From positions 1 through 64,000 of IMG/VR virus record IMGVR_UViG_3300022752_000038: a stretch of 64,000 nt of DNA; one strand, 5' to 3'. The translations under genes and the position numbers were made by a program. The DNA comes from a virus. This document shows, piece by piece, positions 1-64,000 of this stretch (positions are counted from its first letter, which is position 1; each line of letters opens with the position of its first letter). Under the pieces are notes generated by a model that was not told the origin of the DNA, ran no database searches, and saw nothing but the letters and a program-made list of their open reading frames with translations.

Positions 1-1017
1 GCTGGAGGCCATATGGCACATCCATTCGACATTCCAAGTGTAACAACCGGTAAAGATCTAGTTAAAGTATTTTTGCAATCAGCAAAGTATTTAAAAGACG
101 GTCCAGCATCCGTAAAAATCGACGGTGTCAATGCCAGTATACGTTTAGTTAATGTTAATAACAAATATCAGTTTGTAATGGACCGCGGATCTAGTAAGCC
201 ATTAGACGTTAAAGGAATTACTAAATCAGATTTAATTGACCGTTTTGGTACGGGTCATGGTATGGTAAAGGTAGGTGGACAGGTATTAGATATTTTTAAT
301 AAAGCTATACCTAACATTAAACCACAACTCAAAACATTGGGTATGCTAGATAATCCAAATATTATGTTTAATATTGAATATGTTGCTGGATCAACTAATG
401 TGTTATCATATAATAAAAACTTTTTAGCAATACACGGATTATTAGAAATTGAACAAGTAACACCGAAACGTAGATCTACAAAAGAAATTACATATAGCAA
501 GAAGGCACTTCAAGATTTATTGAACAATTTAGCCCCAACTGCACAAGAATATGGATATGAAGTACTAGGTTCTGTGCCGACAACTTTAGAATCAGATCCA
601 GATTTCCAATCAGTATTAAATACAAAATATACTATTACAGTTAACGGCAAATCTACAACTAAAAGTTTAAGTCAATGGTTAGCTAAAGCTGATAATGAAA
701 AAGACACATCTATTAAAACAGCAGATGGCAAAACCGTCGGGGCATTATCTAAACAAGTATTATTGGCAATTAGTAACGGTATTGATGTGGCTGAGTTTGT
801 AAAAGATCCTAAAGACGTACAAGCGGCCATTAATGGATACATATTTTATTTGGCTACAATGGAACTAGGCAATGCTGTATTAGAATCATTAAATTCGCCG
901 TTAGGTAAAGTAAGTGAACATGAAGGTATTGTAATACGTGATCCTAAAATATACAATAAACCCTTTAAAATTACTGGACGGTTTATTGTTAAAGGTCTAG
1001 AATCACAATTTCGATAA
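1..1017 (+). CDS. Ligase-fold nucleotidyltransferase, probably 5'-truncated by the window edge
   Basis: Predicted ATP-dependent nucleotidyltransferase of the DNA/RNA ligase fold. Numbering from the ATG at 13, motif I is K35-I-D-G (the lysine that would carry AMP), a motif III-like FNIEYV lies near residue 120, motif IV is EGIVIR near residue 306, and a motif V-like lysine follows in RFIVKG near the C-terminus. No OB-fold domain is evident. The frame is open to base 1 (codons for AGGH before the first methionine), so the true start may lie outside; alternatively GGAGG at 4-8 could serve the ATG at 13. Its substrate (nicked DNA, RNA or a protein) cannot be told from sequence. Ligase fold fairly sure, role not. 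Confidence 0.65.
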   Translation, partial: AGGHMAHPFDIPSVTTGKDLVKVFLQSAKYLKDGPASVKIDGVNASIRLVNVNNKYQFVMDRGSSKPLDVKGITKSDLIDRFGTGHGMVKVGGQVLDIFNKAIPNIKPQLKTLGMLDNPNIMFNIEYVAGSTNVLSYNKNFLAIHGLLEIEQVTPKRRSTKEITYSKKALQDLLNNLAPTAQEYGYEVLGSVPTTLESDPDFQSVLNTKYTITVNGKSTTKSLSQWLAKADNEKDTSIKTADGKTVGALSKQVLLAISNGIDVAEFVKDPKDVQAAINGYIFYLATMELGNAVLESLNSPLGKVSEHEGIVIRDPKIYNKPFKITGRFIVKGLESQFR

Positions 1018-1035
1018 GATAATCATAATATTTAG

Positions 1036-1043
1036 ATATTTAT
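1036..1043 (+). promoter_or_regulatory. Late-promoter-like ATATTTAT
   Basis: ATATTTAT followed by TAAAA, 18 bases before the ATG at 1062, in the gap after the ligase-like gene. One of a family of matching sites upstream of structural genes; promoter activity is inferred. Confidence 0.45.
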
Positions 1044-1061
1044 TAAAAACAAGGACTTTTA

Positions 1062-1655
1062 ATGAAAACTAACGAATTACGATCGTTGATACGTACTCAA
1101 ATCCTTAAAGAGTTTAGTAATGATACGTCATTTCTAGATAAAGTTGGCGGTTCTATACGTGCTAGACTAGGTACTGGTAAAGCTATGTTAGATCGTGCAC
1201 TAGGTATGATAGAGCCTGAAAAACTAGCCAAATTGCCCAGACAACAAAAAATTGATTTGTTAACGGCCTTAATATTACAATTTGGTATGGATAGCAGCGA
1301 CTTTAATGCTGTTAAATCACGTGTACAACGTGCATTGATAATGCAGGATAAACAAGATAGTATATCAGAACCATATACAGAAATTAAAGAATCTTCTGAC
1401 GCAGAACTAGAAAAAGCTTTAGGATTGCCAGTAACAGATCTGGGCGGAGCTACTGCAGTCAATTGGGCCGCAGATATGTTACAAGCTATTGCTAAACTAG
1501 ATGATATGAAAAAAGCTAAAGCATTAGGATGGATAATGTCCCAGGCCGGCATTGAGCCAGATGATATGGCTAGTTTAGCTGGCAAAATTAAAGCACAGGT
1601 AAGAAAACAAACACAGGCAACACAAACAAATGAGCAAAAAGTTACAAAACGTTAA
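1062..1655 (+). CDS. Unknown protein with N-terminal LIR helix
   Basis: A 197-residue protein I do not recognise. It is mostly predicted helical, soluble and has no membrane segment. The N-terminus (MKTNELRSLIRTQILKEF) resembles short amphipathic leaders seen in other proteins of this genome and contains an LKE tripeptide that would fit the (L/I)xE rule for T4-type prohead protease cleavage. An AAGGAC ribosome site and an upstream ATATTTAT motif support the start. It overlaps the next gene by 26 bp. A virion or internal head protein is possible but unproven. Confidence 0.7.
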   Translation: MKTNELRSLIRTQILKEFSNDTSFLDKVGGSIRARLGTGKAMLDRALGMIEPEKLAKLPRQQKIDLLTALILQFGMDSSDFNAVKSRVQRALIMQDKQDSISEPYTEIKESSDAELEKALGLPVTDLGGATAVNWAADMLQAIAKLDDMKKAKALGWIMSQAGIEPDDMASLAGKIKAQVRKQTQATQTNEQKVTKR

Positions 1656-2235
1656 AGCAGTTAATGAGTTATTGACAGGTGTTCATCGCTCTCAAACGCG
1701 TAAAACAACTGGATATACAAAAACAAAATCCGATACTAAACATGATATCGGCGATATCTGGACAGAAATAGATCCAAAAACAGGTACTGTTTGGAGATAT
1801 GAACAAAAAGATGGATATCGTACACGTGTAGTAGATAATAGTATTCTGCAAAAAATACGAGCTATATTATCTGTGCCTAAAACATGTCCATGTTGCAACA
1901 AAGAAATGCGCGATGAAGAAAAACATTTAAATATTAAAATGTACTTTATACATAAAAAATGTTTTTCGTGTGTTGTTAGTGAAGAGACAAAAATTCGTAC
2001 ACAAGGTAAAGAGGCATGGGAAGAATATTCACGTAAACGTATGCTGTTAAATGCAGAGGCTTGGCTAAAAGATGCTGACCATGAAGTTGCTTTGTTACGT
2101 GAAACGCTCAAGTTGCAGTTTGTACAAGACGCTGATGGAAATTTAGAACAATGGAATCAAACAGCATTTTTTGAAAAATTTGATAAAGATTATCAAGAAA
2201 CTAGAGAACGTATACTTAACAATTTAAAAGGATAA
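1630..2235 (+). CDS. Unknown protein with a four-cysteine zinc motif
   Basis: A 201-residue basic protein of unknown function. The middle carries CPCC near residues 87-90 and, after about 25 residues, HKKCFSC, which could form a zinc finger. The C-terminal third is charged and helical. The start lies inside the upstream gene (26-bp overlap) with no obvious Shine-Dalgarno sequence, which suggests translational coupling. Neighbours are unknown proteins and the lysis genes. DNA or protein binding through the zinc motif is only a guess. Confidence 0.7.
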   Translation: MSKKLQNVKAVNELLTGVHRSQTRKTTGYTKTKSDTKHDIGDIWTEIDPKTGTVWRYEQKDGYRTRVVDNSILQKIRAILSVPKTCPCCNKEMRDEEKHLNIKMYFIHKKCFSCVVSEETKIRTQGKEAWEEYSRKRMLLNAEAWLKDADHEVALLRETLKLQFVQDADGNLEQWNQTAFFEKFDKDYQETRERILNNLKG

Positions 2236-2237
2236 AA

Positions 2238-2531
2238 ATGGCAAGGACAATAACAAAAATTTCTAAAGAACTAGAAGATGTTACTAGTACTATGAAAAAA
2301 ATGGCTAAGGAGTATGCTAAAGCTACCGGTACTGCTAAAGATAAGATTGTAGCACAACTAAAAAAATTAACTAAGGATAAGCAATCTCTAGAAAAAGAAT
2401 TGCAAAGTTCAGTAAATGAATTAGATAAAGACGTTGAGTTGCAAATAGATGAAGTACGTAAGCTTATCAAGAAAACTATAAAAGAAGAATTAGCTAACGT
2501 TAAAAAAACTAAATTACCTACAGGTTTATAA
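2238..2531 (+). CDS. Small coiled-coil protein
   Basis: A 97-residue, highly charged protein made almost wholly of Lys/Glu-rich helix with heptad-like spacing, from about residue 5 to 90. It starts two bases after the upstream stop, with AAAGGAT as ribosome site, so it is operonic. No family recognised; likely an oligomeric structural or scaffold-type helix protein. Confidence 0.65.
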   Translation: MARTITKISKELEDVTSTMKKMAKEYAKATGTAKDKIVAQLKKLTKDKQSLEKELQSSVNELDKDVELQIDEVRKLIKKTIKEELANVKKTKLPTGL

Positions 2532-2532
2532 T

Positions 2533-3303
2533 ATGGATATACAATTATCTCCGATCGCGCGTGATATAGTACTTAATCAGATAGCAAAACTAATAAAAGA
2601 ATCACTATCGGGGGAAGCTTCAGATATAAATTCAGATCTTCAGTCATTGTCAAATGAACTAAAAGCTGACGGCGAAGACGTTACTAATACCGAAGTTCAA
2701 GCTGCAATGTTAAGTGCATTGTTAGATGCGGATGGAGATATTGAGTCTGTTGATGTTTCTGATGTAGATGCTATAAAAACTGAAATACGAGAATCTAAAA
2801 ACTACGTATTAACTGAGGGAGGAGGTGTATTAGAAACATTGCACGTTGCTAGTGATATAATGGGTAATTCTGCATTTCTTCATGCATTGGCAAAAGCTAT
2901 ACATACCGTTACGGGTCAAGATGTAGACGAAAATAAACTTAAAGCTCGTATAAATAAAGTTGTAACTCGTATAAAAAAGTGGACAGGATTCCCGGCTATG
3001 GTTATAGAAAAAGCTTTTGCATGGATTGCTAAACAATTCGGAGCTGGCGAGTTTGGACAAAAAATAGCAGGATTATCCGGAGTATTAGTAGCGACAATTA
3101 CAATGTTGGTTATAGCCGTATATTTATTTCCGTCTATTACATCAGGCATTTTATTAGTACTTGCGATTACAGCTATGATAGGAAAAAGCATGGAAATTAT
3201 CGATACTGTAAAAAAGATTATAGCACTTGTCAAAGATAATGTAGATAAAATAGACCAAACAGTAAAGCCGTCTGGTGATTACAGTTCTTACGGTTCAGAA
3301 TAA
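2533..3303 (+). CDS. Unknown membrane protein
   Basis: A 256-residue protein with a soluble acidic N-terminal half and, from about residue 175 to 235, two adjacent hydrophobic segments (one around VLVATITMLVIAVYLF, one around GILLVLAITAMIG), then a short charged tail. It sits directly upstream of the lysis genes. It might be a holin-like or antiholin-like membrane protein or an unrelated envelope protein; the long soluble domain is not typical of a simple holin. Unknown function. Confidence 0.65.
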   Translation: MDIQLSPIARDIVLNQIAKLIKESLSGEASDINSDLQSLSNELKADGEDVTNTEVQAAMLSALLDADGDIESVDVSDVDAIKTEIRESKNYVLTEGGGVLETLHVASDIMGNSAFLHALAKAIHTVTGQDVDENKLKARINKVVTRIKKWTGFPAMVIEKAFAWIAKQFGAGEFGQKIAGLSGVLVATITMLVIAVYLFPSITSGILLVLAITAMIGKSMEIIDTVKKIIALVKDNVDKIDQTVKPSGDYSSYGSE

Positions 3304-3311
3304 AGGATAAC

Positions 3312-3857
3312 ATGAAACAATACAGTGTAGCAGAATTAAAAACAAAATTTAATGAACTAGGTTATAAATTTCCTAAATTTCATTTGGTAGGAATTCGTTC
3401 GACGGCTAACAAGCCAAATGAGTTTGATGATCTTATCGGAGTAGTTAGCGGTACTAAAGTAGCTTGGTATACAGGTACAACTAATCCTGGCACTCATTGG
3501 CTTAAAAATCTAATGAACCCTAAAGGCACTGCATTACTTAAGCCTGGACAATATATTGATTCGTGGAAGCTAGGATTGCACCGAGACCAATATAAAGCTT
3601 TGGTACAGTCTAAGCCGATTACAGTATTTCGTGACAAAGACTTAGATATAATTGCAGAAGAGACGGCTATTACAGATGTTGGACTTTTTGGTATCAATAT
3701 TCATAGAGCCAATCCTAATGCTATTAGCAAGTTTATAGATAAATGGTCAGCAGGATGTCAAGTACTCAATAATCCAGCTGACTTTAAAAAATTGATTGAA
3801 GCGTGTGAAGCTAGTAATTTAGCTGCGTTTACATATACATTAGTAAAAGAATTTTAA
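3312..3857 (+). CDS. Putative endolysin, L,D-transpeptidase-like
   Basis: A 181-residue protein likely acting on peptidoglycan. The C-terminal part contains IHRANP with H131, followed 15 residues later by S146-A-G-C149, the spacing of the catalytic His...(S/T)xGC motif of YkuD-type L,D-transpeptidases. There is no signal peptide, so a holin would be needed for export. AAAGGAT precedes the ATG. It is followed at once by a small two-TM protein and a spanin-like pair, the usual order of a lysis cassette. The fold assignment rests on this motif only; cutting versus transpeptidation is not decided. Confidence 0.55.
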   Translation: MKQYSVAELKTKFNELGYKFPKFHLVGIRSTANKPNEFDDLIGVVSGTKVAWYTGTTNPGTHWLKNLMNPKGTALLKPGQYIDSWKLGLHRDQYKALVQSKPITVFRDKDLDIIAEETAITDVGLFGINIHRANPNAISKFIDKWSAGCQVLNNPADFKKLIEACEASNLAAFTYTLVKEF

Positions 3858-4123
3858 TGGTTAAAAAATCTAAATATTGGATTGATAAAGTAGTATCGAG
3901 TAACAGCGGCGTGTCATCGAAACGTGTTGCTGGTATTTTTACATTGGCAAATATAATCGTGTTTTGTTATGTTGCGTTGTTATGTAATATAGAGTTACCT
4001 GAATATATGTTTGATGCGATTTGTTTGTTAGCTGGAAGTTTATTAGGTATTACTACAGTTGAAAATATATTCAAGAAGCCACCGACAAATACTAATAACA
4101 CAACAAATGAATCAGGACAATAA
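3857..4123 (+). CDS. Putative holin
   Basis: An 88-residue protein with a basic N-terminus, two hydrophobic segments (about residues 27-45 and 50-66) separated by a short acidic turn, and a polar Asn/Thr-rich C-terminus. Size and topology fit a class II holin. Its start overlaps the stop of the endolysin-like gene (TAATG), and spanin-like genes follow, so the context supports a role in permeabilising the inner membrane. Holins share little sequence, so this call rests on topology and position. Confidence 0.5.
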   Translation: MVKKSKYWIDKVVSSNSGVSSKRVAGIFTLANIIVFCYVALLCNIELPEYMFDAICLLAGSLLGITTVENIFKKPPTNTNNTTNESGQ

Positions 4124-4125
4124 CA

Positions 4126-4533
4126 ATGAATTTTTTAAAAAAATATTGGTACTATATAGTAATGTTGGCCATGCTAGTACTAATAGTGCTTTTATATAAA
4201 AAGCCGGCAGTAGTAGTTGAGGTAAAAGATACTAAGGCAATTGAGCGTTTAAGACGTTCGGTAGATAGTTTAACAAAGGCTAACATTGTACTACAACATT
4301 TTTACGACAGTCGACAAACAGCTGTAATCGATAACACAATTAAAAAAAATAAACAAGATGCAAAAAAAATTATTAACATTCCTATTCTCAATGATCCTCA
4401 GCGTGACAGTATGTGGACAGTCATTAATACCCGTCAGGATAGTATACCGTGGGGATACTGGAATATTCTTAAGCAAAAAACAGGAGGACGACCTGTTAAA
4501 GAACTTGCTATACAAGGAGATCTACAAGACTAA
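4126..4533 (+). CDS. Putative inner-membrane spanin (Rz-like)
   Basis: A 135-residue protein with one N-terminal membrane anchor (about residues 7-25, LKKYWYYIVMLAMLVLIVLL) and a periplasmic, charged, helical domain, the topology of an i-spanin. It lies two bases after the holin-like gene, with AGGACA as ribosome site. Its last 59 codons overlap, in another frame, the signal-peptide region of the next gene, the same architecture as lambda Rz/Rz1. Function inferred from topology and context. Confidence 0.5.
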   Translation: MNFLKKYWYYIVMLAMLVLIVLLYKKPAVVVEVKDTKAIERLRRSVDSLTKANIVLQHFYDSRQTAVIDNTIKKNKQDAKKIINIPILNDPQRDSMWTVINTRQDSIPWGYWNILKQKTGGRPVKELAIQGDLQD

Positions 4534-4804
4534 TTTAGATTCAATGTTTGTATACGCAGACAATTGTACGGAAGCATTAATGCTTTCACGTACTGCATTT
4601 TTTGCTTTATATAACAATTATCATGCATTAGAACTTGAAGCTGAAAATTGGAGAGATCAGTATACTGCATGTGATATAGCTTTAACAGAGACGCGTGCTG
4701 ATTTAATTAAACAACAAGAACGTAAAGTTTTTTGGAGACGACTTGCTATAGGCGAAGGTTTAGGTATTGCTGCTACAATATTAGTCGTACTTAAATTCTT
4801 TTAA
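4358..4804 (+). CDS. Putative secreted or lipoprotein spanin partner, out-of-frame overlap
   Basis: A 148-residue protein whose first 176 bases overlap the upstream spanin-like gene in a different frame. It begins with a clear signal peptide (MQKKLLTFLFSMILSVTVC, then GQS). Cleavage could be before Gln, as is common in Bacteroidota secreted proteins, or at Cys as a lipoprotein, although VTVC is a weak lipobox. The body is helical with coiled-coil character, and residues about 129-147 form a C-terminal membrane segment. Signal plus C-terminal anchor resembles a unimolecular spanin; overlap with an i-spanin resembles Rz1. The signal peptide supports this start over later methionines. Confidence 0.5.
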   Translation: MQKKLLTFLFSMILSVTVCGQSLIPVRIVYRGDTGIFLSKKQEDDLLKNLLYKEIYKTNLDSMFVYADNCTEALMLSRTAFFALYNNYHALELEAENWRDQYTACDIALTETRADLIKQQERKVFWRRLAIGEGLGIAATILVVLKFF

Positions 4805-4817
4805 AAAAAGATAGTTT

Positions 4818-6395
4818 ATGCAACAAGTACCGTTAAAAACAATAATTGCAGAAGAATATAAACGCTGTGCTACAGATCCTGTACACTTCATGAAAAAATA
4901 CTGCGTTATCCAACATCCTACCAAAGGAAAAATTTATTTTCATTTATATCCATTCCAAGAAGAAACATTACGCAATTTACAAAACAATAGATATTCTATT
5001 ATTTTAAAGTCTAGACAGTTAGGGATATCTACATTATCCGCCGGATTTGCGTTATGGAACATGTTATTCAAGCCAGACTTTAATATATTAGTTATAGCGA
5101 CGACTCAAGATGTAGCTAAAAATTTAGTTACTAAAGTACGTGTTATGCACGAAAATTTGCCGATCTGGTTAAAAGGAAAATCTACCGAAGATAATAAATT
5201 ATCATTGCGATTTAAAAACGGATCGCAAATTAAAGCAGTATCTAGTACGGGCACATCTGGACGATCTGAAGCATTATCACTACTAATTGTTGATGAGGCC
5301 GCATTTATACGTAATATAGATGAACTATGGAATTCGGCTCAACAAACATTGGCAACTGGTGGTGGTTGTATAGCACTTTCAACACCTAATGGTACCGGTA
5401 ATTGGTTTCATCAAGTATGGGTAGATGCCGAATCTGGTGGACAGTTTAAACCAATTAAACTACACTGGACGGTACATCCTGAACGTAACGAGTCGTGGCG
5501 TATTGAACAAACAGAACTACTAGGAGAAAAGGGCGCAGCACAAGAATGTGATTGCGATTTTATAACATCAGGACATACTGTTATTGATGGGCCAATATTG
5601 CAATGGTATGATCAGACATATATCAAAGATCCTTTAGAACGAAGAGGGTTCGACGGTAACTATTGGATATGGGAATATGCTGACTATTCAAAAAATTATG
5701 CAGTAATAGCTGACGTTGCTCGTGGTGATGGTAGTGATTATTCCGCCTTCCATGTTATTGATATAGATAATTTAGTGCAAGTTGCTGAATATCGTGGTAA
5801 AATAGGAACTACTGAATACGGTAATATGTTAATGTCAGTAGCTACAGATTATAACAATGCATTACTAGTAATAGAAAATGCTAACGTAGGATGGGCAGTT
5901 ATACAAGTTGTTATTGACCGTGGATACAGTAACTTGTATTATTCATATAAACAAGATGCTTATATTGACGAAAATATTCATTTAACAAAAGGATATGATT
6001 TAAAAAATAAATCGGATATGGTTCCGGGGTTTTCTACTACATCAAAAACTCGTCCGTTAACTATATCAAAATTAGAAACATATTTACGAGAAAAATCTCC
6101 GGTAATACGTAGTAAACGATTAATTGATGAATTACTAGTGTTTATTTGGAATGGTTCACGTGCTGAAGCACAGCGAGGATATAATGATGACTTAGTTATG
6201 TCGTTTGCAATTGGATTATGGATTCGTGATACTGCACTTCGTTTAAAGCAACAAGGCATGGATTTGTCTCGTAAAACACTTAGTCATTTTAGTAAATCTA
6301 ATAACCAAGGTGTATATACAATTAAATCTACGCAACATGATTCATGGGCATGGAAAACACCCGGCGGTAATGAAAGTTTAACCTGGTTACGCTAA
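4818..6395 (+). CDS. terL: Terminase large subunit (gp17-like)
   Basis: ATP-driven DNA packaging motor and headful nuclease, 525 residues. The ATPase domain has the variant Walker A KSRQLGIST (64-72), Walker B LLIVDEAAF (155-163, with D159 and E160) and the coupling motif ALSTPNGTG near 186-194. The C-terminal RNase H-like nuclease domain starts around VIADVARGDGSDY with D299 as likely metal ligand. Length is slightly below T4 gp17 (610). It precedes the portal as in T4-like head modules. No small terminase gene was identified nearby. Confidence 0.95.
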   Translation: MQQVPLKTIIAEEYKRCATDPVHFMKKYCVIQHPTKGKIYFHLYPFQEETLRNLQNNRYSIILKSRQLGISTLSAGFALWNMLFKPDFNILVIATTQDVAKNLVTKVRVMHENLPIWLKGKSTEDNKLSLRFKNGSQIKAVSSTGTSGRSEALSLLIVDEAAFIRNIDELWNSAQQTLATGGGCIALSTPNGTGNWFHQVWVDAESGGQFKPIKLHWTVHPERNESWRIEQTELLGEKGAAQECDCDFITSGHTVIDGPILQWYDQTYIKDPLERRGFDGNYWIWEYADYSKNYAVIADVARGDGSDYSAFHVIDIDNLVQVAEYRGKIGTTEYGNMLMSVATDYNNALLVIENANVGWAVIQVVIDRGYSNLYYSYKQDAYIDENIHLTKGYDLKNKSDMVPGFSTTSKTRPLTISKLETYLREKSPVIRSKRLIDELLVFIWNGSRAEAQRGYNDDLVMSFAIGLWIRDTALRLKQQGMDLSRKTLSHFSKSNNQGVYTIKSTQHDSWAWKTPGGNESLTWLR

Positions 6396-6402
6396 TATTT
6401 AT
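6395..6402 (+). promoter_or_regulatory. Late-promoter-like ATATTTAT before portal
   Basis: ATATTTATAAATAAAT starts just after the terminase stop; the ATG at 6417 follows 14 bases later without a ribosome site. If transcription starts about five bases after the motif, as at T4 late promoters, the leader would be very short. Confidence 0.45.
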
Positions 6403-6416
6403 AAATAAATACATTC

Positions 6417-8297
6417 ATGGCAGATACTTCATTACAAGCCAGATTAAAAAGGCTATTTTCTACTAACGTAATTGTACGGCGTATTGCAAAAAATCGATTA
6501 AAGGCCGTAGACACGAACAGATTACAATCCGTAGGAGCTCTTTCTAGCAATAGTTATATCGATAGATTTACCGGACTACATCGCGGTCAGTCTGGTATGG
6601 GTACTTATAATCAAACATACAATTTTCATTCTTCTAAATTAGAATTGTTTACTGATTATGAAGCTATGGATATGGATCCAATTATTTCATCGGCATTGGA
6701 TATATACGCAGACGAATCTACAGTAAAAAATTCAGAGGGTGATACATTAAGTATAACTACTACAAATGATGAAGTACGTAAAGTATTGTATAATTTGTTT
6801 TACGATATTTTAAATATTGATTATAATTTATGGCCATGGGTACGTAACGCTTGTAAGTATGGTGATTTCTTTTTACATTTAGATATTGAAGAAGAACTAG
6901 GTATAATTAATGTAACGCCGTTATCAGCATACGAAGTACGTCGTGAAGACGGATATGACCCAGAAAATCCATACGCATATCGTTTTGTAATTGAAGGTCC
7001 TAACGGTACATATGCCAATTATGCTGGCAAGCCTAGTCGCAATGAATTTGAAAGTTTTCAAATAGCACATTTTCGTTTATTATCAGATACTAACTTTTTA
7101 CCGTATGGTAAATCGATGATCGAATCGGCACGTAAGTTGTTCAAGCAAATTACATTAATGGAAGATGCGATGCTTATACAACGTATAATGCGCGCCCCAG
7201 AACGTCGTGTATTTAAGATTGATGTAGGTAATATTCCACCTCATGAAGTAGATACATATATGAATCAAATCATAAGTAAAATGAAAAAGATTCCATATAT
7301 GGATGAACAAACCGGTAACTATAATCTTAAGTTTAATTTACAGAATATGCTTGAAGATTATTATTTGCCAGTACGTGGCGGAGAATCTGGGACATCAATT
7401 GATACTTTAGCTGGATTAGGTAATGAAGGTCAAATTGAAGACGTTGAGTATCTGCGTAACAAACTACATGCAGCACTTAAGGTACCTAAAGCATTTTTAG
7501 GATATGATGAAGGCGTCGAAGGTAAAGCTACACTTGCAGCAGAAGATGTACGGTTTGCCCGTACTATTGAACGTGTACAAAAAATATTTGTGTCTGAATT
7601 AACAAAGATTGCTATTGTACATTTATATGCACAAGGATTTCGTGATGAAGATCTAGTTAGTTTTTCATTAGAACTAAATAATCCATCATTAATTTACGAA
7701 AAACAACAAATCGAATCATTGACAAGTAAAGTCGAATTAGCTACAAAATTACGTGAATCACAAATGTTTTCAGAACAATGGGTCTATGAAAATATATTCG
7801 GTATGAGCGAATATGAATGGAAGTCTCAGCAAGACAATGTAATCGAAGATCTTAAAACCATGTTCCGTCGTAAACAGATTGCAGATGAAGGCAATGATCC
7901 TAAAAAGACAAATATGAGTTTTGGTACACCTCATGACATAGCTTCAATGCACGTAGCTACTAAAGGAGAATTATTACCAGGAATGGAACAAGAGCATGTA
8001 GCAGGGCCAGGACGACCTAAAGATATAAGTACTTGGGGTAAGCATTCTAGCCCACATGGACGAGACCCGTTAGGTATTAAAGACTTGTCAGCTACATTTA
8101 ACGGAAACCCAAAAACAAATCCTTTACAGCATACATATCGGGGAGGCTCACCTTTAAGTACAGAATCTATAGATTCTAAAGAATTGATACGATCATTATC
8201 ACATAAATTTAGCATTAAAAATTCTAACGTTTTACATGAATCATTAAATACGTCACGGGACGCTGGTACAATGTTAGATGAATCTAATTTATTATAA
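6417..8297 (+). CDS. gp20: Portal protein (gp20-like)
   Basis: Dodecameric portal at the capsid vertex through which DNA passes; 626 residues. Recognisable T4-like portal features include the N-terminal region leading to DPIISSALDIYADEST, the LLSDTNFLPYGKSMIE segment, the MRAPERRVFKIDVGN stretch followed by a long helix, the conserved GGESGTSIDTL segment and KVPKAFLGYDEG near the end of the core. The C-terminal about 100 residues are low-complexity and polar. It follows the terminase and precedes prohead genes, as in T4. Position and motifs make this call secure. Confidence 0.93.
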   Translation: MADTSLQARLKRLFSTNVIVRRIAKNRLKAVDTNRLQSVGALSSNSYIDRFTGLHRGQSGMGTYNQTYNFHSSKLELFTDYEAMDMDPIISSALDIYADESTVKNSEGDTLSITTTNDEVRKVLYNLFYDILNIDYNLWPWVRNACKYGDFFLHLDIEEELGIINVTPLSAYEVRREDGYDPENPYAYRFVIEGPNGTYANYAGKPSRNEFESFQIAHFRLLSDTNFLPYGKSMIESARKLFKQITLMEDAMLIQRIMRAPERRVFKIDVGNIPPHEVDTYMNQIISKMKKIPYMDEQTGNYNLKFNLQNMLEDYYLPVRGGESGTSIDTLAGLGNEGQIEDVEYLRNKLHAALKVPKAFLGYDEGVEGKATLAAEDVRFARTIERVQKIFVSELTKIAIVHLYAQGFRDEDLVSFSLELNNPSLIYEKQQIESLTSKVELATKLRESQMFSEQWVYENIFGMSEYEWKSQQDNVIEDLKTMFRRKQIADEGNDPKKTNMSFGTPHDIASMHVATKGELLPGMEQEHVAGPGRPKDISTWGKHSSPHGRDPLGIKDLSATFNGNPKTNPLQHTYRGGSPLSTESIDSKELIRSLSHKFSIKNSNVLHESLNTSRDAGTMLDESNLL

Positions 8298-8317
8298 TGA
8301 ATTTTGGTATCATATAT

Positions 8318-8325
8318 ATATTTAT
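8318..8325 (+). promoter_or_regulatory. Late-promoter-like ATATTTAT
   Basis: ATATTTATTAAAA in the 60-base gap between the portal and the next gene, 32 bases before its ATG. Member of the recurrent late-type motif family; activity inferred. Confidence 0.45.
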
Positions 8326-8357
8326 TAAAAAGGCGTGTAGTAAAATGGACGTAATTT

Positions 8358-9203
8358 ATGAGTAAAATTAAACATTCAAAAGTAAAAAATACCGGTTTAA
8401 TTTTCGAGTTACTCGTACGTCAAATAGCAGCAGATACAATGAACGGTTCACAGTCAAAAGCTCTACATATAATTAAAAGACATTTTAATAGTAAGAGCGA
8501 ATTAAACAAAGAACTTAAACTATATCGTGCGTTACATGAAGAAAAATTTAACATAGAAAGTAAAGCATCGGCATTTTTAGACGCCGTGATGCGTACTAGA
8601 AAGTCAGTTAATGAAAATACACTTAAGCGTGAAAAGTTTAATCTGATTAAAGATATACGATCATCGTATGATATAGAAGATTTTTTTAATGCGCGTATTA
8701 CTAACTACAAAGTACATGCCAGTATATATAAATTATTCGAATTTGCAGAAGCCGATGATCCTAAAGAGTATGTCAATACTAAATTTAGTTTGTTAGAACA
8801 TATACGTACGTCAATTAAAAAAACAGAACAGACAAAATCATTGTTAGAATCTGAACATAAAGATATTCGTATTTTAGCTTCTAAACTAGTAGTTGATAAG
8901 TTTAATGAAAAATATTCATCACGATTAACGGCAGAACAAAAGTCGTTATTACGTGAATATGTTAATACTGTAACCAACTCTCCGTCATTAAAAGAATATG
9001 TATCTAAGCAAACTAAACAAGTAGCCAAGCGTATTGCTGAATTACAAGATACATTGCCAAGTAAAATTATACGTATTAAATTAACAGAAGTGGTTAATTT
9101 GTTAGATAAATTAAATAAGAAGCATGTTATTGAAGATAAAGATATTTTGACAATGCTTCGTTATTATGAATTGATTGACGAATTAAAAAAAGTTGGGCAA
9201 TAA
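8358..9203 (+). CDS. Conserved prohead-region protein of unknown function
   Basis: A 281-residue, mostly helical, Lys-rich protein beginning MSKIKHSKVKNTGLIFELLV, an N-terminus I associate with uncharacterised proteins of marine T4-like phages at the same site after the portal. It has no membrane segment or catalytic motif. Placement between portal and prohead protease suggests a prohead core or head assembly role, by position only. Confidence 0.7.
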   Translation: MSKIKHSKVKNTGLIFELLVRQIAADTMNGSQSKALHIIKRHFNSKSELNKELKLYRALHEEKFNIESKASAFLDAVMRTRKSVNENTLKREKFNLIKDIRSSYDIEDFFNARITNYKVHASIYKLFEFAEADDPKEYVNTKFSLLEHIRTSIKKTEQTKSLLESEHKDIRILASKLVVDKFNEKYSSRLTAEQKSLLREYVNTVTNSPSLKEYVSKQTKQVAKRIAELQDTLPSKIIRIKLTEVVNLLDKLNKKHVIEDKDILTMLRYYELIDELKKVGQ

Positions 9204-9836
9204 ATGAGCTTATCTAAAGACATAAAAAATAGTATGCGTCGTTTGAACGAGTCTGTTGATCGCGTTTCTGACGAAGAAGCTAAATCTAAATTCAAAGATT
9301 TAAAAGATCGTGATTTAGATAACGATGGCGATTCTGATTCTTCTGATAAGTATTTACATACGCGTTTAAGTAAAGTTGCTAAGATGGATGAGGAAGAACT
9401 TGACGAAATGTCGACAACTGCAGGAGTGCCTGGCTATCAAACTCCGTACGCATTTGGCGATGCTGAAGAAGATACTTATAGCCAAGGTGGCATGAAGCGC
9501 GTTAAAAAAACTAACAAAATATTTAAGCCTATGGAACAGCGTTCGTCGTATAAAAAGATGATGTCAGAAATGTACGGTATTCAAAACGAAGCAGTATCAT
9601 ATCGTCAATATAAAAAAGACGAATCGGCTACTCCATCACAAAAAGTTAACAAAGGTATAATGGAAGTTAACCGTATGTTAGCAGAAATTGAAAAAGTTGT
9701 TCATAACAATCTACGTTTAAAAAATGAAATGGGAGTTGATTCTGCATCATTTTGGAAACAGACATCGGCTCGTATTAATAAAATAAATGAACGTATTGTT
9801 AGAATATCTAATAAATTAAAAGAGCTTTCAAAATAA
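9204..9836 (+). CDS. Prohead-region protein with Ca-binding-like Asp loop
   Basis: A 210-residue acidic protein of unknown function. Residues about 36-49 read DLDNDGDSDSSDKY, an Asp/Asn-rich loop like EF-hand or dockerin calcium loops. A VPGYQTPYAFG stretch follows near residue 76, and the last 70 residues are helical and charged. It begins directly after the upstream stop and ends in a TAATG overlap with a small gene. A head core role is plausible by position. Confidence 0.65.
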   Translation: MSLSKDIKNSMRRLNESVDRVSDEEAKSKFKDLKDRDLDNDGDSDSSDKYLHTRLSKVAKMDEEELDEMSTTAGVPGYQTPYAFGDAEEDTYSQGGMKRVKKTNKIFKPMEQRSSYKKMMSEMYGIQNEAVSYRQYKKDESATPSQKVNKGIMEVNRMLAEIEKVVHNNLRLKNEMGVDSASFWKQTSARINKINERIVRISNKLKELSK

Positions 9837-9991
9837 TGGTACCTAATAGAACGTGGCAACAATTTGTTAACGCCAAGGAAAATACATCGTTGACATTGAA
9901 CGAAGCTAAGCGCAAATATGCTGATGAGCGTAAGCGTTGGCAAATGGAACAGGATTTTATTAATTCTGGTTTATTTATGAAAGGATTATAA
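9836..9991 (+). CDS. Small basic protein, 51 aa
   Basis: A 51-residue ORF (MVPNRTWQQFVNAKEN at the start, ending SGLFMKGL), joined by TAATG overlaps to the genes on both sides, which strongly suggests it is translated. It is charged and helical, with an N-terminal WQQFVNAKENTSLTLNEAKR segment like the short leaders of prohead core proteins. In T4 a small core gene (67/68) also sits between portal and protease genes; this may be the counterpart, by position only. Confidence 0.6.
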   Translation: MVPNRTWQQFVNAKENTSLTLNEAKRKYADERKRWQMEQDFINSGLFMKGL

Positions 9992-10596
9992 TGGATAAAC
10001 AATTACTTATAGATTATACAGTGTTCGAAGTAACACCTCAGCAAATCAATGAGTCATTGACTAAAAATAATGGCCGTTTAATTGTAACGGGTGTGTTGCA
10101 ACGCGCTGAAGCTAAAAACCATAATGGACGAGTATATCCAATGGAAACGTTAATGCGCGAAGCTAAAAAATATAACGAAACATATATACGTGAAAGACGT
10201 GCATTAGGAGAATTAGATCATCCAGATTCATCTGTTGTTAACTTAAACAACGTAAGTCATAACGTTTTAGAAATGGCATTTCGTGGTAAAGACCTTGTCG
10301 GTACTGTAGAAGTACTTCCTACACCGGCTGGTAATATACTTAAGGCATTGTTCCAGTCAGGAATTAAATTAGGTATATCATCGCGAGGTTTAGGATCTGT
10401 TAAAGAGGTAATGCGCGAAGCTGGTAGCGCAATGGAAGTACAACCAGACTTTGAACTGATAGCATTTGATTTTGTTAGTAATCCTTCAACACATGGAGCT
10501 TTTTTATCTCCGGTTAATGAATCAATTAACAACAATGTCAATACTAAATATAATAACATCAATCGTTTAATTTCAGAAATAATAAGGGAGTTTTAG
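9991..10596 (+). CDS. gp21: Prohead maturation protease (gp21-like)
   Basis: Serine protease that trims scaffold and capsid proteins in the prohead, 201 residues, close to T4 gp21 (212). The conserved GELDHP motif contains catalytic H77 and the GISSRGLG motif contains the serine at 130-131, as in the U9/S80 herpes-protease-like fold. AAAGGAT lies before the ATG, which overlaps the previous stop. Substrates by analogy are the scaffold at 12168 and capsid at 13053, cut after (L/I)xE. Confidence 0.92.
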   Translation: MDKQLLIDYTVFEVTPQQINESLTKNNGRLIVTGVLQRAEAKNHNGRVYPMETLMREAKKYNETYIRERRALGELDHPDSSVVNLNNVSHNVLEMAFRGKDLVGTVEVLPTPAGNILKALFQSGIKLGISSRGLGSVKEVMREAGSAMEVQPDFELIAFDFVSNPSTHGAFLSPVNESINNNVNTKYNNINRLISEIIREF

Positions 10597-10598
10597 TC

Positions 10599-10865
10599 AT
10601 GGCACTTATTGATTTAGCAAACACATCGCTTTATGGACCTAACAATCCAGTAGGCGCAAAAGGCACTGGGTTTACAACTGGACCTAATGCAGAACCATTA
10701 ACGAACATGTCATTAGGTAATCCAGTAACCGGAAAAGGCACTTTTGATAGTTTAACTGACGCTGCAGGAGCTAGTTTGTTCGGCCCTACTAATCCAGTTG
10801 GAGCAAAAGGTAATGGTTCAGTTATTGACCCGTTCGGTAATATTCCGGCCGAATTATCATTCTAA
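10599..10865 (+). CDS. Small Gly/Pro-rich repeat protein
   Basis: An 88-residue protein built from two near-identical blocks, SLYGPNNPVGAKGTG (about residues 10-24) and SLFGPTNPVGAKGNG (about 61-75), with a weaker SLGNPVTGKGTFDSL between them. It begins MALIDLANTSLYG, similar to the MALIDLKSDLSWYG start of the baseplate protein at 32362. AAGGGAG precedes the ATG. Low-complexity, probably extended; a minor virion protein is plausible, function unknown. Confidence 0.6.
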   Translation: MALIDLANTSLYGPNNPVGAKGTGFTTGPNAEPLTNMSLGNPVTGKGTFDSLTDAAGASLFGPTNPVGAKGNGSVIDPFGNIPAELSF

Positions 10866-10884
10866 TTAATTAGGAACAATTCGT

Positions 10885-11253
10885 ATGAAATATTCTGATA
10901 TATACAAACGAATGTTTGCGGGACGTCCAAGGTCTAACGATTCGACTTTATTGTCAGAAGGCACATGGATGGCTGGAGTAACGACTGGCAAACCTACTAA
11001 AAAGCCTATGTCAGAAGCAGATACTAGTACAGATCGTCGTAATGAATTTCAAGCACAACTAAATGAAATTATGAGTATGTTGCAAGATCTAACCGATGAA
11101 TTTGGTTATGAATTAGAAATGACAGCCGATACCGAAAGTAGTGTGCCTGAATATCGACAGTGGTTAACACAGTTAGGTCGTTATTCGGAAGCCGCTGAAA
11201 AAAATCTTAAAGGCGTTGGTAAAATTATAAAGCAAGCTTACGGAGGGTTATAA
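10885..11253 (+). CDS. Unknown head-region protein
   Basis: A 122-residue protein of unknown function, with a polar N-terminal 45 residues and a helical acidic C-terminal part. AGGAAC precedes the ATG, and its stop overlaps the next start (TAATG). It belongs to the run of small genes between protease and scaffold; no motif recognised. Confidence 0.6.
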   Translation: MKYSDIYKRMFAGRPRSNDSTLLSEGTWMAGVTTGKPTKKPMSEADTSTDRRNEFQAQLNEIMSMLQDLTDEFGYELEMTADTESSVPEYRQWLTQLGRYSEAAEKNLKGVGKIIKQAYGGL

Positions 11254-11666
11254 TGTCTAAACATTGGGAAAATAAATTGTTAAAAAAGTCTCTAAGCGAA
11301 AAGTATATACATGAAGAAGATGATATGCCTGAGATGACTAAAGAAGATCGTAAAGCTTTTTTAGAAGCTGTAGCTAATTATCATCAACTAGGCGAAATGA
11401 TTTATCGTGCTAATACGCTTAAAGAAGTTGCTAGTACATTAAGCAATATAGTTGAAATGGCAGAAAATGTAACATTACAAGAATCAGAACATTGGTTTGA
11501 TAATGTAACAGTATCACGTCATATGAAACAACTTCAAGAGGCATATAAAACATTTGAAAAAACTGCGACAGAAATGTCCGGTATGCAACAACGTTTAGAA
11601 GCTGCGTATGAGGATATTGGTACTGTACTTAACAAGTATTACAAAGTAAACGAATCGTTAAAATAA
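11253..11666 (+). CDS. Unknown helical head-region protein
   Basis: A 137-residue, acidic, wholly helical protein with coiled-coil tendency in the C-terminal half. GGAGGG directly upstream is one of the strongest ribosome sites in the window. It is the last gene before the bS21 unit with its own promoter. Function unknown. Confidence 0.6.
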   Translation: MSKHWENKLLKKSLSEKYIHEEDDMPEMTKEDRKAFLEAVANYHQLGEMIYRANTLKEVASTLSNIVEMAENVTLQESEHWFDNVTVSRHMKQLQEAYKTFEKTATEMSGMQQRLEAAYEDIGTVLNKYYKVNESLK

Positions 11667-11697
11667 TTTGTTTTTGTAAAAGAATGTTATTATATTG
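11667..11697 (+). promoter_or_regulatory. Bacteroidota-like promoter for bS21
   Basis: TTTG at 11667-11670, 20 bases, then TATATTG at 11691-11697. This matches the TTTG / TAnnTTTG spacing known for Bacteroidota housekeeping promoters. The expected transcript would start near 11703, giving a leader of about 14 bases without a Shine-Dalgarno sequence before the ATG at 11717. Activity inferred. Confidence 0.5.
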
Positions 11698-11716
11698 TAA
11701 AGTAAATAAATAAGTT

Positions 11717-11974
11717 ATGAATTATATAAACAAAAAACAAAAACAGTTTGAAAGTATTATTCCAGGAACGCCTACCGGCGTGCGTGTAGTACGTAACAAT
11801 GACAGGTCAGACATTTCATTTGCATTACGTAAATGGAAAAAAATGCTAAAGGATAGTGGTGTAATAGAAGAGTTAAAGGCTCGCACTACTTACGAAAAGC
11901 CTACAGCAAAACGTCATCGTCAACGCGAACGTAGTAAATATTTAGCACAACGGGCTACTGAAAGATATTCATAA
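11717..11974 (+). CDS. rpsU: Ribosomal protein bS21 homologue
   Basis: An 85-residue basic protein matching bacterial small-subunit protein bS21. After an about 28-residue N-terminal extension, the core reads FALRKWKKMLKDSGVIEELK, then the hallmark YEKPTAKRHRQRER and a basic tail. Host bS21 is usually 58-70 residues and binds the platform near the anti-Shine-Dalgarno end of 16S rRNA. The gene is a separate unit: a promoter-like element lies upstream and a terminator hairpin follows 18 bases after its stop. It has no Shine-Dalgarno sequence, unlike the genes on both sides. Phage bS21 genes are known in other phages; ribosome incorporation here is inferred. Confidence 0.85.
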   Translation: MNYINKKQKQFESIIPGTPTGVRVVRNNDRSDISFALRKWKKMLKDSGVIEELKARTTYEKPTAKRHRQRERSKYLAQRATERYS

Positions 11975-11992
11975 ATCAAACTAACAACTATG

Positions 11993-12019
11993 AAAAGGTG
12001 TCTATACGGCACCTTTTTT
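11993..12019 (+). terminator. Rho-independent terminator after bS21
   Basis: AAAAGGTG (11993-12000), nine-base loop, then CACCTTTT (12010-12017) running into six T residues. It closes the bS21 unit. Confidence 0.8.
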
Positions 12020-12167
12020 ACTATACGTAGGTTGTTTGTATTTTCATAGGCATATATATAATTGTTATTCGATACTGTATCAGTCTAATATACAGTCACT
12101 CAATTATTCGTAATTACACATTAAGATTGCCAATAATCTTATTTCCGAATTAAATAAAAGGAATCAA
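12020..12167 (+). promoter_or_regulatory. Scaffold/capsid leader with promoter and two hairpins
   Basis: This 148-base gene-free stretch precedes the scaffold gene. TTTG (12035-12038) and TATAATTG (12057-12064) with 18 bases between resemble the bS21 promoter. Two 7-bp perfect stems follow: ACTGTAT 12074-12080 with ATACAGT 12090-12096, and TAAGATT 12122-12128 with AATCTTA 12135-12141. AAAGGA then serves the ATG at 12168. The hairpins could stabilise the abundant capsid mRNA; this is inference. Confidence 0.45.
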
Positions 12168-13034
12168 ATGAAAGACATTTTGAAAGAGGCAATCGCCGAT
12201 GCTAAAGCTGTACGTGAAACAGCCATGGCGAGTGCTAAGATTGCATTGGAAGAAGCTTTTACTCCTAGACTACAAAGTATGATTTCGGCACGTTTAGCAG
12301 AAGAAGCTGACGAAGAAGAAGTGACTACCGAAGAGGAAGAAGTAGAAGTAACAGAAGAAGGCGAAGAAGGAACTGATGGTACTCCAGATCCAGGTCCAGC
12401 TATCGAAGAAGAAGATGATATGGAAATGGAAGAAGATTTAGATCTTGAATCTATTATCCGTGAATTGGAAGGCGATATGGAAGAACCAATGGAAGAGGAA
12501 GAAGACGCTACGGTATCAGTAGAAACAGAACCTAGCGAACCTGTAGAGGAAGAGGAAGAAATCAACATCGATGAAATTATCCGTGCTTTACGTGAAGAAG
12601 ATGATATGGATGACGATGACGATGATGATGACGCTCCTGCACCGGCAGTTTCAGAAGGCGACGATACTGACAAAGAACTTAAAGAAGCTTACAACGTAAT
12701 TCGTTACATGAAAGCCAAATTAAACGAAGTAAACCTTCTCAATGCAAAATTGTTATTTTCTAACAAATTATTTAGAAACTATTCATTAACAGAAGCTCAG
12801 AAAATGAAAGTTATTGAAAACTTTGATCGTGCAGCATCAATGCGCGAAGTTAAGTTAGTATATAGCACATTATGTGAGTCGCTGAAAAATGTTGTAGCTA
12901 CTAAGAAAAAACAAACCATTAAAGAAAGCTATGCTTCAAAGCCAGCTGGCAGATCAACCGCTCCGAAAAAAGAAATTCTTAGCGAAGGATTTGAATTAGC
13001 TGCTCGTTGGAAGAAATTAGCTAATCTTAAGTAA
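12168..13034 (+). CDS. gp22: Prohead scaffold core protein (gp22-like)
   Basis: Internal scaffold around which the capsid assembles, 288 residues, placed immediately before the capsid gene as in T4. The N-terminal helix is followed by a very acidic region (about residues 45-170, including a run of eight Asp), then a helical C-terminal third ending RWKKLANLK. T4 gp22 is likewise acidic and helical (269 residues) and degraded by gp21. The C-terminal RWxKLAN motif recurs in the ParB-like protein at 49106. Assignment rests on position, composition and length. Confidence 0.8.
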   Translation: MKDILKEAIADAKAVRETAMASAKIALEEAFTPRLQSMISARLAEEADEEEVTTEEEEVEVTEEGEEGTDGTPDPGPAIEEEDDMEMEEDLDLESIIRELEGDMEEPMEEEEDATVSVETEPSEPVEEEEEINIDEIIRALREEDDMDDDDDDDDAPAPAVSEGDDTDKELKEAYNVIRYMKAKLNEVNLLNAKLLFSNKLFRNYSLTEAQKMKVIENFDRAASMREVKLVYSTLCESLKNVVATKKKQTIKESYASKPAGRSTAPKKEILSEGFELAARWKKLANLK

Positions 13035-13052
13035 AACAAAGGGGATCAAAAA

Positions 13053-14756
13053 ATGAATTTAAATTCTTTATTACCTCATGAGGCACAATCAACTCAACAT
13101 GCCAAAGCTATTGCACTTGAAAAGAAGTGGCAGAAGACCGGCTTGTTGGAAGGTATTGCCAATGAGAACGACCGTCGCGGAATGGCGGTTCTATTAGAAA
13201 ACCAAGCCAAGCAATTGGTAACTGAAGCTAACCAAACCGGTACTGACTCAAATGCTGAGCAGTGGGCTGGTGTAGCTCTTCCATTAGTACGTCGTATCTT
13301 TGCTGAAATTGCTGCAAAAGATTTCGTAAGTGTTCAACCAATGAATTTGCCATCTGGTCTAGTATTCTATTTGGACTTCAAATATGGTACTGCACAAGGT
13401 ACACAAGTAGGTGGTAGCACTGGTAACAATGACTTCTTAACAGGTCAAGGACGCACATCACAAACCGACTCTGTATTCGGTGTAACTGATGCAGATCGTG
13501 GTACTAGCGCTCCTAGCGAAGGTCTTTATGGTGCAGGTCGTTTTGGTTATACAATCAATGACGTAACTGCATCTATCACTGTAGGTGGAGCAACTGGTTC
13601 GGCTGCTGTAGCTAATGGTGCTTTCACAGCTGGCGCTACTACATTGACACAAGCACAGTTTGATAAATTTACTAATTACAATGGCGAATTTTCTGCTTCT
13701 ATTGTAAATGCTGGTTTATCTGCTGGTATGTTTGTATTACAAGTAGCAACTAGCTCACTTTCTGGATTTGATTCTAAAGGTATTCGTGCATTTAACTTAG
13801 TAGGTGCTGGTACTATGTATCCAGAATTTACAAGAATTAATCCGGCTACTAAAGGTCATATCCAGTTCTTGGTAAATACTTCAGGTGCCGGTGCTACTGC
13901 AACTGTTATTTATCATAAGCAACCTACCGATTCGACTCGTGGTGATTTTGAAGATGCATCAAGCACATTCGCTAACAACCAGACCAATTCAACTACACTT
14001 AACATTCCAGAAATCAATTTGGAAATGCGTAGTGAAGCTATTGTTGCTAAGACACGTAAATTAAAAGCAATTTGGTCGCCTGAATTCGCGCAAGACCTTA
14101 ATGCTTATCATAGCATTGATGCCGAAGCTGAATTGACTAGCATGTTGTCAGAATACATTTCGCAAGAAATTGATCTGGAAATCTTAGACATGTTGATACA
14201 AAATGCTCAAACAACTGAGTATTGGTCTGCACGTATTGGATATGTTTATGATGCCGCTACAAACGCATTTATAGATGGTACTACTGTCGGTCAAGCTTAT
14301 AACCAAGGTACATGGTTCCAAACTCTTGGTACTAAAATCCAAAAAGTAAGCAATAAGATTCATCAGTTAACTATGCGTGGTGGAGCAAACTTCTTAGTAT
14401 GTTCTCCAACTGTAGCAACTATCCTTGAGTCTATTCCAGGATATGCTGCTGATACAGATGGTGATAAAATGCAGTTTGCAATGGGCGTTCAGAAAATTGG
14501 TGCGATTAATAGCCGTTACCAAGTATACAAAAATCCATATATGACTGAGAATGTGATTCTTATGGGATATCGTGGTAGCCAGTTCCTGGAAACAGGTGCT
14601 GTATATGCTCCATATGTTCCATTGATCATGACGCCATTAGTGTACGATCCTGATAACTTCACTCCACGTAAGGGTGTAATGACTCGTTACGCTAAGAAGA
14701 TGGTTCGTCCTGAATTCTATGGTAAAGTATTTGTTAGTGGATTAAATTTATTATAA
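13053..14756 (+). CDS. gp23: Major capsid protein (gp23-like)
   Basis: Hexamer-forming shell protein, 567 residues, HK97 fold (T4 gp23 is 521). Recognisable T4-type stretches are GVALPLVRRIFAEIAAKDFVSVQPM, the long Ala/Gly/Thr-rich insertion region, LEMRSEAIVAKTRKLKAIWS with EFAQDL, the E-loop region and the C-terminal KGVMTRYAKKMVRPEFYG. The first about 58 residues are charged and helical, and LVTE58|A59 is a possible gp21 cut site, near the E65 site of T4. AAAGGGGAT is a strong ribosome site and a terminator follows, consistent with high expression. Confidence 0.95.
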   Translation: MNLNSLLPHEAQSTQHAKAIALEKKWQKTGLLEGIANENDRRGMAVLLENQAKQLVTEANQTGTDSNAEQWAGVALPLVRRIFAEIAAKDFVSVQPMNLPSGLVFYLDFKYGTAQGTQVGGSTGNNDFLTGQGRTSQTDSVFGVTDADRGTSAPSEGLYGAGRFGYTINDVTASITVGGATGSAAVANGAFTAGATTLTQAQFDKFTNYNGEFSASIVNAGLSAGMFVLQVATSSLSGFDSKGIRAFNLVGAGTMYPEFTRINPATKGHIQFLVNTSGAGATATVIYHKQPTDSTRGDFEDASSTFANNQTNSTTLNIPEINLEMRSEAIVAKTRKLKAIWSPEFAQDLNAYHSIDAEAELTSMLSEYISQEIDLEILDMLIQNAQTTEYWSARIGYVYDAATNAFIDGTTVGQAYNQGTWFQTLGTKIQKVSNKIHQLTMRGGANFLVCSPTVATILESIPGYAADTDGDKMQFAMGVQKIGAINSRYQVYKNPYMTENVILMGYRGSQFLETGAVYAPYVPLIMTPLVYDPDNFTPRKGVMTRYAKKMVRPEFYGKVFVSGLNLL

Positions 14757-14780
14757 TCTTTAACTGAATAGCTTAAAAGA

Positions 14781-14805
14781 GGGAGACTTAGGTCTCCCTT
14801 TTTTT
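14781..14805 (+). terminator. Rho-independent terminator after capsid gene
   Basis: GGGAGAC (14781-14787), TTAG loop, GTCTCCC (14792-14798) and seven T residues; upstream A residues extend the pairing. It ends the scaffold-capsid transcript. Confidence 0.88.
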
Positions 14806-14823
14806 ATATCTTTGGTCATGTAG

Positions 14824-14831
14824 ATATTTAT
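14824..14831 (+). promoter_or_regulatory. Late-promoter-like ATATTTAT before phoH
   Basis: ATATTTATATTAAATAAGG between the capsid terminator and phoH, 18 bases before the ATG. Following a terminator, this site would be needed to restart transcription. Confidence 0.5.
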
Positions 14832-14849
14832 ATTAAATAAGGATAGTGT

Positions 14850-15515
14850 ATGCCAAGAGAAAACATTGACCGCAATCCACCTAAAGGAGATATTAAATTT
14901 TCGGTTACGTTATCTAACGAACAAAAAGCTGCTAAAGAATTAATATTACAAACTCCTATTAATTTTATTATTGGTAAAGCCGGTTCTGGTAAAACAATGT
15001 TAGCCGTACAAATTGCATTGGATATGTACTTTAAACGGGTTGTGAATAAAATAGTTATAACAAGACCAACAATATCTACAGAAGATAATGGATTCTTACC
15101 TGGTACGGAAAAAGAAAAAATGGAACCATGGCTAGTACCTATACGTAGTAATATGCGTAAGGTATACAACAAGCCAGAGTTGCTAACAAAATTAGAAACA
15201 GAAGATCATATTGAATGGGTATCGTTAACACATTTTCGTGGACGTACATTTGAAAATGCTATTTGCATTATAGATGAATTTCAAAATCTAACTAAACAAC
15301 AATTACATATGTGTTTAGGTAGATTGGGTATTGGGTCTACACTTATATTTACGGGCGATAGTCAGCAAATAGATCTTAAATATAAAAATGATTCGGCATA
15401 TCATGAAATGCCTAAAATTGAACATTCTAAATATGTAAACAAAATTGTGTTACATGACAATCATCGTCATGAAGCATTGGATGAAATATTTAAAATGTTA
15501 AGTGATTATAGTTGA
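14850..15515 (+). CDS. phoH: PhoH-like ATPase
   Basis: A 221-residue P-loop ATPase of the PhoH family. Walker A is GKAGSGKT (42-49), Walker B is CIIDEFQNL near 144-152, and TGDSQQID near 172-179 is the sensor-like motif typical of PhoH; ITRPTIS precedes it. PhoH is common in marine phages and is thought to act on RNA or in stress response, but its phage role is unknown. AAGGAT and a late-type motif precede the gene, which sits between capsid and fibre genes. Confidence 0.9.
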   Translation: MPRENIDRNPPKGDIKFSVTLSNEQKAAKELILQTPINFIIGKAGSGKTMLAVQIALDMYFKRVVNKIVITRPTISTEDNGFLPGTEKEKMEPWLVPIRSNMRKVYNKPELLTKLETEDHIEWVSLTHFRGRTFENAICIIDEFQNLTKQQLHMCLGRLGIGSTLIFTGDSQQIDLKYKNDSAYHEMPKIEHSKYVNKIVLHDNHRHEALDEIFKMLSDYS

Positions 15516-15522
15516 TATTTAT
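15515..15522 (+). promoter_or_regulatory. Late-promoter-like ATATTTAT overlapping phoH stop
   Basis: ATATTTATAGTAAAGG begins at the phoH stop codon and ends in the ribosome site for the ATG at 15538, 15 bases on. Activity inferred from the shared motif. Confidence 0.45.
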
Positions 15523-15537
15523 AGTAAAGGAATCGTA

Positions 15538-15918
15538 ATGCCTGCCGGTAAATACTCATTTGTCATTGAACAAGGAGCTACATTAGAGTTTGAAATACAA
15601 TACAAAGACTCCGAAGGTACGCCTATAGATTTAAGTGGATATGGGGCAAGAATGCAAGTTCGTAGTGACTATAGTTCTAATACCATACTACTGACTTTAA
15701 GTAGTTCATTGCTACCTGATAATACTGGATTAAATATGTCAGGCTCAAGCGGGACATTACCACTAACATCGGGCAGTATAGGAATTTATATTTCAGCTGC
15801 TAGTTCATCGGCATTGACATTTGATCGTGCAGTTTACGATTTAGAAATACATAGCGGTAGTTATGTGTCACGTATATTACAAGGACAAGTTAAATTAAGC
15901 CGAGAGGTTACTCGCTAA
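15538..15918 (+). CDS. Fibre or baseplate-associated small structural protein
   Basis: A 126-residue beta-rich protein starting MPAGKYSFVIEQGATLEFEI. The ATG at 15538 is preferred over one 36 bases upstream because AAAGGA precedes it and the earlier start lies within phoH. The sequence looks like a small immunoglobulin-like or beta-sandwich domain (LSGYGARMQVRSD, YDLEIHSGSYVSRILQGQV), common next to fibre genes. Its stop overlaps the fibre start. Exact role unknown. Confidence 0.6.
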   Translation: MPAGKYSFVIEQGATLEFEIQYKDSEGTPIDLSGYGARMQVRSDYSSNTILLTLSSSLLPDNTGLNMSGSSGTLPLTSGSIGIYISAASSSALTFDRAVYDLEIHSGSYVSRILQGQVKLSREVTR

Positions 15919-17585
15919 TGTCAAACGTATATGTTTCATCAGATGACAATACTGTACAACCTAGGTTTACTACAAATACAGTAACGGTTGTAACAAATGA
16001 TACACAAGTCGATGTTACTCAACGTGTTACCAATATTGTACAAATAAATACTGTAGGACCGCAAGGATCGCGAGGTGAACAAGGACCGCAAGGAATTCCT
16101 GGCACAAGCGGGGGTGATTATATAGCAAGTTCTTGGTCTGGTTCAAATTTATCCCAATTTGCAGGTACTGCTAGTTTTGCTCAAACGGCATCATATATAA
16201 ACCCTACGTTTATATCAGCTTCTGCAGCAGCTGCGGGATTTGGAAGCGGTGATAGTCCTAGTAGCCCTGAATCAGATCCAATATTTGTAGCTGTATCAGG
16301 ATCTTTAGTTACTACAAGTTCGTTCAACATATTTACTAGTTCAATACAGACTCAAGTCAATAGTTTAATAAACGCGACTAGTAGTTATGTAGTAAGTTCG
16401 CAGACTGGGTCTTTTGTAACTAATGATCAAACTAGCAGCTTTGTACTTAACCAAAGTACGGCATCAATGTTGCAGCCGTATGTATTGACAAGTGTCACGG
16501 CATCAATGTTGCAGCCGTATGTATTGACAAGTGTCACGGGGTCAATGCTTCAGCCGTATGTATTGACAAGTGTCACGGGGTCAATGCTTCAACCGTATGT
16601 GTTGACAAGTGTCACGGGGTCAATGCTTCAACCGTATGTGTTGACAAGTGTCACGGGGTCAATGATAGTGTCGGGAGCACTAACAGCCTCTTTCCTACCA
16701 GTAAACACATATCAAATAACTGCCTCATGGGCTCAAAGCGCTTCTCAAGCTATAACAGCATCTTATGCTTTGTTTGCTTTAAACGGAGGAACAACTACTA
16801 CACCAGGTGGAGCTAACACTCAAATACAATACAATTTCAATGATTCATTTCGTGGAGTACCTAGATTAACGTACGATGGAACTACTTTAAGGGCAACTGG
16901 ATCATTTACTGGCAGCTTAACGGGTAATTTATTTGGAACAGCAAGTTGGGCACAATTTGTTAGTCCGGTAGGTACTACATCACAAATAATATACAATAAT
17001 GGCACTGTGCTAACAAGTGACAGTAAACTAGCATTTGATGGGTCGAGTTTTGTTGTAAGAAACAACGATAACTCAGTAGATGCCTTTTCAACGGCACAAA
17101 ACAAAGATTATACTTATACCGAAATCCCACAGCAAAGATATCTATCACGCACAAGACAAGATAGCTTAATTGACAATGCAGTGCAGACTGGTGAGGTTAT
17201 ACAACCTGGAACAACCTCAGGAATTACTGATTGGGACTTGGCTTACTTAGATGACGCTGATAGTACCTGGAAAGCTGTAGATCAAACTAGCACAAAAAGT
17301 GCAAACTTGCTTGGAATATATGATAGCAATGCATCCGTCATATATTTAGAAGGTTACCTTGTAGTAGGAGACAGTGTTAATGCCTCTGGCGTTCCACTAA
17401 TATCAGGCTCTTTAGCTGCAGGCAAACCTGTTTACATAGCGGAAGGTGCTACAAGTGCTCCATTTTTATCTACCATAGTCCCAACATCAGGAATAGTTAG
17501 AATAATGGGACACCTAATTCGCAATAGAAATAACTATTACTGGTTAATGAAATTTAGACCGGATCATACTTGGGTAGAAATATAA
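15918..17585 (+). CDS. Tail fibre / appendage protein with collagen-like and tandem repeats
   Basis: A 555-residue Ser/Thr/Gly-rich fibre protein. After an N-terminal TxT-rich segment, residues about 51-67 are collagen-like (GPQGSRGEQGPQGIPG). Near residues 182-247 come five copies of a 13-residue unit, consensus SMLQPYVLTSVTG. The central part has TASYA/ASWA motifs typical of marine fibre shafts, and the C-terminus contains a globular domain (GDSVNASGVPLISGSLAAG then KPVYIAEGA). Likely trimeric and involved in host binding. The nearly identical repeats suggest length variation by recombination. Confidence 0.75.
   Translation: MSNVYVSSDDNTVQPRFTTNTVTVVTNDTQVDVTQRVTNIVQINTVGPQGSRGEQGPQGIPGTSGGDYIASSWSGSNLSQFAGTASFAQTASYINPTFISASAAAAGFGSGDSPSSPESDPIFVAVSGSLVTTSSFNIFTSSIQTQVNSLINATSSYVVSSQTGSFVTNDQTSSFVLNQSTASMLQPYVLTSVTASMLQPYVLTSVTGSMLQPYVLTSVTGSMLQPYVLTSVTGSMLQPYVLTSVTGSMIVSGALTASFLPVNTYQITASWAQSASQAITASYALFALNGGTTTTPGGANTQIQYNFNDSFRGVPRLTYDGTTLRATGSFTGSLTGNLFGTASWAQFVSPVGTTSQIIYNNGTVLTSDSKLAFDGSSFVVRNNDNSVDAFSTAQNKDYTYTEIPQQRYLSRTRQDSLIDNAVQTGEVIQPGTTSGITDWDLAYLDDADSTWKAVDQTSTKSANLLGIYDSNASVIYLEGYLVVGDSVNASGVPLISGSLAAGKPVYIAEGATSAPFLSTIVPTSGIVRIMGHLIRNRNNYYWLMKFRPDHTWVEI
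16461..16655 (+). repeat. Five tandem 39-bp repeats in the fibre gene
   Basis: Five in-frame 39-bp copies (16461, 16500, 16539, 16578, 16617) and a partial sixth encode the SMLQPYVLTSVT(G/A) unit. Copies differ at a few bases only, including third positions, so expansion is probably recent. Confidence 0.9.
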
Positions 17586-17588
17586 CTC

Positions 17589-18254
17589 ATGGCTTATACA
17601 ATATATCCCGATACAGTTAACTTTTATACAACCATTGTAGACCAATGGTCAGCGTTAAGAGATGGTGATGGTACAGTTGTTGATTCGACTACAATAAATA
17701 GCTCAGTGCCACGTTACGGTATTGTTGATGAAGGAGCTAACTACATCTTCGCGCGGACCTATATTCAATTTGATATATCCAGTGTTACTGAACCAATAAC
17801 TAGTATGCAGCTATACGTACGAGGCGGTGCAGTAGCAGTTGGAAATACTACTTATGTGGCTTATGCTGGAAGTAAAAGTCCTCTAACCAACAGCGATAGC
17901 GACTATCCACTGTATTTAGCTGGAGGTGGAGGCGCTGAATTATCAACAGTAGTAATTCCAGCAAATCAATACGTTTCGTGCGATATTGATATTACTGCGT
18001 ACCCAATCCATGGAGATGATCCTACCACTCCAGCATATCAGTATTACAACATTGCTTTAGTTGCTGATGATGATTTTTTAAATAATGTCAACGGAACTTT
18101 TTTACTTAATACGATAAGAAACGCACCTGGTATATACCCATATCTTGTAATTAACGGGGGATATGCAAACACTGTTAACGGCATACCTGGCGCAAATATC
18201 ACAACAGTTTCTGGAGTTCCTATTGGTAATATAGCAAACATTATGGGCGTATAA
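17589..18254 (+). CDS. Putative fibre-tip or appendage protein
   Basis: A 221-residue, beta-rich, Tyr/Gly/Thr-rich protein with little charge. It includes YIFARTYIQFDISS and VSCDIDITAYPI stretches, like carbohydrate-binding or jelly-roll domains of phage appendages. The C-terminus ends in short repeats (GANITTVSGVPIGNIANIMG) seen at ends of other phage fibre proteins. It follows the fibre gene by three bases with no ribosome site. Receptor binding is inferred. Confidence 0.6.
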   Translation: MAYTIYPDTVNFYTTIVDQWSALRDGDGTVVDSTTINSSVPRYGIVDEGANYIFARTYIQFDISSVTEPITSMQLYVRGGAVAVGNTTYVAYAGSKSPLTNSDSDYPLYLAGGGGAELSTVVIPANQYVSCDIDITAYPIHGDDPTTPAYQYYNIALVADDDFLNNVNGTFLLNTIRNAPGIYPYLVINGGYANTVNGIPGANITTVSGVPIGNIANIMGV

Positions 18255-18288
18255 TTTAATTATTGTTACGTTTTATATTTGTGTTGTG

Positions 18289-18296
18289 ATATTTAT
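18289..18296 (+). promoter_or_regulatory. Late-promoter-like ATATTTAT before neck genes
   Basis: ATATTTATAAATAAAGG, 14 bases before the ATG at 18311, in a 56-base gap after the appendage gene. Matches the recurrent late motif. Confidence 0.5.
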
Positions 18297-18310
18297 AAAT
18301 AAAGGCATCC

Positions 18311-19477
18311 ATGGCAACTAATATTCCTATATGGCCCGGTAGTTCGTCATTTTTTCCTGGAAATACTCCTTTCGGATTTTTCGATAACGATTATGAATTT
18401 CAATCAGAAGCCGATAGTATCGCTAATTGGTGTGCTATTCGCTTAGGATATCCTATTACCGAAATAGAATTACAAGATATTCAGTTTTATGCTTGTTTTG
18501 AAGAAGCTGTTACGGAATATGGTGCACAACTCAATGCCTATAATATCCGTGATAATATGCTCAATTTATATGGAGGCAACACTGGATCTAATTTAACAGG
18601 TAAAACCATTACATCTAACTTTGGCGGACTAGTTTCATTAGCCGCGGCATATGGCACTGAAGCCGGTTCCGGCGGAGACTTAAAATACTATACCGGTAGT
18701 GTTGCTATGAAGGCTGGTCAACAAATTTATAATTTAGCGGATTCTAATACAGTTAAATTAGAAAATGGTATAGCCGGTATAGATGCTATAGAAATAAAAC
18801 GAGTATATCATGAAGCGCCGCCTGCATTAGTACGATTCTTTGATCCATTTATTGGTAGCGGTATTGGTACACAACAAATGTTAGATGCGTTTGGATTTGG
18901 TAGTTATTCACCCGGTGTATCGTTTATGATGATGCCTGTATATGCCGATATACTTCGTTTACAAGGAATTGAATTTAACGACCAGGTACGTCGATCAGCA
19001 TATTCATTTGAAATTAGTAGAGACCGTTTACGTGTATTTCCGATACCAGATGGACAAAATGTAAAGAAGATATATTTTGATTATATACTTAAGACGGATC
19101 GATATACTGGGCCAGGTATAATAAATAACGGTACTATATCCGATTATTCAAATGTACCGTATGAAAATGTTATATACAAAAATATAAACAGCGTCGGTAA
19201 ACGATGGATATACAGATATACATTAGCATTAGCTACAATTATATTAGGTAAAGTACGTAGCAAGTATTCATCTATACCTATTCCAAACGCTGAAATATCA
19301 TTGAACGGTACTGATCTAGTAAGTGAAGGCCAGACAGAAAAAGAAGCATTGTTAACAGAACTTAAAGAAATTTTAGATAGTATGTCAAGACAGTCACAGC
19401 TTGAACGTAAACAAGCTGAAGCTGATGCCATGCAATCGCAATTAAATAAAATGCCTTTAAAAATATATGTAGGATAA
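18311..19477 (+). CDS. Neck / head-tail connector protein (gp13 position)
   Basis: A 388-residue structural protein. The segment SIANWCAIRLGYPITEIELQ with a following acidic FEEAVTEYG is typical of a neck protein in marine T4-like phages. It is first in a three-gene run (this, 19480, 20019) that sits before the sheath gene, matching the 13-14-15 order of T4. The C-terminal 70 residues are helical and Gln-rich. AAAGG is the ribosome site. Gene 13 equivalence is by position, not motif. Confidence 0.7.
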   Translation: MATNIPIWPGSSSFFPGNTPFGFFDNDYEFQSEADSIANWCAIRLGYPITEIELQDIQFYACFEEAVTEYGAQLNAYNIRDNMLNLYGGNTGSNLTGKTITSNFGGLVSLAAAYGTEAGSGGDLKYYTGSVAMKAGQQIYNLADSNTVKLENGIAGIDAIEIKRVYHEAPPALVRFFDPFIGSGIGTQQMLDAFGFGSYSPGVSFMMMPVYADILRLQGIEFNDQVRRSAYSFEISRDRLRVFPIPDGQNVKKIYFDYILKTDRYTGPGIINNGTISDYSNVPYENVIYKNINSVGKRWIYRYTLALATIILGKVRSKYSSIPIPNAEISLNGTDLVSEGQTEKEALLTELKEILDSMSRQSQLERKQAEADAMQSQLNKMPLKIYVG

Positions 19478-19479
19478 CC

Positions 19480-20019
19480 ATGGCACTATTTGGTAGTTCT
19501 AGGGATGTTAGTTTAATCAAGTCACTAAATCGTGAACTCGTTAACAAATTTATTGATATTGAAATAGGACTGTACAAATTAAACTTACAGAATACAGCAC
19601 AAAATATATACGGTGAGTCTGATAATAAAGTATATTATCAACCGGTACGTTTACATTGTTTGGTTTCACGTGATAACCGTACAATTGTAGGTGACGACTT
19701 TGGAATAGATACGGCACGTATTAGTACATTTGCATTTTTTAAGCCTGATGTTGAAGCTAAAAATGTGTTTATTGATGTAGGTGATATTATAGAGCATGAT
19801 CGTAGTATGTATCAAATAGATAATATAACATATGCTCAAGAATACTTTGCTGGTAAAGATGAAGCAACTGATTTAGGTCATGTGTTAGGTGAACGTGGTA
19901 GTTTTGGTATAGATTTATCTATAGTAGTAGAAGCTCATATAACAAGACATACATCGTTAAATTTAGAACCAGTAAGATCTGGTATTAATCGACCTAGCCA
20001 ATTACCGAGGAACTTATAA
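19480..20019 (+). CDS. Neck protein (gp14 position)
   Basis: A 179-residue protein with MALFGSSRDVSLIKSLNREL at its start and NIYGES near residue 42, features I associate with head completion or neck proteins of T4-like marine phages. It is mostly beta in the middle and lacks membrane segments. It lies between two neck-type genes, with a TAATG overlap to the next. Assigned by context. Confidence 0.65.
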   Translation: MALFGSSRDVSLIKSLNRELVNKFIDIEIGLYKLNLQNTAQNIYGESDNKVYYQPVRLHCLVSRDNRTIVGDDFGIDTARISTFAFFKPDVEAKNVFIDVGDIIEHDRSMYQIDNITYAQEYFAGKDEATDLGHVLGERGSFGIDLSIVVEAHITRHTSLNLEPVRSGINRPSQLPRNL

Positions 20020-21053
20020 TGTCTAAGCCAGAATTAAGACGTACATATAGTACATATACAGACAATGCTAAATTAAATCGTAGTACGCAGATACGTCGCG
20101 ATAATGATACTATTAAAACGCCTAGTTGTACAATTTACGACATAGATAACGCCGTAATGTCGTTTATTAGTGATGTGATACGTCCGGAAATTGTAGATAA
20201 TAATGCAAAAATTACTGTTCCGGTAGTTTATGCTAATGCAGAAAAATGGACACAGATTCAGGCACGTGGATATATGTACGATCATAATGATCGATTAATG
20301 ACGCCACTTATAGCTGTGAAACGTGGAAGTATTGCCGAACGTGATACTTTACGTAAATTGGATGTCAATTGGAATGTAGATTCTGGACCACAAGGTAATG
20401 ATACATTTGCTAGAAATGCAATAACATATCGTAGTCAATACACTAAAGCTAATCGATATGATCAGTTTTCTGTACTACAAGGTATACGGCCTAAACAAGA
20501 AATTTATGTAACGGGCGTGCCTGAATTTATCGATGTGTCATATGATATAGTAGTATGGGCGGAATATGTAGAACAACTTAATCATATCATAGAGCAAATT
20601 ATGTTAACAGGCGGATATGCATGGGGCACTACATGGAAATTTATTACCCTTGTACAAGACTATACATTTGAAACAGTGTCAACACCAGGCGAAGATCGTT
20701 TAGTTAGAGCAACTATACCTATTACAGTTAAAGGGTCATTGTTAATGGAATATGAAGGACATAAGTCGACTATTCAAAAACAATACTCAATAAAAAAGGT
20801 ACGGTTTAATACAGAAGTCGAAACTAGTGAATTAGAAGACGGTAGTGCCGGTGATGCGTATCTTAATACACCTCCGCCTGGAGGATTTAATACTAATGAA
20901 CAAGGATTTGTTGATAATAAAACTGTACCTAGTGATCCTAGATTAAATCAATCTGAGCAACTTCCGTACACTGGTCCAATTGATCCACGTATCGATACAT
21001 CACGTGATGATGTTAAATCTAATAAATACAACCCACTTACGGGTATTTTGTAA
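20019..21053 (+). CDS. Tail completion / sheath stabiliser-like protein (gp15 position)
   Basis: A 344-residue protein probably capping the tail. The central stretch (about residues 165-245) reads YVTGVPEFIDVSYDIVVW, then EQIMLTGGYAWG and TVKGSLLMEYEG, similar to the tail-terminator or sheath-stabiliser proteins of T4-like phages. The C-terminal 80 residues are Pro/Asn-rich and probably disordered. GAGGA precedes the start. Assignment rests on order and these stretches. Confidence 0.6.
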   Translation: MSKPELRRTYSTYTDNAKLNRSTQIRRDNDTIKTPSCTIYDIDNAVMSFISDVIRPEIVDNNAKITVPVVYANAEKWTQIQARGYMYDHNDRLMTPLIAVKRGSIAERDTLRKLDVNWNVDSGPQGNDTFARNAITYRSQYTKANRYDQFSVLQGIRPKQEIYVTGVPEFIDVSYDIVVWAEYVEQLNHIIEQIMLTGGYAWGTTWKFITLVQDYTFETVSTPGEDRLVRATIPITVKGSLLMEYEGHKSTIQKQYSIKKVRFNTEVETSELEDGSAGDAYLNTPPPGGFNTNEQGFVDNKTVPSDPRLNQSEQLPYTGPIDPRIDTSRDDVKSNKYNPLTGIL

Positions 21054-21063
21054 AAATAAAAAT

Positions 21064-21071
21064 ATATTTAT
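21064..21071 (+). promoter_or_regulatory. Late-promoter-like ATATTTAT
   Basis: ATATTTATATTAGTAAAAGG, 21 bases before the ATG at 21093. Part of the recurrent late-type motif family. Confidence 0.45.
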
Positions 21072-21092
21072 ATTAGTAAAAGGAATAAGTTT

Positions 21093-21368
21093 ATGTCTAC
21101 AGAAATAAAGTTTACACCGGAAGAGTTAGAACAAATTAAAGAGGTACGTGACACAACGAACGTAATGGTTTATCAGTTTGGCGAAATTGATTTAGAATTG
21201 AGTTTATTACGCGAACGGATTGATGAACTAGAACAAGTACGTATTAAATTGCGAGAAGATTATCGTAATTTACGTAACAAGGAACGTACTTTGGTAGATG
21301 AGTTGAATACAAAATACGGCACCGGTCAGTTAGACATTGAAAGCGGGTTATTCCAACCTATCAAATAA
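21093..21368 (+). CDS. Small coiled-coil structural protein
   Basis: A 91-residue protein, nearly all one charged helix with heptads between about residues 35 and 75 (LRERIDELEQVRIKLREDYR). Ends in LDIESGLFQPIK. It sits alone between neck and sheath genes with its own late-type motif and AAAGGA ribosome site. Probably a minor tail protein or assembly factor; not identified further. Confidence 0.6.
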   Translation: MSTEIKFTPEELEQIKEVRDTTNVMVYQFGEIDLELSLLRERIDELEQVRIKLREDYRNLRNKERTLVDELNTKYGTGQLDIESGLFQPIK

Positions 21369-21387
21369 TGTTTGACAAGACACACCG

Positions 21388-21395
21388 ATATTTAT
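21388..21395 (+). promoter_or_regulatory. Late-promoter-like ATATTTAT before sheath
   Basis: ATATTTATATTAAATTT, 36 bases before the sheath ATG, consistent with strong late expression. Confidence 0.48.
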
Positions 21396-21431
21396 ATTAA
21401 ATTTTAACATTAATTAAATTAGGAGAAACCG

Positions 21432-23291
21432 ATGGCAGAAAAAATTGTTTCGCCCGGTGTGTTTACCAATGAAGTTGACTTGTCAGCGTTACCCGCAGGT
21501 ATTGCGGCTATCGGTGCAGCAATAATTGGGCCTACACAGCGCGGACCAGCAAATATTCCGACATTTGTAACAAGTTATTCAGATTTCGTATCTAAATTCG
21601 GAAGTGTTTTCACTTCGGGTTCTGGTACACAAGAGAGCACATATAAATATCTAACCAACTACATGGTACAAGAGTATATGAAGTATGCTGATACATGCTT
21701 AGTAACGCGTGTAATGGCGGGTAATTATGCATATGCTTATAGTAACGTGATTAGTGCAGACAGTGCGAGCAATGGAACAGCACATGCTCCATCATTTAAA
21801 TTAACTGTGTTGTCAGCAGGGGCTTTAGATAATTCCGGACAAAGCCAAGCATCTGTAAGCGGTAGTGGTTTATCTGCAGACGAAACTACAGGTCAATTAT
21901 TAAAGTCTGGTTCAGAAAACAATTTGCGTTGGGAAGTAGCTAATGTAAGTAACAGCAAGGGTACATTTACATTGTTAATTCGTCGTGGTGATGACATTAC
22001 TAACCGTAAAATTATTCTTGAACAGTATAATAATTTGACGTTAGATCCGGCATCTCCTAACTATATTGCTAAAAAAATTGGTGATGTAGCTTATACATTA
22101 AAAGATTCTGGTCTAGACCAGCCATATTTCCAAGTATCTGGATCATATCCTAATCGTTCAAAGTATGTACGTGTTGAAGTACTTAAAAATACATTGAATT
22201 GGTTTGATGCTAACGGATCACGTAGATTAGACGCTTTTACTGGTAGTTTACCTCAGGCTGTATCCGGTACATTCTCAGGTGGTTCGGATGGAGCTGTAGC
22301 ACATCCTAAAAACTTCTTTGAAAACATTTTACGTGGTGGCTCAACACTTGATTCAACAGGATATGCTATTGAGAACAATACGCAAGGATTTAATTTGCAA
22401 GCTACTCAGTCATCTGAACCTGGAGTAAAGCATTTTGCTCGTCCATATTTAGACGCTATCAAATTGTTAAAGAACCAAGATGACTATGATTTTAATTTAT
22501 TAGTTCTTCCTGGCTTGACAAATGATAATACCGAAGCTAAATCAATTTTAACACAGGCACAATTAATGATTGAAAGCCGTGGAGATGCGTTTTTGGTAAC
22601 TGACCCTGTAGTTTACGGAAGCACTTTAGGTGATGTAGTAGATGAAGCAGATACACGTAACAGTAACTATGTGTCAATGTATTGGCCATGGGTATTAGTA
22701 GGTGATGGTGATATGGGACGTAATGTATGGGTTCCGGCTAGTACAGTTGTACCTAGTGTATATGCATTTAATGACCGAGTAGCTGCCCCATGGTTTGCTC
22801 CTGCCGGTTTGAATCGAGGCGGAATTGAAGCTGCAGTACGTACTGAACGCAAACTTAACCAAGCTAATCGTGATACATTGTATGATGCTAGTGTTAATCC
22901 TATTACAAGCTTCCCTAATCAAGGTGTAGTTGTTTATGGACAAAAGACACTTCAAAAGAAAGCATCTGCATTGGATCGTGTTAACGTTCGTCGTTTGTTG
23001 ATTGCTGCTAAGAAGTTTGTTGCTTCTACTAGTAAGTATCTGTTATTCGAAAATAATACTGCAGTAACAAGAAACCGTTTCTTAAGTATTGTTAATCCAT
23101 ATTTCGATAGCGTACAACAGCGTCAAGGTTTATATGCATTCAAAGTGGTAATGGATGACAAATTAAATACTCCGGAAGTCATTGACCGTAATGAATTACG
23201 CGGAGCTATTTATTTACAGCCAGCCAAGACTGCCGAATTCATTATTATTGACTTTAACATCCTGCCAACTGGTGCTGCTTTCCCAGAATAG
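21432..23291 (+). CDS. gp18: Tail sheath protein (gp18-like)
   Basis: Contractile sheath subunit, 619 residues (T4 gp18 is 659). It opens with KIVSPGVFTNEVDLSALPAG, the usual sheath N-terminus with SPGV, followed by IGPTQRGP. The C-terminal conserved domain contains NRGGIEAAVRTERKLNQANRD, INPI-like NPITSFPNQGVVVYGQKTL and RVNVRRLLIAAKKF. AGGAGA is a strong ribosome site. It precedes the tube gene as in T4, and shows this is a myophage. Confidence 0.96.
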   Translation: MAEKIVSPGVFTNEVDLSALPAGIAAIGAAIIGPTQRGPANIPTFVTSYSDFVSKFGSVFTSGSGTQESTYKYLTNYMVQEYMKYADTCLVTRVMAGNYAYAYSNVISADSASNGTAHAPSFKLTVLSAGALDNSGQSQASVSGSGLSADETTGQLLKSGSENNLRWEVANVSNSKGTFTLLIRRGDDITNRKIILEQYNNLTLDPASPNYIAKKIGDVAYTLKDSGLDQPYFQVSGSYPNRSKYVRVEVLKNTLNWFDANGSRRLDAFTGSLPQAVSGTFSGGSDGAVAHPKNFFENILRGGSTLDSTGYAIENNTQGFNLQATQSSEPGVKHFARPYLDAIKLLKNQDDYDFNLLVLPGLTNDNTEAKSILTQAQLMIESRGDAFLVTDPVVYGSTLGDVVDEADTRNSNYVSMYWPWVLVGDGDMGRNVWVPASTVVPSVYAFNDRVAAPWFAPAGLNRGGIEAAVRTERKLNQANRDTLYDASVNPITSFPNQGVVVYGQKTLQKKASALDRVNVRRLLIAAKKFVASTSKYLLFENNTAVTRNRFLSIVNPYFDSVQQRQGLYAFKVVMDDKLNTPEVIDRNELRGAIYLQPAKTAEFIIIDFNILPTGAAFPE

Positions 23292-23301
23292 TAGATGATG
23301 C

Positions 23302-23309
23302 ATATTTAT
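23302..23309 (+). promoter_or_regulatory. Late-promoter-like ATATTTAT before tube
   Basis: ATATTTATAATAAATAGG between sheath and tube genes, 20 bases before the ATG at 23330. Confidence 0.5.
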
Positions 23310-23329
23310 AATAAATAGGAGAATAAAAA

Positions 23330-23818
23330 ATGGCAGAATTATTATCACCCAATGAAATCTTTTTTACGGCATTTGAACCGAAAATGGCAATGCGGTTTAT
23401 TATGTATATTGAAGGAATTCCATCATATTTGATTAAAGCGGCATCACGTCCTAGTATTGATCAGGGAGAGGTTATACTTGACCATATTAATGTTGAGCGT
23501 AAGCTTAAAGGAAAGAGCCGTTGGCAAGATATAACAGTAACGTTATATGATCCAATTGTACCGTCAGGTGCTCAAATGGTTATGGAATGGGTTCGTTTAC
23601 ATCACGAATCTGTTACCGGCCGTGATGGATATAGCGACTTCTATAAAAGAGATATCACCTTTAATTCACTTGGACCAGTAGGTGACAAGGTAGAAGAATG
23701 GACAATCAAAGGAGCATTTGTTAGTGCTGCAACTTTTGGTGACATGGATTGGGGAACAGAAGACCCAATGACTATCGAGCTTACCATTAAGTATGATTAT
23801 GCAATCCTGCAATTCTAA
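23330..23818 (+). CDS. gp19: Tail tube protein (gp19-like)
   Basis: Subunit of the inner tail tube, 162 residues, equal to T4 gp19 (163). The beta-rich sequence has FEPKMAMRFIMYIEGIPSYL, then SIDQGEVILDHINVERKLKG and WQDITVTLYDPI, characteristic of T4-type tube proteins. It directly follows the sheath gene, has AGGAGA upstream and is followed by a strong terminator. Confidence 0.94.
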   Translation: MAELLSPNEIFFTAFEPKMAMRFIMYIEGIPSYLIKAASRPSIDQGEVILDHINVERKLKGKSRWQDITVTLYDPIVPSGAQMVMEWVRLHHESVTGRDGYSDFYKRDITFNSLGPVGDKVEEWTIKGAFVSAATFGDMDWGTEDPMTIELTIKYDYAILQF

Positions 23819-23841
23819 TCGTATTTAGTAAATAATTATGT

Positions 23842-23869
23842 AAAGATCCCGTCGCAAGGCGGGATTTTT
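23842..23869 (+). terminator. Rho-independent terminator after tube gene
   Basis: ATCCCGTC (23846-23853), GCAA tetraloop, GGCGGGAT (23858-23865) and a T run to 23869; flanking A/T extends the stem. One G-T pair lies in the stem. Confidence 0.85.
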
Positions 23870-23881
23870 ACTAGCTATTGT

Positions 23882-23889
23882 ATATTTAT
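23882..23889 (+). promoter_or_regulatory. Late-promoter-like ATATTTAT
   Basis: ATATTTATATTAAATAAG, directly after the tube terminator and 33 bases before the ATG at 23923; would restart transcription of the baseplate module. Confidence 0.5.
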
Positions 23890-23922
23890 ATTAAATAAGT
23901 TTTAAACAAAAAAGGATAGTTT

Positions 23923-24846
23923 ATGTCAACAGTTAATGATGAATACAAAAAGCCATCTACAAACAAGCATGTAGTAGATCAAGTTACGGATGAGCAGCTA
24001 AAGGCGTTAGCAGTACAACAGTACGAGCAAAACAAGGGCCGCAAAGCTGATACCGAAACTGAAAAAGAAAAGTATGATTTTCCAACTGAAATTGTAGAAT
24101 TGCCAAGTAAAGGTTTATTGTATCCAGCTGACAATGCTTTATCATCTGGTAAAGTAGAAATGAAGTATATGACAGCACGTGAAGAAGATATTCTTACTAC
24201 GCCTAGTCTTATTAAGCAAGGTGTTGTATTAGATCGTTTATTTCAAGCATTAGTTGTTGGTAACGGCGATGGACGTAAAATTAATTACGGAGATTTATTA
24301 GCCGGAGATAAAAACGCAATTATGATCGCTGCCCGTGTATTAGGATACGGCAAAGATTATGAAGTAAAAATCAAAACACCGTCAGGTGAAGAGCAGACAG
24401 AAATTATCGATTTGGCAGAATTGCAAAACAAAGAATTTGATGAGTCACTGATTACGCCAGGAGTTAACAAATTCGCAATTAAATTACCAGCATCTAAACG
24501 CACTATTGAAGTTAAATTATTAAATCATGACGATGAAAAACGTGTAGAAGAAGCTGCTAATCGTGCTAAAAAATATAATAAATTACGTGGTATTGAAAGC
24601 AATGTAAGTATACGTTTACAACATATGATTGTATCTGTAGATGGTAATACTGATCGCGAACATATTGAAGAATTCATTGATAAATACTTTTTAGCACGTG
24701 ATATACAATATGTAAGAGATTATGTAGCAAAGATACAACCCGATGTTGATCTTTCATTAACGTTCATAGATTCCGGCACAAACGAAGAATTTAAAACTAA
24801 CCTCCCGATTGGAGTAGACTTTTTTTGGCCTAGCGCCCGCGTATAG
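23923..24846 (+). CDS. gp26: gp26-like baseplate/tail assembly chaperone, 0-frame product
   Basis: A 307-residue protein resembling the T4 gp26 baseplate-assembly family. The core includes EIVELPSKGLLYP, LSSGKVEMKYMTAREEDIL, then KVLLNHDDEKRV-like sequence and a C-terminal VDFFWPSARV. An extra helical N-terminal about 40 residues precedes the core. It lies between tube and tape measure, the place of tail assembly chaperones in long-tailed phages. A run of seven T residues at 24820-24826, just before its end, probably allows a +1 frameshift into the frame of the next feature, giving a 380-residue extended product ending at 25066. Confidence 0.8.
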   Translation: MSTVNDEYKKPSTNKHVVDQVTDEQLKALAVQQYEQNKGRKADTETEKEKYDFPTEIVELPSKGLLYPADNALSSGKVEMKYMTAREEDILTTPSLIKQGVVLDRLFQALVVGNGDGRKINYGDLLAGDKNAIMIAARVLGYGKDYEVKIKTPSGEEQTEIIDLAELQNKEFDESLITPGVNKFAIKLPASKRTIEVKLLNHDDEKRVEEAANRAKKYNKLRGIESNVSIRLQHMIVSVDGNTDREHIEEFIDKYFLARDIQYVRDYVAKIQPDVDLSLTFIDSGTNEEFKTNLPIGVDFFWPSARV

Positions 24847-25066
24847 GCGCATACTACACGAACAGGTTTTTAGCCTGATTTATTACGGCAAAGGTGGATT
24901 TACATGGGAAGATGTTATGTCCATGCCAACATGGCTTCGTTTGTTCTACATAAAACAAATTAACAAGGCCGTGGAAGCAGAAAACGAGCAATACAAGAAA
25001 GCCAGTAAAAAGTCATCTAAAGGAATTTCTAGACCAAGCTTTGCGTCCTCAAAAGCTAGAAAGTAG
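24818..25066 (+). CDS. Frameshift extension of the gp26-like gene (no start codon of its own)
   Basis: An 82-codon open frame in +1 relative to the gp26-like gene. It opens after a stop at 24815-24817 and has no ATG, GTG or TTG before the methionine of EDVMSM, yet codes protein-like sequence well upstream of it: RRILHEQVFSLIYYGKGGFT, then WLRLFYIKQINKAVEAENE and a basic Ser/Lys-rich tail. Similar YYGKGF...MPxxLRxFY proteins occur downstream of gp26 in marine T4-like phages, as far as I recall. The likely route of expression is +1 slippage on T7 at 24820-24826. A CTG or ATT start is a less likely alternative. Confidence 0.65.
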   Translation, partial: TFFGLAPAYRRILHEQVFSLIYYGKGGFTWEDVMSMPTWLRLFYIKQINKAVEAENEQYKKASKKSSKGISRPSFASSKARK

Positions 25067-25074
25067 ATATTTAT
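25067..25074 (+). promoter_or_regulatory. Late-promoter-like ATATTTAT before tape-measure operon
   Basis: ATATTTATTAATAAAGG directly follows the stop of the frameshift extension and lies 16 bases before the ATG at 25091. Confidence 0.5.
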
Positions 25075-25090
25075 TAATAAAGGATCTATC

Positions 25091-25300
25091 ATGTCTAAAA
25101 TACGCGTCGATGAAGGATTAATGAAATATATTGTTAAATTATTCTTTCCTCAACTAGAACGTGAAATTGTACAAGATCCTGAAGTTCAACAAATTCTACG
25201 TAATATTTCTGAATCGGCTGCTCGGATTAACGCTAGTTGTGATAGATTAGAAGAACTTACCGGTAAAGATTTATCAGACTTAAAATTTAAGCGTAAGTAA
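25091..25300 (+). CDS. Small helical protein upstream of tape measure
   Basis: A 69-residue charged helical protein (LIQ-free, Glu/Lys/Arg-rich) with a late-type motif and AAAGGA upstream. Its stop overlaps the tape-measure start (TAATG), implying coupled synthesis. Could be a chaperone or capping factor for the tape measure; no family recognised. Confidence 0.6.
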   Translation: MSKIRVDEGLMKYIVKLFFPQLEREIVQDPEVQQILRNISESAARINASCDRLEELTGKDLSDLKFKRK

Positions 25301-28300
25301 TGGCTACTGGACCAAAAAAGCAAAAATATACTAGCGATGATTTTGATAGTGCTTCTTTTGATAAAGCCTTAACTAAAGTAGTACAGTCCTCGCTTAAAAA
25401 AGCTTTTGGAAAAGGTAGTATCGGAGCAACGCCTGTATCAGATGCGTTGCAGAGAGATATTACTTCGTCCGAAACGTTAGCTGATACTTTAAAATCTCTC
25501 GCACAGCATGAACAGGAACGACAAATCAATGCTAACCGTACTGCTGATATTCAACATAAAGCTGCAATTGAAGGTATTTCGTTTCGTGAAGCTGAATTAC
25601 GATATAATGTAGAAGAACGTAAGTCTCAATTAATACAAGAATCTCGAGAAAAGGCACGGAACGGAATAATAGATAGTCGAAGTAAAGAAATACGTTCTGA
25701 GTTAGCATCACTTAATTCAAGTCTTGGAATATTAAGTGAAACAATACAGCAAGAAGAAACACGTGCTAATTTAGTTAAACAGATAAATAACGAGTATCAG
25801 TCTGATCAAATCAAAAATCAATTAGCTGAACTACGTGATGTAAATGCGGAACATGCAATATCTGGTGAACGTATAGGATTTGCTACTGGAGCATTTGAAA
25901 AACTAAAACAGCAATCTATTATAACTCGCGAAGAACAAATAGAGCTTAATGATATTTTACTGAACAACCGTGATGCTAGCGGTATGATCAAAGATATTAA
26001 TGAAAAAATATTAGAAGCACAACTATCTGGTAATGAAAAATTAAAAGAATCGTTATCAATAATAAAAGAAACATTAAGTATTGATCAAGAACGAGAAAAA
26101 TTAATACAAAAAATATCAAAGCAGTCTGATGGTTATCTAAAAACGATGACTAGTCTTAGTGATAAAATTCCAATTATCGGGGGAAGTATTAGCAAGTATC
26201 TCGAAGGCGGAATGAAGCGCTATAATGAAGCTCTAGCCGACAGTATAATAAAACAAAAAGTTGGAGAACAGGGCTTACAACATCAAGGAAAGGCAGCTAC
26301 TGCGTTAGGTTCTAAATTAAAAGCCGCATGGTCATCATTTGGTCCGGGCGGTATGGTGTTAATTGGTATAGGATTGTTAGCCGCAGGACTCGCAGCTGCA
26401 TATAACTTTGTCAAAGATTTTGATAAGTCGATTACAGATACTGCGCAATCAATGGGTACTACTAAACAAGCTGCCCAAGAATTGTCCATGGCCGCTAATG
26501 CAACTACATTAAATCAAAAAGAGCATTTAGCTGCCGTAAAAGAATTAAATACTGCATACGGAGGTATGAATGCCGTTAATGCAAAAAACGTAAATCAGTT
26601 TACGGACCAATTAAAAACTATTAACGATTTAAAGATTGGATTTGGATTAACTAGCGATGAAGTGACGGGTTTAGCCGCATCAGCTAGATCAATGGGAACA
26701 GATGTAACAGTACTTACAGCAAACGTACTGTCGACAGTAGAGGCACTAGAATCACAAGGTAATTATCTAGTTAATCAAGCAGCCGTAATGAAAGACATTG
26801 GAAAACTAGGAAAGGCCAATGCACGTATGTTTGGAAACAATGCTAAGGCATTAGTTAAAGCAGCAGTAGCCGCTAACATGTTAGGCACTAACTTAGGATC
26901 AATGCTAAAAACTGCAGAAGATAGTTTAGACATTGAACAAAGTTTAACTAAAGAAGCTCTGTTCCAAGTCTTTACGGGTGGAAAAAATGTGTCATTGCAT
27001 GAAGATATGATGAAGATGCGCGAAGCCTATGTCAATAACGACATGGAATCCGTAATGCAGGCACAAGGCAATATTATAGCAAATTCATACGATAGTATTA
27101 TAGATGCTTCAGGTAAAGCAAATCAATTCGCATTGAAAAAATATGCAGATATGATGGGGCAAACTACTGATGAAGCAATGACTCAATTGGAATCATATGA
27201 TCTAGCCAAAAGCTTAGGATTTGATATACAACAGATCATGAGTGGCGAAATTTCTGTAGATATGATGGAAGGAAAGATGGCGGATATAAAAGATCCTGCA
27301 CAAAAAGCCCGTATCGAAGAAATGATCGCTAAACGTAAATCAGTAGCGTTGTCAGAGGAATTTGATAGATCTTTACAAAAATTAAAAGAATCTTTAACGC
27401 CATTAATGGGCCAAGTAGCTCCTGCTATAGAAAGTATTGTACATTTTGGGGCAGCATTATCAGCTGGTATAACTAAAGTAAGTAGTTTTGTAGGCGGTAT
27501 TGGTGGAATGGCAGTAGCGTTAGGTGCATTAGTTCTTGGATTTATAGGATTTAGAAAATTGTTTGATACGTTTCGTAGTTCATCACTAGGTGAAACGTTG
27601 TTAGGTAAAACTAAAGAAACCAAACAAGCTGAAGCAGTTAAAACGGGAATGAAATCAGCACTTGATTATTATTCCGCTTCTCCGTCGTTGGCCGTTACAA
27701 TTGTAGCTAACAAAATAAAAGGCGGCGGCGGTGATGGAGAAAGTGGTAGTGCTAACGGAAAATCTCCAGATACTAAAGAGATGAGTAAGAAAGGCGCTAG
27801 CGAATCATTTAAAGATAACATGAAAAATATCGCCGAAGGTTTTAAAGCCATGGGCGAATCTGGAGTAGGTAAAGGTATATTAAATACAGCACTTGCCGGT
27901 CCAGCACTGTTATTGGCAATACCTGCAATTCCGTTTATATTGTTTATGGGCAAATCTAAATTAGATAGCTTAGAAAATAATTTTTACAATTTAGCATCAG
28001 GTTTAACTGCAATGGGCGAAGCAGGTCGTAGCGGTATATTAAATACAGCACTTGCAGGCCCAGCGTTGTTACTAGGAATGTTAGGAATACCGATGTTAAC
28101 GTTTATGGGTAAAATTAAGTTAGGTAACTTATTTACTAATTTTTCACAGTTGGCTAGTGGTTTAACGGCTATGAGTGCTGTACCTAAAAGTGGTATATTA
28201 AATATTGGATTATTTGGTATAGCAGCTATACCATCATTACTTAGTATACCATTCTTAACTTTTATGGGACTAGTGCCGTTAGCACAGTTAGCTGTTAATT

Positions 28301-31300
28301 TTACTAGTTTAGGAACAGGATTGTCTGCGTTAAGTGCTGGTATTGGCGGAGTTGGAGTATTAGCAGCTTTTGCTATTGCTGCAATACTTGCAATTCCATC
28401 TTTGATATTTTTAGGTGGTATAGCTTTACTAGGAGAAGTAGCAGCCGCTGGATTAATAGCGTTAGGAGGTGGGTTAGAAGCATTAGGTGCTGTTGCAGCA
28501 ACTGGACTACCATTTTTAGCAGTTGGATTGATAGCAGCATTAGGGGCATCAATGATTCCATTTGCGGCTGCGTTATATATAGCAACACCTGCCATTGAAG
28601 CACTTGGAAAGGTTGTTATAGGAGTATTTTCAGCAATGCCGGCAATTATTACGGCCGTAGCAAATGGCTTTGTTACAATATTTGACACACTTGCAGAAAA
28701 TTGGCAAGTATTAATACCAGTAGGTATAGGATTAACTGCCTTAGCCGTAGGAGTCGGAGTATTAGGCGCAGCTTCATTGTTAGCAGCCCCAGGATTATTA
28801 GTATTAACCGGCATGATGTATATGGCCGCTCCTGCTATTGCAGCTGTCTCTGCTTCGATGACTGAACTTATACCTGTGTTTGAAGCGTTAGCAACTATTG
28901 ATTCCAAACAAATAATAGCTTTAGGTAAAGGCTTAGTAGTGTTAGGAGCTGGACTTTTAGCATTAACTGCTGGCTCTGTAGTAAATGGTATAGCATCATT
29001 TTTTGGAGCTGGCCCTGTAGATATGTTAAAAGATTTGGCATCAATTGATGGGCAAGGCGTTAACATAACTGCACAAGCTATAACATCATTGGCATCAGCA
29101 TTACAAGGATTTTCATCAATTGATACAACTAGTATTGGTAATGGATTAGGTTCAATAGCTGCCGGATTTTTAGCTTTAAGTGCTGGATCTGTAATAAACG
29201 GCATTGCTGATTTCTTTGGCGCTGGGCCGGTAGATCTTTTAAAGGATTTAACATCCGTCGACGGCAAATCGATTGAAAGTATAGCAAAAGGAATTGATGT
29301 ACTAGTAAAAAGTATTGATCAATTTACATCTATAGATTTGCAAGCCATGGAAGATACTATAGGTAAAGTAGAAGAACTAAGCGATATTAACAGTAGTGGT
29401 ATCGGAAGTCTTTTAAGTTCGATTGGCTCTGGAATTGGCGGAGCTATGAGTAGTATAGTGACGGGTGTACAATCAGTTGCTGCACCAATAACGGATGCAT
29501 TGTCCGGAGCATTTGATTCGGCGTATAATGAAATATCGGGTTGGTTTGGATTTTCGCCTAGTGAAATAGGAAACAGTATATTAAACGGTATACAATCAGT
29601 ATCTCCAGACATCTCCTCAAATCTTACACAGCCATTTGATAATGCCGCATCTAAATTAAATGCTGGCCCTTTAAAGGATTTTGGAGACAATGTTGCTGGT
29701 ATTGACACGACTAAATTAAAAGAACAGTTAGGTCAATTTAGTGGAGTATTGTCCGGAATTGATTTAGATGCTATAACAAAGTTTGCAGATTTAGCTGAAA
29801 AAGATTTAGGTAAAGCGGCACGAAATATAGTTAACGGTATTAATTCTTTAGTTACAATTAATACCGGAATTAATTTTGAGGGACTATACAATACATTCGA
29901 TACTTTAGGAGAAGCTTTTAATGAGTTGGGTATAGATGACTTAATTAAGTTTCTATCTATAGATAAAGATTTAAAAACATTTGGCGCTAATATACAAGCA
30001 GGATTTTCTTCGATTTCCTCAATGCCAGAATACGATTTCGGAAATTTTGAAAATACATTAGAATCGTTAAATGAAGCCTTAGCAGAATCAGATCTATCTG
30101 ACTTAGACCAATTTACAAAAATTAATTTTAGTTCTTTAGCTACAATAGCCACAAATCTTAAAGCTGGATTACAAGGATTAGTTGATGTTGGTAATATGGA
30201 AGATATGGGCACTGGCTTTATGTCTGGTATGCTAGGAACTAATGGATTAGGAGGATTGGAAAGTATATTTGAAGGTCTTGCAAATGCAATAGATGAATTA
30301 GATTTAACCGAATTAGATCAGTTTACTAAACTTAATTTTAGTGGTCTATCAACAATGGCTCAAAGCTTAAGTGCTGGATTAGAAGAACTAAATGCTCTAG
30401 GAAATCGTGACATGGGTACAATGTTTTCTGGAATGTTCGGCGAAGGCGGTTTGGGCGGATTGGAAAGTATATTTGAAGGATTATCTGATGCTGTAGATGA
30501 ATTGGATATGGATGCGCTAGGTAAATTTACTACACTTAACGTTAGTGGTTTATCAACAACAGCAAATAATATCAAACAAGGTATATCAGATTTAGTTAGT
30601 GTTGCTGATTCTGCCGGACAAATTAGTATATTACAAAATGTGTTTACTACATTAACAAGTGTATTTAATTCTATAGATCCAAATATATTTAATAGACTTG
30701 GACAACTTGATGTAACTGGCATAACGATTTTTGCTAATAATTTTAAAAATGCGTTAATGCAATTATCTACATTAAGTAGTATAGATTTGTCGGGAGTTGT
30801 AGCATTAAGTACTACGATTACTAAATTAACAGATCTAATATCTAAAATTAATTTTACCGAAGTATTTAAGCCAATTATTGATTTAAAGGTAGATCCTATT
30901 ATACAACAAATAGATAGATTGGTTGAAGCTTTTGCCAAGTTAACTAAATTACAATCAGTACAAGCAACGGTTAATGTACAAACAATTGCAGATAAAGCTG
31001 CTGAAGTTAAAACTACTAATACTGTACAAGCCCCAATGCCTGAACCAGCAAAAGCCTTTGCTGAAGGTGGATATACCGGCCCCGGCAGTAAATATGAACC
31101 TGCAGGTGTAGTACACGCCGGAGAATACGTTGTTAATGCAGAACAAACTAAACAATGGGCGCCGTTATTAGAAATGATTAATAGTGGTGACGCTACTATA
31201 GGAGCTATAAGTGCACAAGTAAATTATCCTCCTGTACCTGCATATGGTAGTGGCGATCGTATGCTCGATATGGAATCCATGGCTAGATTAGTTGACGTGC

Positions 31301-32349
31301 GTGACGGTAAAGTAGATTTAATGAATTTATCAGCTGACGCTATAGACTATGCTAATACAAAATTAAATGTAACAAAAGCTTGGGTAGAAACTGCAAAACA
31401 ATTAGAGGATATGCAGGGACTAAATGAATTAGCTAATTTAACAGCATACGGACAACGATATAAAACTGCAAATTTAATACAAACTGGAACTACCCGTAAA
31501 GTTAATTTTGGATATGCTGATGGCGGGTTAGTAGAATCTATACAAGCTGGATCAGAAATGTACGGTAACGTTGATGCAGCTAATACTGTATTATCCGGAG
31601 CAAAGGCAAGTACAGAGACTGGAGGATTCTTTAGTAGTATGTTCTCCGGAGTAAAAGGTCTGTTCGGTAAAGCAACATCAGCGCTCAGTGGAGGATTAAA
31701 TGTTGTACAAAAAATTACAAAACCAGTAACAAAGTTTTTACAGTCATCTGCCGGTAAGCTTTTAGGTCCAGTATTATCAATTGTATCATCTGTATCTGAT
31801 GTAATGACAAAAATTAGTAGTGCTAAAGAAGTAGTAGCTTCAGGCGGCACTGTAGACGCAACTACACTCGGATTAGATATATTACAAGCGGGTGCTTATC
31901 CAATAGCCAACGGTCTACTTAATTTTATACCTGGCGTAGGATCAATTATTTCAGCTTCAGATGCATTATTAAACATGTTCGGATTTTCACCTGTAAAATG
32001 GCTTACAGATAATTTGATAACTCTATTACCAGACAGTTTATTTGATTCTGTAGGAGAGTGGGCATTAGATACTGGCAATAATCAACAAACTACTACGCCC
32101 GCAGGTGTTACTGTACAACCGCCTCCGGCTAGTACCGTAACGGTTCAAGCTAATGACTTTATGATAGAGCCAAATGCTAATGATAAAATTGGCGGCGTGT
32201 TAGATAATAAATCTGTTGATGAAATGGTAAATCTGTTAAGACAAATGGTAGGACTATTAGGTCAACGTCAGACTGTATCATTATCAAATCAAACGGCAAT
32301 GGATATTGTAAAAGTAGCTACTGCTGATAGATCGTTTAGGACTTTTTAA
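25300..32349 (+). CDS. Tape measure protein
   Basis: A 2349-residue tail-length ruler, by far the largest gene in the window. The N-terminal about 345 residues are charged coiled coil; a hydrophobic segment at about 348-372 follows (GMVLIGIGLLAAGLAAAY). Residues about 860-1190 are strongly hydrophobic with three copies of an ILNTALAGPALLL...FMGK...LASGLTAM unit. Residues about 1530-1770 hold three copies of an LGGLESIFEGLxxAxDELD unit. Near 1924-1947, GGYTGPG...VVHAGEYVV is a motif common in tape measures. T4 gp29 has only 590 residues, so either the tail is very long or domains were added. Position after tube and chaperone genes supports the call. Confidence 0.9.
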   Translation: MATGPKKQKYTSDDFDSASFDKALTKVVQSSLKKAFGKGSIGATPVSDALQRDITSSETLADTLKSLAQHEQERQINANRTADIQHKAAIEGISFREAELRYNVEERKSQLIQESREKARNGIIDSRSKEIRSELASLNSSLGILSETIQQEETRANLVKQINNEYQSDQIKNQLAELRDVNAEHAISGERIGFATGAFEKLKQQSIITREEQIELNDILLNNRDASGMIKDINEKILEAQLSGNEKLKESLSIIKETLSIDQEREKLIQKISKQSDGYLKTMTSLSDKIPIIGGSISKYLEGGMKRYNEALADSIIKQKVGEQGLQHQGKAATALGSKLKAAWSSFGPGGMVLIGIGLLAAGLAAAYNFVKDFDKSITDTAQSMGTTKQAAQELSMAANATTLNQKEHLAAVKELNTAYGGMNAVNAKNVNQFTDQLKTINDLKIGFGLTSDEVTGLAASARSMGTDVTVLTANVLSTVEALESQGNYLVNQAAVMKDIGKLGKANARMFGNNAKALVKAAVAANMLGTNLGSMLKTAEDSLDIEQSLTKEALFQVFTGGKNVSLHEDMMKMREAYVNNDMESVMQAQGNIIANSYDSIIDASGKANQFALKKYADMMGQTTDEAMTQLESYDLAKSLGFDIQQIMSGEISVDMMEGKMADIKDPAQKARIEEMIAKRKSVALSEEFDRSLQKLKESLTPLMGQVAPAIESIVHFGAALSAGITKVSSFVGGIGGMAVALGALVLGFIGFRKLFDTFRSSSLGETLLGKTKETKQAEAVKTGMKSALDYYSASPSLAVTIVANKIKGGGGDGESGSANGKSPDTKEMSKKGASESFKDNMKNIAEGFKAMGESGVGKGILNTALAGPALLLAIPAIPFILFMGKSKLDSLENNFYNLASGLTAMGEAGRSGILNTALAGPALLLGMLGIPMLTFMGKIKLGNLFTNFSQLASGLTAMSAVPKSGILNIGLFGIAAIPSLLSIPFLTFMGLVPLAQLAVNFTSLGTGLSALSAGIGGVGVLAAFAIAAILAIPSLIFLGGIALLGEVAAAGLIALGGGLEALGAVAATGLPFLAVGLIAALGASMIPFAAALYIATPAIEALGKVVIGVFSAMPAIITAVANGFVTIFDTLAENWQVLIPVGIGLTALAVGVGVLGAASLLAAPGLLVLTGMMYMAAPAIAAVSASMTELIPVFEALATIDSKQIIALGKGLVVLGAGLLALTAGSVVNGIASFFGAGPVDMLKDLASIDGQGVNITAQAITSLASALQGFSSIDTTSIGNGLGSIAAGFLALSAGSVINGIADFFGAGPVDLLKDLTSVDGKSIESIAKGIDVLVKSIDQFTSIDLQAMEDTIGKVEELSDINSSGIGSLLSSIGSGIGGAMSSIVTGVQSVAAPITDALSGAFDSAYNEISGWFGFSPSEIGNSILNGIQSVSPDISSNLTQPFDNAASKLNAGPLKDFGDNVAGIDTTKLKEQLGQFSGVLSGIDLDAITKFADLAEKDLGKAARNIVNGINSLVTINTGINFEGLYNTFDTLGEAFNELGIDDLIKFLSIDKDLKTFGANIQAGFSSISSMPEYDFGNFENTLESLNEALAESDLSDLDQFTKINFSSLATIATNLKAGLQGLVDVGNMEDMGTGFMSGMLGTNGLGGLESIFEGLANAIDELDLTELDQFTKLNFSGLSTMAQSLSAGLEELNALGNRDMGTMFSGMFGEGGLGGLESIFEGLSDAVDELDMDALGKFTTLNVSGLSTTANNIKQGISDLVSVADSAGQISILQNVFTTLTSVFNSIDPNIFNRLGQLDVTGITIFANNFKNALMQLSTLSSIDLSGVVALSTTITKLTDLISKINFTEVFKPIIDLKVDPIIQQIDRLVEAFAKLTKLQSVQATVNVQTIADKAAEVKTTNTVQAPMPEPAKAFAEGGYTGPGSKYEPAGVVHAGEYVVNAEQTKQWAPLLEMINSGDATIGAISAQVNYPPVPAYGSGDRMLDMESMARLVDVRDGKVDLMNLSADAIDYANTKLNVTKAWVETAKQLEDMQGLNELANLTAYGQRYKTANLIQTGTTRKVNFGYADGGLVESIQAGSEMYGNVDAANTVLSGAKASTETGGFFSSMFSGVKGLFGKATSALSGGLNVVQKITKPVTKFLQSSAGKLLGPVLSIVSSVSDVMTKISSAKEVVASGGTVDATTLGLDILQAGAYPIANGLLNFIPGVGSIISASDALLNMFGFSPVKWLTDNLITLLPDSLFDSVGEWALDTGNNQQTTTPAGVTVQPPPASTVTVQANDFMIEPNANDKIGGVLDNKSVDEMVNLLRQMVGLLGQRQTVSLSNQTAMDIVKVATADRSFRTF

Positions 32350-32361
32350 AGGATATAAACC

Positions 32362-35079
32362 ATGGCATTAATTGATTTGAAATCTGATTTAAGTTGGTAT
32401 GGTAAGACACCGCCACATGGCGTGTATCGCGATGATCGCAACAATACAAAATTTACATATAATGACGATTTAACAGTAACCGCTGCAGTCACAGGCAATG
32501 CCGGGCAAAATTTAACACCAAAGACATCAGCCGATGAATTTAATGCGAGTAATGGAGTATCTAAACGTAAAACTCAACTCGGTGTCGGTACGCAGTTACC
32601 AATCGGGCCAACAGGCGGTTTGTTCAACTTTGATACTAAGCGTATCGGATGGCATGCAGACTCTAAATATGGAAGTGTATTTAACAAACTTTTAGATATT
32701 GGTTTAGCTAAAACATATGTCAATAACTCGCCGCTTAAAGACATGTACAATAGATTTAAAGTACATGACGAAATATACGACGCATTTGGATACGCAAAAA
32801 CAGTTATACTACGTGGTATACAACAAGATGATAGATCAGATCCACAACGCTGGGGACTAAATTCTCCAACAATGGATGTGCCCCGCGATGGCGTAGTATC
32901 AACTGCGGAACGTATAGCTAATGATGCTGCACGATTAGGTAAATTCCTGATACGGCCTACCGGATTGCTATTTTTAGCTAAACAACAGCTGTTGCATTTA
33001 ATGCAACCTAATCCAGAACAAGTAAGCGGAAATGTCGGTGTAATTGATCCTATAAAATTATTTAATCCTGTTAACTTTTTAGCATCTGCACTAGGATCGC
33101 CGTTAGGATTGCGTTTTAAAAACTGGGGATTGCAACCGTTAATAAGTTTGTCTCCGACATATGAATCAACTAAAAAAGCACAAAATATAATATTAAGTTC
33201 TGTGCCTCCATTGCCGATTGCAGGTTTGGGTTTTAATAGATTGCTAAATTTACATTTTCAACGCATTGGTAATTTTGTAAATCCATTAGGTTTCGTTGAA
33301 TGGTTAGCTCCTAGCGCAGCTACAGGGCCTGATAGTGTTGCGGGAATTGGACGTACTAATTTTACTAAAAGACAAGAATACAATACGTTTACATATCCAT
33401 CAGGTATAGGCGAAATTGAATCTATACCGATCGGTGATGTGTTGAGTTGGAGTAATACTTACGGCCGGCAAAACGCAATTCTAGACTTACCAGTACCAAG
33501 CGATGTGTATAATATAGGCGCACATCTCGTCAAGCCGATATATAACGCTAAACAATTGGAAGGTGCTAGTACAGATTTGGACACAAACTTTTACGTTAAG
33601 CAAAAGAAAAATCAAAGAATAGGATTCATGCGCTTCTCGGCTGACGGTGATAAGCGAGAATTATCTACACGTAAAATGATGATTAATCGTGTAAGTGACG
33701 ATAACTTTGTATTAATAACAACGCCTGACGAGGGTACGAGTACAGACCTATTTCCATTAACCGGATTACGTGCTCAATTTGATTGGCACGATGCAAATGG
33801 CGATACCACAGATTGGTACGGTAGAAATATTAAAGCTTCTCCGACAACATTAAGTTTTCTAGGTCCCGAATCAAGTAAGAATGCAGCTGTAATATATTTA
33901 GGAACACGTACGGCCGGTAAAAATACTGGAGAATATATTACCGAAGATGCTAATGATGATGGAGATATTAAATCATTTAATCCAGGTAGACGATTTTCAG
34001 ATGGGGATAAAGCTTTAGCCGAAAAACTTGCAGATACCGTTAAGGTAGATGATAAGATGAAAGGTAAGTTTTTTGGAGGAGTAAAAGAATTAGTAGAGAA
34101 AAAGTTTGACCGAGCCACTGCTCCAGAACCAACCACAATTATAGATTATAGGGCAATGTCATATCCGCAGATACGTAAAACTACAAAAGATAGGGTATCA
34201 GGTACTAGTAAAGTATTAGATTTTCGTACATTACAGGACGGCGCTGCGAAAGAATGGGATACTACTAAAAAGCCTACATTAGAAAGTTTTTACGGATATA
34301 CTTCGTATAATGCAGCAGATCGTAGAACAGCAAAGCCAGATCCAGTACAAAATGCAGGATTTGGTACAGGCACGAACAATACGAGTAATATTAAAGATTT
34401 AATAAAATTTGAATTTGAAGGATTGGGCGGCCCGCAGCACGGTAAACGATACATGTTTAGAGCATATATAAATTCATTAGATGATACGTTTTCTCCCAGC
34501 TGGAGCGGACAACAAGACCAGGGCCGTGCTGACCAAAAATATTTGTATGCTAGTTATGAACGGCAAATAAATGTAGATTTTAAAGTAGTTGTACATTCAC
34601 ATAAAGAAATGGGAACGGTATGGGATAAATTATCCGAACTAGCACAAAATACATTGCCAGTATATCCTGGTGGTGGATTTCATGGTCAATTTATACGTAT
34701 AACAATAGGTGACTTATATGTTAGACAATATATGTTTATTAATAGTCTAACATATTCATGGGATAATGAAACTCCATGGGAAATAACCGAAGGAATGCAA
34801 TTACCATTATACACAGACGTTTCATTAGGACTTACACATGTGGGTGCAAGCAAACCGCAATCCGGGCAAAATCCGTTCCAGTACGACAGAAAAACTAGAT
34901 TGTACGGTCCATTCGGCGATGAATTTACATATACCGCAGCTGCCGGCGTGTCCCAACCAGAAACTCGTGATAACATTACCGACAGTGTTCCATATGATTC
35001 TACAGAAAATAAAGCTACAGTTTATTCAGAAGAGCAGCCTGCAGAAGATAAAGCAGCAGCTGAAGCTGGAGCAGAATAA
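32362..35079 (+). CDS. Large baseplate-region structural protein
   Basis: A 905-residue protein following the tape measure. It begins MALIDLKSDLSWYGKTPPHG, similar to the start of the small protein at 10599. The last about 200 residues form a recognisable tail domain: FEFEGLGGPQHGKRYMFRAY, then DVDFKVVVHSHKE-like sequence and GDLYVRQYMFINSLTYSW before an acidic, Ala-rich tail. I take it as a baseplate or tube-baseplate junction protein (gp48/gp54 neighbourhood in T4), by position. AAAGGAT precedes the ATG. Precise role unknown. Confidence 0.65.
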   Translation: MALIDLKSDLSWYGKTPPHGVYRDDRNNTKFTYNDDLTVTAAVTGNAGQNLTPKTSADEFNASNGVSKRKTQLGVGTQLPIGPTGGLFNFDTKRIGWHADSKYGSVFNKLLDIGLAKTYVNNSPLKDMYNRFKVHDEIYDAFGYAKTVILRGIQQDDRSDPQRWGLNSPTMDVPRDGVVSTAERIANDAARLGKFLIRPTGLLFLAKQQLLHLMQPNPEQVSGNVGVIDPIKLFNPVNFLASALGSPLGLRFKNWGLQPLISLSPTYESTKKAQNIILSSVPPLPIAGLGFNRLLNLHFQRIGNFVNPLGFVEWLAPSAATGPDSVAGIGRTNFTKRQEYNTFTYPSGIGEIESIPIGDVLSWSNTYGRQNAILDLPVPSDVYNIGAHLVKPIYNAKQLEGASTDLDTNFYVKQKKNQRIGFMRFSADGDKRELSTRKMMINRVSDDNFVLITTPDEGTSTDLFPLTGLRAQFDWHDANGDTTDWYGRNIKASPTTLSFLGPESSKNAAVIYLGTRTAGKNTGEYITEDANDDGDIKSFNPGRRFSDGDKALAEKLADTVKVDDKMKGKFFGGVKELVEKKFDRATAPEPTTIIDYRAMSYPQIRKTTKDRVSGTSKVLDFRTLQDGAAKEWDTTKKPTLESFYGYTSYNAADRRTAKPDPVQNAGFGTGTNNTSNIKDLIKFEFEGLGGPQHGKRYMFRAYINSLDDTFSPSWSGQQDQGRADQKYLYASYERQINVDFKVVVHSHKEMGTVWDKLSELAQNTLPVYPGGGFHGQFIRITIGDLYVRQYMFINSLTYSWDNETPWEITEGMQLPLYTDVSLGLTHVGASKPQSGQNPFQYDRKTRLYGPFGDEFTYTAAAGVSQPETRDNITDSVPYDSTENKATVYSEEQPAEDKAAAEAGAE

Positions 35080-35097
35080 ATTAATTAAAGATATACA

Positions 35098-35406
35098 ATG
35101 GAAGATAGAAATCGATACACAAAACAAACATCTTACAATGGATTTAAAGCATATGCTACGTCTAAAATTTTTAAAACTCCGACTAGTCCTGACGATCAAT
35201 ATATAATTTCGCGGGAACGTGATCGTTTAGATTCATTAGCATATGAATTTTACGGAGATGCTAGATTTTGGATATTAATAGCTGAGGCTAATAATCTAGG
35301 AAAAGGATCTTTTGCAGTACCACCCGGACTTCAACTACGTATACCTAGTAGAACTTTTATACTAGAAGTGGACAATACATTGCGACGTACAGAGGAAGAA
35401 CGTTAA
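35098..35406 (+). CDS. LysM-like baseplate protein (gp53-like)
   Basis: A 102-residue baseplate protein. ISRERDRLDSLAYEFYGDAR, then FWILIAEANNL and VPPGLQLRIPS form a LysM-like fold as found in T4 gp53 and in XkdP-type proteins, which bind the baseplate wedge or hub. Length is shorter than T4 gp53 (196). It lies between two baseplate genes. Family fairly clear, exact equivalence by inference. Confidence 0.75.
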   Translation: MEDRNRYTKQTSYNGFKAYATSKIFKTPTSPDDQYIISRERDRLDSLAYEFYGDARFWILIAEANNLGKGSFAVPPGLQLRIPSRTFILEVDNTLRRTEEER

Positions 35407-35413
35407 TATTTAT
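35406..35413 (+). promoter_or_regulatory. Late-promoter-like ATATTTAT
   Basis: ATATTTATCTAAAATAAAG overlapping the end of the LysM-like gene, 18 bases before the ATG at 35432. Confidence 0.45.
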
Positions 35414-35431
35414 CTAAAATAAAGTTATAGT

Positions 35432-37279
35432 ATGGCATCGTATTTTAATAGAGGATCAGCACCTGGTGTACCGGGTCATGGTAAAGGATATTTACATAAA
35501 GCGGTACCTAACGCTAGCGTTAGTGTTAGCATGAACGGATTTGGTTTGCCTGCAAATGGAACTGGATTTGATATTTATGGCGGCGGCGGCCGGCCCGGCT
35601 ATAAATTAAATAGTGTAACAGTAGAAACCGGCGATTCTTTAGGTATGGTTACACGCGCTGAAGCTAGTTTTACATGTTTTACATTAGGGGCATTTCAGGC
35701 AGCAAAATCCACGGCTATGAAATTCGGAAAACCAATGAGTGTTAGTATCGGATATGTATCTGGGGCAGGTAGTGGTGGACAAGGAATAAGTGTAAGTAAT
35801 TTAATGATATATAGTTTTAAATGGAACTTAACTAAAGATAACTTTTTTGATTGTTCGGTGTCTGGTATTGCTGCATCAACATCAATTCTAAAAGCTGAAT
35901 TATCATCTACTGGTTGGTCAGGCATAACCTTTAAAGACGGCACAAAAGATGCACCCGGATCAGATGTACCAGTTGGATCAATACCAGCATGGATACGACA
36001 TACAGCGCAGGGCGGTGGTACGACTACAGATGATACTATTTTAACTGCCGGCGAAGGCGGCAAGTTAGTAGGTGATGTATTAGTAATGAAGAATCCATTA
36101 TTAAATACAGAAGAAGCTCCGGCAGAACCAGATCCAGCCACAACTGCATATGTAGATTCTAAATTAGCATCTTTACCAGGCGGTCCGCCAAAAGATACTC
36201 CTTGTTTTTATTACATTACATTAGCAAAACTTGTACAATTAATTAATACATATTATTCTGTAACTATTAAACCATCGGATATAAATTCTTGTTGGCGAGG
36301 TCAGCCTAATTTTAAACTCGACGAGTCGGCTACAAATGCAGGAATAATTAGTCCGTCTATATGTAGTGCAGAACCATTTAAAATGTTAATTCCAGGTGTA
36401 GCTAATTACGGACTTAGTAGTCAAGGCGAAGGCCCGCCAGCGACTGCCGGTAAATATTTAGCTGATGATGCTGGTGCAACAACGGCTATTACAGGTACCG
36501 GTATAAACTGCGGAAACATTTTAATATCTGCAAACTGGTTAGCTTCAGATATAATGGGCCCAGGAAATGGGTTTGAAGCTCCAGATACTGCTACTGCTAA
36601 TAAAGCTGCAGCTGATACGCCAAAAGGTACAAAGTTTTCATTTGAATCATTTTTTAAAAAATTATTTGATGGTATTTCTTTTCTAACCGGTGGAGCTATT
36701 AAATTACAACTAGTTGCCCCGCATTCAGGAAATTCAGCTGATATATTAATAATAGCATTAAATAGCGGTACTATCACTAGTGGTGCATCCGTTTTTGATC
36801 CGTTTAGTGGTAACCAAGCCATTAGACAACTAGATTTAGGATGTGCTCCGGCATCTGCAGATGGATTTGCTATAGCAGTAAAACATCCATCTAATGCAGG
36901 CCCGGCAAAGTGGAATGGAGAAGCTGCTAGCGGTACTAACCAAGCTGCGGCATTAAAGTTAGTACAAGACATGTCTAATTCAGGATTGACAAACGATAAA
37001 TACTCAGCTGATTCGTCCAAAACGTTACGTGAAGCATTAGCTGCTGTTGTATCGGGAGCTTCTGCAGAAGATGCACGAACAGGGAAAGTAGCTGTTACAG
37101 ATGCACAATTTCCTATGACATTTAGAGCTACAATACAAGGTCATGGCGGATTTAAATTTGGACAACGAGTTACTGTTGCAGGTATAGGTGGCGGATCGTT
37201 TATGGTAACTAAAGTTACACATACAGCCGCGGAAAACGATTGGCAGTCAGTAGTAGAAGCAGTATGGTTAGGAGGTTAA
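35432..37279 (+). CDS. Putative baseplate hub protein (gp27/gpD-like)
   Basis: A 615-residue, Gly/Ala/Ser-rich protein. The N-terminal part has beta-rich sequence with SVTVETGDSLGMVTRAEASF, and the C-terminal about 50 residues contain PMTFRATIQGHGGFKFGQRV and FMVTKVTHTAAENDWQSVVE, the closing domain found in gpD/gp27-type hub proteins. The middle is low-complexity and may hold insertions. Position next to a LysM baseplate protein supports a central hub role. Moderate certainty. Confidence 0.6.
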   Translation: MASYFNRGSAPGVPGHGKGYLHKAVPNASVSVSMNGFGLPANGTGFDIYGGGGRPGYKLNSVTVETGDSLGMVTRAEASFTCFTLGAFQAAKSTAMKFGKPMSVSIGYVSGAGSGGQGISVSNLMIYSFKWNLTKDNFFDCSVSGIAASTSILKAELSSTGWSGITFKDGTKDAPGSDVPVGSIPAWIRHTAQGGGTTTDDTILTAGEGGKLVGDVLVMKNPLLNTEEAPAEPDPATTAYVDSKLASLPGGPPKDTPCFYYITLAKLVQLINTYYSVTIKPSDINSCWRGQPNFKLDESATNAGIISPSICSAEPFKMLIPGVANYGLSSQGEGPPATAGKYLADDAGATTAITGTGINCGNILISANWLASDIMGPGNGFEAPDTATANKAAADTPKGTKFSFESFFKKLFDGISFLTGGAIKLQLVAPHSGNSADILIIALNSGTITSGASVFDPFSGNQAIRQLDLGCAPASADGFAIAVKHPSNAGPAKWNGEAASGTNQAAALKLVQDMSNSGLTNDKYSADSSKTLREALAAVVSGASAEDARTGKVAVTDAQFPMTFRATIQGHGGFKFGQRVTVAGIGGGSFMVTKVTHTAAENDWQSVVEAVWLGG

Positions 37280-37282
37280 TAT

Positions 37283-37849
37283 ATGCGTTTAAAATCTTTT
37301 TATCTAAAAAGTGAAATACAAACAGGTTTTTACGCAAATCCAGGTGAATGGGTATTAGAAGATGGCACTGAATATGTAGGTGTATATTGTTTAGCAGCTG
37401 GTATACCAGTAACCGGAGAAACGCCTACTAACAAATCTCAAGCGTTACGTAAGGGGGGAGCTGCTGGTATTTATCACCTGCGTCCGGAAAATATTGACTA
37501 TTTTAATCTACGTAAAAAACGACCACAATATCATAATCATAAGTTGCCGGTTTATTATCAACCAGTGCCTACGCCTGATGATTACATTAAACGTCAATTC
37601 ACACGATACTTTGTACAAAAGATTAATCAACTAGATTACATTGTAGAAATTGATAAAGATCAATATAAAGATGCAAATTCAAACAATAAACCTGGTATTA
37701 ATTTACTTTTGTTTCGTCGCGGACAAATTACATGGTCTATTAAAGGACAAGAGTCATTAGAGTATAATGAACGTGCTTTAATAGTTTTAGAAGATACCTT
37801 TCCAGGCATTCGTGAATATTTTTCATATTATGGCGAATATGTAATCTAA
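37283..37849 (+). CDS. Conserved structural protein of unknown function
   Basis: A 188-residue protein rich in Tyr and basic residues, beginning MRLKSFYLKSEIQTGFYANP. It includes PVYYQPVPTPDDYIKRQFTR and FVQKINQLDYIVEIDKDQY stretches. AGGAGG is a perfect ribosome site three bases after the hub gene. It ends the baseplate run before a promoter for replication genes. A tail or baseplate role is likely by position. Confidence 0.6.
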   Translation: MRLKSFYLKSEIQTGFYANPGEWVLEDGTEYVGVYCLAAGIPVTGETPTNKSQALRKGGAAGIYHLRPENIDYFNLRKKRPQYHNHKLPVYYQPVPTPDDYIKRQFTRYFVQKINQLDYIVEIDKDQYKDANSNNKPGINLLLFRRGQITWSIKGQESLEYNERALIVLEDTFPGIREYFSYYGEYVI

Positions 37850-37852
37850 ATA

Positions 37853-37886
37853 TTTGGATTCGTACGATAAACATCTTATAATTAAG
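37853..37886 (+). promoter_or_regulatory. Bacteroidota-like promoter for family-A polymerase
   Basis: TTTG at 37853-37856, 20 bases, TATAAT at 37877-37882 within CTTATAATTAAG. The ATG at 37889 begins only six bases after TATAAT, so the transcript would be leaderless or nearly so. TTTGGATTCG at its left end is identical at the 50816 promoter. Confidence 0.6.
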
Positions 37887-37888
37887 AA

Positions 37889-39229
37889 ATGTTTATTGAT
37901 TCCGAAATAGAGTTACAAGTTGTATATGACTGTTTACGAGCCGGAGATAGTTTCTGGATTCCAATATTTTCTGATAACTATAAACATTACACGCAAAACC
38001 GTTTAAGTGCGTTATACATATATAGTATAGCTCACGATAGAGACTTTGTCGTATCATTTCATAATCCAGATTGTAAAAACTTTAATATAGAACTTTTACA
38101 GAAGTTTACAAGTTCATATAATATCTTTGTACTTTCAAAAAAACGATTCGTTTATACGTATGCAAATAGTTGTTATGATGCTGATTTGTTTGCATGGTGG
38201 CACACTAACAAAATGTTGCCATTGGACAATACGGATACTACGGCACATGATATGTGGAATAAATGGTGGTTTACAGAATCTAATAGTAATGATTGGTTTC
38301 CGATGACTAAGCATTTAGAAAGGTGTCGTAGCATGCGCGGGGTATTTATGAACATATATAACTCATATCAGATAACAGATGAATTTAAAGAATATGAAAA
38401 ATATATTATCGATAATTTATTTGGTATTGAAGTAAATGGTATACATGTAAATACGGCACTATTACAAGAACATTTTAATCAAACGACACGTTCTGGATTT
38501 ATGCATAGCGAATACAATACATATACCAGTACTGGACGTCCTAGTAATAAGTTTGGTGGTATTAATTATGCTGCTTTAAATAAAGATAATGGCTCGCGTA
38601 GTATGATATGTAGTAGATTTAACCGCGGTATGTTATTAGAATTTGATTACGATGCATTCCATGTACGGTTAATCGCCGATCTCATTGATTATAAATTACC
38701 AGATGAATCTGTACATACATATTTTGGTAGACAATATTTCAATAAAACGGAATTGACTACAGAAGAATATGAACAAAGCAAACAAATGACATTTCATTTG
38801 TTGTATGGTGGTATTGATAAAGAGTTTGAAAAGATTCCGTTCTTCGGTAAAACTAAACAATACATTGCTGATCTATGGAAACAGTTTAAACGTGATGGAT
38901 ATATAGTAACTCCTAAGTTTAAACGTGCCATTAAATGGGATAGCATTACGGATGCGAATGCCGGTAAATTATTTAATTATCTATTACAAGCCACAGAGAC
39001 TGAACATAACATGCTAGTAATAAACGAATTGCATGACATGTTATCCGAGTATTCTAGTAAGTTGATATTGTATACTTATGATTCGCTATTGTTTGATTTT
39101 GATCTAAATGATAACAAAGATCTTATCCTAAAGCTAAAGAAAATAATATCTGCAAACGGATTTCCTGTAAAAATAAAAGCTGGCGTTAACTATCATGCCA
39201 TGCAGGATATGACAAACAAAGTTTGTTGA
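37889..39229 (+). CDS. Divergent family-A DNA polymerase
   Basis: A 446-residue protein with the palm-domain motifs of DNA polymerase I. The pre-A TSTGRPSNKFGGINY resembles TATGRLSS...NLQNIP. Motif A is FDYDAFHVRLIAD (metal ligand D253, but H in place of the usual Glu). Motif B keeps K298, F302, Y306 and G307 in KQMTFHLLYG. Motif C is TYDSLLF (D398 kept; the usual HDE is YDS). The N-terminal 180 residues are too divergent to assign as an exonuclease. The genome also has a full family-B replicase at 54589, so this is a second polymerase, perhaps for repair, priming gaps or lesion bypass. Activity depends on the altered motifs. Confidence 0.75.
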   Translation: MFIDSEIELQVVYDCLRAGDSFWIPIFSDNYKHYTQNRLSALYIYSIAHDRDFVVSFHNPDCKNFNIELLQKFTSSYNIFVLSKKRFVYTYANSCYDADLFAWWHTNKMLPLDNTDTTAHDMWNKWWFTESNSNDWFPMTKHLERCRSMRGVFMNIYNSYQITDEFKEYEKYIIDNLFGIEVNGIHVNTALLQEHFNQTTRSGFMHSEYNTYTSTGRPSNKFGGINYAALNKDNGSRSMICSRFNRGMLLEFDYDAFHVRLIADLIDYKLPDESVHTYFGRQYFNKTELTTEEYEQSKQMTFHLLYGGIDKEFEKIPFFGKTKQYIADLWKQFKRDGYIVTPKFKRAIKWDSITDANAGKLFNYLLQATETEHNMLVINELHDMLSEYSSKLILYTYDSLLFDFDLNDNKDLILKLKKIISANGFPVKIKAGVNYHAMQDMTNKVC

Positions 39230-39237
39230 ATATTTAT
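39230..39237 (+). promoter_or_regulatory. Late-promoter-like ATATTTAT, first of a pair
   Basis: ATATTTATTAATAAAG starts at the stop of the polymerase gene. A second copy lies 22 bases downstream, both before the ferritin gene. Confidence 0.45.
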
Positions 39238-39251
39238 TAATAAAGTTACGA

Positions 39252-39259
39252 ATATTTAT
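39252..39259 (+). promoter_or_regulatory. Late-promoter-like ATATTTAT, second of a pair
   Basis: ATATTTATAATAAAC, 11 bases before the ATG at 39271. No ribosome site follows, and the leader would be very short. Confidence 0.45.
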
Positions 39260-39270
39260 AATAAACTCAT

Positions 39271-39819
39271 ATGATGACATTACCAAATTCAATCGTACAA
39301 AACGTAGTATCGACGCAAGAAAGTGTAATAAAACCAAAAACACTTACTCCAGAAATTGTTGATACGTTAAATTCAGCAATAGCTGAAGAATATGCTGCAC
39401 ATTATTTTTATCGCGGGGCAGCTAATTGGTGCCAAGGAGTTGGCTATACTAAAGCGGCCGCATTTTACTCAGGCGAAGCAGCTGCCGAACTAGAACATGC
39501 TGAAAAATTGCAAAAGTATCTTGTAGATTGGAACGCCACTCCGTTGTTACCTGCTATTAAATTTAACGGTGAATTTGCGCATTTAATTGATGTAGTTAAC
39601 AAGTCATACGCTATTGAGTATCAGTTAGGTGATAAGTATATGACATGGGCAAGTCAAATGTTTAATACACATTTAATGACATTTAATTTCTTGCAAGAGT
39701 TTGTAGATATTCAAAATGAATCAATTGCTGAGTCATCTGATTTATTAAATGCCGCTCAACTAGTTGATGTTTCCAATAAACTTGATCTATTACATTATGA
39801 AGAAAGATACTTTGGTTAA
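39271..39819 (+). CDS. Ferritin-like iron storage protein
   Basis: A 182-residue four-helix ferritin of the bacterial FtnA type. Helix A has NSAIAEEYAAHYFY (iron-ligand Glu at 39/40), helix B has E73-x-x-H76 in AAELEHAEKL, helix C carries E116 in YAIEYQLGDKY, and helix D has TFNFLQEFVDIQNE, with TFNFLQ as in E. coli FtnA by memory. The di-iron A/B-site ligands look kept. Two third-site residues are replaced (Ile147 and Ser151 where FtnA has Glu), and Glu49 aligns with Ala72. It may protect DNA and virion assembly from iron/peroxide stress or store iron; the phage role is unknown. Confidence 0.85.
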   Translation: MMTLPNSIVQNVVSTQESVIKPKTLTPEIVDTLNSAIAEEYAAHYFYRGAANWCQGVGYTKAAAFYSGEAAAELEHAEKLQKYLVDWNATPLLPAIKFNGEFAHLIDVVNKSYAIEYQLGDKYMTWASQMFNTHLMTFNFLQEFVDIQNESIAESSDLLNAAQLVDVSNKLDLLHYEERYFG

Positions 39820-41611
39820 TATAATTGACTTAGATAATTTACTGAATCCTAACCAAGAGTCGGTAACTAATATAGTTGTCGAGTCAATCCAACCTGAATC
39901 TAAACATGACATGTCTACAATGCCGATCGACATTGATTGGGACGATATAATCTCAGAATGGTTTTATCGTTTACCAAAAGGCTATGCAGAACATCCGTAT
40001 AGCGACGAAGAATTAGTCGTGTTAAATCAAGTTATATTTGAACATGGTTATGATGTTACTAATAATATAATTGTAGAAGCTTCATTTACGCCATCTGAAT
40101 TAAACCGTGACAAATATTTTCAAGCATTTATTGATCGTATAAGTGCCGGCGAGCCATTCACATTAGAGCCAGATAAAACAAAACAAGTGATTGACAAGTC
40201 ATTCCTTGATACCATGACTCAAATTGCCAATGTAACAGATTTTGATGAGCGATTGGCATTGATTAAAAATACATTTAAGAAGCCAGTTATTCCATTGGCA
40301 AACAATACTATAGTTAAATTATCAGATATAAGTAAAGATACATTTACTGCTAAACAAACTACTAGTGGTTTAACGGGTACAGAAACTCCTGACTTCAAAG
40401 AAGGCTTGGTAGTATTCTTTTATACATGCCCTGAAAAGCTATTAAATGTTGTTTATAACTTTCTTGTTGGTTCTGATGATTCGCCACCTGATTTTGGCAA
40501 ACTAATTAATAATATGAATGTAGACCATTACGGTAGCAAGTCTCACGGCTTTGTGAAAACAGGTGTTGAGCTACTAGCATCAGGATCAGAATTAGATCAA
40601 AAAACAAAGAAACTATTTTTAAATGCTGTATCAGCTGCGTATACAATTAAACAAAAATGGGGCGAAGGTTATGTTATTGACCGCGGCCCATTCTTTGAAT
40701 CTATACGAAATGCAGCAAATGCAATTACTGGAATTCCTAAAGACAAATGGTGTCCAGGCGATGTATATCTTTATAAACAAAATGATAAAACAGAAATTGA
40801 ACGTGTAGTAAAAGAGTCAGAAAAAACTAACTCAATAATTAATATTGTTGATAAACGTAATAAAGTATTACAAGTTGGATTGAATTCATTATTTGATACT
40901 GAAAGTCCGTTGGTTATTGCTGTTTCATTGAAAGAAGAAAATGCATTGAGTGGTAGAGCAAAAGATTTCTTATCTGTAAAAAAATTATCAAATACAGAAA
41001 TGGGATCTGAGAAAGATGACTTTACTAAAGAAGAATTTGCATTGATTTCTGGTAAGGTTAAAATTACAACTGAACTAGCGCAAAAATATCAAACACAGTA
41101 TAATAGTAGTAAAAAAGCATATGCGGCACTTATTAAAAAGTTTGGATATACTCATAACTTTGCAGCAAGTAGATTCAAAGATCCAGAGCCGGCAGTTGCT
41201 ATACGTAATACTATAATCAAGTCAGCAGCATATCGTCTAATGTCTAAATACTTTAATTCATTTGATACATTGAAAGGTATTAATGATGTAATGAAAAACT
41301 ACAAAGACCCATTCCTAGCATTGACAGCATATGGAGTTTCTTTGTCAGGATTCAATCCTACTTTTTACAAAGTGGTTGCAAGTGCATCCGGTGATTACGG
41401 GCATGTTACTGTGTTTGAAGGACGTGATAATTTAAAAGCTGATTCAGATTCAGTTACAACTATTGATACGCCAACTAAAGCTGGTATTTATTTATCCTTT
41501 ATAACAAAGATGGGCGAAACAAAATATCAAACCAAACTGGATATACGTGAATCAAAAAGCGGAGCTAGTATAACAATTGCTATTATTGTTGATGAGTTCC
41601 ATGAATCATGA
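39797..41611 (+). CDS. Large unknown protein
   Basis: A 604-residue protein I do not recognise. The start at ATG 39797 (MKKDTLVNIIDLDNLLN) is preferred over one 33 bases upstream because it looks like a native N-terminus and shortens the overlap with ferritin to 23 bp; neither has a ribosome site. Features include WDDIISEWFYRLPKGYAEHP near the N-terminus, KDKWCPGDVYLYKQND in the middle and a beta-rich C-terminus. Mixed helical/beta, no membrane segment. A virion or injected protein is possible; no function can be given. Confidence 0.7.
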   Translation: MKKDTLVNIIDLDNLLNPNQESVTNIVVESIQPESKHDMSTMPIDIDWDDIISEWFYRLPKGYAEHPYSDEELVVLNQVIFEHGYDVTNNIIVEASFTPSELNRDKYFQAFIDRISAGEPFTLEPDKTKQVIDKSFLDTMTQIANVTDFDERLALIKNTFKKPVIPLANNTIVKLSDISKDTFTAKQTTSGLTGTETPDFKEGLVVFFYTCPEKLLNVVYNFLVGSDDSPPDFGKLINNMNVDHYGSKSHGFVKTGVELLASGSELDQKTKKLFLNAVSAAYTIKQKWGEGYVIDRGPFFESIRNAANAITGIPKDKWCPGDVYLYKQNDKTEIERVVKESEKTNSIINIVDKRNKVLQVGLNSLFDTESPLVIAVSLKEENALSGRAKDFLSVKKLSNTEMGSEKDDFTKEEFALISGKVKITTELAQKYQTQYNSSKKAYAALIKKFGYTHNFAASRFKDPEPAVAIRNTIIKSAAYRLMSKYFNSFDTLKGINDVMKNYKDPFLALTAYGVSLSGFNPTFYKVVASASGDYGHVTVFEGRDNLKADSDSVTTIDTPTKAGIYLSFITKMGETKYQTKLDIRESKSGASITIAIIVDEFHES

Positions 41612-42012
41612 GAGAAAAGGATAATGTGAAGCCACAATTATTATGTACATTTGCACACCGTAAGGATTTAAATATAATCGCTGATTACATTATATCAGCA
41701 TACACAATTCCAGAACGACGGTTGTTTGTATTTTCCGATGCAGATGTACATAGTGATTCTTATATTACTTACAATGTCGAAACTGCTGATACTAAACGTA
41801 TATCAAATACCATACTAATACATCGTAAAAAAGAAACCAATACTATGTATACCGTTAATGCATTGAATATGGTTATACGTGAAATGAATAACGGAGTATT
41901 AGATAAGACCTTTGTAATTAATTGGGCTGTATACAGTAATTCATTGTTATTAACAAACGGTGAATCATTACGGCATATAAAGTTACAATTATACAAAAGA
42001 ATTGATTTATAA
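41608..42012 (+). CDS. Unknown protein
   Basis: A 134-residue alpha/beta protein, four-base overlap with the upstream gene (ATGA type). Stretches such as TFAHRKDLNIIADYIISAY and ILIHRKKETNTMYTVNALN look like a conserved small domain of phage proteins, but I cannot name the family. Operonic with the large unknown gene. Confidence 0.6.
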   Translation: MREKDNVKPQLLCTFAHRKDLNIIADYIISAYTIPERRLFVFSDADVHSDSYITYNVETADTKRISNTILIHRKKETNTMYTVNALNMVIREMNNGVLDKTFVINWAVYSNSLLLTNGESLRHIKLQLYKRIDL

Positions 42013-42016
42013 TAAT

Positions 42017-42024
42017 ATATTTAT
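42017..42024 (+). promoter_or_regulatory. Late-promoter-like ATATTTAT
   Basis: ATATTTATATAAG only seven bases before the ATG at 42032, so a transcript from it would be essentially leaderless. Confidence 0.42.
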
Positions 42025-42031
42025 ATAAGAT

Positions 42032-42640
42032 ATGGCATATAGAATAGTAGCAAAATCACCCAAACATTTAAATGATATCATAGAAGATGTCATGACATGG
42101 TTTGAAACTGCACGCGATTATCGCACAGAGTTTACAGAAGAACCACGTAAGTTTGTAGATCCAGCTACGAAACAAATTGTCAGTAAAAATATCGAAGTGT
42201 TGCATATCACTGATCCAGCTACAGGTAAAAAGACTGTAGTCAAATTGATTCCTATGCTTAAACCGGATGAACTAAAAATTGAAATGGGCGGCGAGAATGA
42301 GCATGTAATGAAAGGTAAACTCAAAAATATGATGAAAGGCCGCGGGGTATTTAAAACATACAACAAAGATACTCTAGTAAAAAAGGAAAGTGTAATGAAA
42401 AAAACAGAACTACAGCAAATCATTCGTGAAGAAGTTCGTAAAATGTTAACGGAAGGGTTATGGCTAAAAGAGACAGAACAAGATGCTGATTTACGCGCAG
42501 CTAAAAAAGATATCTTAACATGGATGCAAACAAATGGTATTGACAAACAGCAAATGAATCTATTAGATGATTATATTTTAGCAGTTTGTCAGGCATATGC
42601 TGTATGGTATCAGGATCAGGCTGATATGGAACGTATGTAA
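42032..42640 (+). CDS. Unknown protein with internal LIREE-type helix
   Basis: A 202-residue protein. The N-terminal 115 residues are mixed alpha/beta. From about residue 122, MKKTELQQIIREEVRKMLTE resembles the N-terminal leaders at 1062 and of other phage proteins and could be a second start or a fused module. The ending is helical with Trp and Tyr. Upstream is a late-type motif without a ribosome site. Function unknown. Confidence 0.6.
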   Translation: MAYRIVAKSPKHLNDIIEDVMTWFETARDYRTEFTEEPRKFVDPATKQIVSKNIEVLHITDPATGKKTVVKLIPMLKPDELKIEMGGENEHVMKGKLKNMMKGRGVFKTYNKDTLVKKESVMKKTELQQIIREEVRKMLTEGLWLKETEQDADLRAAKKDILTWMQTNGIDKQQMNLLDDYILAVCQAYAVWYQDQADMERM

Positions 42641-42720
42641 TTTCGTTCCGTGCTAATTAAACAAATAACAATTGACAAATAACTTTTTCAACATTTCTCT
42701 AGGATTTGTTGATCATTTCT

Positions 42721-42732
42721 CTTATAATTAAG
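42721..42732 (+). promoter_or_regulatory. -10/-7-like element before ssb gene
   Basis: CTTATAATTAAG, identical to the elements at 37875 and 45746. The only nearby TTTG (42705) leaves 14 bases to TATAAT, so the upstream half is weak. Unlike the other two, a 37-base leader with AAAAAGG follows. Confidence 0.45.
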
Positions 42733-42769
42733 TAATTAATAACAATTAACAATTTAAAAAGGTAAAATT

Positions 42770-43528
42770 ATGGATTTAGAAGCAATTAAAAGAAAGCTTA
42801 ACGAGTTACAGTCACAGACTAAGCGCCAGGATGTACTTTGGAAGCCTGAGCCTGGTAAGCAACAAGTACGAATCGTGCCATATCAGCACAACAAAGACAA
42901 CCCATTCCAAGAATTGTATTTTCATTATGATATAGGTAAGAAAAGTTTCTTATCGCCTATAACATATGGACGCCCTGATCCGGTTGTCGAATTTACAGAA
43001 AAACTTAAAACATCTGGCAATTCCGATGAATGGAAACTAGGTAAAAAGCTTGAACCAAAAATGCGTTGCTATGTTCCTATTATCATTCGTGGTAAAGAAA
43101 GTGAAGGTGTAAAGTTTTGGGGTTTTGGTAAAACAGTATATACTGAATTGCTGGGATTTATTGCTGATCCGGATTATGGCGACTTGACTGATCCGAGCAA
43201 TGGACGTGATATTGTAGTCGAATTTACTCCGTCTGAAGGCAGCCAGTCTTATCCTAAGACTACAATACGTGTTAAACCTAATACATCGCCAATAACAACC
43301 GAAAAGGCGATTGCAGAAAAAATTGCAATGCAACAACCAAATCTTTCAGAGATTTTTAAAGAACCTAGTTATGATGAATTAAAACAAGCGTTAGAAAATT
43401 GGTTGAATCCAACAGATGACGGCACTACTAGTGAAGGCTCATCTGCATCAGCATCTAAGCCAATTGCAACCGGAGTTAACTCCGTTGACGATGTCGGCGA
43501 TGCATTTGATGAATTGTTTGGTAAATAA
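42770..43528 (+). CDS. gp32: Single-stranded DNA-binding protein (gp32-like)
   Basis: Replication and recombination single-strand binding protein, 252 residues (T4 gp32 is 301). The OB-fold core contains RIVPYQHNKDNPFQELYFHYDIG and KFWGFGKTVYTELLGFIADPDYGDLTD, typical of gp32-like proteins of marine T4-like phages. The zinc ligands of T4 gp32 are not evident. The C-terminus is a Ser-rich linker with an acidic end (DDVGDAFDELFG), which in the family recruits partners. It leads the uvsX-nuclease-helicase run. Confidence 0.85.
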   Translation: MDLEAIKRKLNELQSQTKRQDVLWKPEPGKQQVRIVPYQHNKDNPFQELYFHYDIGKKSFLSPITYGRPDPVVEFTEKLKTSGNSDEWKLGKKLEPKMRCYVPIIIRGKESEGVKFWGFGKTVYTELLGFIADPDYGDLTDPSNGRDIVVEFTPSEGSQSYPKTTIRVKPNTSPITTEKAIAEKIAMQQPNLSEIFKEPSYDELKQALENWLNPTDDGTTSEGSSASASKPIATGVNSVDDVGDAFDELFGK

Positions 43529-43543
43529 TAAAAGGAGTTATAA

Positions 43544-44686
43544 ATGGCATCAGTATCAAAGAGCGAACTCTCCGACGAATTAGCGGGTGAGTTAGCAACT
43601 AACTTAAATAAAAAGTTTAAAGGCTCCGGATACAAGACGGCATATTTTTTGGAGGGGGACGAAGATTCCCCCTCTAATGTGTCGGGCTGGGTAGGTACGG
43701 GCTCATCAATGTTAGATTTGGCTATATCGAATAGGCCTTTTGGAGGTTTTCCAATCGGTCGTATTACTGAAATAACCGGACTAGAAGCATCTGGTAAATC
43801 ATTATTGGCTACACATGCATTAGCTGATACGCAACGACAAGGCGGCTTGGGAGTCTATATTGACACGGAAAGTGCTGTAAGTAGCGAGTTTTTAGAAGCT
43901 ATTGGAGTAGATTTAACTAAAATGTTGTATGTTCCGTTGGAAACAATGGAAGATATATTTGAAGCAATTGAGTCTATTGTAGAATCAGTACGCAAATCTA
44001 ACAAGGATCGATTGGTAACAATTGTAGTCGATTCAGTAATGGGAGCATCTACAAAAATAGAAATGGCTGCTGAATTTGATAAGGATGGTTGGGCTACAAG
44101 CAAAGCTATTATCTTATCTAAAGGAATGCGTAAAATTACTAACATGATTGCACGTGAAAAGATTTGTTTGATTTTTACCAATCAATTGCGTTCTAGACTA
44201 GGTGTTAGTTTTGGAGATCCATGGACAACATCTGGCGGTAAAGCTATTCCATTCCACGCTAGTGTGCGTTTACGTTTAAAATCTATTGGTCAAATCAAAG
44301 CAAAAGATGCAAAAGGTATTGAGCAGATTATTGGTATTAAGACTAGAGCGCAAGTGATAAAGAATCGAATGGGCCCACCATTAAAGTCAATTGATTATGA
44401 TATCTACTTTGAATCGGGTATCGATAATTACGGAGGCTGGTTGGAAGTAATGAAAGAATATAAATTAGTAACTCAAGCCGGAGCTTGGTATACTTATACT
44501 AAGTTAGATGGCAATTCAGTTAAGTTTCTTTCAAAAGATTTCCAAGGTACATTAGAAAATGATACGTCACTTAAAGATGAAATTTATAAAGCCATATGTG
44601 ATGCTTATATTTTTAAATACCAAACCGGATCTATTGGAATTGATGATATTGAAGTAAATGAAGATTTCATTAACGAAGAAGCATGA
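43544..44686 (+). CDS. uvsX: UvsX/RecA-like recombinase
   Basis: Strand-exchange ATPase, 380 residues (T4 UvsX 391). Walker A is GLEASGKS (79-86), Walker B lies in VTIVVDSVMGA, and LIFTNQLRSRLGV and TSGGKAIPFHASVRLRL match RecA/UvsX core motifs. AAAGGAG is a strong ribosome site 15 bases after ssb. Works with the gp32-like protein in recombination-dependent replication. Acidic C-terminus as in RecA proteins. Confidence 0.95.
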   Translation: MASVSKSELSDELAGELATNLNKKFKGSGYKTAYFLEGDEDSPSNVSGWVGTGSSMLDLAISNRPFGGFPIGRITEITGLEASGKSLLATHALADTQRQGGLGVYIDTESAVSSEFLEAIGVDLTKMLYVPLETMEDIFEAIESIVESVRKSNKDRLVTIVVDSVMGASTKIEMAAEFDKDGWATSKAIILSKGMRKITNMIAREKICLIFTNQLRSRLGVSFGDPWTTSGGKAIPFHASVRLRLKSIGQIKAKDAKGIEQIIGIKTRAQVIKNRMGPPLKSIDYDIYFESGIDNYGGWLEVMKEYKLVTQAGAWYTYTKLDGNSVKFLSKDFQGTLENDTSLKDEIYKAICDAYIFKYQTGSIGIDDIEVNEDFINEEA

Positions 44687-45729
44687 AAAACAGATATTTA
44701 GAATTATTTAAACAAGTTACGGAAGAACATGCTGAAAGTCAGGGACGTAGTAAAGATAGTCATATATTAGTTATTGACGGTCTTAATACTTTTATTAGAG
44801 TATTCTCTGCGGTACCTGCATTAAATGATGATGGAGATCATATCGGAGGAGTGACAGGCTTTTTACGGTCTGTTGCCTCCGTTATCCGTCAACTAAAGCC
44901 TACCCGTTGTGTTATTGTATTTGATGGTAAGGGTGGCTCTAAACGTCGCAAAGACATATATTCTAATTACAAAGCTAACAGAGCAGTAAAAACTCAATTT
45001 AATAGATATCAGGAGTTTGCTACATTAGAAGATGAATCTGCTAGTATGAAACGTCAATTTGGTCGTGTTGTAGAATATCTTAATTGTCTACCAATTACAA
45101 CTATCGCAATCGATAATGTTGAAGCTGATGATGTGATTGCATATATTGCTAACGAAATGTATACAGATCCTGAACATAAAGTTACGATTGTATCTACCGA
45201 TCGCGACTTTTTGCAACTAGTAAATCATCGAATCAATGTATGGAGTCCTATTAAAAAGATTCTATATACGCCCGAAGTGTTACAAGAAGAAATAGGATTA
45301 CCTGTTGAAAATTATTTGTTATATCGGGCTATAACCGGCGATAAATCAGATAATATTCCTGGCCTCAAAGGCATAGGATTGAAAACTTTAATTAAACATT
45401 TTCCTATATTACAGGAATCTAGGCAGTTAGAAATTGACGAACTTGTTACATATTCAAACAACCTAACTAAAAAGCATAATGTTCATGAATCGATAATTGT
45501 TAATGAACAACAATTACGATTAAACATGGATTTAATGCAATTAAAAGAAATTGACATTTCCGGTAATGCAAAATTATTAACGGTTAATCTAGTCCGTGAC
45601 GGCGTCAATAAAACAAACGTATATGAATTTAAGAAAATGTTCATGGCAGATAAAATGTATACAACTATAAAAGATGTTGATACATGGTTAGTAACATTTA
45701 ATTCACTAAATGCTTACGCTGCTATTTGA
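44683..45729 (+). CDS. 5'-3' exonuclease / flap endonuclease (T4 RNase H-like)
   Basis: A 348-residue PIN/5' nuclease that would remove RNA primers and flaps. The metal-binding motifs are ILVIDGLNTF (D31 region), CVIVFDGKGGSKRRKDIYSN, EADDVIAYIA and STDRDFLQLV, followed by the helix-hairpin-helix DNA-binding GDKSDNIPGLKGIGLKT. It overlaps uvsX by four bases. T4 rnh is 305 residues. Family assignment is firm. Confidence 0.9.
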   Translation: MKNRYLELFKQVTEEHAESQGRSKDSHILVIDGLNTFIRVFSAVPALNDDGDHIGGVTGFLRSVASVIRQLKPTRCVIVFDGKGGSKRRKDIYSNYKANRAVKTQFNRYQEFATLEDESASMKRQFGRVVEYLNCLPITTIAIDNVEADDVIAYIANEMYTDPEHKVTIVSTDRDFLQLVNHRINVWSPIKKILYTPEVLQEEIGLPVENYLLYRAITGDKSDNIPGLKGIGLKTLIKHFPILQESRQLEIDELVTYSNNLTKKHNVHESIIVNEQQLRLNMDLMQLKEIDISGNAKLLTVNLVRDGVNKTNVYEFKKMFMADKMYTTIKDVDTWLVTFNSLNAYAAI

Positions 45730-45757
45730 TTTTTACAAATTTATTCTTATAATTAAG
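45725..45757 (+). promoter_or_regulatory. Bacteroidota-like promoter for helicase
   Basis: TTTG at 45725-45728, 19 bases, TATAAT at 45748-45753 in CTTATAATTAAG. The helicase ATG lies five bases after TATAAT, implying a leaderless mRNA. Confidence 0.58.
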
Positions 45758-45758
45758 T

Positions 45759-47114
45759 ATGACAGATCGCTTAAGTAGTTATGGATATAGTTTCCAAATA
45801 AAAGTTATTACATCGTTATTAACTGACAAAGGATTTTTGCAGCAAATATCAGATATATTAATTCCTGAGTATTTTGAAAGTGATGCTAATGAATGGATAG
45901 TACAAACCATTTTAGATTATCACAAGGAGTATAAAACAACGGCTACATTAGAAGTAATGAAAGTTAAACTTCAAAACGTAGACAACGATGTATTAACTAC
46001 ACAAATCAAAGAACATCTTAAAGACGCATGGAAATATTCAGAGTCAGATGATTTAACATTCATTAAACAACAAGCTTTAGATTTTTGTAAAAATCAAGAA
46101 ATTAAAAAAGCTATTCTATCATCTGTTGAATTACTTAAAATTGGACGATACGATGACATTAAAGTTGCAATTGATAAAGCTTTAAAGTCCGGCGGAGATA
46201 AAGAGATTGGCCATGACTATATGTCTAGTATCGATGAACGATATACTGAGTCTGTACGTTTTACAAAGGAAACGCCGTGGGAAATAATTAATGAATTGAC
46301 CTCCGGTGGTTTAGGTAAAGGCGAGTTAGGAGTATTTGTAGCTCCTGCTGGAATTGGTAAATCTTGGGGTCTTATTAATATTGGAGCTCATGCGGTTAGA
46401 AAAGGTATGAGCGTAATTCATTATACTTTAGAATTAAATGAGGCATATGTTGGTTTGCGATATGACTCTGTTGTAACGGGTATAGCTAATCAAAATCTTA
46501 AACATTACCAAGATCAAGTTAAATCTGAATTGTCACGATTACCTGGAAAGCTTGTCATAAAATATTATCCAACAAAGACATGTTCAGTAATGGGATTGCG
46601 TGCACATATTGAAAAATGTATCATGCAAGGTATGAAACCTGATGTTATTATAGTAGACTATGCCGACTTGTTAAGAGGACATGGAACAGAAAAACGGCAT
46701 GAATTGGAAGGCATTTATGAAGACCTGCGAGGATTAGCAGGCGAATATGAAGTTCCGGTCTGGACGGCATCGCAGGCAAATCGATCGGCATTAGAAGAAG
46801 ATGTCATTGGAGCTGAAAAGATTGCCGAATCATATGGTAAGGTAATGGTAGCCGACTTTGTAATATCATTATCAAGAAAGGTACAGGATAAATTAGCGGG
46901 TACAGGTAGATGGCACGTAATTAAGAATCGATTCGGTCCTGATGGAATTACGTTACCTAGTAAAATGAATACCAGTAACGGTCAAATCAATATCTATGCA
47001 GATACGTCTATACAAGGTAAGGATGCTAAAAAGCAAATGGAAAATGGAAATGAATTAGCTAGACGTATGCTGTCGCAAAAATATTCTGAAATCAATACGT
47101 CCGGCTTTGAATAA
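45759..47114 (+). CDS. gp41: Replicative DNA helicase (gp41/DnaB-like)
   Basis: Hexameric 5'-3' helicase of the replication fork, 451 residues (T4 gp41 475). The N-terminal helical domain is followed by a RecA-like motor: Walker A APAGIGKS (195-202), SVIHYTLELNEAYVGLRYD (H1a-like), Walker B DVIIVDYADLL, and TASQANRSALEE, the motif with the sensor Gln. A promoter-like element directly abuts the ATG and there is no ribosome site. Confidence 0.92.
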   Translation: MTDRLSSYGYSFQIKVITSLLTDKGFLQQISDILIPEYFESDANEWIVQTILDYHKEYKTTATLEVMKVKLQNVDNDVLTTQIKEHLKDAWKYSESDDLTFIKQQALDFCKNQEIKKAILSSVELLKIGRYDDIKVAIDKALKSGGDKEIGHDYMSSIDERYTESVRFTKETPWEIINELTSGGLGKGELGVFVAPAGIGKSWGLINIGAHAVRKGMSVIHYTLELNEAYVGLRYDSVVTGIANQNLKHYQDQVKSELSRLPGKLVIKYYPTKTCSVMGLRAHIEKCIMQGMKPDVIIVDYADLLRGHGTEKRHELEGIYEDLRGLAGEYEVPVWTASQANRSALEEDVIGAEKIAESYGKVMVADFVISLSRKVQDKLAGTGRWHVIKNRFGPDGITLPSKMNTSNGQINIYADTSIQGKDAKKQMENGNELARRMLSQKYSEINTSGFE

Positions 47115-47163
47115 AAAATAATTATTTTTGTTCTAAAAGCTACATTGACTAGCCAACAGCAGT

Positions 47164-47171
47164 ATATTTAT
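47164..47171 (+). promoter_or_regulatory. Late-promoter-like ATATTTAT
   Basis: ATATTTATGCATAAAA in the 102-base gap before the reductase, 45 bases from its ATG. A weaker fit downstream of the octamer; may be fortuitous. Confidence 0.3.
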
Positions 47172-47216
47172 GCATAAAAATACTAAAAATAAATTACATT
47201 ATTAAAAGGATTACTA

Positions 47217-49079
47217 ATGAACGTATCAAACGAGATTCTAAGTTCGATTACTATCTATATGAAGTACGCGAAATACTTACCAGAACTACAACGTAGGGAA
47301 ACATGGGAAGAACTAGTTACAAGAAATAAGGAAATGCATAAGCGTAAGTATCCTAAATTAGCACAGGAAATTGAATCTGTTTATGAAATGGTATACGATA
47401 AAAAAGTATTGCCATCGATGCGTAGTTTGCAATTCGGTGGTAAGCCGATTGAAATTTCTCCTAATCGTATTTACAATTGTGCCTATTTGCCGATCGATGA
47501 TTGGCGCGCATTTGGCGAAGTAATGTTTTTATTGTTGGGTGGTACTGGAGTTGGTTATAGTGTACAACGACATCATGTAGATCAATTACCAGAAATTCAT
47601 AAACCAAAAGCAGATCGTGAACGTAGATATTTGATTGCAGATAGTATTGAAGGATGGGCAGATGCAGTTAAACTTCTAATTAAAAACTATTTTATCGGAG
47701 GATCAAAGATCAAATTTGATTTTTCAGATATTCGGCCAAAAGGCGCTCGTCTAGTAACGTCGGGTGGAAAGGCACCTGGACCGCAACCGCTAAAAGAATG
47801 TTTGATTAAAGTTCAAGGTATATTAGATGGCAAACAAGATGGCGATAAACTTTCGCCTATCGAAGTCCATGATATTGTATGTCATATTGCTGATGCGGTA
47901 TTGGCCGGCGGTATTCGTCGTGCTGCACTAATCTCATTGTTTTCGGCAGACGATGATGAAATGATTGCCTGTAAATCAGGAGCTTGGTGGGAATTGAATC
48001 CGCAGCGTGGCCGTGCAAATAACTCGGCAGTATTGATGCGCCATAAACTTACTAAAGAATATTTTACAGATTTATGGAAACGAGTAGAAGCATCAGGAGC
48101 TGGCGAACCTGGTATTTATCTTAGCAATGATAAAGATTGGGGTACTAATCCATGTTGTGAAATTGCACTTCGTCCGTTTCAATTCTGCAACTTGTGTGAA
48201 GTTAATGTTAGTGATATTGTATCTCAAGAAGACTATAATGCACGAGTTAAGGCAGCTGCATTTATTGGAACGTTGCAAGCCGGATATACCGACTTTCATT
48301 ATCTTCGTCCAATCTGGAAACGTACAACAGAAAAAGATGCATTGATCGGCGTATCTATGACAGGCATCGGATCGGGCGTTGTATTAGGATATGACATGAA
48401 ACAGGCAGCTCGTATTGTTAAAGAAGAAAATTTACGTGTTGCAGAACTTATCAGTATTAACAAATCAGCACGTACAACAACCGTAAAGCCAGCTGGTACT
48501 ACTTCGTTAACTTTAGGAACTAGTTCTGGTATTCATGCATGGCATAATGACTATTATATCAGACGTATTAGAGTAGGTAAAAATGAAGCCATTTACAGTT
48601 ATTTGGCAATTTATCATCCTGAATTAATTGAGGATGAATATTTCCGTCCACATGATACTGCAGTAATTAGTATACCACAAAAAGCACCGGATGGAGCAAT
48701 TTTACGAAGTGAATCCCCAATTCAATTATTAGAACGTATTAAGCGAGTTCATATGGAATGGGTTAAGCCAGGACATCGTACGGGTAGTAATACTCATAAT
48801 GTATCAGCAACCGTTTCATTACGTGACCACGAATGGGATGCTGTAGGTCAATGGATGTGGGAAAATCGCGATCATTATAATGGATTGTCAGTATTGCCCT
48901 TTGATGGTGGTAGTTATATTCAAGCGCCATTTGAAGATTGTACAGAGGAACGTTTCAATGAAATGATGCAGTCGCTCAAAAATATTGATTTATCTCGTAT
49001 TGTAGAATTGGATGATGCTACTAATTTGCGCGGGGAGGCAGCGTGTGCCGGCGGAGCATGTGAAATTGTGACCGCGTAA
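47217..49079 (+). CDS. nrdJ: Class II (B12-dependent) ribonucleotide reductase
   Basis: Adenosylcobalamin-dependent ribonucleotide reductase, monomeric RTPR type, 620 residues. It supplies deoxynucleotides and would rely on host cobalamin. The ten-stranded barrel carries IYNCAYLP (first redox Cys near 88) and NPCCEI (N311, C313, E315), the N-P-C-x-E active-site loop. GGTGVGYSVQRHHV and PAGTTSLTLGTSSGIH are further family signatures. The C-terminal CAGGACE supplies the shuttle cysteine pair. AAAGGAT precedes the ATG. Confidence 0.93.
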   Translation: MNVSNEILSSITIYMKYAKYLPELQRRETWEELVTRNKEMHKRKYPKLAQEIESVYEMVYDKKVLPSMRSLQFGGKPIEISPNRIYNCAYLPIDDWRAFGEVMFLLLGGTGVGYSVQRHHVDQLPEIHKPKADRERRYLIADSIEGWADAVKLLIKNYFIGGSKIKFDFSDIRPKGARLVTSGGKAPGPQPLKECLIKVQGILDGKQDGDKLSPIEVHDIVCHIADAVLAGGIRRAALISLFSADDDEMIACKSGAWWELNPQRGRANNSAVLMRHKLTKEYFTDLWKRVEASGAGEPGIYLSNDKDWGTNPCCEIALRPFQFCNLCEVNVSDIVSQEDYNARVKAAAFIGTLQAGYTDFHYLRPIWKRTTEKDALIGVSMTGIGSGVVLGYDMKQAARIVKEENLRVAELISINKSARTTTVKPAGTTSLTLGTSSGIHAWHNDYYIRRIRVGKNEAIYSYLAIYHPELIEDEYFRPHDTAVISIPQKAPDGAILRSESPIQLLERIKRVHMEWVKPGHRTGSNTHNVSATVSLRDHEWDAVGQWMWENRDHYNGLSVLPFDGGSYIQAPFEDCTEERFNEMMQSLKNIDLSRIVELDDATNLRGEAACAGGACEIVTA

Positions 49080-49087
49080 ATATTTAT
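49080..49087 (+). promoter_or_regulatory. Late-promoter-like ATATTTAT
   Basis: ATATTTATTTAAAAAATAGG immediately after the reductase stop, 18 bases before the ATG at 49106. Confidence 0.45.
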
Positions 49088-49105
49088 TTAAAAAATAGGA
49101 ACAAC

Positions 49106-49996
49106 ATGCACATAAAACTCAAATCATTAATTGAAGGCATAGTACGTGAAGATGCAACTGATGATGCATTAACGGATTTAACTAAAAAATTCGATGCTGG
49201 TAGTATTGAAGATTACGTAGCTGCATTACAAAAATATTCAGCTGATCCAAAAGTTGCTGCCGTAATTAAAGCAGGACAAACAGACGGCGACCCGGCTGAT
49301 GAAAAACTTAACGTTGGTGGTGGATCTATTGCAGTAAAAGAACTTAAGCCAACACAAAATGAAATCGGGGCACAGGAAAGCTTAAAAAATATTTTAACGG
49401 ATGAATATGGCTCGTTAGATGGATTTCTAAAAGGAAATGCTAGTTTTCCAGACCCTATAATCACATATAACGGACAGTTTGTTATCGATGGCCATCATCG
49501 TTGGTCACAAGTATATGCAGCTAATCCAGATGCTAAAGTGCCAGTACTTGACATTAAAGGTAATTTAGAACCGGAACAAATACTTAAAGCTGTGCATGCA
49601 GCAATTGTAACTATAGCAGGGAAGAGTGATACAAAGGATGCTAATTTAAAGGCTGGTAATTTATTAGCGTTTAGTGAGCAAAATGTACGTGATATGGTTT
49701 CAAAGTTTCTAACTGATAACGCACGAGAGGTATGGGCTGCAAACGGTTATGATTCAGATGAACAGATTGCAGATCATATTGTAGCAAACGTAAATACAAT
49801 GTTAGCAAATTCTAAACCAGAAAATTGGGCGCCTGCTAGATCTTCAATGCCTCAACCGAATGATTCAGGTGCACCGAATTTTGCCGATGCTTTAAAGTCT
49901 GGTGCTGCAAATTTCTTAGCTCCGTCAGCTGGTGATGTTAAGACTGAATCGATTAGCAAAGACCGTTGGGCAAAACTTGCAAATATTAAAAAATAA
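49106..49996 (+). CDS. ParB/sulfiredoxin-like protein with scaffold-type C-terminal tag
   Basis: A 296-residue protein. The middle contains DPIITYNGQFVIDGHHRWSQ followed by AKVPVLDIKG, the ParB/Srx nucleotide-binding motif (GHHR box); some relatives are nucleases or CTPases. The N-terminus MHIKLKSLIEGIVRED resembles the leader at 1062. The C-terminus SKDRWAKLANIKK closely matches the scaffold C-terminus RWKKLANLK. A late-type motif and AGGAAC precede it, although neighbours are metabolic. I infer that it may be packaged in the prohead and perhaps injected; enzymatic role not known. Confidence 0.7.
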   Translation: MHIKLKSLIEGIVREDATDDALTDLTKKFDAGSIEDYVAALQKYSADPKVAAVIKAGQTDGDPADEKLNVGGGSIAVKELKPTQNEIGAQESLKNILTDEYGSLDGFLKGNASFPDPIITYNGQFVIDGHHRWSQVYAANPDAKVPVLDIKGNLEPEQILKAVHAAIVTIAGKSDTKDANLKAGNLLAFSEQNVRDMVSKFLTDNAREVWAANGYDSDEQIADHIVANVNTMLANSKPENWAPARSSMPQPNDSGAPNFADALKSGAANFLAPSAGDVKTESISKDRWAKLANIKK

Positions 49997-50169
49997 TGCG
50001 TAGTGATGATTGGATTTCTAAACTAGCTTTAGAAGAACAATATAAAGATTATTATATAGATGAGAATGGGCGGCGAGTATTTACCGCCCACTTTCATCTT
50101 AAACGTGGATATTGTTGCGGTAATGGATGTCGACATTGTCCATATGAACACGAAAATGTAAAGCGTTAA
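49996..50169 (+). CDS. Small Cys-rich protein, DUF5522-like
   Basis: A 57-residue ORF joined to the upstream gene by TAATG. Its second half is HLKRGYCCGNGCRHCPYEHE with four clustered cysteines, matching the CCxxGCRxCPY signature I associate with DUF5522 proteins, small bacterial proteins of unknown function. The cluster could bind zinc or an iron-sulfur centre. It lies just before the deazaguanine genes, but a link is not shown. Confidence 0.7.
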   Translation: MRSDDWISKLALEEQYKDYYIDENGRRVFTAHFHLKRGYCCGNGCRHCPYEHENVKR

Positions 50170-50170
50170 A

Positions 50171-50815
50171 ATGCCAGCATTAAATGCTAATCTGCCATAC
50201 ATAGAATGTTTTGTTAGAGAAAAGTATATTAAACCTGACGGTACTGGAATTATGCCAGGTTATATTTTCGGCGTTAAAGCGATGATTAATCGTCCGATGC
50301 ATTTTCATTTCCTTTCTAATATTGGAGCTATCTTTTGGCAGTTACCTATAAGTGCATTTTGTCATAAAGAAGATTACGATACATTGTCAGATATCGAACA
50401 AACTCGTTTACAATTGTTACAGACATGGGATTGTCAGTCTAATAGTATTGCTGTAACTACATTTTCTTTTTTACAAAATAAACGAGTTGATGTACATTGT
50501 CGTGATAACCGTTGGCGTACCGGTAGATATATTTGTACTATAGATGATTATGATGGCGATCCTAACGAACTCAATGTCGGTTATGCCAATGACCAGGATA
50601 GCAAATGTTATCAGTTTATACAATTAGATGACGGTAATTATTGCGTACAACCAAACAATTTGTTACGTTGGCACAACGCTGATTACATTGTTCCATATGA
50701 TATTAACAATGTTCCTAAACTTAAACTCAATAAAGATCGTATGTACAGTGAAGATATTGATCGTACATATGGAAACTCAGCATATTATTTTTATCAACAA
50801 AAAGATCAAAAATAA
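50171..50815 (+). CDS. Unknown protein
   Basis: A 214-residue protein rich in aromatic residues, Asn and Asp, mostly beta. It includes FLSNIGAIFWQLPISAFCHK and an acidic YTIDDYDGDPNELNVGY-like region. No family recognised. It begins just after the DUF5522-like stop, without a ribosome site, and ends one base before a promoter-like element. Confidence 0.6.
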   Translation: MPALNANLPYIECFVREKYIKPDGTGIMPGYIFGVKAMINRPMHFHFLSNIGAIFWQLPISAFCHKEDYDTLSDIEQTRLQLLQTWDCQSNSIAVTTFSFLQNKRVDVHCRDNRWRTGRYICTIDDYDGDPNELNVGYANDQDSKCYQFIQLDDGNYCVQPNNLLRWHNADYIVPYDINNVPKLKLNKDRMYSEDIDRTYGNSAYYFYQQKDQK

Positions 50816-50849
50816 TTTGGATTCGTTGAAAGAAGTACTTATATTAAAG
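50816..50849 (+). promoter_or_regulatory. Bacteroidota-like promoter for small-gene/que block
   Basis: TTTG at 50816-50819, 20 bases, TATATT at 50840-50845 then AAAG. Its TTTGGATTCG is identical to the 37853 promoter. The ATG at 50865 follows with a leader of roughly 14 bases and no ribosome site. Confidence 0.58.
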
Positions 50850-50864
50850 TAATAATAAAAATAT

Positions 50865-50993
50865 ATGAGTAAGACCAAAGAGTTATTTATGCAGATCCGA
50901 GAACAAGAATTCTACGGATGGGACGCTATCGATGAAAGCTATTTTTACGAACAGTACAAAAAAAGTTTAGAAAATTTGAGCGTTTGCAAATAA
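50865..50993 (+). CDS. Small acidic protein, 42 aa
   Basis: A 42-residue ORF (MSKTKELFMQIREQEFYGWD at its start) directly downstream of a promoter-like element. Charged and aromatic, probably helical. Small phage proteins of this kind first in an early transcript often bind host factors, but nothing specific can be said. Confidence 0.45.
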   Translation: MSKTKELFMQIREQEFYGWDAIDESYFYEQYKKSLENLSVCK

Positions 50994-50999
50994 GTTTAT

Positions 51000-51007
51000 A
51001 TATTTAT
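51000..51007 (+). promoter_or_regulatory. Late-promoter-like ATATTTAT
   Basis: ATATTTATCTATACAAAA in the gap before the ATG at 51028, 20 bases away; weaker than the structural-gene copies in its downstream part. Confidence 0.35.
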
Positions 51008-51027
51008 CTATACAAAAATTAATAATT

Positions 51028-51324
51028 ATGTTTAAATTTAAAGACGTTGAAGTAACATTTGACTTTAAGACATTGCCGCAGTGTGATCAGGAATACCTCC
51101 GTACTATGGCATATGAAACGGTACAAAACAGATCTGTTAAGCATACCGGCTGGACATTTAATGATATGTATTCTGATGCCAGCAATTATACAATGTTTAA
51201 CGACAAAGATTCTATGTGTACTTACATGGACGAATTTAGTGACAATTATGATCATACAGCATCACATTTGTTGCACGGTAAGAAATACTATTTTGCTTGG
51301 ACATATTCAACAAAGAACAGATAA
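51028..51324 (+). CDS. Unknown protein upstream of queD
   Basis: A 98-residue protein rich in Asp, Tyr, His and Met. No motif recognised. Its stop overlaps the queD start (TAATG), so the two are probably co-translated. No ribosome site precedes it. Confidence 0.6.
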   Translation: MFKFKDVEVTFDFKTLPQCDQEYLRTMAYETVQNRSVKHTGWTFNDMYSDASNYTMFNDKDSMCTYMDEFSDNYDHTASHLLHGKKYYFAWTYSTKNR

Positions 51325-51800
51325 TGGCTAGATATATTTCGACAAAACTATTCGATAACTATTCGGTAGCAATACGCCAATGGAAAGCTCAGCATTCGCA
51401 TTGCCAGTTGTTACATGGATATGCTTTGAAATTTAAAGTATGGTTTGCTAGTAATGAACCGGACATTGACAATCAATTAGATGATATGAATTGGATTGTA
51501 GACTATGGCGGCTTTAAGACACCGCCTCAAGGTAACGGATTAAAAGATTGGATGGACCATATGTGGGACCATACAACTTTAATTCAAAAGGATGATCCAT
51601 ATGCAGACATCTTTGAACAATTGGGTCAGATGGGTCTGGCTAAGGTACACTTCCTAGAAAAGATGGGTGCTGAAAGTTGTGCTCGTTTAGTATACGAACA
51701 TTTTAATAAAGTGTTATCTAATACCGATGCGGGTCGTTGCAAATGTATTAAAGTAGAGTGTTTTGAAAATGATAAAAATAGTAGTATATACGAAGAATAA
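51324..51800 (+). CDS. queD: QueD-like 6-carboxytetrahydropterin synthase
   Basis: Second step of 7-deazaguanine synthesis, converting the FolE product to 6-carboxytetrahydropterin; 158 residues. CQLLHGY matches the catalytic Cys plus zinc-His region (usually CxxLHGH), and DMNWIVDYGGFK and MWDHTTLI match the conserved DxxxMVxDF and LDHxxL motifs of the PTPS/QueD family. The ATG at 51324, overlapping the previous stop, is preferred over one 27 bases upstream. The last His of HGH is Tyr here, so zinc ligation may differ. Partner genes queE and folE lie downstream. Confidence 0.85.
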   Translation: MARYISTKLFDNYSVAIRQWKAQHSHCQLLHGYALKFKVWFASNEPDIDNQLDDMNWIVDYGGFKTPPQGNGLKDWMDHMWDHTTLIQKDDPYADIFEQLGQMGLAKVHFLEKMGAESCARLVYEHFNKVLSNTDAGRCKCIKVECFENDKNSSIYEE

Positions 51801-51802
51801 TT

Positions 51803-52129
51803 ATGGAAACAGTTGATAAAGTTGTTAGTAGTTTTGTATCAAATGGCATGTATTATACAGTAACTTGCCGGCCTATAGTACCCGAAGATTTTATATCATT
51901 ACGTACTTACTTAGGATATAAACCTTCTCGTGAAATAGCAGAACAAGTTGCACAAGTAGCACGACGATCTAAACAGCCGTTTATTACTGAACATGTAACT
52001 ACTCCAAATTACACAGGCCTTATATTAAAATATTCGCATTCATTTTTACAAGAGTTTTTTACTAGTAAACAACAGCAAGTAACGCAAGTTAATTCTAATA
52101 CTATTGAAGATGACGATTTACCTTTTTAA
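51803..52129 (+). CDS. Unknown protein with SSB-like C-terminal tail
   Basis: A 108-residue protein located between queD and queE. Its body is alpha/beta with no recognised fold, but it ends in NTIEDDDLPF, a match to the acidic DDDIPF tip of bacterial SSB proteins that binds many replication and repair partners. GAAGAA lies upstream. It could bind single-stranded DNA or compete for SSB partners; this is inference from the tail. Confidence 0.6.
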   Translation: METVDKVVSSFVSNGMYYTVTCRPIVPEDFISLRTYLGYKPSREIAEQVAQVARRSKQPFITEHVTTPNYTGLILKYSHSFLQEFFTSKQQQVTQVNSNTIEDDDLPF

Positions 52130-52134
52130 CACCT

Positions 52135-52905
52135 ATGGAAAAAATAACAGATTATAATAAAGTATTGCCCATCAATGAATTGTATAGATGTGTGCAAAGT
52201 GAAGGTAGTAGAGCAGGACGTCCTACTATAGCAATCCGTGTAACCGGATGTACCCACCGTTGTTGGTTCGGAGAAGGTGGTTGGTGTGATAGCTGGTATA
52301 GTTCAATACATCCAGAAAAAGGTAAGTTTACTTTTAATGATATTGTGAAAATCTATGATGAAAATCCGCATATCAAAGAAATGATGATCACTGGAGGATC
52401 ACCTACGATGCAACCAGCATTATTAAATAAATTAACTGAATTTGCTTTTAATCGTGGTATTATTACTACTATTGAAACAGAAGGTAGTCATTTTGTACAA
52501 ACAGATTTTCCTATTGATTTAATATCATTGTCACCTAAATTTAGTAACAGTGTTCCTAAATTAGGAATTCAAACTCCTAAAGGTAGTGTAGTAGATCAGC
52601 GGTTTATTGATCAACATAATAAATTTCGTCTCAATGAAGAAGCTATACGTAAAATGATTGCATATCATTCTGATTATCATTATAAGCCGGTATGGGATGG
52701 CTCTATAGAAAATTTACGTGAGATTGAAGAATTTCGAGTAAAATTTGGAATTCCGAAACATAAAACATATATTATGCCTGCAGGCGATACTAGGGAAGCA
52801 TTGATTAAAATGTATCCGTTAGTATTTGATCTATGTGCAGAATATGGATATAATATGACCGGACGTGATCATATTATTGCATTTGATACTCAACGAAATG
52901 TTTAA
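52135..52905 (+). CDS. queE: QueE-like 7-carboxy-7-deazaguanine synthase
   Basis: Radical-SAM enzyme forming the 7-deazaguanine ring, 256 residues. The iron-sulfur ligands are C39, C43 and C51 in GCTHRCWFGEGGWC, with a longer last spacer than the classical CxxxCxxC, as is usual in QueE. The SAM-binding ITGGSPT (85-91) and ETEGS match the family. The N-terminal SEGSRAGRPTIAIRVTG is the substrate-binding signature. Situated between the SSB-tailed gene and groES. No queC is visible in the window. Confidence 0.92.
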   Translation: MEKITDYNKVLPINELYRCVQSEGSRAGRPTIAIRVTGCTHRCWFGEGGWCDSWYSSIHPEKGKFTFNDIVKIYDENPHIKEMMITGGSPTMQPALLNKLTEFAFNRGIITTIETEGSHFVQTDFPIDLISLSPKFSNSVPKLGIQTPKGSVVDQRFIDQHNKFRLNEEAIRKMIAYHSDYHYKPVWDGSIENLREIEEFRVKFGIPKHKTYIMPAGDTREALIKMYPLVFDLCAEYGYNMTGRDHIIAFDTQRNV

Positions 52906-52922
52906 TTTAAAAAGGATAAGTT

Positions 52923-53222
52923 ATGAAAATGAAACCAGTAGGCGACATTGTAGTCGTTCTCGAAAGAGAAAAGCAAGACAAGACTAAAACAGGAATTTTG
53001 CTTATGGAAGGTACAGATAACTATGTACATGCAGATGTAATTGCAGTCGGCGATGGATTGTTTACGCAAACCGGAGATCGTATTCCGATGACAGTTAAAA
53101 TTGGAGATCATGTGTTAATTCATAAAAATGAAGTTTCAAAACATAAGCGTTTATCTATTAATGATAAAGATTATTTAGTGATCCGCGAATCAGAAATTTC
53201 AATAATTAATATCGAACAATAA
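52923..53222 (+). CDS. groES: GroES-like co-chaperonin
   Basis: A 99-residue Cpn10. It has VGDIVVVLEREKQDKTKTGIL with the mobile loop, then VIAVGDGLF and KIGDHVLIHKNEV, and a C-terminal DYLVIRESEI, all matching GroES. It would cap the GroEL encoded 9 kb downstream at 62092. AAAAAGGATAA is a good ribosome site, and its stop overlaps folE. T4 encodes only a GroES substitute (gp31), so having both is unusual. Confidence 0.9.
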   Translation: MKMKPVGDIVVVLEREKQDKTKTGILLMEGTDNYVHADVIAVGDGLFTQTGDRIPMTVKIGDHVLIHKNEVSKHKRLSINDKDYLVIRESEISIINIEQ

Positions 53223-53923
53223 TGGCTAAAATAATTAATTCAATTGAAACTGTAATGACTGGTTTTGCTAATGGCATATCAACTCAACTAGCAGAAAAAC
53301 AATTGACAGATGGTCCTGATGCATCGCTTTCTAATTATGAAAAGGCAGAGATTATTAACAAAGCTGCTCATCATTTCGGAGAGTTCCTTACAGCATTAGG
53401 AGTTGATTGGGTTAACGATCCCAATTCCAGTGATACGCCCAGACGTGTAGCTAAAGCATATGTAACTGATCTATGGGCCGGTAGATTCAATCCGGCCCCA
53501 TCGATCACTGCATTTCCTAGTGACGGCTATGATGGTATGGTATTTGAAGGTGGTATTCCATTAACAAGTATGTGTAGTCATCATCATCAAACCATAATGG
53601 GTTTGGTACATGTAGCATATATTCCTGGAGACCAAAGCAAGGTGATTGGTTTAAGTAAACTTAATCGTATTGTAGAGCATTTTGGTCGTCGCGGTGCAAT
53701 ACAAGAACAATTGACAGTTGCTATTCATAATGCAGTTGATACTATCATTGAAGATAACAAAGGTGTTGCTGTAATGATTGAAGCTACTCACAATTGTGTT
53801 CAATGCCGAGGTGTTAAACACGGAGGTGCCAGTATGAAGACATCTAAATTGACTGGGGCATTTAAAGATGATCCGTCTACTCGTAACGAGTTTTACGAAT
53901 TCGTAAAAGGTTATAATGACTAA
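53222..53923 (+). CDS. folE: GTP cyclohydrolase I
   Basis: Converts GTP to dihydroneopterin triphosphate, first step of 7-deazaguanine (and folate) synthesis; 233 residues. Zinc and catalytic residues are visible: SMCSHHH (C118, H121), GLSKLNRIVEHFGRRGAIQE, and CVQCRGVKHGG (C192, C195). The start overlaps groES by one base (TAATG). In the context of queD, queE and a DpdA-like gene it most likely serves DNA modification. Confidence 0.95.
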   Translation: MAKIINSIETVMTGFANGISTQLAEKQLTDGPDASLSNYEKAEIINKAAHHFGEFLTALGVDWVNDPNSSDTPRRVAKAYVTDLWAGRFNPAPSITAFPSDGYDGMVFEGGIPLTSMCSHHHQTIMGLVHVAYIPGDQSKVIGLSKLNRIVEHFGRRGAIQEQLTVAIHNAVDTIIEDNKGVAVMIEATHNCVQCRGVKHGGASMKTSKLTGAFKDDPSTRNEFYEFVKGYND

Positions 53924-54431
53924 TAACATGGAAATACTTATACCGGAGTATAAAATTGAACGACGAGTACGTGCCATGGCACATCGACTTTCGGAGGAAC
54001 ATAAGTCTAGTGGTAATTCATTACCACCAGTTATGATATGTGTGTTGAACGGCTCCTTTATGTTTTTTTCTGATCTAGTAAAAGATATGGGAATTGATAT
54101 CGAAGTAGACTTTATACGTCCTAAATCATATCATGGCAAGGATAATTCTTCTGGTGTAACTTTTACTAAGGAATTAGAGATTGACCTTAAAGGTAAAAGG
54201 GTTTATATTATCGAAGATATTGTCGATACTGGTCAGACTATGTTAGAAATTTTACAACGTGTTGATTCACGTATGCCGTCTGAAGTTAAAGTAGTAACTC
54301 TAGTGCATCGAAAAGACAATCCAGTAACTGTAGATCATTTTTGTTTTGAAATAGCAGATGAATGGGTAATTGGGTATGGCTTTGACGATAACGGACTAAA
54401 ACGCAATTATAGAAACATTTATAAAATATAG
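53916..54431 (+). CDS. hpt: Hypoxanthine-guanine phosphoribosyltransferase
   Basis: Purine salvage enzyme making IMP/GMP from base plus PRPP, 171 residues. The PRPP loop is VYIIEDIVDTGQT, and VLNGSFMFFSDLV and VDFIRPKSYHG match the HPRT family. It overlaps folE by eight bases; a second ATG at 53928 is possible. It may feed guanine nucleotides to FolE and the DNA pool, or recycle guanine released by the DpdA-like exchange; the latter is an inference. Confidence 0.9.
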   Translation: MTNNMEILIPEYKIERRVRAMAHRLSEEHKSSGNSLPPVMICVLNGSFMFFSDLVKDMGIDIEVDFIRPKSYHGKDNSSGVTFTKELEIDLKGKRVYIIEDIVDTGQTMLEILQRVDSRMPSEVKVVTLVHRKDNPVTVDHFCFEIADEWVIGYGFDDNGLKRNYRNIYKI

Positions 54432-54433
54432 TT

Positions 54434-54589
54434 ATGAAACATCCAGATCCTAAACAACATCAACGTATAAGTTTTCTTAAATCGGCTTTAAGACTTATAG
54501 GTTATTTATTATTACTAACAGAGCCGATCGCTGCCGTTACTATTTTAGTAGCGAGCGAAGGGTTAGGAATTTACGAGGAATTAGTATAA
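54434..54589 (+). CDS. Small membrane protein, 51 aa
   Basis: A 51-residue ORF with a basic N-terminus and one hydrophobic span (about residues 20-42, IGYLLLLTEPIAAVTILVA), ending in EELV. Its stop overlaps the polymerase start (TAATG), supporting real translation. Function unknown; similar tiny membrane proteins are common in phages. Confidence 0.6.
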   Translation: MKHPDPKQHQRISFLKSALRLIGYLLLLTEPIAAVTILVASEGLGIYEELV

Positions 54590-57060
54590 TGTATCAAGCA
54601 GTAGCATATCATCAGAAATCTAATACTGTACATATTTGGGATGATGTTAAAGGTCATCTACAAATTAAATACAAGCCTTATGCATACCGCAAAGCGGCAT
54701 ACGGAAAGTTTGTAGCATTAGATGGGACATTACTTAATAAAGTTACAGATCACGAAAAAGACGAGCAAGGCTTGTATGAATCAGATATCAATCCAGAGAC
54801 ACGTACATTAATAGATATGTATACTGATTCAGATGATTTATCTACAGGACACCGTACTATTTTTATTGATATTGAGGTTGATATTGCTAACGGATTTTCT
54901 ACGGCTGAAGATGCATATAATGAGATTACATCAATTGCTATCTATGATCAAGCAAATGATACGCGCCATGTTTGGATATTAGATAAGGCACGTGAAGTGC
55001 AGTCAACAGACATGATTCAGTCTTGTAGTGATGAATACGAACTATTGCAAAAGTTTTTATATAGGTATCAAATAATTCAACCGACTATTATAACTGGATG
55101 GAATATTGATTTCTTCGATATACCGTATTTGTATAATCGTATGGTACGAGTGTTAGGAGAAAATAAAGCTCGACAATTGTCGCCTATCAAAGACGTTATT
55201 TGGCTTAAGCATCGTAACCGATATCGTATATCAGGAGTTGCTTGTTTAGATTATATGGCATTGTATAAAAACTTTACATATTCAGAAGAGTCTAGTTATT
55301 CATTAGAAGCTATTTCGCAGAAAGAATTAGGTAAAGGTAAAATTAAATACGACGGCAATCTAAACGATTTGATGCATGCTGATATACAAAAGTATATTGA
55401 CTATAACATGAATGACGTAGATCTGGTAGTTGATATTGATCGTAAAATGAAATTGATTGATTTAGCCCGTGGTATTTGTCATAAAGGTCATGTGCCATAT
55501 GAAGATGTTTATTTTTCTACTAGATATCTAGACGGAGCTTCATTGACCTATTTAAAACGTTTAGGTTTAGTGGCTCCTAGTAAAAAAATACGTGAATCAG
55601 ATGCTCCATTAGAATTGCTAGGAGCGTATGTAAAAGACCCGGATCCGGGTCGTTATAAATGGATATACGACCTTGACTTAACATCTTTGTATCCTAGTAT
55701 CATTATGACACTTGGCATTTCGCCCGAAACAAAAATGTTTAAACTAGACAAATTTGACGGCATTGAATATGTTAAAGATAAAGGCACGCATTATTCTTGT
55801 AAAGGAAATGGATGGGCAACTGCTCAAGAACTACGTAATTATCTTACAGAAAATCAATATTCAATTGCAGCTAACGGAGTTGTGTATGATACTAAAACAA
55901 AAGGATTTATTCCGTCTATTCTAGAAAAATGGTTTGCAGAGCGTGTAGAGTATAAGAATCTCAAAAAGAAATATGAAAAGGAAGGCGATGCTGCAAAGGC
56001 AGAATATTTTGATAGGTTGCAGTTAGTTACTAAAATTCTTTTGAATTCATTCTACGGCGTACTAGGAAATCCAGGATTTAGATTTTTTGATCCGGATAAT
56101 GCCGTAGCTATTACTAGTACTGGACAGCAACTAATTAAGTTTACTGCTGATATCGGTAATCAATACTACAAGAAAGAATTAGGAGCTGAAAAAGATTATT
56201 GTATTTATACGGATACAGACTCGACATTCTTTTCTTCTTTACCTATTATAGAAAAACGATTTCCTCAATTTGATATTACAGATGAAAAATGGATGGCCGA
56301 ACGTACTATTGAAATTGCTAATGAAGTACAGGCGTTTATCAACAAATCGTATAATGTCTATGCTGATAAGTTTCATAATGTGCAGAGCCATCGCTTTGAT
56401 ATTAAACAAGAATTTGTAGCTAAGGCTGGTATATGGATTGCCAAAAAGCGTTATGCACAATGGCTTATTAATCAGGAAGGGCATACAATATCACGATTGG
56501 ATGTAAAAGGACTAGACGTTGTTCGATCTAGCTTCCCCCCCGCATTTCGTAAGTTTATGGCCGAAGTACTCAAAGATATTTTAAATGATATTGATAAAGA
56601 AACACTAGACAATAAGATTCTTAAATTTAAAGATCATATGAAAACATTGCCGGTATTAGATGTAATGGCACCTACTAGTGTAAAAGAATTATCTAAATTT
56701 ACAACTAAGAAAGCAGCTCCATTTGCTCCTAGACCTAAAGGTACGCCAGTGCATGTTAAGGCAGCGTTAAACTATAATGACTTGTTAAAATATTACAAGA
56801 TTAAATCTATTCGTGAAATTATTGACGGGGAAAAGATTAAATGGACTTATCTACGTACTAATCCGTTAAACTTGGAGCAGTGTGCATTTAAAGGCTATGA
56901 CGATCCAGCACAAATTGTAGAGTTAGTAACAACTTATATAGATTATGATAAAATCTTTATATCGTCATTGTATAATAAGTTGTCTGACTTTTATGAGGCA
57001 ATGAATTGGGGACGAGTGCCTGAGAATAACAATATTGGAAAATTCTTTTCATTTTCTTAG
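54589..57060 (+). CDS. gp43: Family-B DNA polymerase (gp43-like)
   Basis: Main replicase, 823 residues (T4 gp43 898). The 3'-5' exonuclease starts with FIDIEVDI (about 91-98). Polymerase motif A is DLDLTSLYPSIIMTLGIS near 361, motif B is KILLNSFYGVLGN near 482, and motif C is YTDTDS near 540, with both catalytic Asp. A thumb region with ITWTYLRTNPLNLEQCAF-like sequence closes the protein. GAGGAA precedes the ATG. It works with the clamp, clamp loader, helicase and ssb encoded in the window. Confidence 0.96.
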   Translation: MYQAVAYHQKSNTVHIWDDVKGHLQIKYKPYAYRKAAYGKFVALDGTLLNKVTDHEKDEQGLYESDINPETRTLIDMYTDSDDLSTGHRTIFIDIEVDIANGFSTAEDAYNEITSIAIYDQANDTRHVWILDKAREVQSTDMIQSCSDEYELLQKFLYRYQIIQPTIITGWNIDFFDIPYLYNRMVRVLGENKARQLSPIKDVIWLKHRNRYRISGVACLDYMALYKNFTYSEESSYSLEAISQKELGKGKIKYDGNLNDLMHADIQKYIDYNMNDVDLVVDIDRKMKLIDLARGICHKGHVPYEDVYFSTRYLDGASLTYLKRLGLVAPSKKIRESDAPLELLGAYVKDPDPGRYKWIYDLDLTSLYPSIIMTLGISPETKMFKLDKFDGIEYVKDKGTHYSCKGNGWATAQELRNYLTENQYSIAANGVVYDTKTKGFIPSILEKWFAERVEYKNLKKKYEKEGDAAKAEYFDRLQLVTKILLNSFYGVLGNPGFRFFDPDNAVAITSTGQQLIKFTADIGNQYYKKELGAEKDYCIYTDTDSTFFSSLPIIEKRFPQFDITDEKWMAERTIEIANEVQAFINKSYNVYADKFHNVQSHRFDIKQEFVAKAGIWIAKKRYAQWLINQEGHTISRLDVKGLDVVRSSFPPAFRKFMAEVLKDILNDIDKETLDNKILKFKDHMKTLPVLDVMAPTSVKELSKFTTKKAAPFAPRPKGTPVHVKAALNYNDLLKYYKIKSIREIIDGEKIKWTYLRTNPLNLEQCAFKGYDDPAQIVELVTTYIDYDKIFISSLYNKLSDFYEAMNWGRVPENNNIGKFFSFS

Positions 57061-57078
57061 GTTTTAAGTATAGTTGTA

Positions 57079-57090
57079 CTTATATTAACA
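57079..57090 (+). promoter_or_regulatory. -10/-7-like element after polymerase
   Basis: CTTATATTAACA in the 44-base gap before 57105; TTAG lies 20 bases upstream instead of TTTG. No ribosome site follows. A weaker member of the same class. Confidence 0.35.
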
Positions 57091-57104
57091 TTAAATAATA
57101 AGTT

Positions 57105-57554
57105 ATGATAGGACATAGAAAACATTGGTACGGCAAAGAAGTCGAAGGTCGATATACAGACTTAGAGACATTGTTTATAGCAGATTTAACAGATATTGCG
57201 ACTGACGGTATAACATCGTTAGGTAAAATTCCGGCGCACATTTATTTATGCGCTCCAGCTGTTCGACAGTTGATCAACGGCATTGATGGCTTTAGTTGGG
57301 AAACAATTTTATCTTTGAAAGATGATAATACGTTTTTTACATTAGAAGTAAATGAAGATATGTTAGGGCTTACGCCGCCCATTGTTAGAATACATTGTCA
57401 TATGCTGTTAATGTTTAATTGTTATGATGCTCGTTTGTTAAAGAAAACGGATAGTATTAAAATAGTTTATGATGATTATTCATTATATACATCTACCGTG
57501 CATAATATGCAGCACGTAACTCCCGATGATTATAAATTCGATCGATATGAATAA
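57105..57554 (+). CDS. Unknown protein
   Basis: A 149-residue protein, mixed alpha/beta, with IGHRKHWYGKEVEGRYTDLE at its start. It overlaps the glycosyltransferase by eight bases. No family recognised; being first in the unit with the glycosyltransferase and DpdA-like gene, it could belong to the same pathway. Confidence 0.6.
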   Translation: MIGHRKHWYGKEVEGRYTDLETLFIADLTDIATDGITSLGKIPAHIYLCAPAVRQLINGIDGFSWETILSLKDDNTFFTLEVNEDMLGLTPPIVRIHCHMLLMFNCYDARLLKKTDSIKIVYDDYSLYTSTVHNMQHVTPDDYKFDRYE

Positions 57555-58623
57555 AGTTTGGATTGTAGATTTAGAAGCTGTTGATACTAGGTATACTGGT
57601 CAATGGAAAACCTGGATACCTGAGGTTGTTGCAAAGCATATAACTAGCAACAATTTAAAGTATGAAGTTTCGATCATCGAAGGAGATACTGATATTCCAG
57701 AAGCCACTACTCCCGGTGCATTTTTGAACTTTGGTGGTACTAATGTATATAAAAGTTCTCAAATGGCTAAGATAGCTAGAGCATTTACAAACGGAGAAGT
57801 TCGTTCAGGTGATATCTTTTTATATACAGATGCTTGGAATCCTACCATTATACAATTAAAGTATATGAGTCAGTTACTAGGCATCCCAGTAAAGATACAT
57901 GCTCTTTGGCATGCTGGTAATTATGATAAAAATGATTTTTTAGGTAGACTTATTAAAGATAGTTGGGTGAAAAACTTTGAACTGTCATTGGCTCAGGCTA
58001 TCGATTATAATTGGTTTGCTTCGGATTACCATATTAAATTGTTTAGAGACACATACGGTTACGAAGATATCAAATGTTATCGTACAGGATGGCCAATGGA
58101 GTATCTAGAAACATATATCAAACCTAAACAAAAAGAAAACATTGTATTGTTTCCACATAGGATAGCTCCAGAGAAACAGTTGGATATATTTAGAGAGATA
58201 GCAAAAGAAATGCCGGAATATGAATTTGTGATATGTCAGGATCGTAAACTTACTAAAGATGCATATCACGAAATGCTAGGTAAAGCTAAAGTAGTATTTT
58301 CGGCTAACTTACAAGAAACGTTGGGTATATCGTGCTATGAAGCTGTATTAGCAAATGCAGTACCGATGGTACCTAATCGTTTAAGTTACGATGAAATGTA
58401 TTCGGCGACATTTAAATATCCAAGTGAATGGACTGAATCTTTAGAGTCGTCTCGTAACTATCGTAGCTTCTTGAAAGCTACAATACGGTTTCATATGGAA
58501 TGCTATGATAATAATAGTAATTATTCATATCATTCTGTAATGAACGAACTTAAAACAAAATTGACACAAGAATATTTTAGTTGTAATAATTTATTAAAGG
58601 TAATGTTCAATGACAAATACTAA
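57547..58623 (+). CDS. GT-B glycosyltransferase
   Basis: A 358-residue GT-B glycosyltransferase, GT4-like. The C-terminal nucleotide-sugar domain has VLFPHRIAPEKQLDIFREIA, AKVVFSANLQETLGISCYEA (the E-x7-E type motif) and PMVPNRLSYDEM. The ATG at 57547 is preferred over one 21 bases upstream, which lies deeper in the previous gene. It overlaps the DpdA-like gene by 14 bases, so a coupled role in decorating modified DNA bases is possible; capsid or host-surface targets are alternatives. Confidence 0.8.
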   Translation: MNKVWIVDLEAVDTRYTGQWKTWIPEVVAKHITSNNLKYEVSIIEGDTDIPEATTPGAFLNFGGTNVYKSSQMAKIARAFTNGEVRSGDIFLYTDAWNPTIIQLKYMSQLLGIPVKIHALWHAGNYDKNDFLGRLIKDSWVKNFELSLAQAIDYNWFASDYHIKLFRDTYGYEDIKCYRTGWPMEYLETYIKPKQKENIVLFPHRIAPEKQLDIFREIAKEMPEYEFVICQDRKLTKDAYHEMLGKAKVVFSANLQETLGISCYEAVLANAVPMVPNRLSYDEMYSATFKYPSEWTESLESSRNYRSFLKATIRFHMECYDNNSNYSYHSVMNELKTKLTQEYFSCNNLLKVMFNDKY

Positions 58624-59803
58624 ACCAAAAAGATTTATATACTTCCCGTCATTATCAGCGGGCGGCTCGGCAGACGCATTTAAAAAGAATAAAGATGTTC
58701 AGCCTGGATTGACATGTAGATTTTATGCAGAAGATTTTCCAGAAGAATGGAGACATCCGTATTTTCTAGTGACCGCGGGTCATTATTATAAAAAGCCAGA
58801 GACTAGAAAAGACTTTGGACTGGAAGATTCATTTGTATTCGGCGACTCGGGCGGATATCAGTTAGCCCGCGGAGCTCTAAAGTGGAGTCCGGAGATTCGT
58901 GAAACTATTTTTCATTGGTTAGAAAACAATGCAGATATTGCTGCAAATTTAGATATTCCGCCTAGAACTACATATGCTAATCGATTTGAAGATTCTTTAA
59001 AGATTAGTTTAGAAAACTTTCAGTGGTTTGAAAAACATCAATCCGGCAAGTGTACATTTCTTAATGTACTGCAAGGATCCAATACGCATCAATATTCATA
59101 TTGGTATGATCAAGTCAAGGATTTTGAATTTGGAGGCTGGTGTGTTGGTGGTCCTCAAAAGCTTGTAGACTTTTTCTATGCATTGGCAGTAATGTTAAAG
59201 AATCGAGAGTTTGAAAAAAAGCGTAATGGATATATTCACTTGTTAGGCATTTCTAAAATAAGTGATTTTTATTTGTTAAGTACACTACAAAACAACTTTA
59301 ATAAGCATTTTGATAGTAGAATACAAGTATCAACAGATAGTTCATCGCCAGGACAATATCCAGTATATGGAACATATCTTCATTCACCTCAATTGAGTAA
59401 AATGACGTTTAGCCATTTATATTTTCCAAAAGGAGATAATCTCCCATATAGGGCAGATGATAAAGTACCAAATCCGTTCGGTCATCCGATTGATATGACA
59501 TTTGGAGAAGTAGCTAAATATGACGGTAATTGTACTTTAAAAATGGTATTGAATAATGTGTTTGCATTTAACAAAACTATTGATATGGTTAATGAATTAT
59601 GTGATGCGCATTTAGAACTATTAGAAACAATTGTGCCGACCGATTTCTATCAGATACTTAAAAGTATGAATGAAATGTTTGAAGACCCGGATCAGGCATT
59701 AGTTATTTATGAAAAGTATCGTCATTACTATATGAACTATGGCGGTACTCATGTAACATCAACAAACGAAAATACATTTAACAAATTTTTTGAACTAGTA
59801 TAA
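58610..59803 (+). CDS. dpdA: DpdA-like DNA 7-deazaguanine transglycosylase
   Basis: A 397-residue TGT-fold enzyme expected to swap guanine in DNA for a 7-deazaguanine. TGT hallmarks are FGDSGGYQLARG (D79; the DSGGFQ motif), NLDIPPR near 113-119, NVLQGSNT and FGGWCVGG (175-181, like AxGG), HLLGISK near 210, and VSTDSSSPGQ with candidate nucleophile D243. The overlap with the glycosyltransferase and the presence of FolE, QueD and QueE support DNA modification rather than tRNA queuosine. Zinc ligands of tRNA TGT were not seen. The base finally installed is unknown. Confidence 0.8.
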   Translation: MTNTKPKRFIYFPSLSAGGSADAFKKNKDVQPGLTCRFYAEDFPEEWRHPYFLVTAGHYYKKPETRKDFGLEDSFVFGDSGGYQLARGALKWSPEIRETIFHWLENNADIAANLDIPPRTTYANRFEDSLKISLENFQWFEKHQSGKCTFLNVLQGSNTHQYSYWYDQVKDFEFGGWCVGGPQKLVDFFYALAVMLKNREFEKKRNGYIHLLGISKISDFYLLSTLQNNFNKHFDSRIQVSTDSSSPGQYPVYGTYLHSPQLSKMTFSHLYFPKGDNLPYRADDKVPNPFGHPIDMTFGEVAKYDGNCTLKMVLNNVFAFNKTIDMVNELCDAHLELLETIVPTDFYQILKSMNEMFEDPDQALVIYEKYRHYYMNYGGTHVTSTNENTFNKFFELV

Positions 59804-59805
59804 TT

Positions 59806-60522
59806 ATGAAAAAGACAGACCTTTTAAATTTTATTAGTCGTTATCATCTAGCAGGAGCGACTACATCAGTTAAGTGGAACGGAAGCAATGGTTCCACAGA
59901 AACTAAGTTTATCACCGATGACCAAAATGTCATTGGAAGTGTAACTTCTAAAAACATTGACTTAGGTAATTGTGAGCTAGGAGTTTATGCTACGCCTCAA
60001 TTGACTAAAATGTTATCGGCAGTAAACGATGACCTAGACGTTTCCGTGAATAATTCAAATGGAACGGCTGTAAGTATTGACATTTCAGATAAGGAAGTTG
60101 ATATGACATTTATGTTAGCTGACCTATCCGTTATTCGGCAAGTGCCTGAGTTGAAGCAACTTCCAAATTGGAATGCAGAGATTACAGTTGATAAAGATTT
60201 TGTTAATCGCTTTATCAAAGCTAAAAATGCATTACCTGAATCAGAAAACTTTGGAGTAACTGTTAAGTCAGGTAAGATAGAATTTATTGTAAATTATTCA
60301 TCGATCAATACTAACCGAATTAAATTTGAAGTAGCTAATAGTTCAGCTAAAGATATGGATGTTATTTGCTTTTCTAGTAACTTGTTTAAAGAAATTTTGC
60401 AAGCTAATAAAGATGCTGATACTGGTAAGCTTGAAGTTTCGTCTGCAGGACTAGCGCGAGTATCATTTACATCTCAAACATATACATCGACTTATTATCT
60501 AGTACAATTACAAACAACCTAA
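59806..60522 (+). CDS. gp45: DNA sliding clamp (gp45-like)
   Basis: Processivity clamp for the family-B polymerase, 238 residues (T4 gp45 228). The pattern of two beta-alpha-beta domains with VYATPQLTKMLSAVNDDLDV and KDMDVICFSSNLFKEILQAN is characteristic of gp45-like clamps. It is followed by dut and the clamp loader. In T4, clamps also couple late transcription to replication. Confidence 0.88.
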   Translation: MKKTDLLNFISRYHLAGATTSVKWNGSNGSTETKFITDDQNVIGSVTSKNIDLGNCELGVYATPQLTKMLSAVNDDLDVSVNNSNGTAVSIDISDKEVDMTFMLADLSVIRQVPELKQLPNWNAEITVDKDFVNRFIKAKNALPESENFGVTVKSGKIEFIVNYSSINTNRIKFEVANSSAKDMDVICFSSNLFKEILQANKDADTGKLEVSSAGLARVSFTSQTYTSTYYLVQLQTT

Positions 60523-60959
60523 TGAAAGTACGATTTAAAAAATTAACAGACCAAGCTACAATGCCAAGCTATGCAAAGCCTGGCGATGCTGGTTTAGATA
60601 TGACAGCGTTTTCATATGTAACAGACCCAAATAATCAAACTATTAATTATCATACGGGTATTGCAGTAGAAATACCTGAAGGATATGTGGGTCTGTTATT
60701 TCCTAGAAGCTCTGTATATAAAACAGATTTGATCTTATCTAACTGCGTAGGAGTAGTAGATTCAGGATATCGCGGCGAAATTGTCTTTAAATATAAGATG
60801 CCAACCAAAGCATATTTTGCATCACTGCGTAGATTTGAAGTAGGAGATCGAGTAGGTCAATTAATAATTTTACCGTATCCGCAAATCGAATTAGAAGAAG
60901 TACTCGAATTATCCGAGACGGAACGTGGCGTTGCAGGATTTGGTAGCACAGGAAAATAA
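60522..60959 (+). CDS. dut: dUTPase
   Basis: Trimeric dUTP pyrophosphatase, 145 residues, keeping uracil out of DNA and providing dUMP. All five motifs are visible: PGDAGLDMTA (1), PRSSVYK (2), GVVDSGYRGEI (3), VGDRVGQLII (4) and RGVAGFGSTGK (5). The start overlaps the clamp stop (TAATG). Confidence 0.96.
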   Translation: MKVRFKKLTDQATMPSYAKPGDAGLDMTAFSYVTDPNNQTINYHTGIAVEIPEGYVGLLFPRSSVYKTDLILSNCVGVVDSGYRGEIVFKYKMPTKAYFASLRRFEVGDRVGQLIILPYPQIELEEVLELSETERGVAGFGSTGK

Positions 60960-60960
60960 T

Positions 60961-61170
60961 ATGCCAAGAAAAAAAGTAGTAGCACCAGTTACAGAAAATG
61001 TAGAAAATCCGTGGAAGCAGTTGTTATCTACGGCCGAAAGTTTATATATTAGCGTAGATGAACAATACAAGATAGCTCCTAAAAACGAATTATCTAGTAT
61101 GTTAATTTCGTTATCATCAGTAATTAATTCTTTTAAGAAACAAAACGATGTTTGGGAATCAAGAAAATAG
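60961..61170 (+). CDS. Small protein between dut and clamp loader
   Basis: A 69-residue helical protein. The ATG at 60961, with AGGAAAATAAT upstream, is preferred over an in-frame ATG at 60925 inside dut. It begins MPRKKVVAPVTENVENPWKQ and is rich in Ser/Leu later. It occupies a site near the clamp-loader genes but is far too short to be a gp62 equivalent. Overlaps the next gene by 23 bases. Confidence 0.55.
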   Translation: MPRKKVVAPVTENVENPWKQLLSTAESLYISVDEQYKIAPKNELSSMLISLSSVINSFKKQNDVWESRK

Positions 61171-62083
61171 TTTATGGGTCGAAAAGTTTCGGCCGTCGAC
61201 ATTAGAAGGATATGTCGGTAATGAACATATTATAGAAAAAGTAAAACTATATATTCAAAGTGGAGATGTTCCGCATTTGTTGTTTTACGGATTAGCAGGT
61301 ACAGGTAAAACTACTTTAGCTAAAATTATCGCTAATAACGTTGATGCTGATGTATTATATATTAATGCCTCAGACGAAAACAATATTGAAACGGTACGTA
61401 CAAAGATAAAAAACTTTGCTAGTACTGTAGGATTTCGTACATGGAAGATTTGTATATTAGATGAGGCTGATTACATGACGCCTAATGGTCAAGCTGCGTT
61501 ACGTAATCTTATGGAAACGTTTAGTAAGACAACAAGATTTATTTTGACATGTAACTATGTAGAAAAGATTATTGACCCGATACAAAGTCGATGTCAGACA
61601 TTTTCTATTGAACCGCCTAGTAAAGTCGATGTAGCAAAACGCATATCAGCAATCTTTACAGAACTAAATGTAGAGTATGACAAAAAAGATCTAGTTACTA
61701 TAGTTAACTCTGGATATCCAGATATACGTAGAATATTGAATTCTTGTCAGCGTCAGGTAATTGACAATCGGTTAAAAATAGATAGTACAAGCTTAATTCA
61801 AGCTAATTACATGACTAAGATTCTAGATATATTTGTACAACAAGAATCTAGAAAAGATGCATTCACTCAAATACGTCAGGTTATTGCCGATAGCAAAGTA
61901 AAAGATTTTACGGCATTATATCGATTTTTATTTGATGAAGTAGATAATTATGCAAAAGGTCATATTGCTAACGTAATTCTAATTCTAGCAGAATCTCAAT
62001 ATCAAGATTCTTTTGCTATTGATAAAGAGTTACATGTTATGTCAATGATGATTAAGTTAATAAACGAGTTAAAAACAAAATAA
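61148..62083 (+). CDS. gp44: Clamp loader ATPase subunit (gp44-like)
   Basis: AAA+ ATPase loading the sliding clamp, 311 residues (T4 gp44 319). Walker A is GLAGTGKTT (48-56), the DEAD-type Walker B is CILDEADYM (102-110), and QSRCQ holds the SRC arginine finger (147-149). It opens with [17 protein letters not shown], the usual N-terminus. The small subunit gp62 was not identified in the window; it may follow at the right edge. Confidence 0.95.
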
Positions 62084-62091
62084 AAAAGGTT

Positions 62092-63711
62092 ATGGCAAAA
62101 CAAATTTTCTTTGATTCTCACAGTCGAGATGGCTTAAAGCGTGGAATTGATACGCTAGCAAATGCAGTAAAAGTAACATTAGGACCTAAGGGCCGTAATG
62201 TAGTTATTGACAAACCAGGCATGCCGCCCATTGTAACAAAAGACGGAGTATCTGTAGCTAAAGAAATTGATCTTAAAGATCCTTTAGAAAACATTGGCGC
62301 CCGACTAGTTAAGGAAGTAGCTAGCAAAACTGCCGATATTGCAGGAGATGGAACTACAACCGCCACGGTATTGGCACAGTCAATTATTACATCTGGTATT
62401 AAACATGTAGCAGCTGGAGCTAATCCTATAGAAGTAAAGCGAGGAATAGATAAAGCTGTAGCGGCCGTCGTTAACGAATTAGATAATATTGCAACTAAGA
62501 TTGATAATGAACATGAAAAGATCAAACAAGTAGCTTCAGTATCTGCTAATAACGATGATGCTATTGGTACATTGATTGCTGATGCAATGTCAGAAGTTGG
62601 ATTAGAAGGAGTTATTACTGTTGAAGAAGCAAAAGGAATTGAAACGGAACTTAAGACCGTAGAAGGAATGCAATTTGATAGAGGCTATATTTCGCCCTAT
62701 TTTATCACGGATAATGCTAAGATGGAAGCCGTGTACGAGACTCCGTATATTCTAATCTTTGATAAGAAAATCAGCCATGTTAAACAATTCTTGCCGATAC
62801 TAGAAAAGGTAGTACAGACCGGAAAACCATTGGTTATTATTGCCGAAGACGTTGATGGAGATGTGTTAGGTACATTGGTATTGAATCGTGTACGTGCTGG
62901 ACTTAAAGTTGTAGCAGTTAAGGCACCAGGATTCGGTGATCGTAGAAAAGAAATGTTGATGGATATTGCAACACTTACCGGTGCTAATCTTGTATCTGAA
63001 GAATTAGGACGTACGTTGGAAGATACTACAATTGAAGATTTGGGTATCGCTGAAAAGATAATTGTAGCCAAAGACACTACTACAATTGTCAATGGTTACG
63101 GGGCAGCTGAAGATATCAACCAACGTATTGAAATTATTAAGAATCAAATCGATGGCAGTACTTCAGATTATGACCGTGAAAAGCTACAAGAACGCTTAGC
63201 TAAAATGGTAGGCGGAGTAGCTGTATTATCTATCGGCGCTGCAACAGAAGTTGAAATGAAAGAGAAGAAAGACCGAGTCGATGATGCAGTTAGTGCAACC
63301 CGCGCTGCGGTAGAAGAAGGAATTGTTCCTGGAGGAGGTGTTGCCTTTATACGAGCACAAAAAGCACTTGATACTATTAATGTAGACAACGATGATCAGT
63401 CGTTTGGTGTTAATATTATTTATAAAGCTATCGAATCACCACTTCGACAAATTTGTGAGAATGCAGGAGTTGATGCATCGGTTATTATACGTGATATTAA
63501 AAATAGTAACGAGGTTGGTTACGGATATAATGCTCGTACAGAACAATTCGAAAACCTATTGACATCAGGCGTTATTGATCCAAAGAAAGTTACACGTGTA
63601 GCGCTTCAACATGCAGCGTCAATTGCATCAATGGTATTAACAACCGAGTGTGCTGTTATTAATATTCCAGAAGAGAATACTAAGCAACAAGCACCTCAAT
63701 ATGATTTGTAA
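62092..63711 (+). CDS. groEL: GroEL-like chaperonin
   Basis: Full-length Cpn60, 539 residues. It has [22 protein letters not shown], the ATPase [12 protein letters not shown] (D86), PYFITD and the signature [15 protein letters not shown]. The C-terminus ends KQQAPQYDL without the GGM repeats of host GroEL, which could alter the cavity. It should pair with the GroES at 52923. AAAAAAGG lies very near the ATG. Codon style matches its neighbours, so it seems long resident in the phage. Confidence 0.96.
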
Positions 63712-63733
63712 TTTATAAAAAAGGAATTATATT

Positions 63734-63973
63734 ATGGCTAACAAGGATATGACTAAAGTAGGTCTTGATACTGGCGCGCAACCTAAGTTGCGTGCTCAAG
63801 ATCTCGAAAACATCGTTTGTGAAAACTGCGGTGGTAGATTTTTTAGACAGGTACATGGATTTAAGCGTGTGCCAAAATTATTATCGCAGTCTGGTAAGGA
63901 AGAAATTATTCCGATTCCAACATTTCGTTGTGATGACTGTGGACATATTAATGATGAATTTATGTTAGCGTGA
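63734..63973 (+). CDS. Zinc-ribbon protein
   Basis: A 79-residue protein with two CxxC knuckles, VCENCGG (about residue 29) and FRCDDCGH (about 65), separated by 32 residues; this is a treble-clef or zinc-ribbon fold. AAAGGAA precedes the ATG. It may bind nucleic acid or RNA polymerase, but there is no specific match. Its stop overlaps a possible next start. Confidence 0.7.
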   Translation: MANKDMTKVGLDTGAQPKLRAQDLENIVCENCGGRFFRQVHGFKRVPKLLSQSGKEEIIPIPTFRCDDCGHINDEFMLA

Positions 63974-64000
63974 GTACAAAAGCAGCAACCATATTCGATC
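63970..64000 (+). CDS. Start of a further gene, cut by window end
   Basis: GTG at 63970 overlaps the zinc-ribbon stop by four bases (GTGA) and opens SxKAATIFD, running off the end. The overlap style matches other gene junctions. It could be the clamp-loader small subunit by position, which is a guess. Confidence 0.35.
   Translation, partial: MSTKAATIFD

Follow-up and report, generated by a model that had tools for sequence, protein, structure and literature searches.

The window, a stretch of 64,000 nucleotides (bases 1-64000 of a 95,041-base uncultivated virus record, labelled G000), encodes a known kind of protein in a new form: an N-terminally extended ribosomal protein bS21, carried as an autonomous unit without a Shine-Dalgarno (SD) site in a genome with SD-led late genes. 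Among related phages, SD-led head genes were found together with bS21 of the extended type, and the comparative evidence for the predicted tie between bS21 and SD use is strong and, as far as sequence can speak, supports a late translation switch. On balance, the phage bS21 encoded at the locus probably switches translation in a host from the Bacteroidota.

Genome context and head genes

All 101 genes called in the window are on the + strand, as are all features described below, and recognisable among them are genes for TerL, portal, prohead protease, capsid, sheath, tube, DNA polymerase and clamp loader. The virus is classed on its sequence as a T4-superfamily myovirus, and its nearest named relatives are Mel-JY01 (TerL 57%, capsid 60%) and Flavobacterium phage vB_FspM_immuto (genus Immutovirus; TerL 57%, capsid 56%). 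The latter resembles it in head gene order and promoter geometry but differs in being without bS21 and in having no SD sites above background.

A late-promoter-like motif, TATTTATA, is present at window positions 8319, 14825, 18290, 21389, 23883 and 25068 and also in relatives, where it lies 5' of late genes across the whole clade (bS21-carrying records have 129 copies, with 17 expected). It is the reverse complement of the T4 late box TATAAATA, for which the same motif scan gave no enrichment. The first copy (TATTTAT, 8319-8325, a motif enriched in all clades) stands before the head genes at 8358-11666. These include an AAAGGA-led prohead protease gene (9991-10596; phrog_207, E=5.6e-52; SD -9.4 kcal/mol) and three small head-region genes (10599-11666), each with an SD (AAGGGAG, TAGGAA and CGGAGGG). 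Further downstream are an acidic scaffold-like head gene led by AAAAGGA (12168-13034; SD -6.2 kcal/mol), which is assigned by composition and its capsid-gene neighbour and had no family match, the major capsid gene led by AAAGGGGAT (13053-14756; phrog_138, E=7.6e-77; SD -8.3 kcal/mol) and a TTAGGAG-led tail sheath gene (21432-23291; phrog_23, E=1.2e-73) behind the TATTTAT at 21389. Most SD sites of the genome are AAAGGA-like, at about -6 kcal/mol. Of the 28 structural genes, 17 are preceded by AGGA, GGAG or GAGG, and of the 72 other genes likewise 17 (p=0.0008); among the 21 replication genes, 6 have an SD. The clear SD sites originally noted on the head genes are not shared by TerL (from 4818) and portal (from 6417), which together span 4818-8297 and are SD-less exceptions with energies of -1.8 and +2.0.

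The bS21 unit

The original prediction had described a bS21 homologue with an N-terminal extension, its own promoter-like element, no SD and its own terminator, and each of these features was confirmed. The gene (11717-11974, 85 aa) sits inside the head module, between the prohead protease and capsid genes, and its product matched PF01165 in a profile search (40.9 bits vs a curated cut-off of 27, E=1.7e-11) and phrog_21469, ribosomal protein S21, while tblastn against named phages gave weak matches only. Residues 27-77 align without gaps with residues 6-56 of Flavobacterium johnsoniae bS21 (PDB 7JIL), placing Y75 at Tyr54, so that the aromatic residue of Bacteroidia-type bS21 at position 54 (F. 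johnsoniae numbering) is present. The short N-terminus beginning at the core, also typical of the Bacteroidia type, is replaced by about 20-21 additional residues (residues 1-21, MNYINKKQKQFESIIPGTPTG; 11717-11779), which host bS21 does not have and which are conserved among relatives within the clade. A structure model was of low confidence (pLDDT 68, pTM 0.36, about 50 over the first 20 residues), so nothing is drawn from it beyond an extension that is probably flexible and mostly unordered.

The promoter-like element consists of a -33-like TTTG (11667-11670; ATTTG is conserved in the clade alignment), an N20 spacer and a -7-like TATATTG (11691-11697), with TATATT present in 19 of 21 clade leaders. 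The main promoter box of F. psychrophilum reads TAnnTTTG, and promoters of a second class have TAnnTTGY (motif SM5) at the same position (PMC9723704); read as TATATTGT, the -7-like element of the bS21 promoter fits this second class. The pattern TTG-N20-TATATT, which was chosen after seeing the bS21 leaders and then found to be sharply peaked in immuto, occurs in 12/21 bS21 leaders of the clade vs 2/113 other gapped leaders (p=5.5e-10), and the late motif TATTTAT shows the reverse distribution (1/21 vs 49/113). Ten aligned leaders of relatives have in common ATTTG, then TATATT(A/G), then AAGTT(AT)-ATG, and the 20-nt spacing is exactly that of immuto. A sigma70 promoter scan of the locus gave nothing convincing.

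The remaining leader (11698-11716) ends in AAGTT-ATG, has no stable fold and pairs with the anti-SD at only -0.8 kcal/mol; with a transcription start expected a few bases past the -7 box, the mRNA leader would be about a dozen bases long. No SD was found at the bS21 start in any of the 21 clade genes vs 182 of 299 neighbouring genes (p=8e-9), nor at any of 41 autonomous loci, where 57% of neighbours have one. AGTTAT or AAGTT immediately 5' of the ATG recurs at bS21 genes of the G000 clade. Downstream, a strong intrinsic terminator hairpin, AAAAGGUGUC...GGCACCUUUUUU (11992-12018), was detected by folding (-13.4 kcal/mol, z=-5.6) but was not picked up by a stricter terminator scan, and a gap 3' of bS21 (median 179 nt) recurs in the clade. 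About 20 nt 5' of the bS21 start, the loci L113, L117, L119, L122 and L140 have a T-rich tract resembling a terminator, which suggests attenuation or insulation.

SD use across related phages

Genes were called without SD information, and the 20 bases before each start were paired with UCACCUCCUUUCU and compared with shuffles of the same bases; an SD was counted as AGGA, GGAG or GAGG upstream of the start, with GGGG counted as well in the capsid-gene comparison. Relatives of the capsid gene were taken from IMG/VR, 80 loci being kept out of at least 599 stretches per scan, and gave 155 scorable loci. Strong SD enrichment was seen in G000, Mel-JY01 and seven other bS21 records, while SD sites in immuto were at background (7% vs 6%). 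Among the 155 scorable loci listed, 79 with bS21 near the capsid gene differed from 76 without it both in mean excess energy (-1.88 vs -0.42 kcal/mol) and in SD fraction (0.48 vs 0.13, naive p 8e-21). Whole-record searches found bS21 elsewhere in only one of 39 records labelled bS21-less. This locus, L304 (record G033, position 211157), belongs to a 252-kb relative with bS21 distant from the capsid gene, and its SD-rich head genes (0.37) are an apparent exception that is resolved by the remote bS21 in the record.

After this correction and the separation of short proteins, the 155 loci listed comprised 69 with extended bS21, 11 with a short host-like bS21 and 75 without, G+C being similar between the groups. 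SDs preceded 52%, 24% and 12% of head-region genes, respectively, the last value being near background, so that the predicted association of late-gene SD use with phage bS21 holds across the family for the extended type (52% vs 12%). The major capsid gene itself had an SD in 97% of extended, 27% of short and 17% of bS21-less loci, the last again near background (97% vs 17%, p=6e-25, a naive value for the loci listed that ignores kinship). A bS21 core beginning at residue 22 or later goes together with SD-led head genes, and the N-terminal extension correlated with SD fraction (Spearman 0.48, not tree-corrected). The N-extended type was adopted as the correlate after seeing the data, and 'any phage bS21' was dropped. 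As an outside check, 40-kb stretches were scored from four huge phages that belong to other lineages and have a short host-like bS21; the SD fractions were low, 0.03-0.06 in three and 0.21 in one.

Independent changes on the capsid tree

One caution (INDEPENDENCE) applies to these comparisons, namely that the loci are related to each other and naive p-values are consequently inflated. On a capsid tree of 83 rows bS21 changes at least four times, three of these changes being forced by well-supported branches, and on a tree of 152 rows it changes seven times among the loci listed. Overall there were 7-8 independent changes of bS21, which the capsid SD followed in about six and never in the opposite direction. 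In independent pairs, the capsid SD accompanied extended bS21 in 6.3 of 8, with 0 opposite and 1.7 tied (median sign-test p 0.03), and SD use over the whole module gave a similar tree-aware result. The direction is thus consistent and the events are few, 7-8 changes amounting to modest formal significance. Most of the exceptions come from a single bS21-less clade, L136 to L295. Many members of this clade have an SD at the capsid gene and on few other genes, and this capsid SD is perhaps a relic of a lost bS21.

SD contrast within genomes

In seven long records of autonomous-bS21 genomes, SDs were found on 84/140 structural genes (60%) vs 16/68 replication genes (24%, p=8e-7), which is the difference between gene classes that had been predicted. 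In these genomes 58% of genes directly behind TATTTAT had an SD vs 16% of other gapped genes (p=7e-14), and the corresponding values in bS21-less phages were 3% vs 6.5%. T4, analysed by the same procedure, had SDs on about 60% of genes on both strands with no contrast between structural and replication genes, and the contrast is therefore not a property of T4-like phages in general. The Mel-JY01 clade has an embedded bS21, preceded by an SD in 16 of 18 loci, and its SD use extends over the whole genome, with structural and replication genes alike. A switch must be translatable before it has switched, so that an SD-less bS21 gene, as in the autonomous type, is what a switch needs.

Promoters and the host

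The proposal of a bacteroidote host gains from a promoter geometry held in common with a Flavobacterium phage, although the host of the phage itself is only inferred. In immuto, TTG-N20-TAnnTT has 29 sites at spacer 20 vs 0-2 at neighbouring spacings. The pattern is also enriched in the bS21-less G026, a relative of immuto, and in the longer extended-bS21 records G009, G010, G012, G013, G014, Mel-JY01 and G011; no such spacing peak was present in T4. In G000 the bS21 promoter is the sole clear gapped TTG-N20 site, and the clade mates G009 and G010 are enriched. TATAAT promoters are nearly absent from clades with and without bS21. An A-profile at -3/-6/-12/-13 gave no decisive pointer to the host, and a variable-spacing TAnnTTTG pattern was dropped after failing on the positive control immuto. 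From these counts, the promoter type appears common to phages with and without bS21 and Bacteroidota-like, with which classes near Bacteroidia that have an accessible anti-SD would also be compatible.

The last point matters for an alternative that we regard as unlikely but worth weighing, in which the extended-bS21 phages infect hosts with an accessible anti-SD (e.g. non-Bacteroidia classes), the SDs are ordinary and bS21 serves another purpose. The hosts of these phages are indeed assigned by inference, Mel-JY01 is labelled a Microcystis phage and its clade uses SDs genome-wide, and Rhodothermus phage RM378 has some SD use without bS21. Such a change of host is weakened, however, by the promoters, since TTG-N20-TAnnTT with almost no TATAAT is common to both groups and immuto, and Mel-JY01 has ten TTG-N20-TAnnTTTG sites. 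It also predicts SDs on replication genes, as in T4, against the 24% vs 60% seen in autonomous-type genomes, and is opposed by the SD-less bS21 gene itself and by the Tyr or Phe, a Bacteroidia feature, retained at position 54 in the G000 clade. The ten promoter sites of Mel-JY01 (PP395634.1, L068-L077) are of a form typical of Bacteroidota, with whose phages it groups, and its Microcystis label appears doubtful on this basis.

A possible late translation switch

In the proposed switch, the bS21 mRNA would be transcribed from the host-type promoter and, being without an SD, could therefore be translated by unmodified, SD-blind host ribosomes. The extended phage bS21 would then displace host bS21 on 30S subunits, and ribosomes carrying it would use, or at least tolerate, SD-led messages, presumably through a gain of SD recognition. 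The beneficiaries, presumably late in infection, would be the structural genes, which have SD sites and are transcribed from the late promoter TATTTATA. Tyr54 is kept in the clade, so that the extension or another surface, rather than loss of Tyr54, would have to act; the extension or an adjoining divergent surface may alter the hold on the 16S tail or the mRNA. Phage clades with Arg or Lys at position 54 do exist, and the idea of Tyr54 loss fits those but not the G000 clade; as a general mechanism it was ruled out, the SD fraction being 0.56 for the Tyr type vs 0.44 for the Arg/Lys type. The wider reading, that a virus ribosomal protein builds a specialised ribosome which reads a signal ignored by the host and thereby defines an SD-led late programme, protein and signal having been gained or lost together several times, has in our estimation an even chance of being correct.

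Several observations count against a switch. The retained aromatic Y75 would predict occlusion of the anti-SD and not its exposure, and the SD sites of G000 (about -6 kcal/mol) are much weaker than the < -13 kcal/mol of Bacteroidota rpsU. TerL and portal are SD-less while 6 of 21 replication genes have an SD, the Mel-JY01 clade combines an SD-led bS21 with no contrast between gene classes, and capsid SDs occur in the clade L136 to L295.

Host mimicry or dosage, in which phage bS21 keeps ribosomes complete and SD-blind and the late SDs are unrelated, would agree with the retention of Tyr54 in the G000 clade, with the essentiality of bS21 in F. johnsoniae (PMC9976891) and with the low SD use that accompanies short host-like phage bS21. 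It leaves the joint gain and loss of extended bS21 and SD-led capsid genes unexplained and is considered improbable. That the SD sites reflect a demand for high late expression, with bS21 as incidental cargo of the head locus, would suit their being most frequent in structural genes; it is very improbable given the capsids of bS21-less relatives, which are expected to be equally late and abundant and are mostly without an SD (17% vs 97% among the loci listed). An action of bS21 off the ribosome or packaged in the virion, which Chen et al. 2022 brought up as a possibility, would suit a gene among head genes but not the conserved bS21 core, and its likelihood is very slight.

If the proposed switch is true, SD recognition in SD-blind ribosomes would be turned on during infection by a natural factor, the extended phage bS21, and this would be a clean natural case of specialised ribosomes governing gene expression. 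The question bears on the purpose of phage bS21 and on why Bacteroidota retain an intact but hardly used anti-SD.

Relation to published systems

The general idea of the original prediction is largely in print already. Among the ribosomal proteins encoded by phages, bS21 is the most frequent (PMC6375957), and Chen et al. 2022 described it for jumbo phages of Bacteroidetes, located in the head region and with late transcription, and proposed that it substitutes into ribosomes and favours phage transcripts (PMC9723584). McNutt et al. 2023 reported a gain of SD use by F. johnsoniae ribosomes that have no bS21 or carry Y54A, and took up phage bS21 in the discussion only (PMC9976891). No SD analysis of phage genes was found in the searched text of Chen et al. 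(PMC9723584), and no paper on SD use in bS21 phages was found in the open-access literature. A location of bS21 near head genes and a late role are thus published, and the part that appears new is the SD test across phages with and without bS21. The co-variation makes the published speculation a concrete, falsifiable prediction with natural controls, namely sister phages with and without bS21, one and the same capsid gene that has an SD in some and none in others, and the extended, short host-like and absent states.

The jumbo phages of Chen et al. are alike in having a single bS21 among TerL, portal, prohead protease and capsid genes, inferred Bacteroidota hosts, an aromatic residue 54 and a proposed late-stage role. 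They differ in having complete genomes of 293-331 kb and in the orientation of bS21, which runs against the head genes there but shares their strand in the window and the related loci listed; unlike them, the present gene has its own host-type promoter and terminator, an N-terminal extension and a place in a T4-like clade with Immutovirus. The autoregulation of F. johnsoniae rpsU (PMC9976891) is similar in that the state of bS21 decides whether the anti-SD pairs with the mRNA. That gene, however, is preceded by a very strong SD and translated by ribosomes that lack bS21, whereas the phage gene is without an SD, its -0.8 kcal/mol lying far from the < -13 kcal/mol of autoregulated rpsU. The bS21 of Pelagibacter phage HTVC008M (Mizuno et al. 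2019, PMC6375957) enters E. coli 70S ribosomes, but its host is alphaproteobacterial, those ribosomes were nearly inactive in vitro and an SD contrast was outside the scope of that study.

Other genes of the window

Three further features of the window were observed. A 2349-aa ORF 3' of the baseplate-hub gene (25300-32349) probably encodes a large tail or baseplate protein. A cluster of QueD, QueE and GTP cyclohydrolase genes (50171-53923) suggests a 7-deazaguanine modification pathway, and a phage GroEL of 539 aa is encoded at 62092-63711 (phrog_5725, E=1.6e-174).
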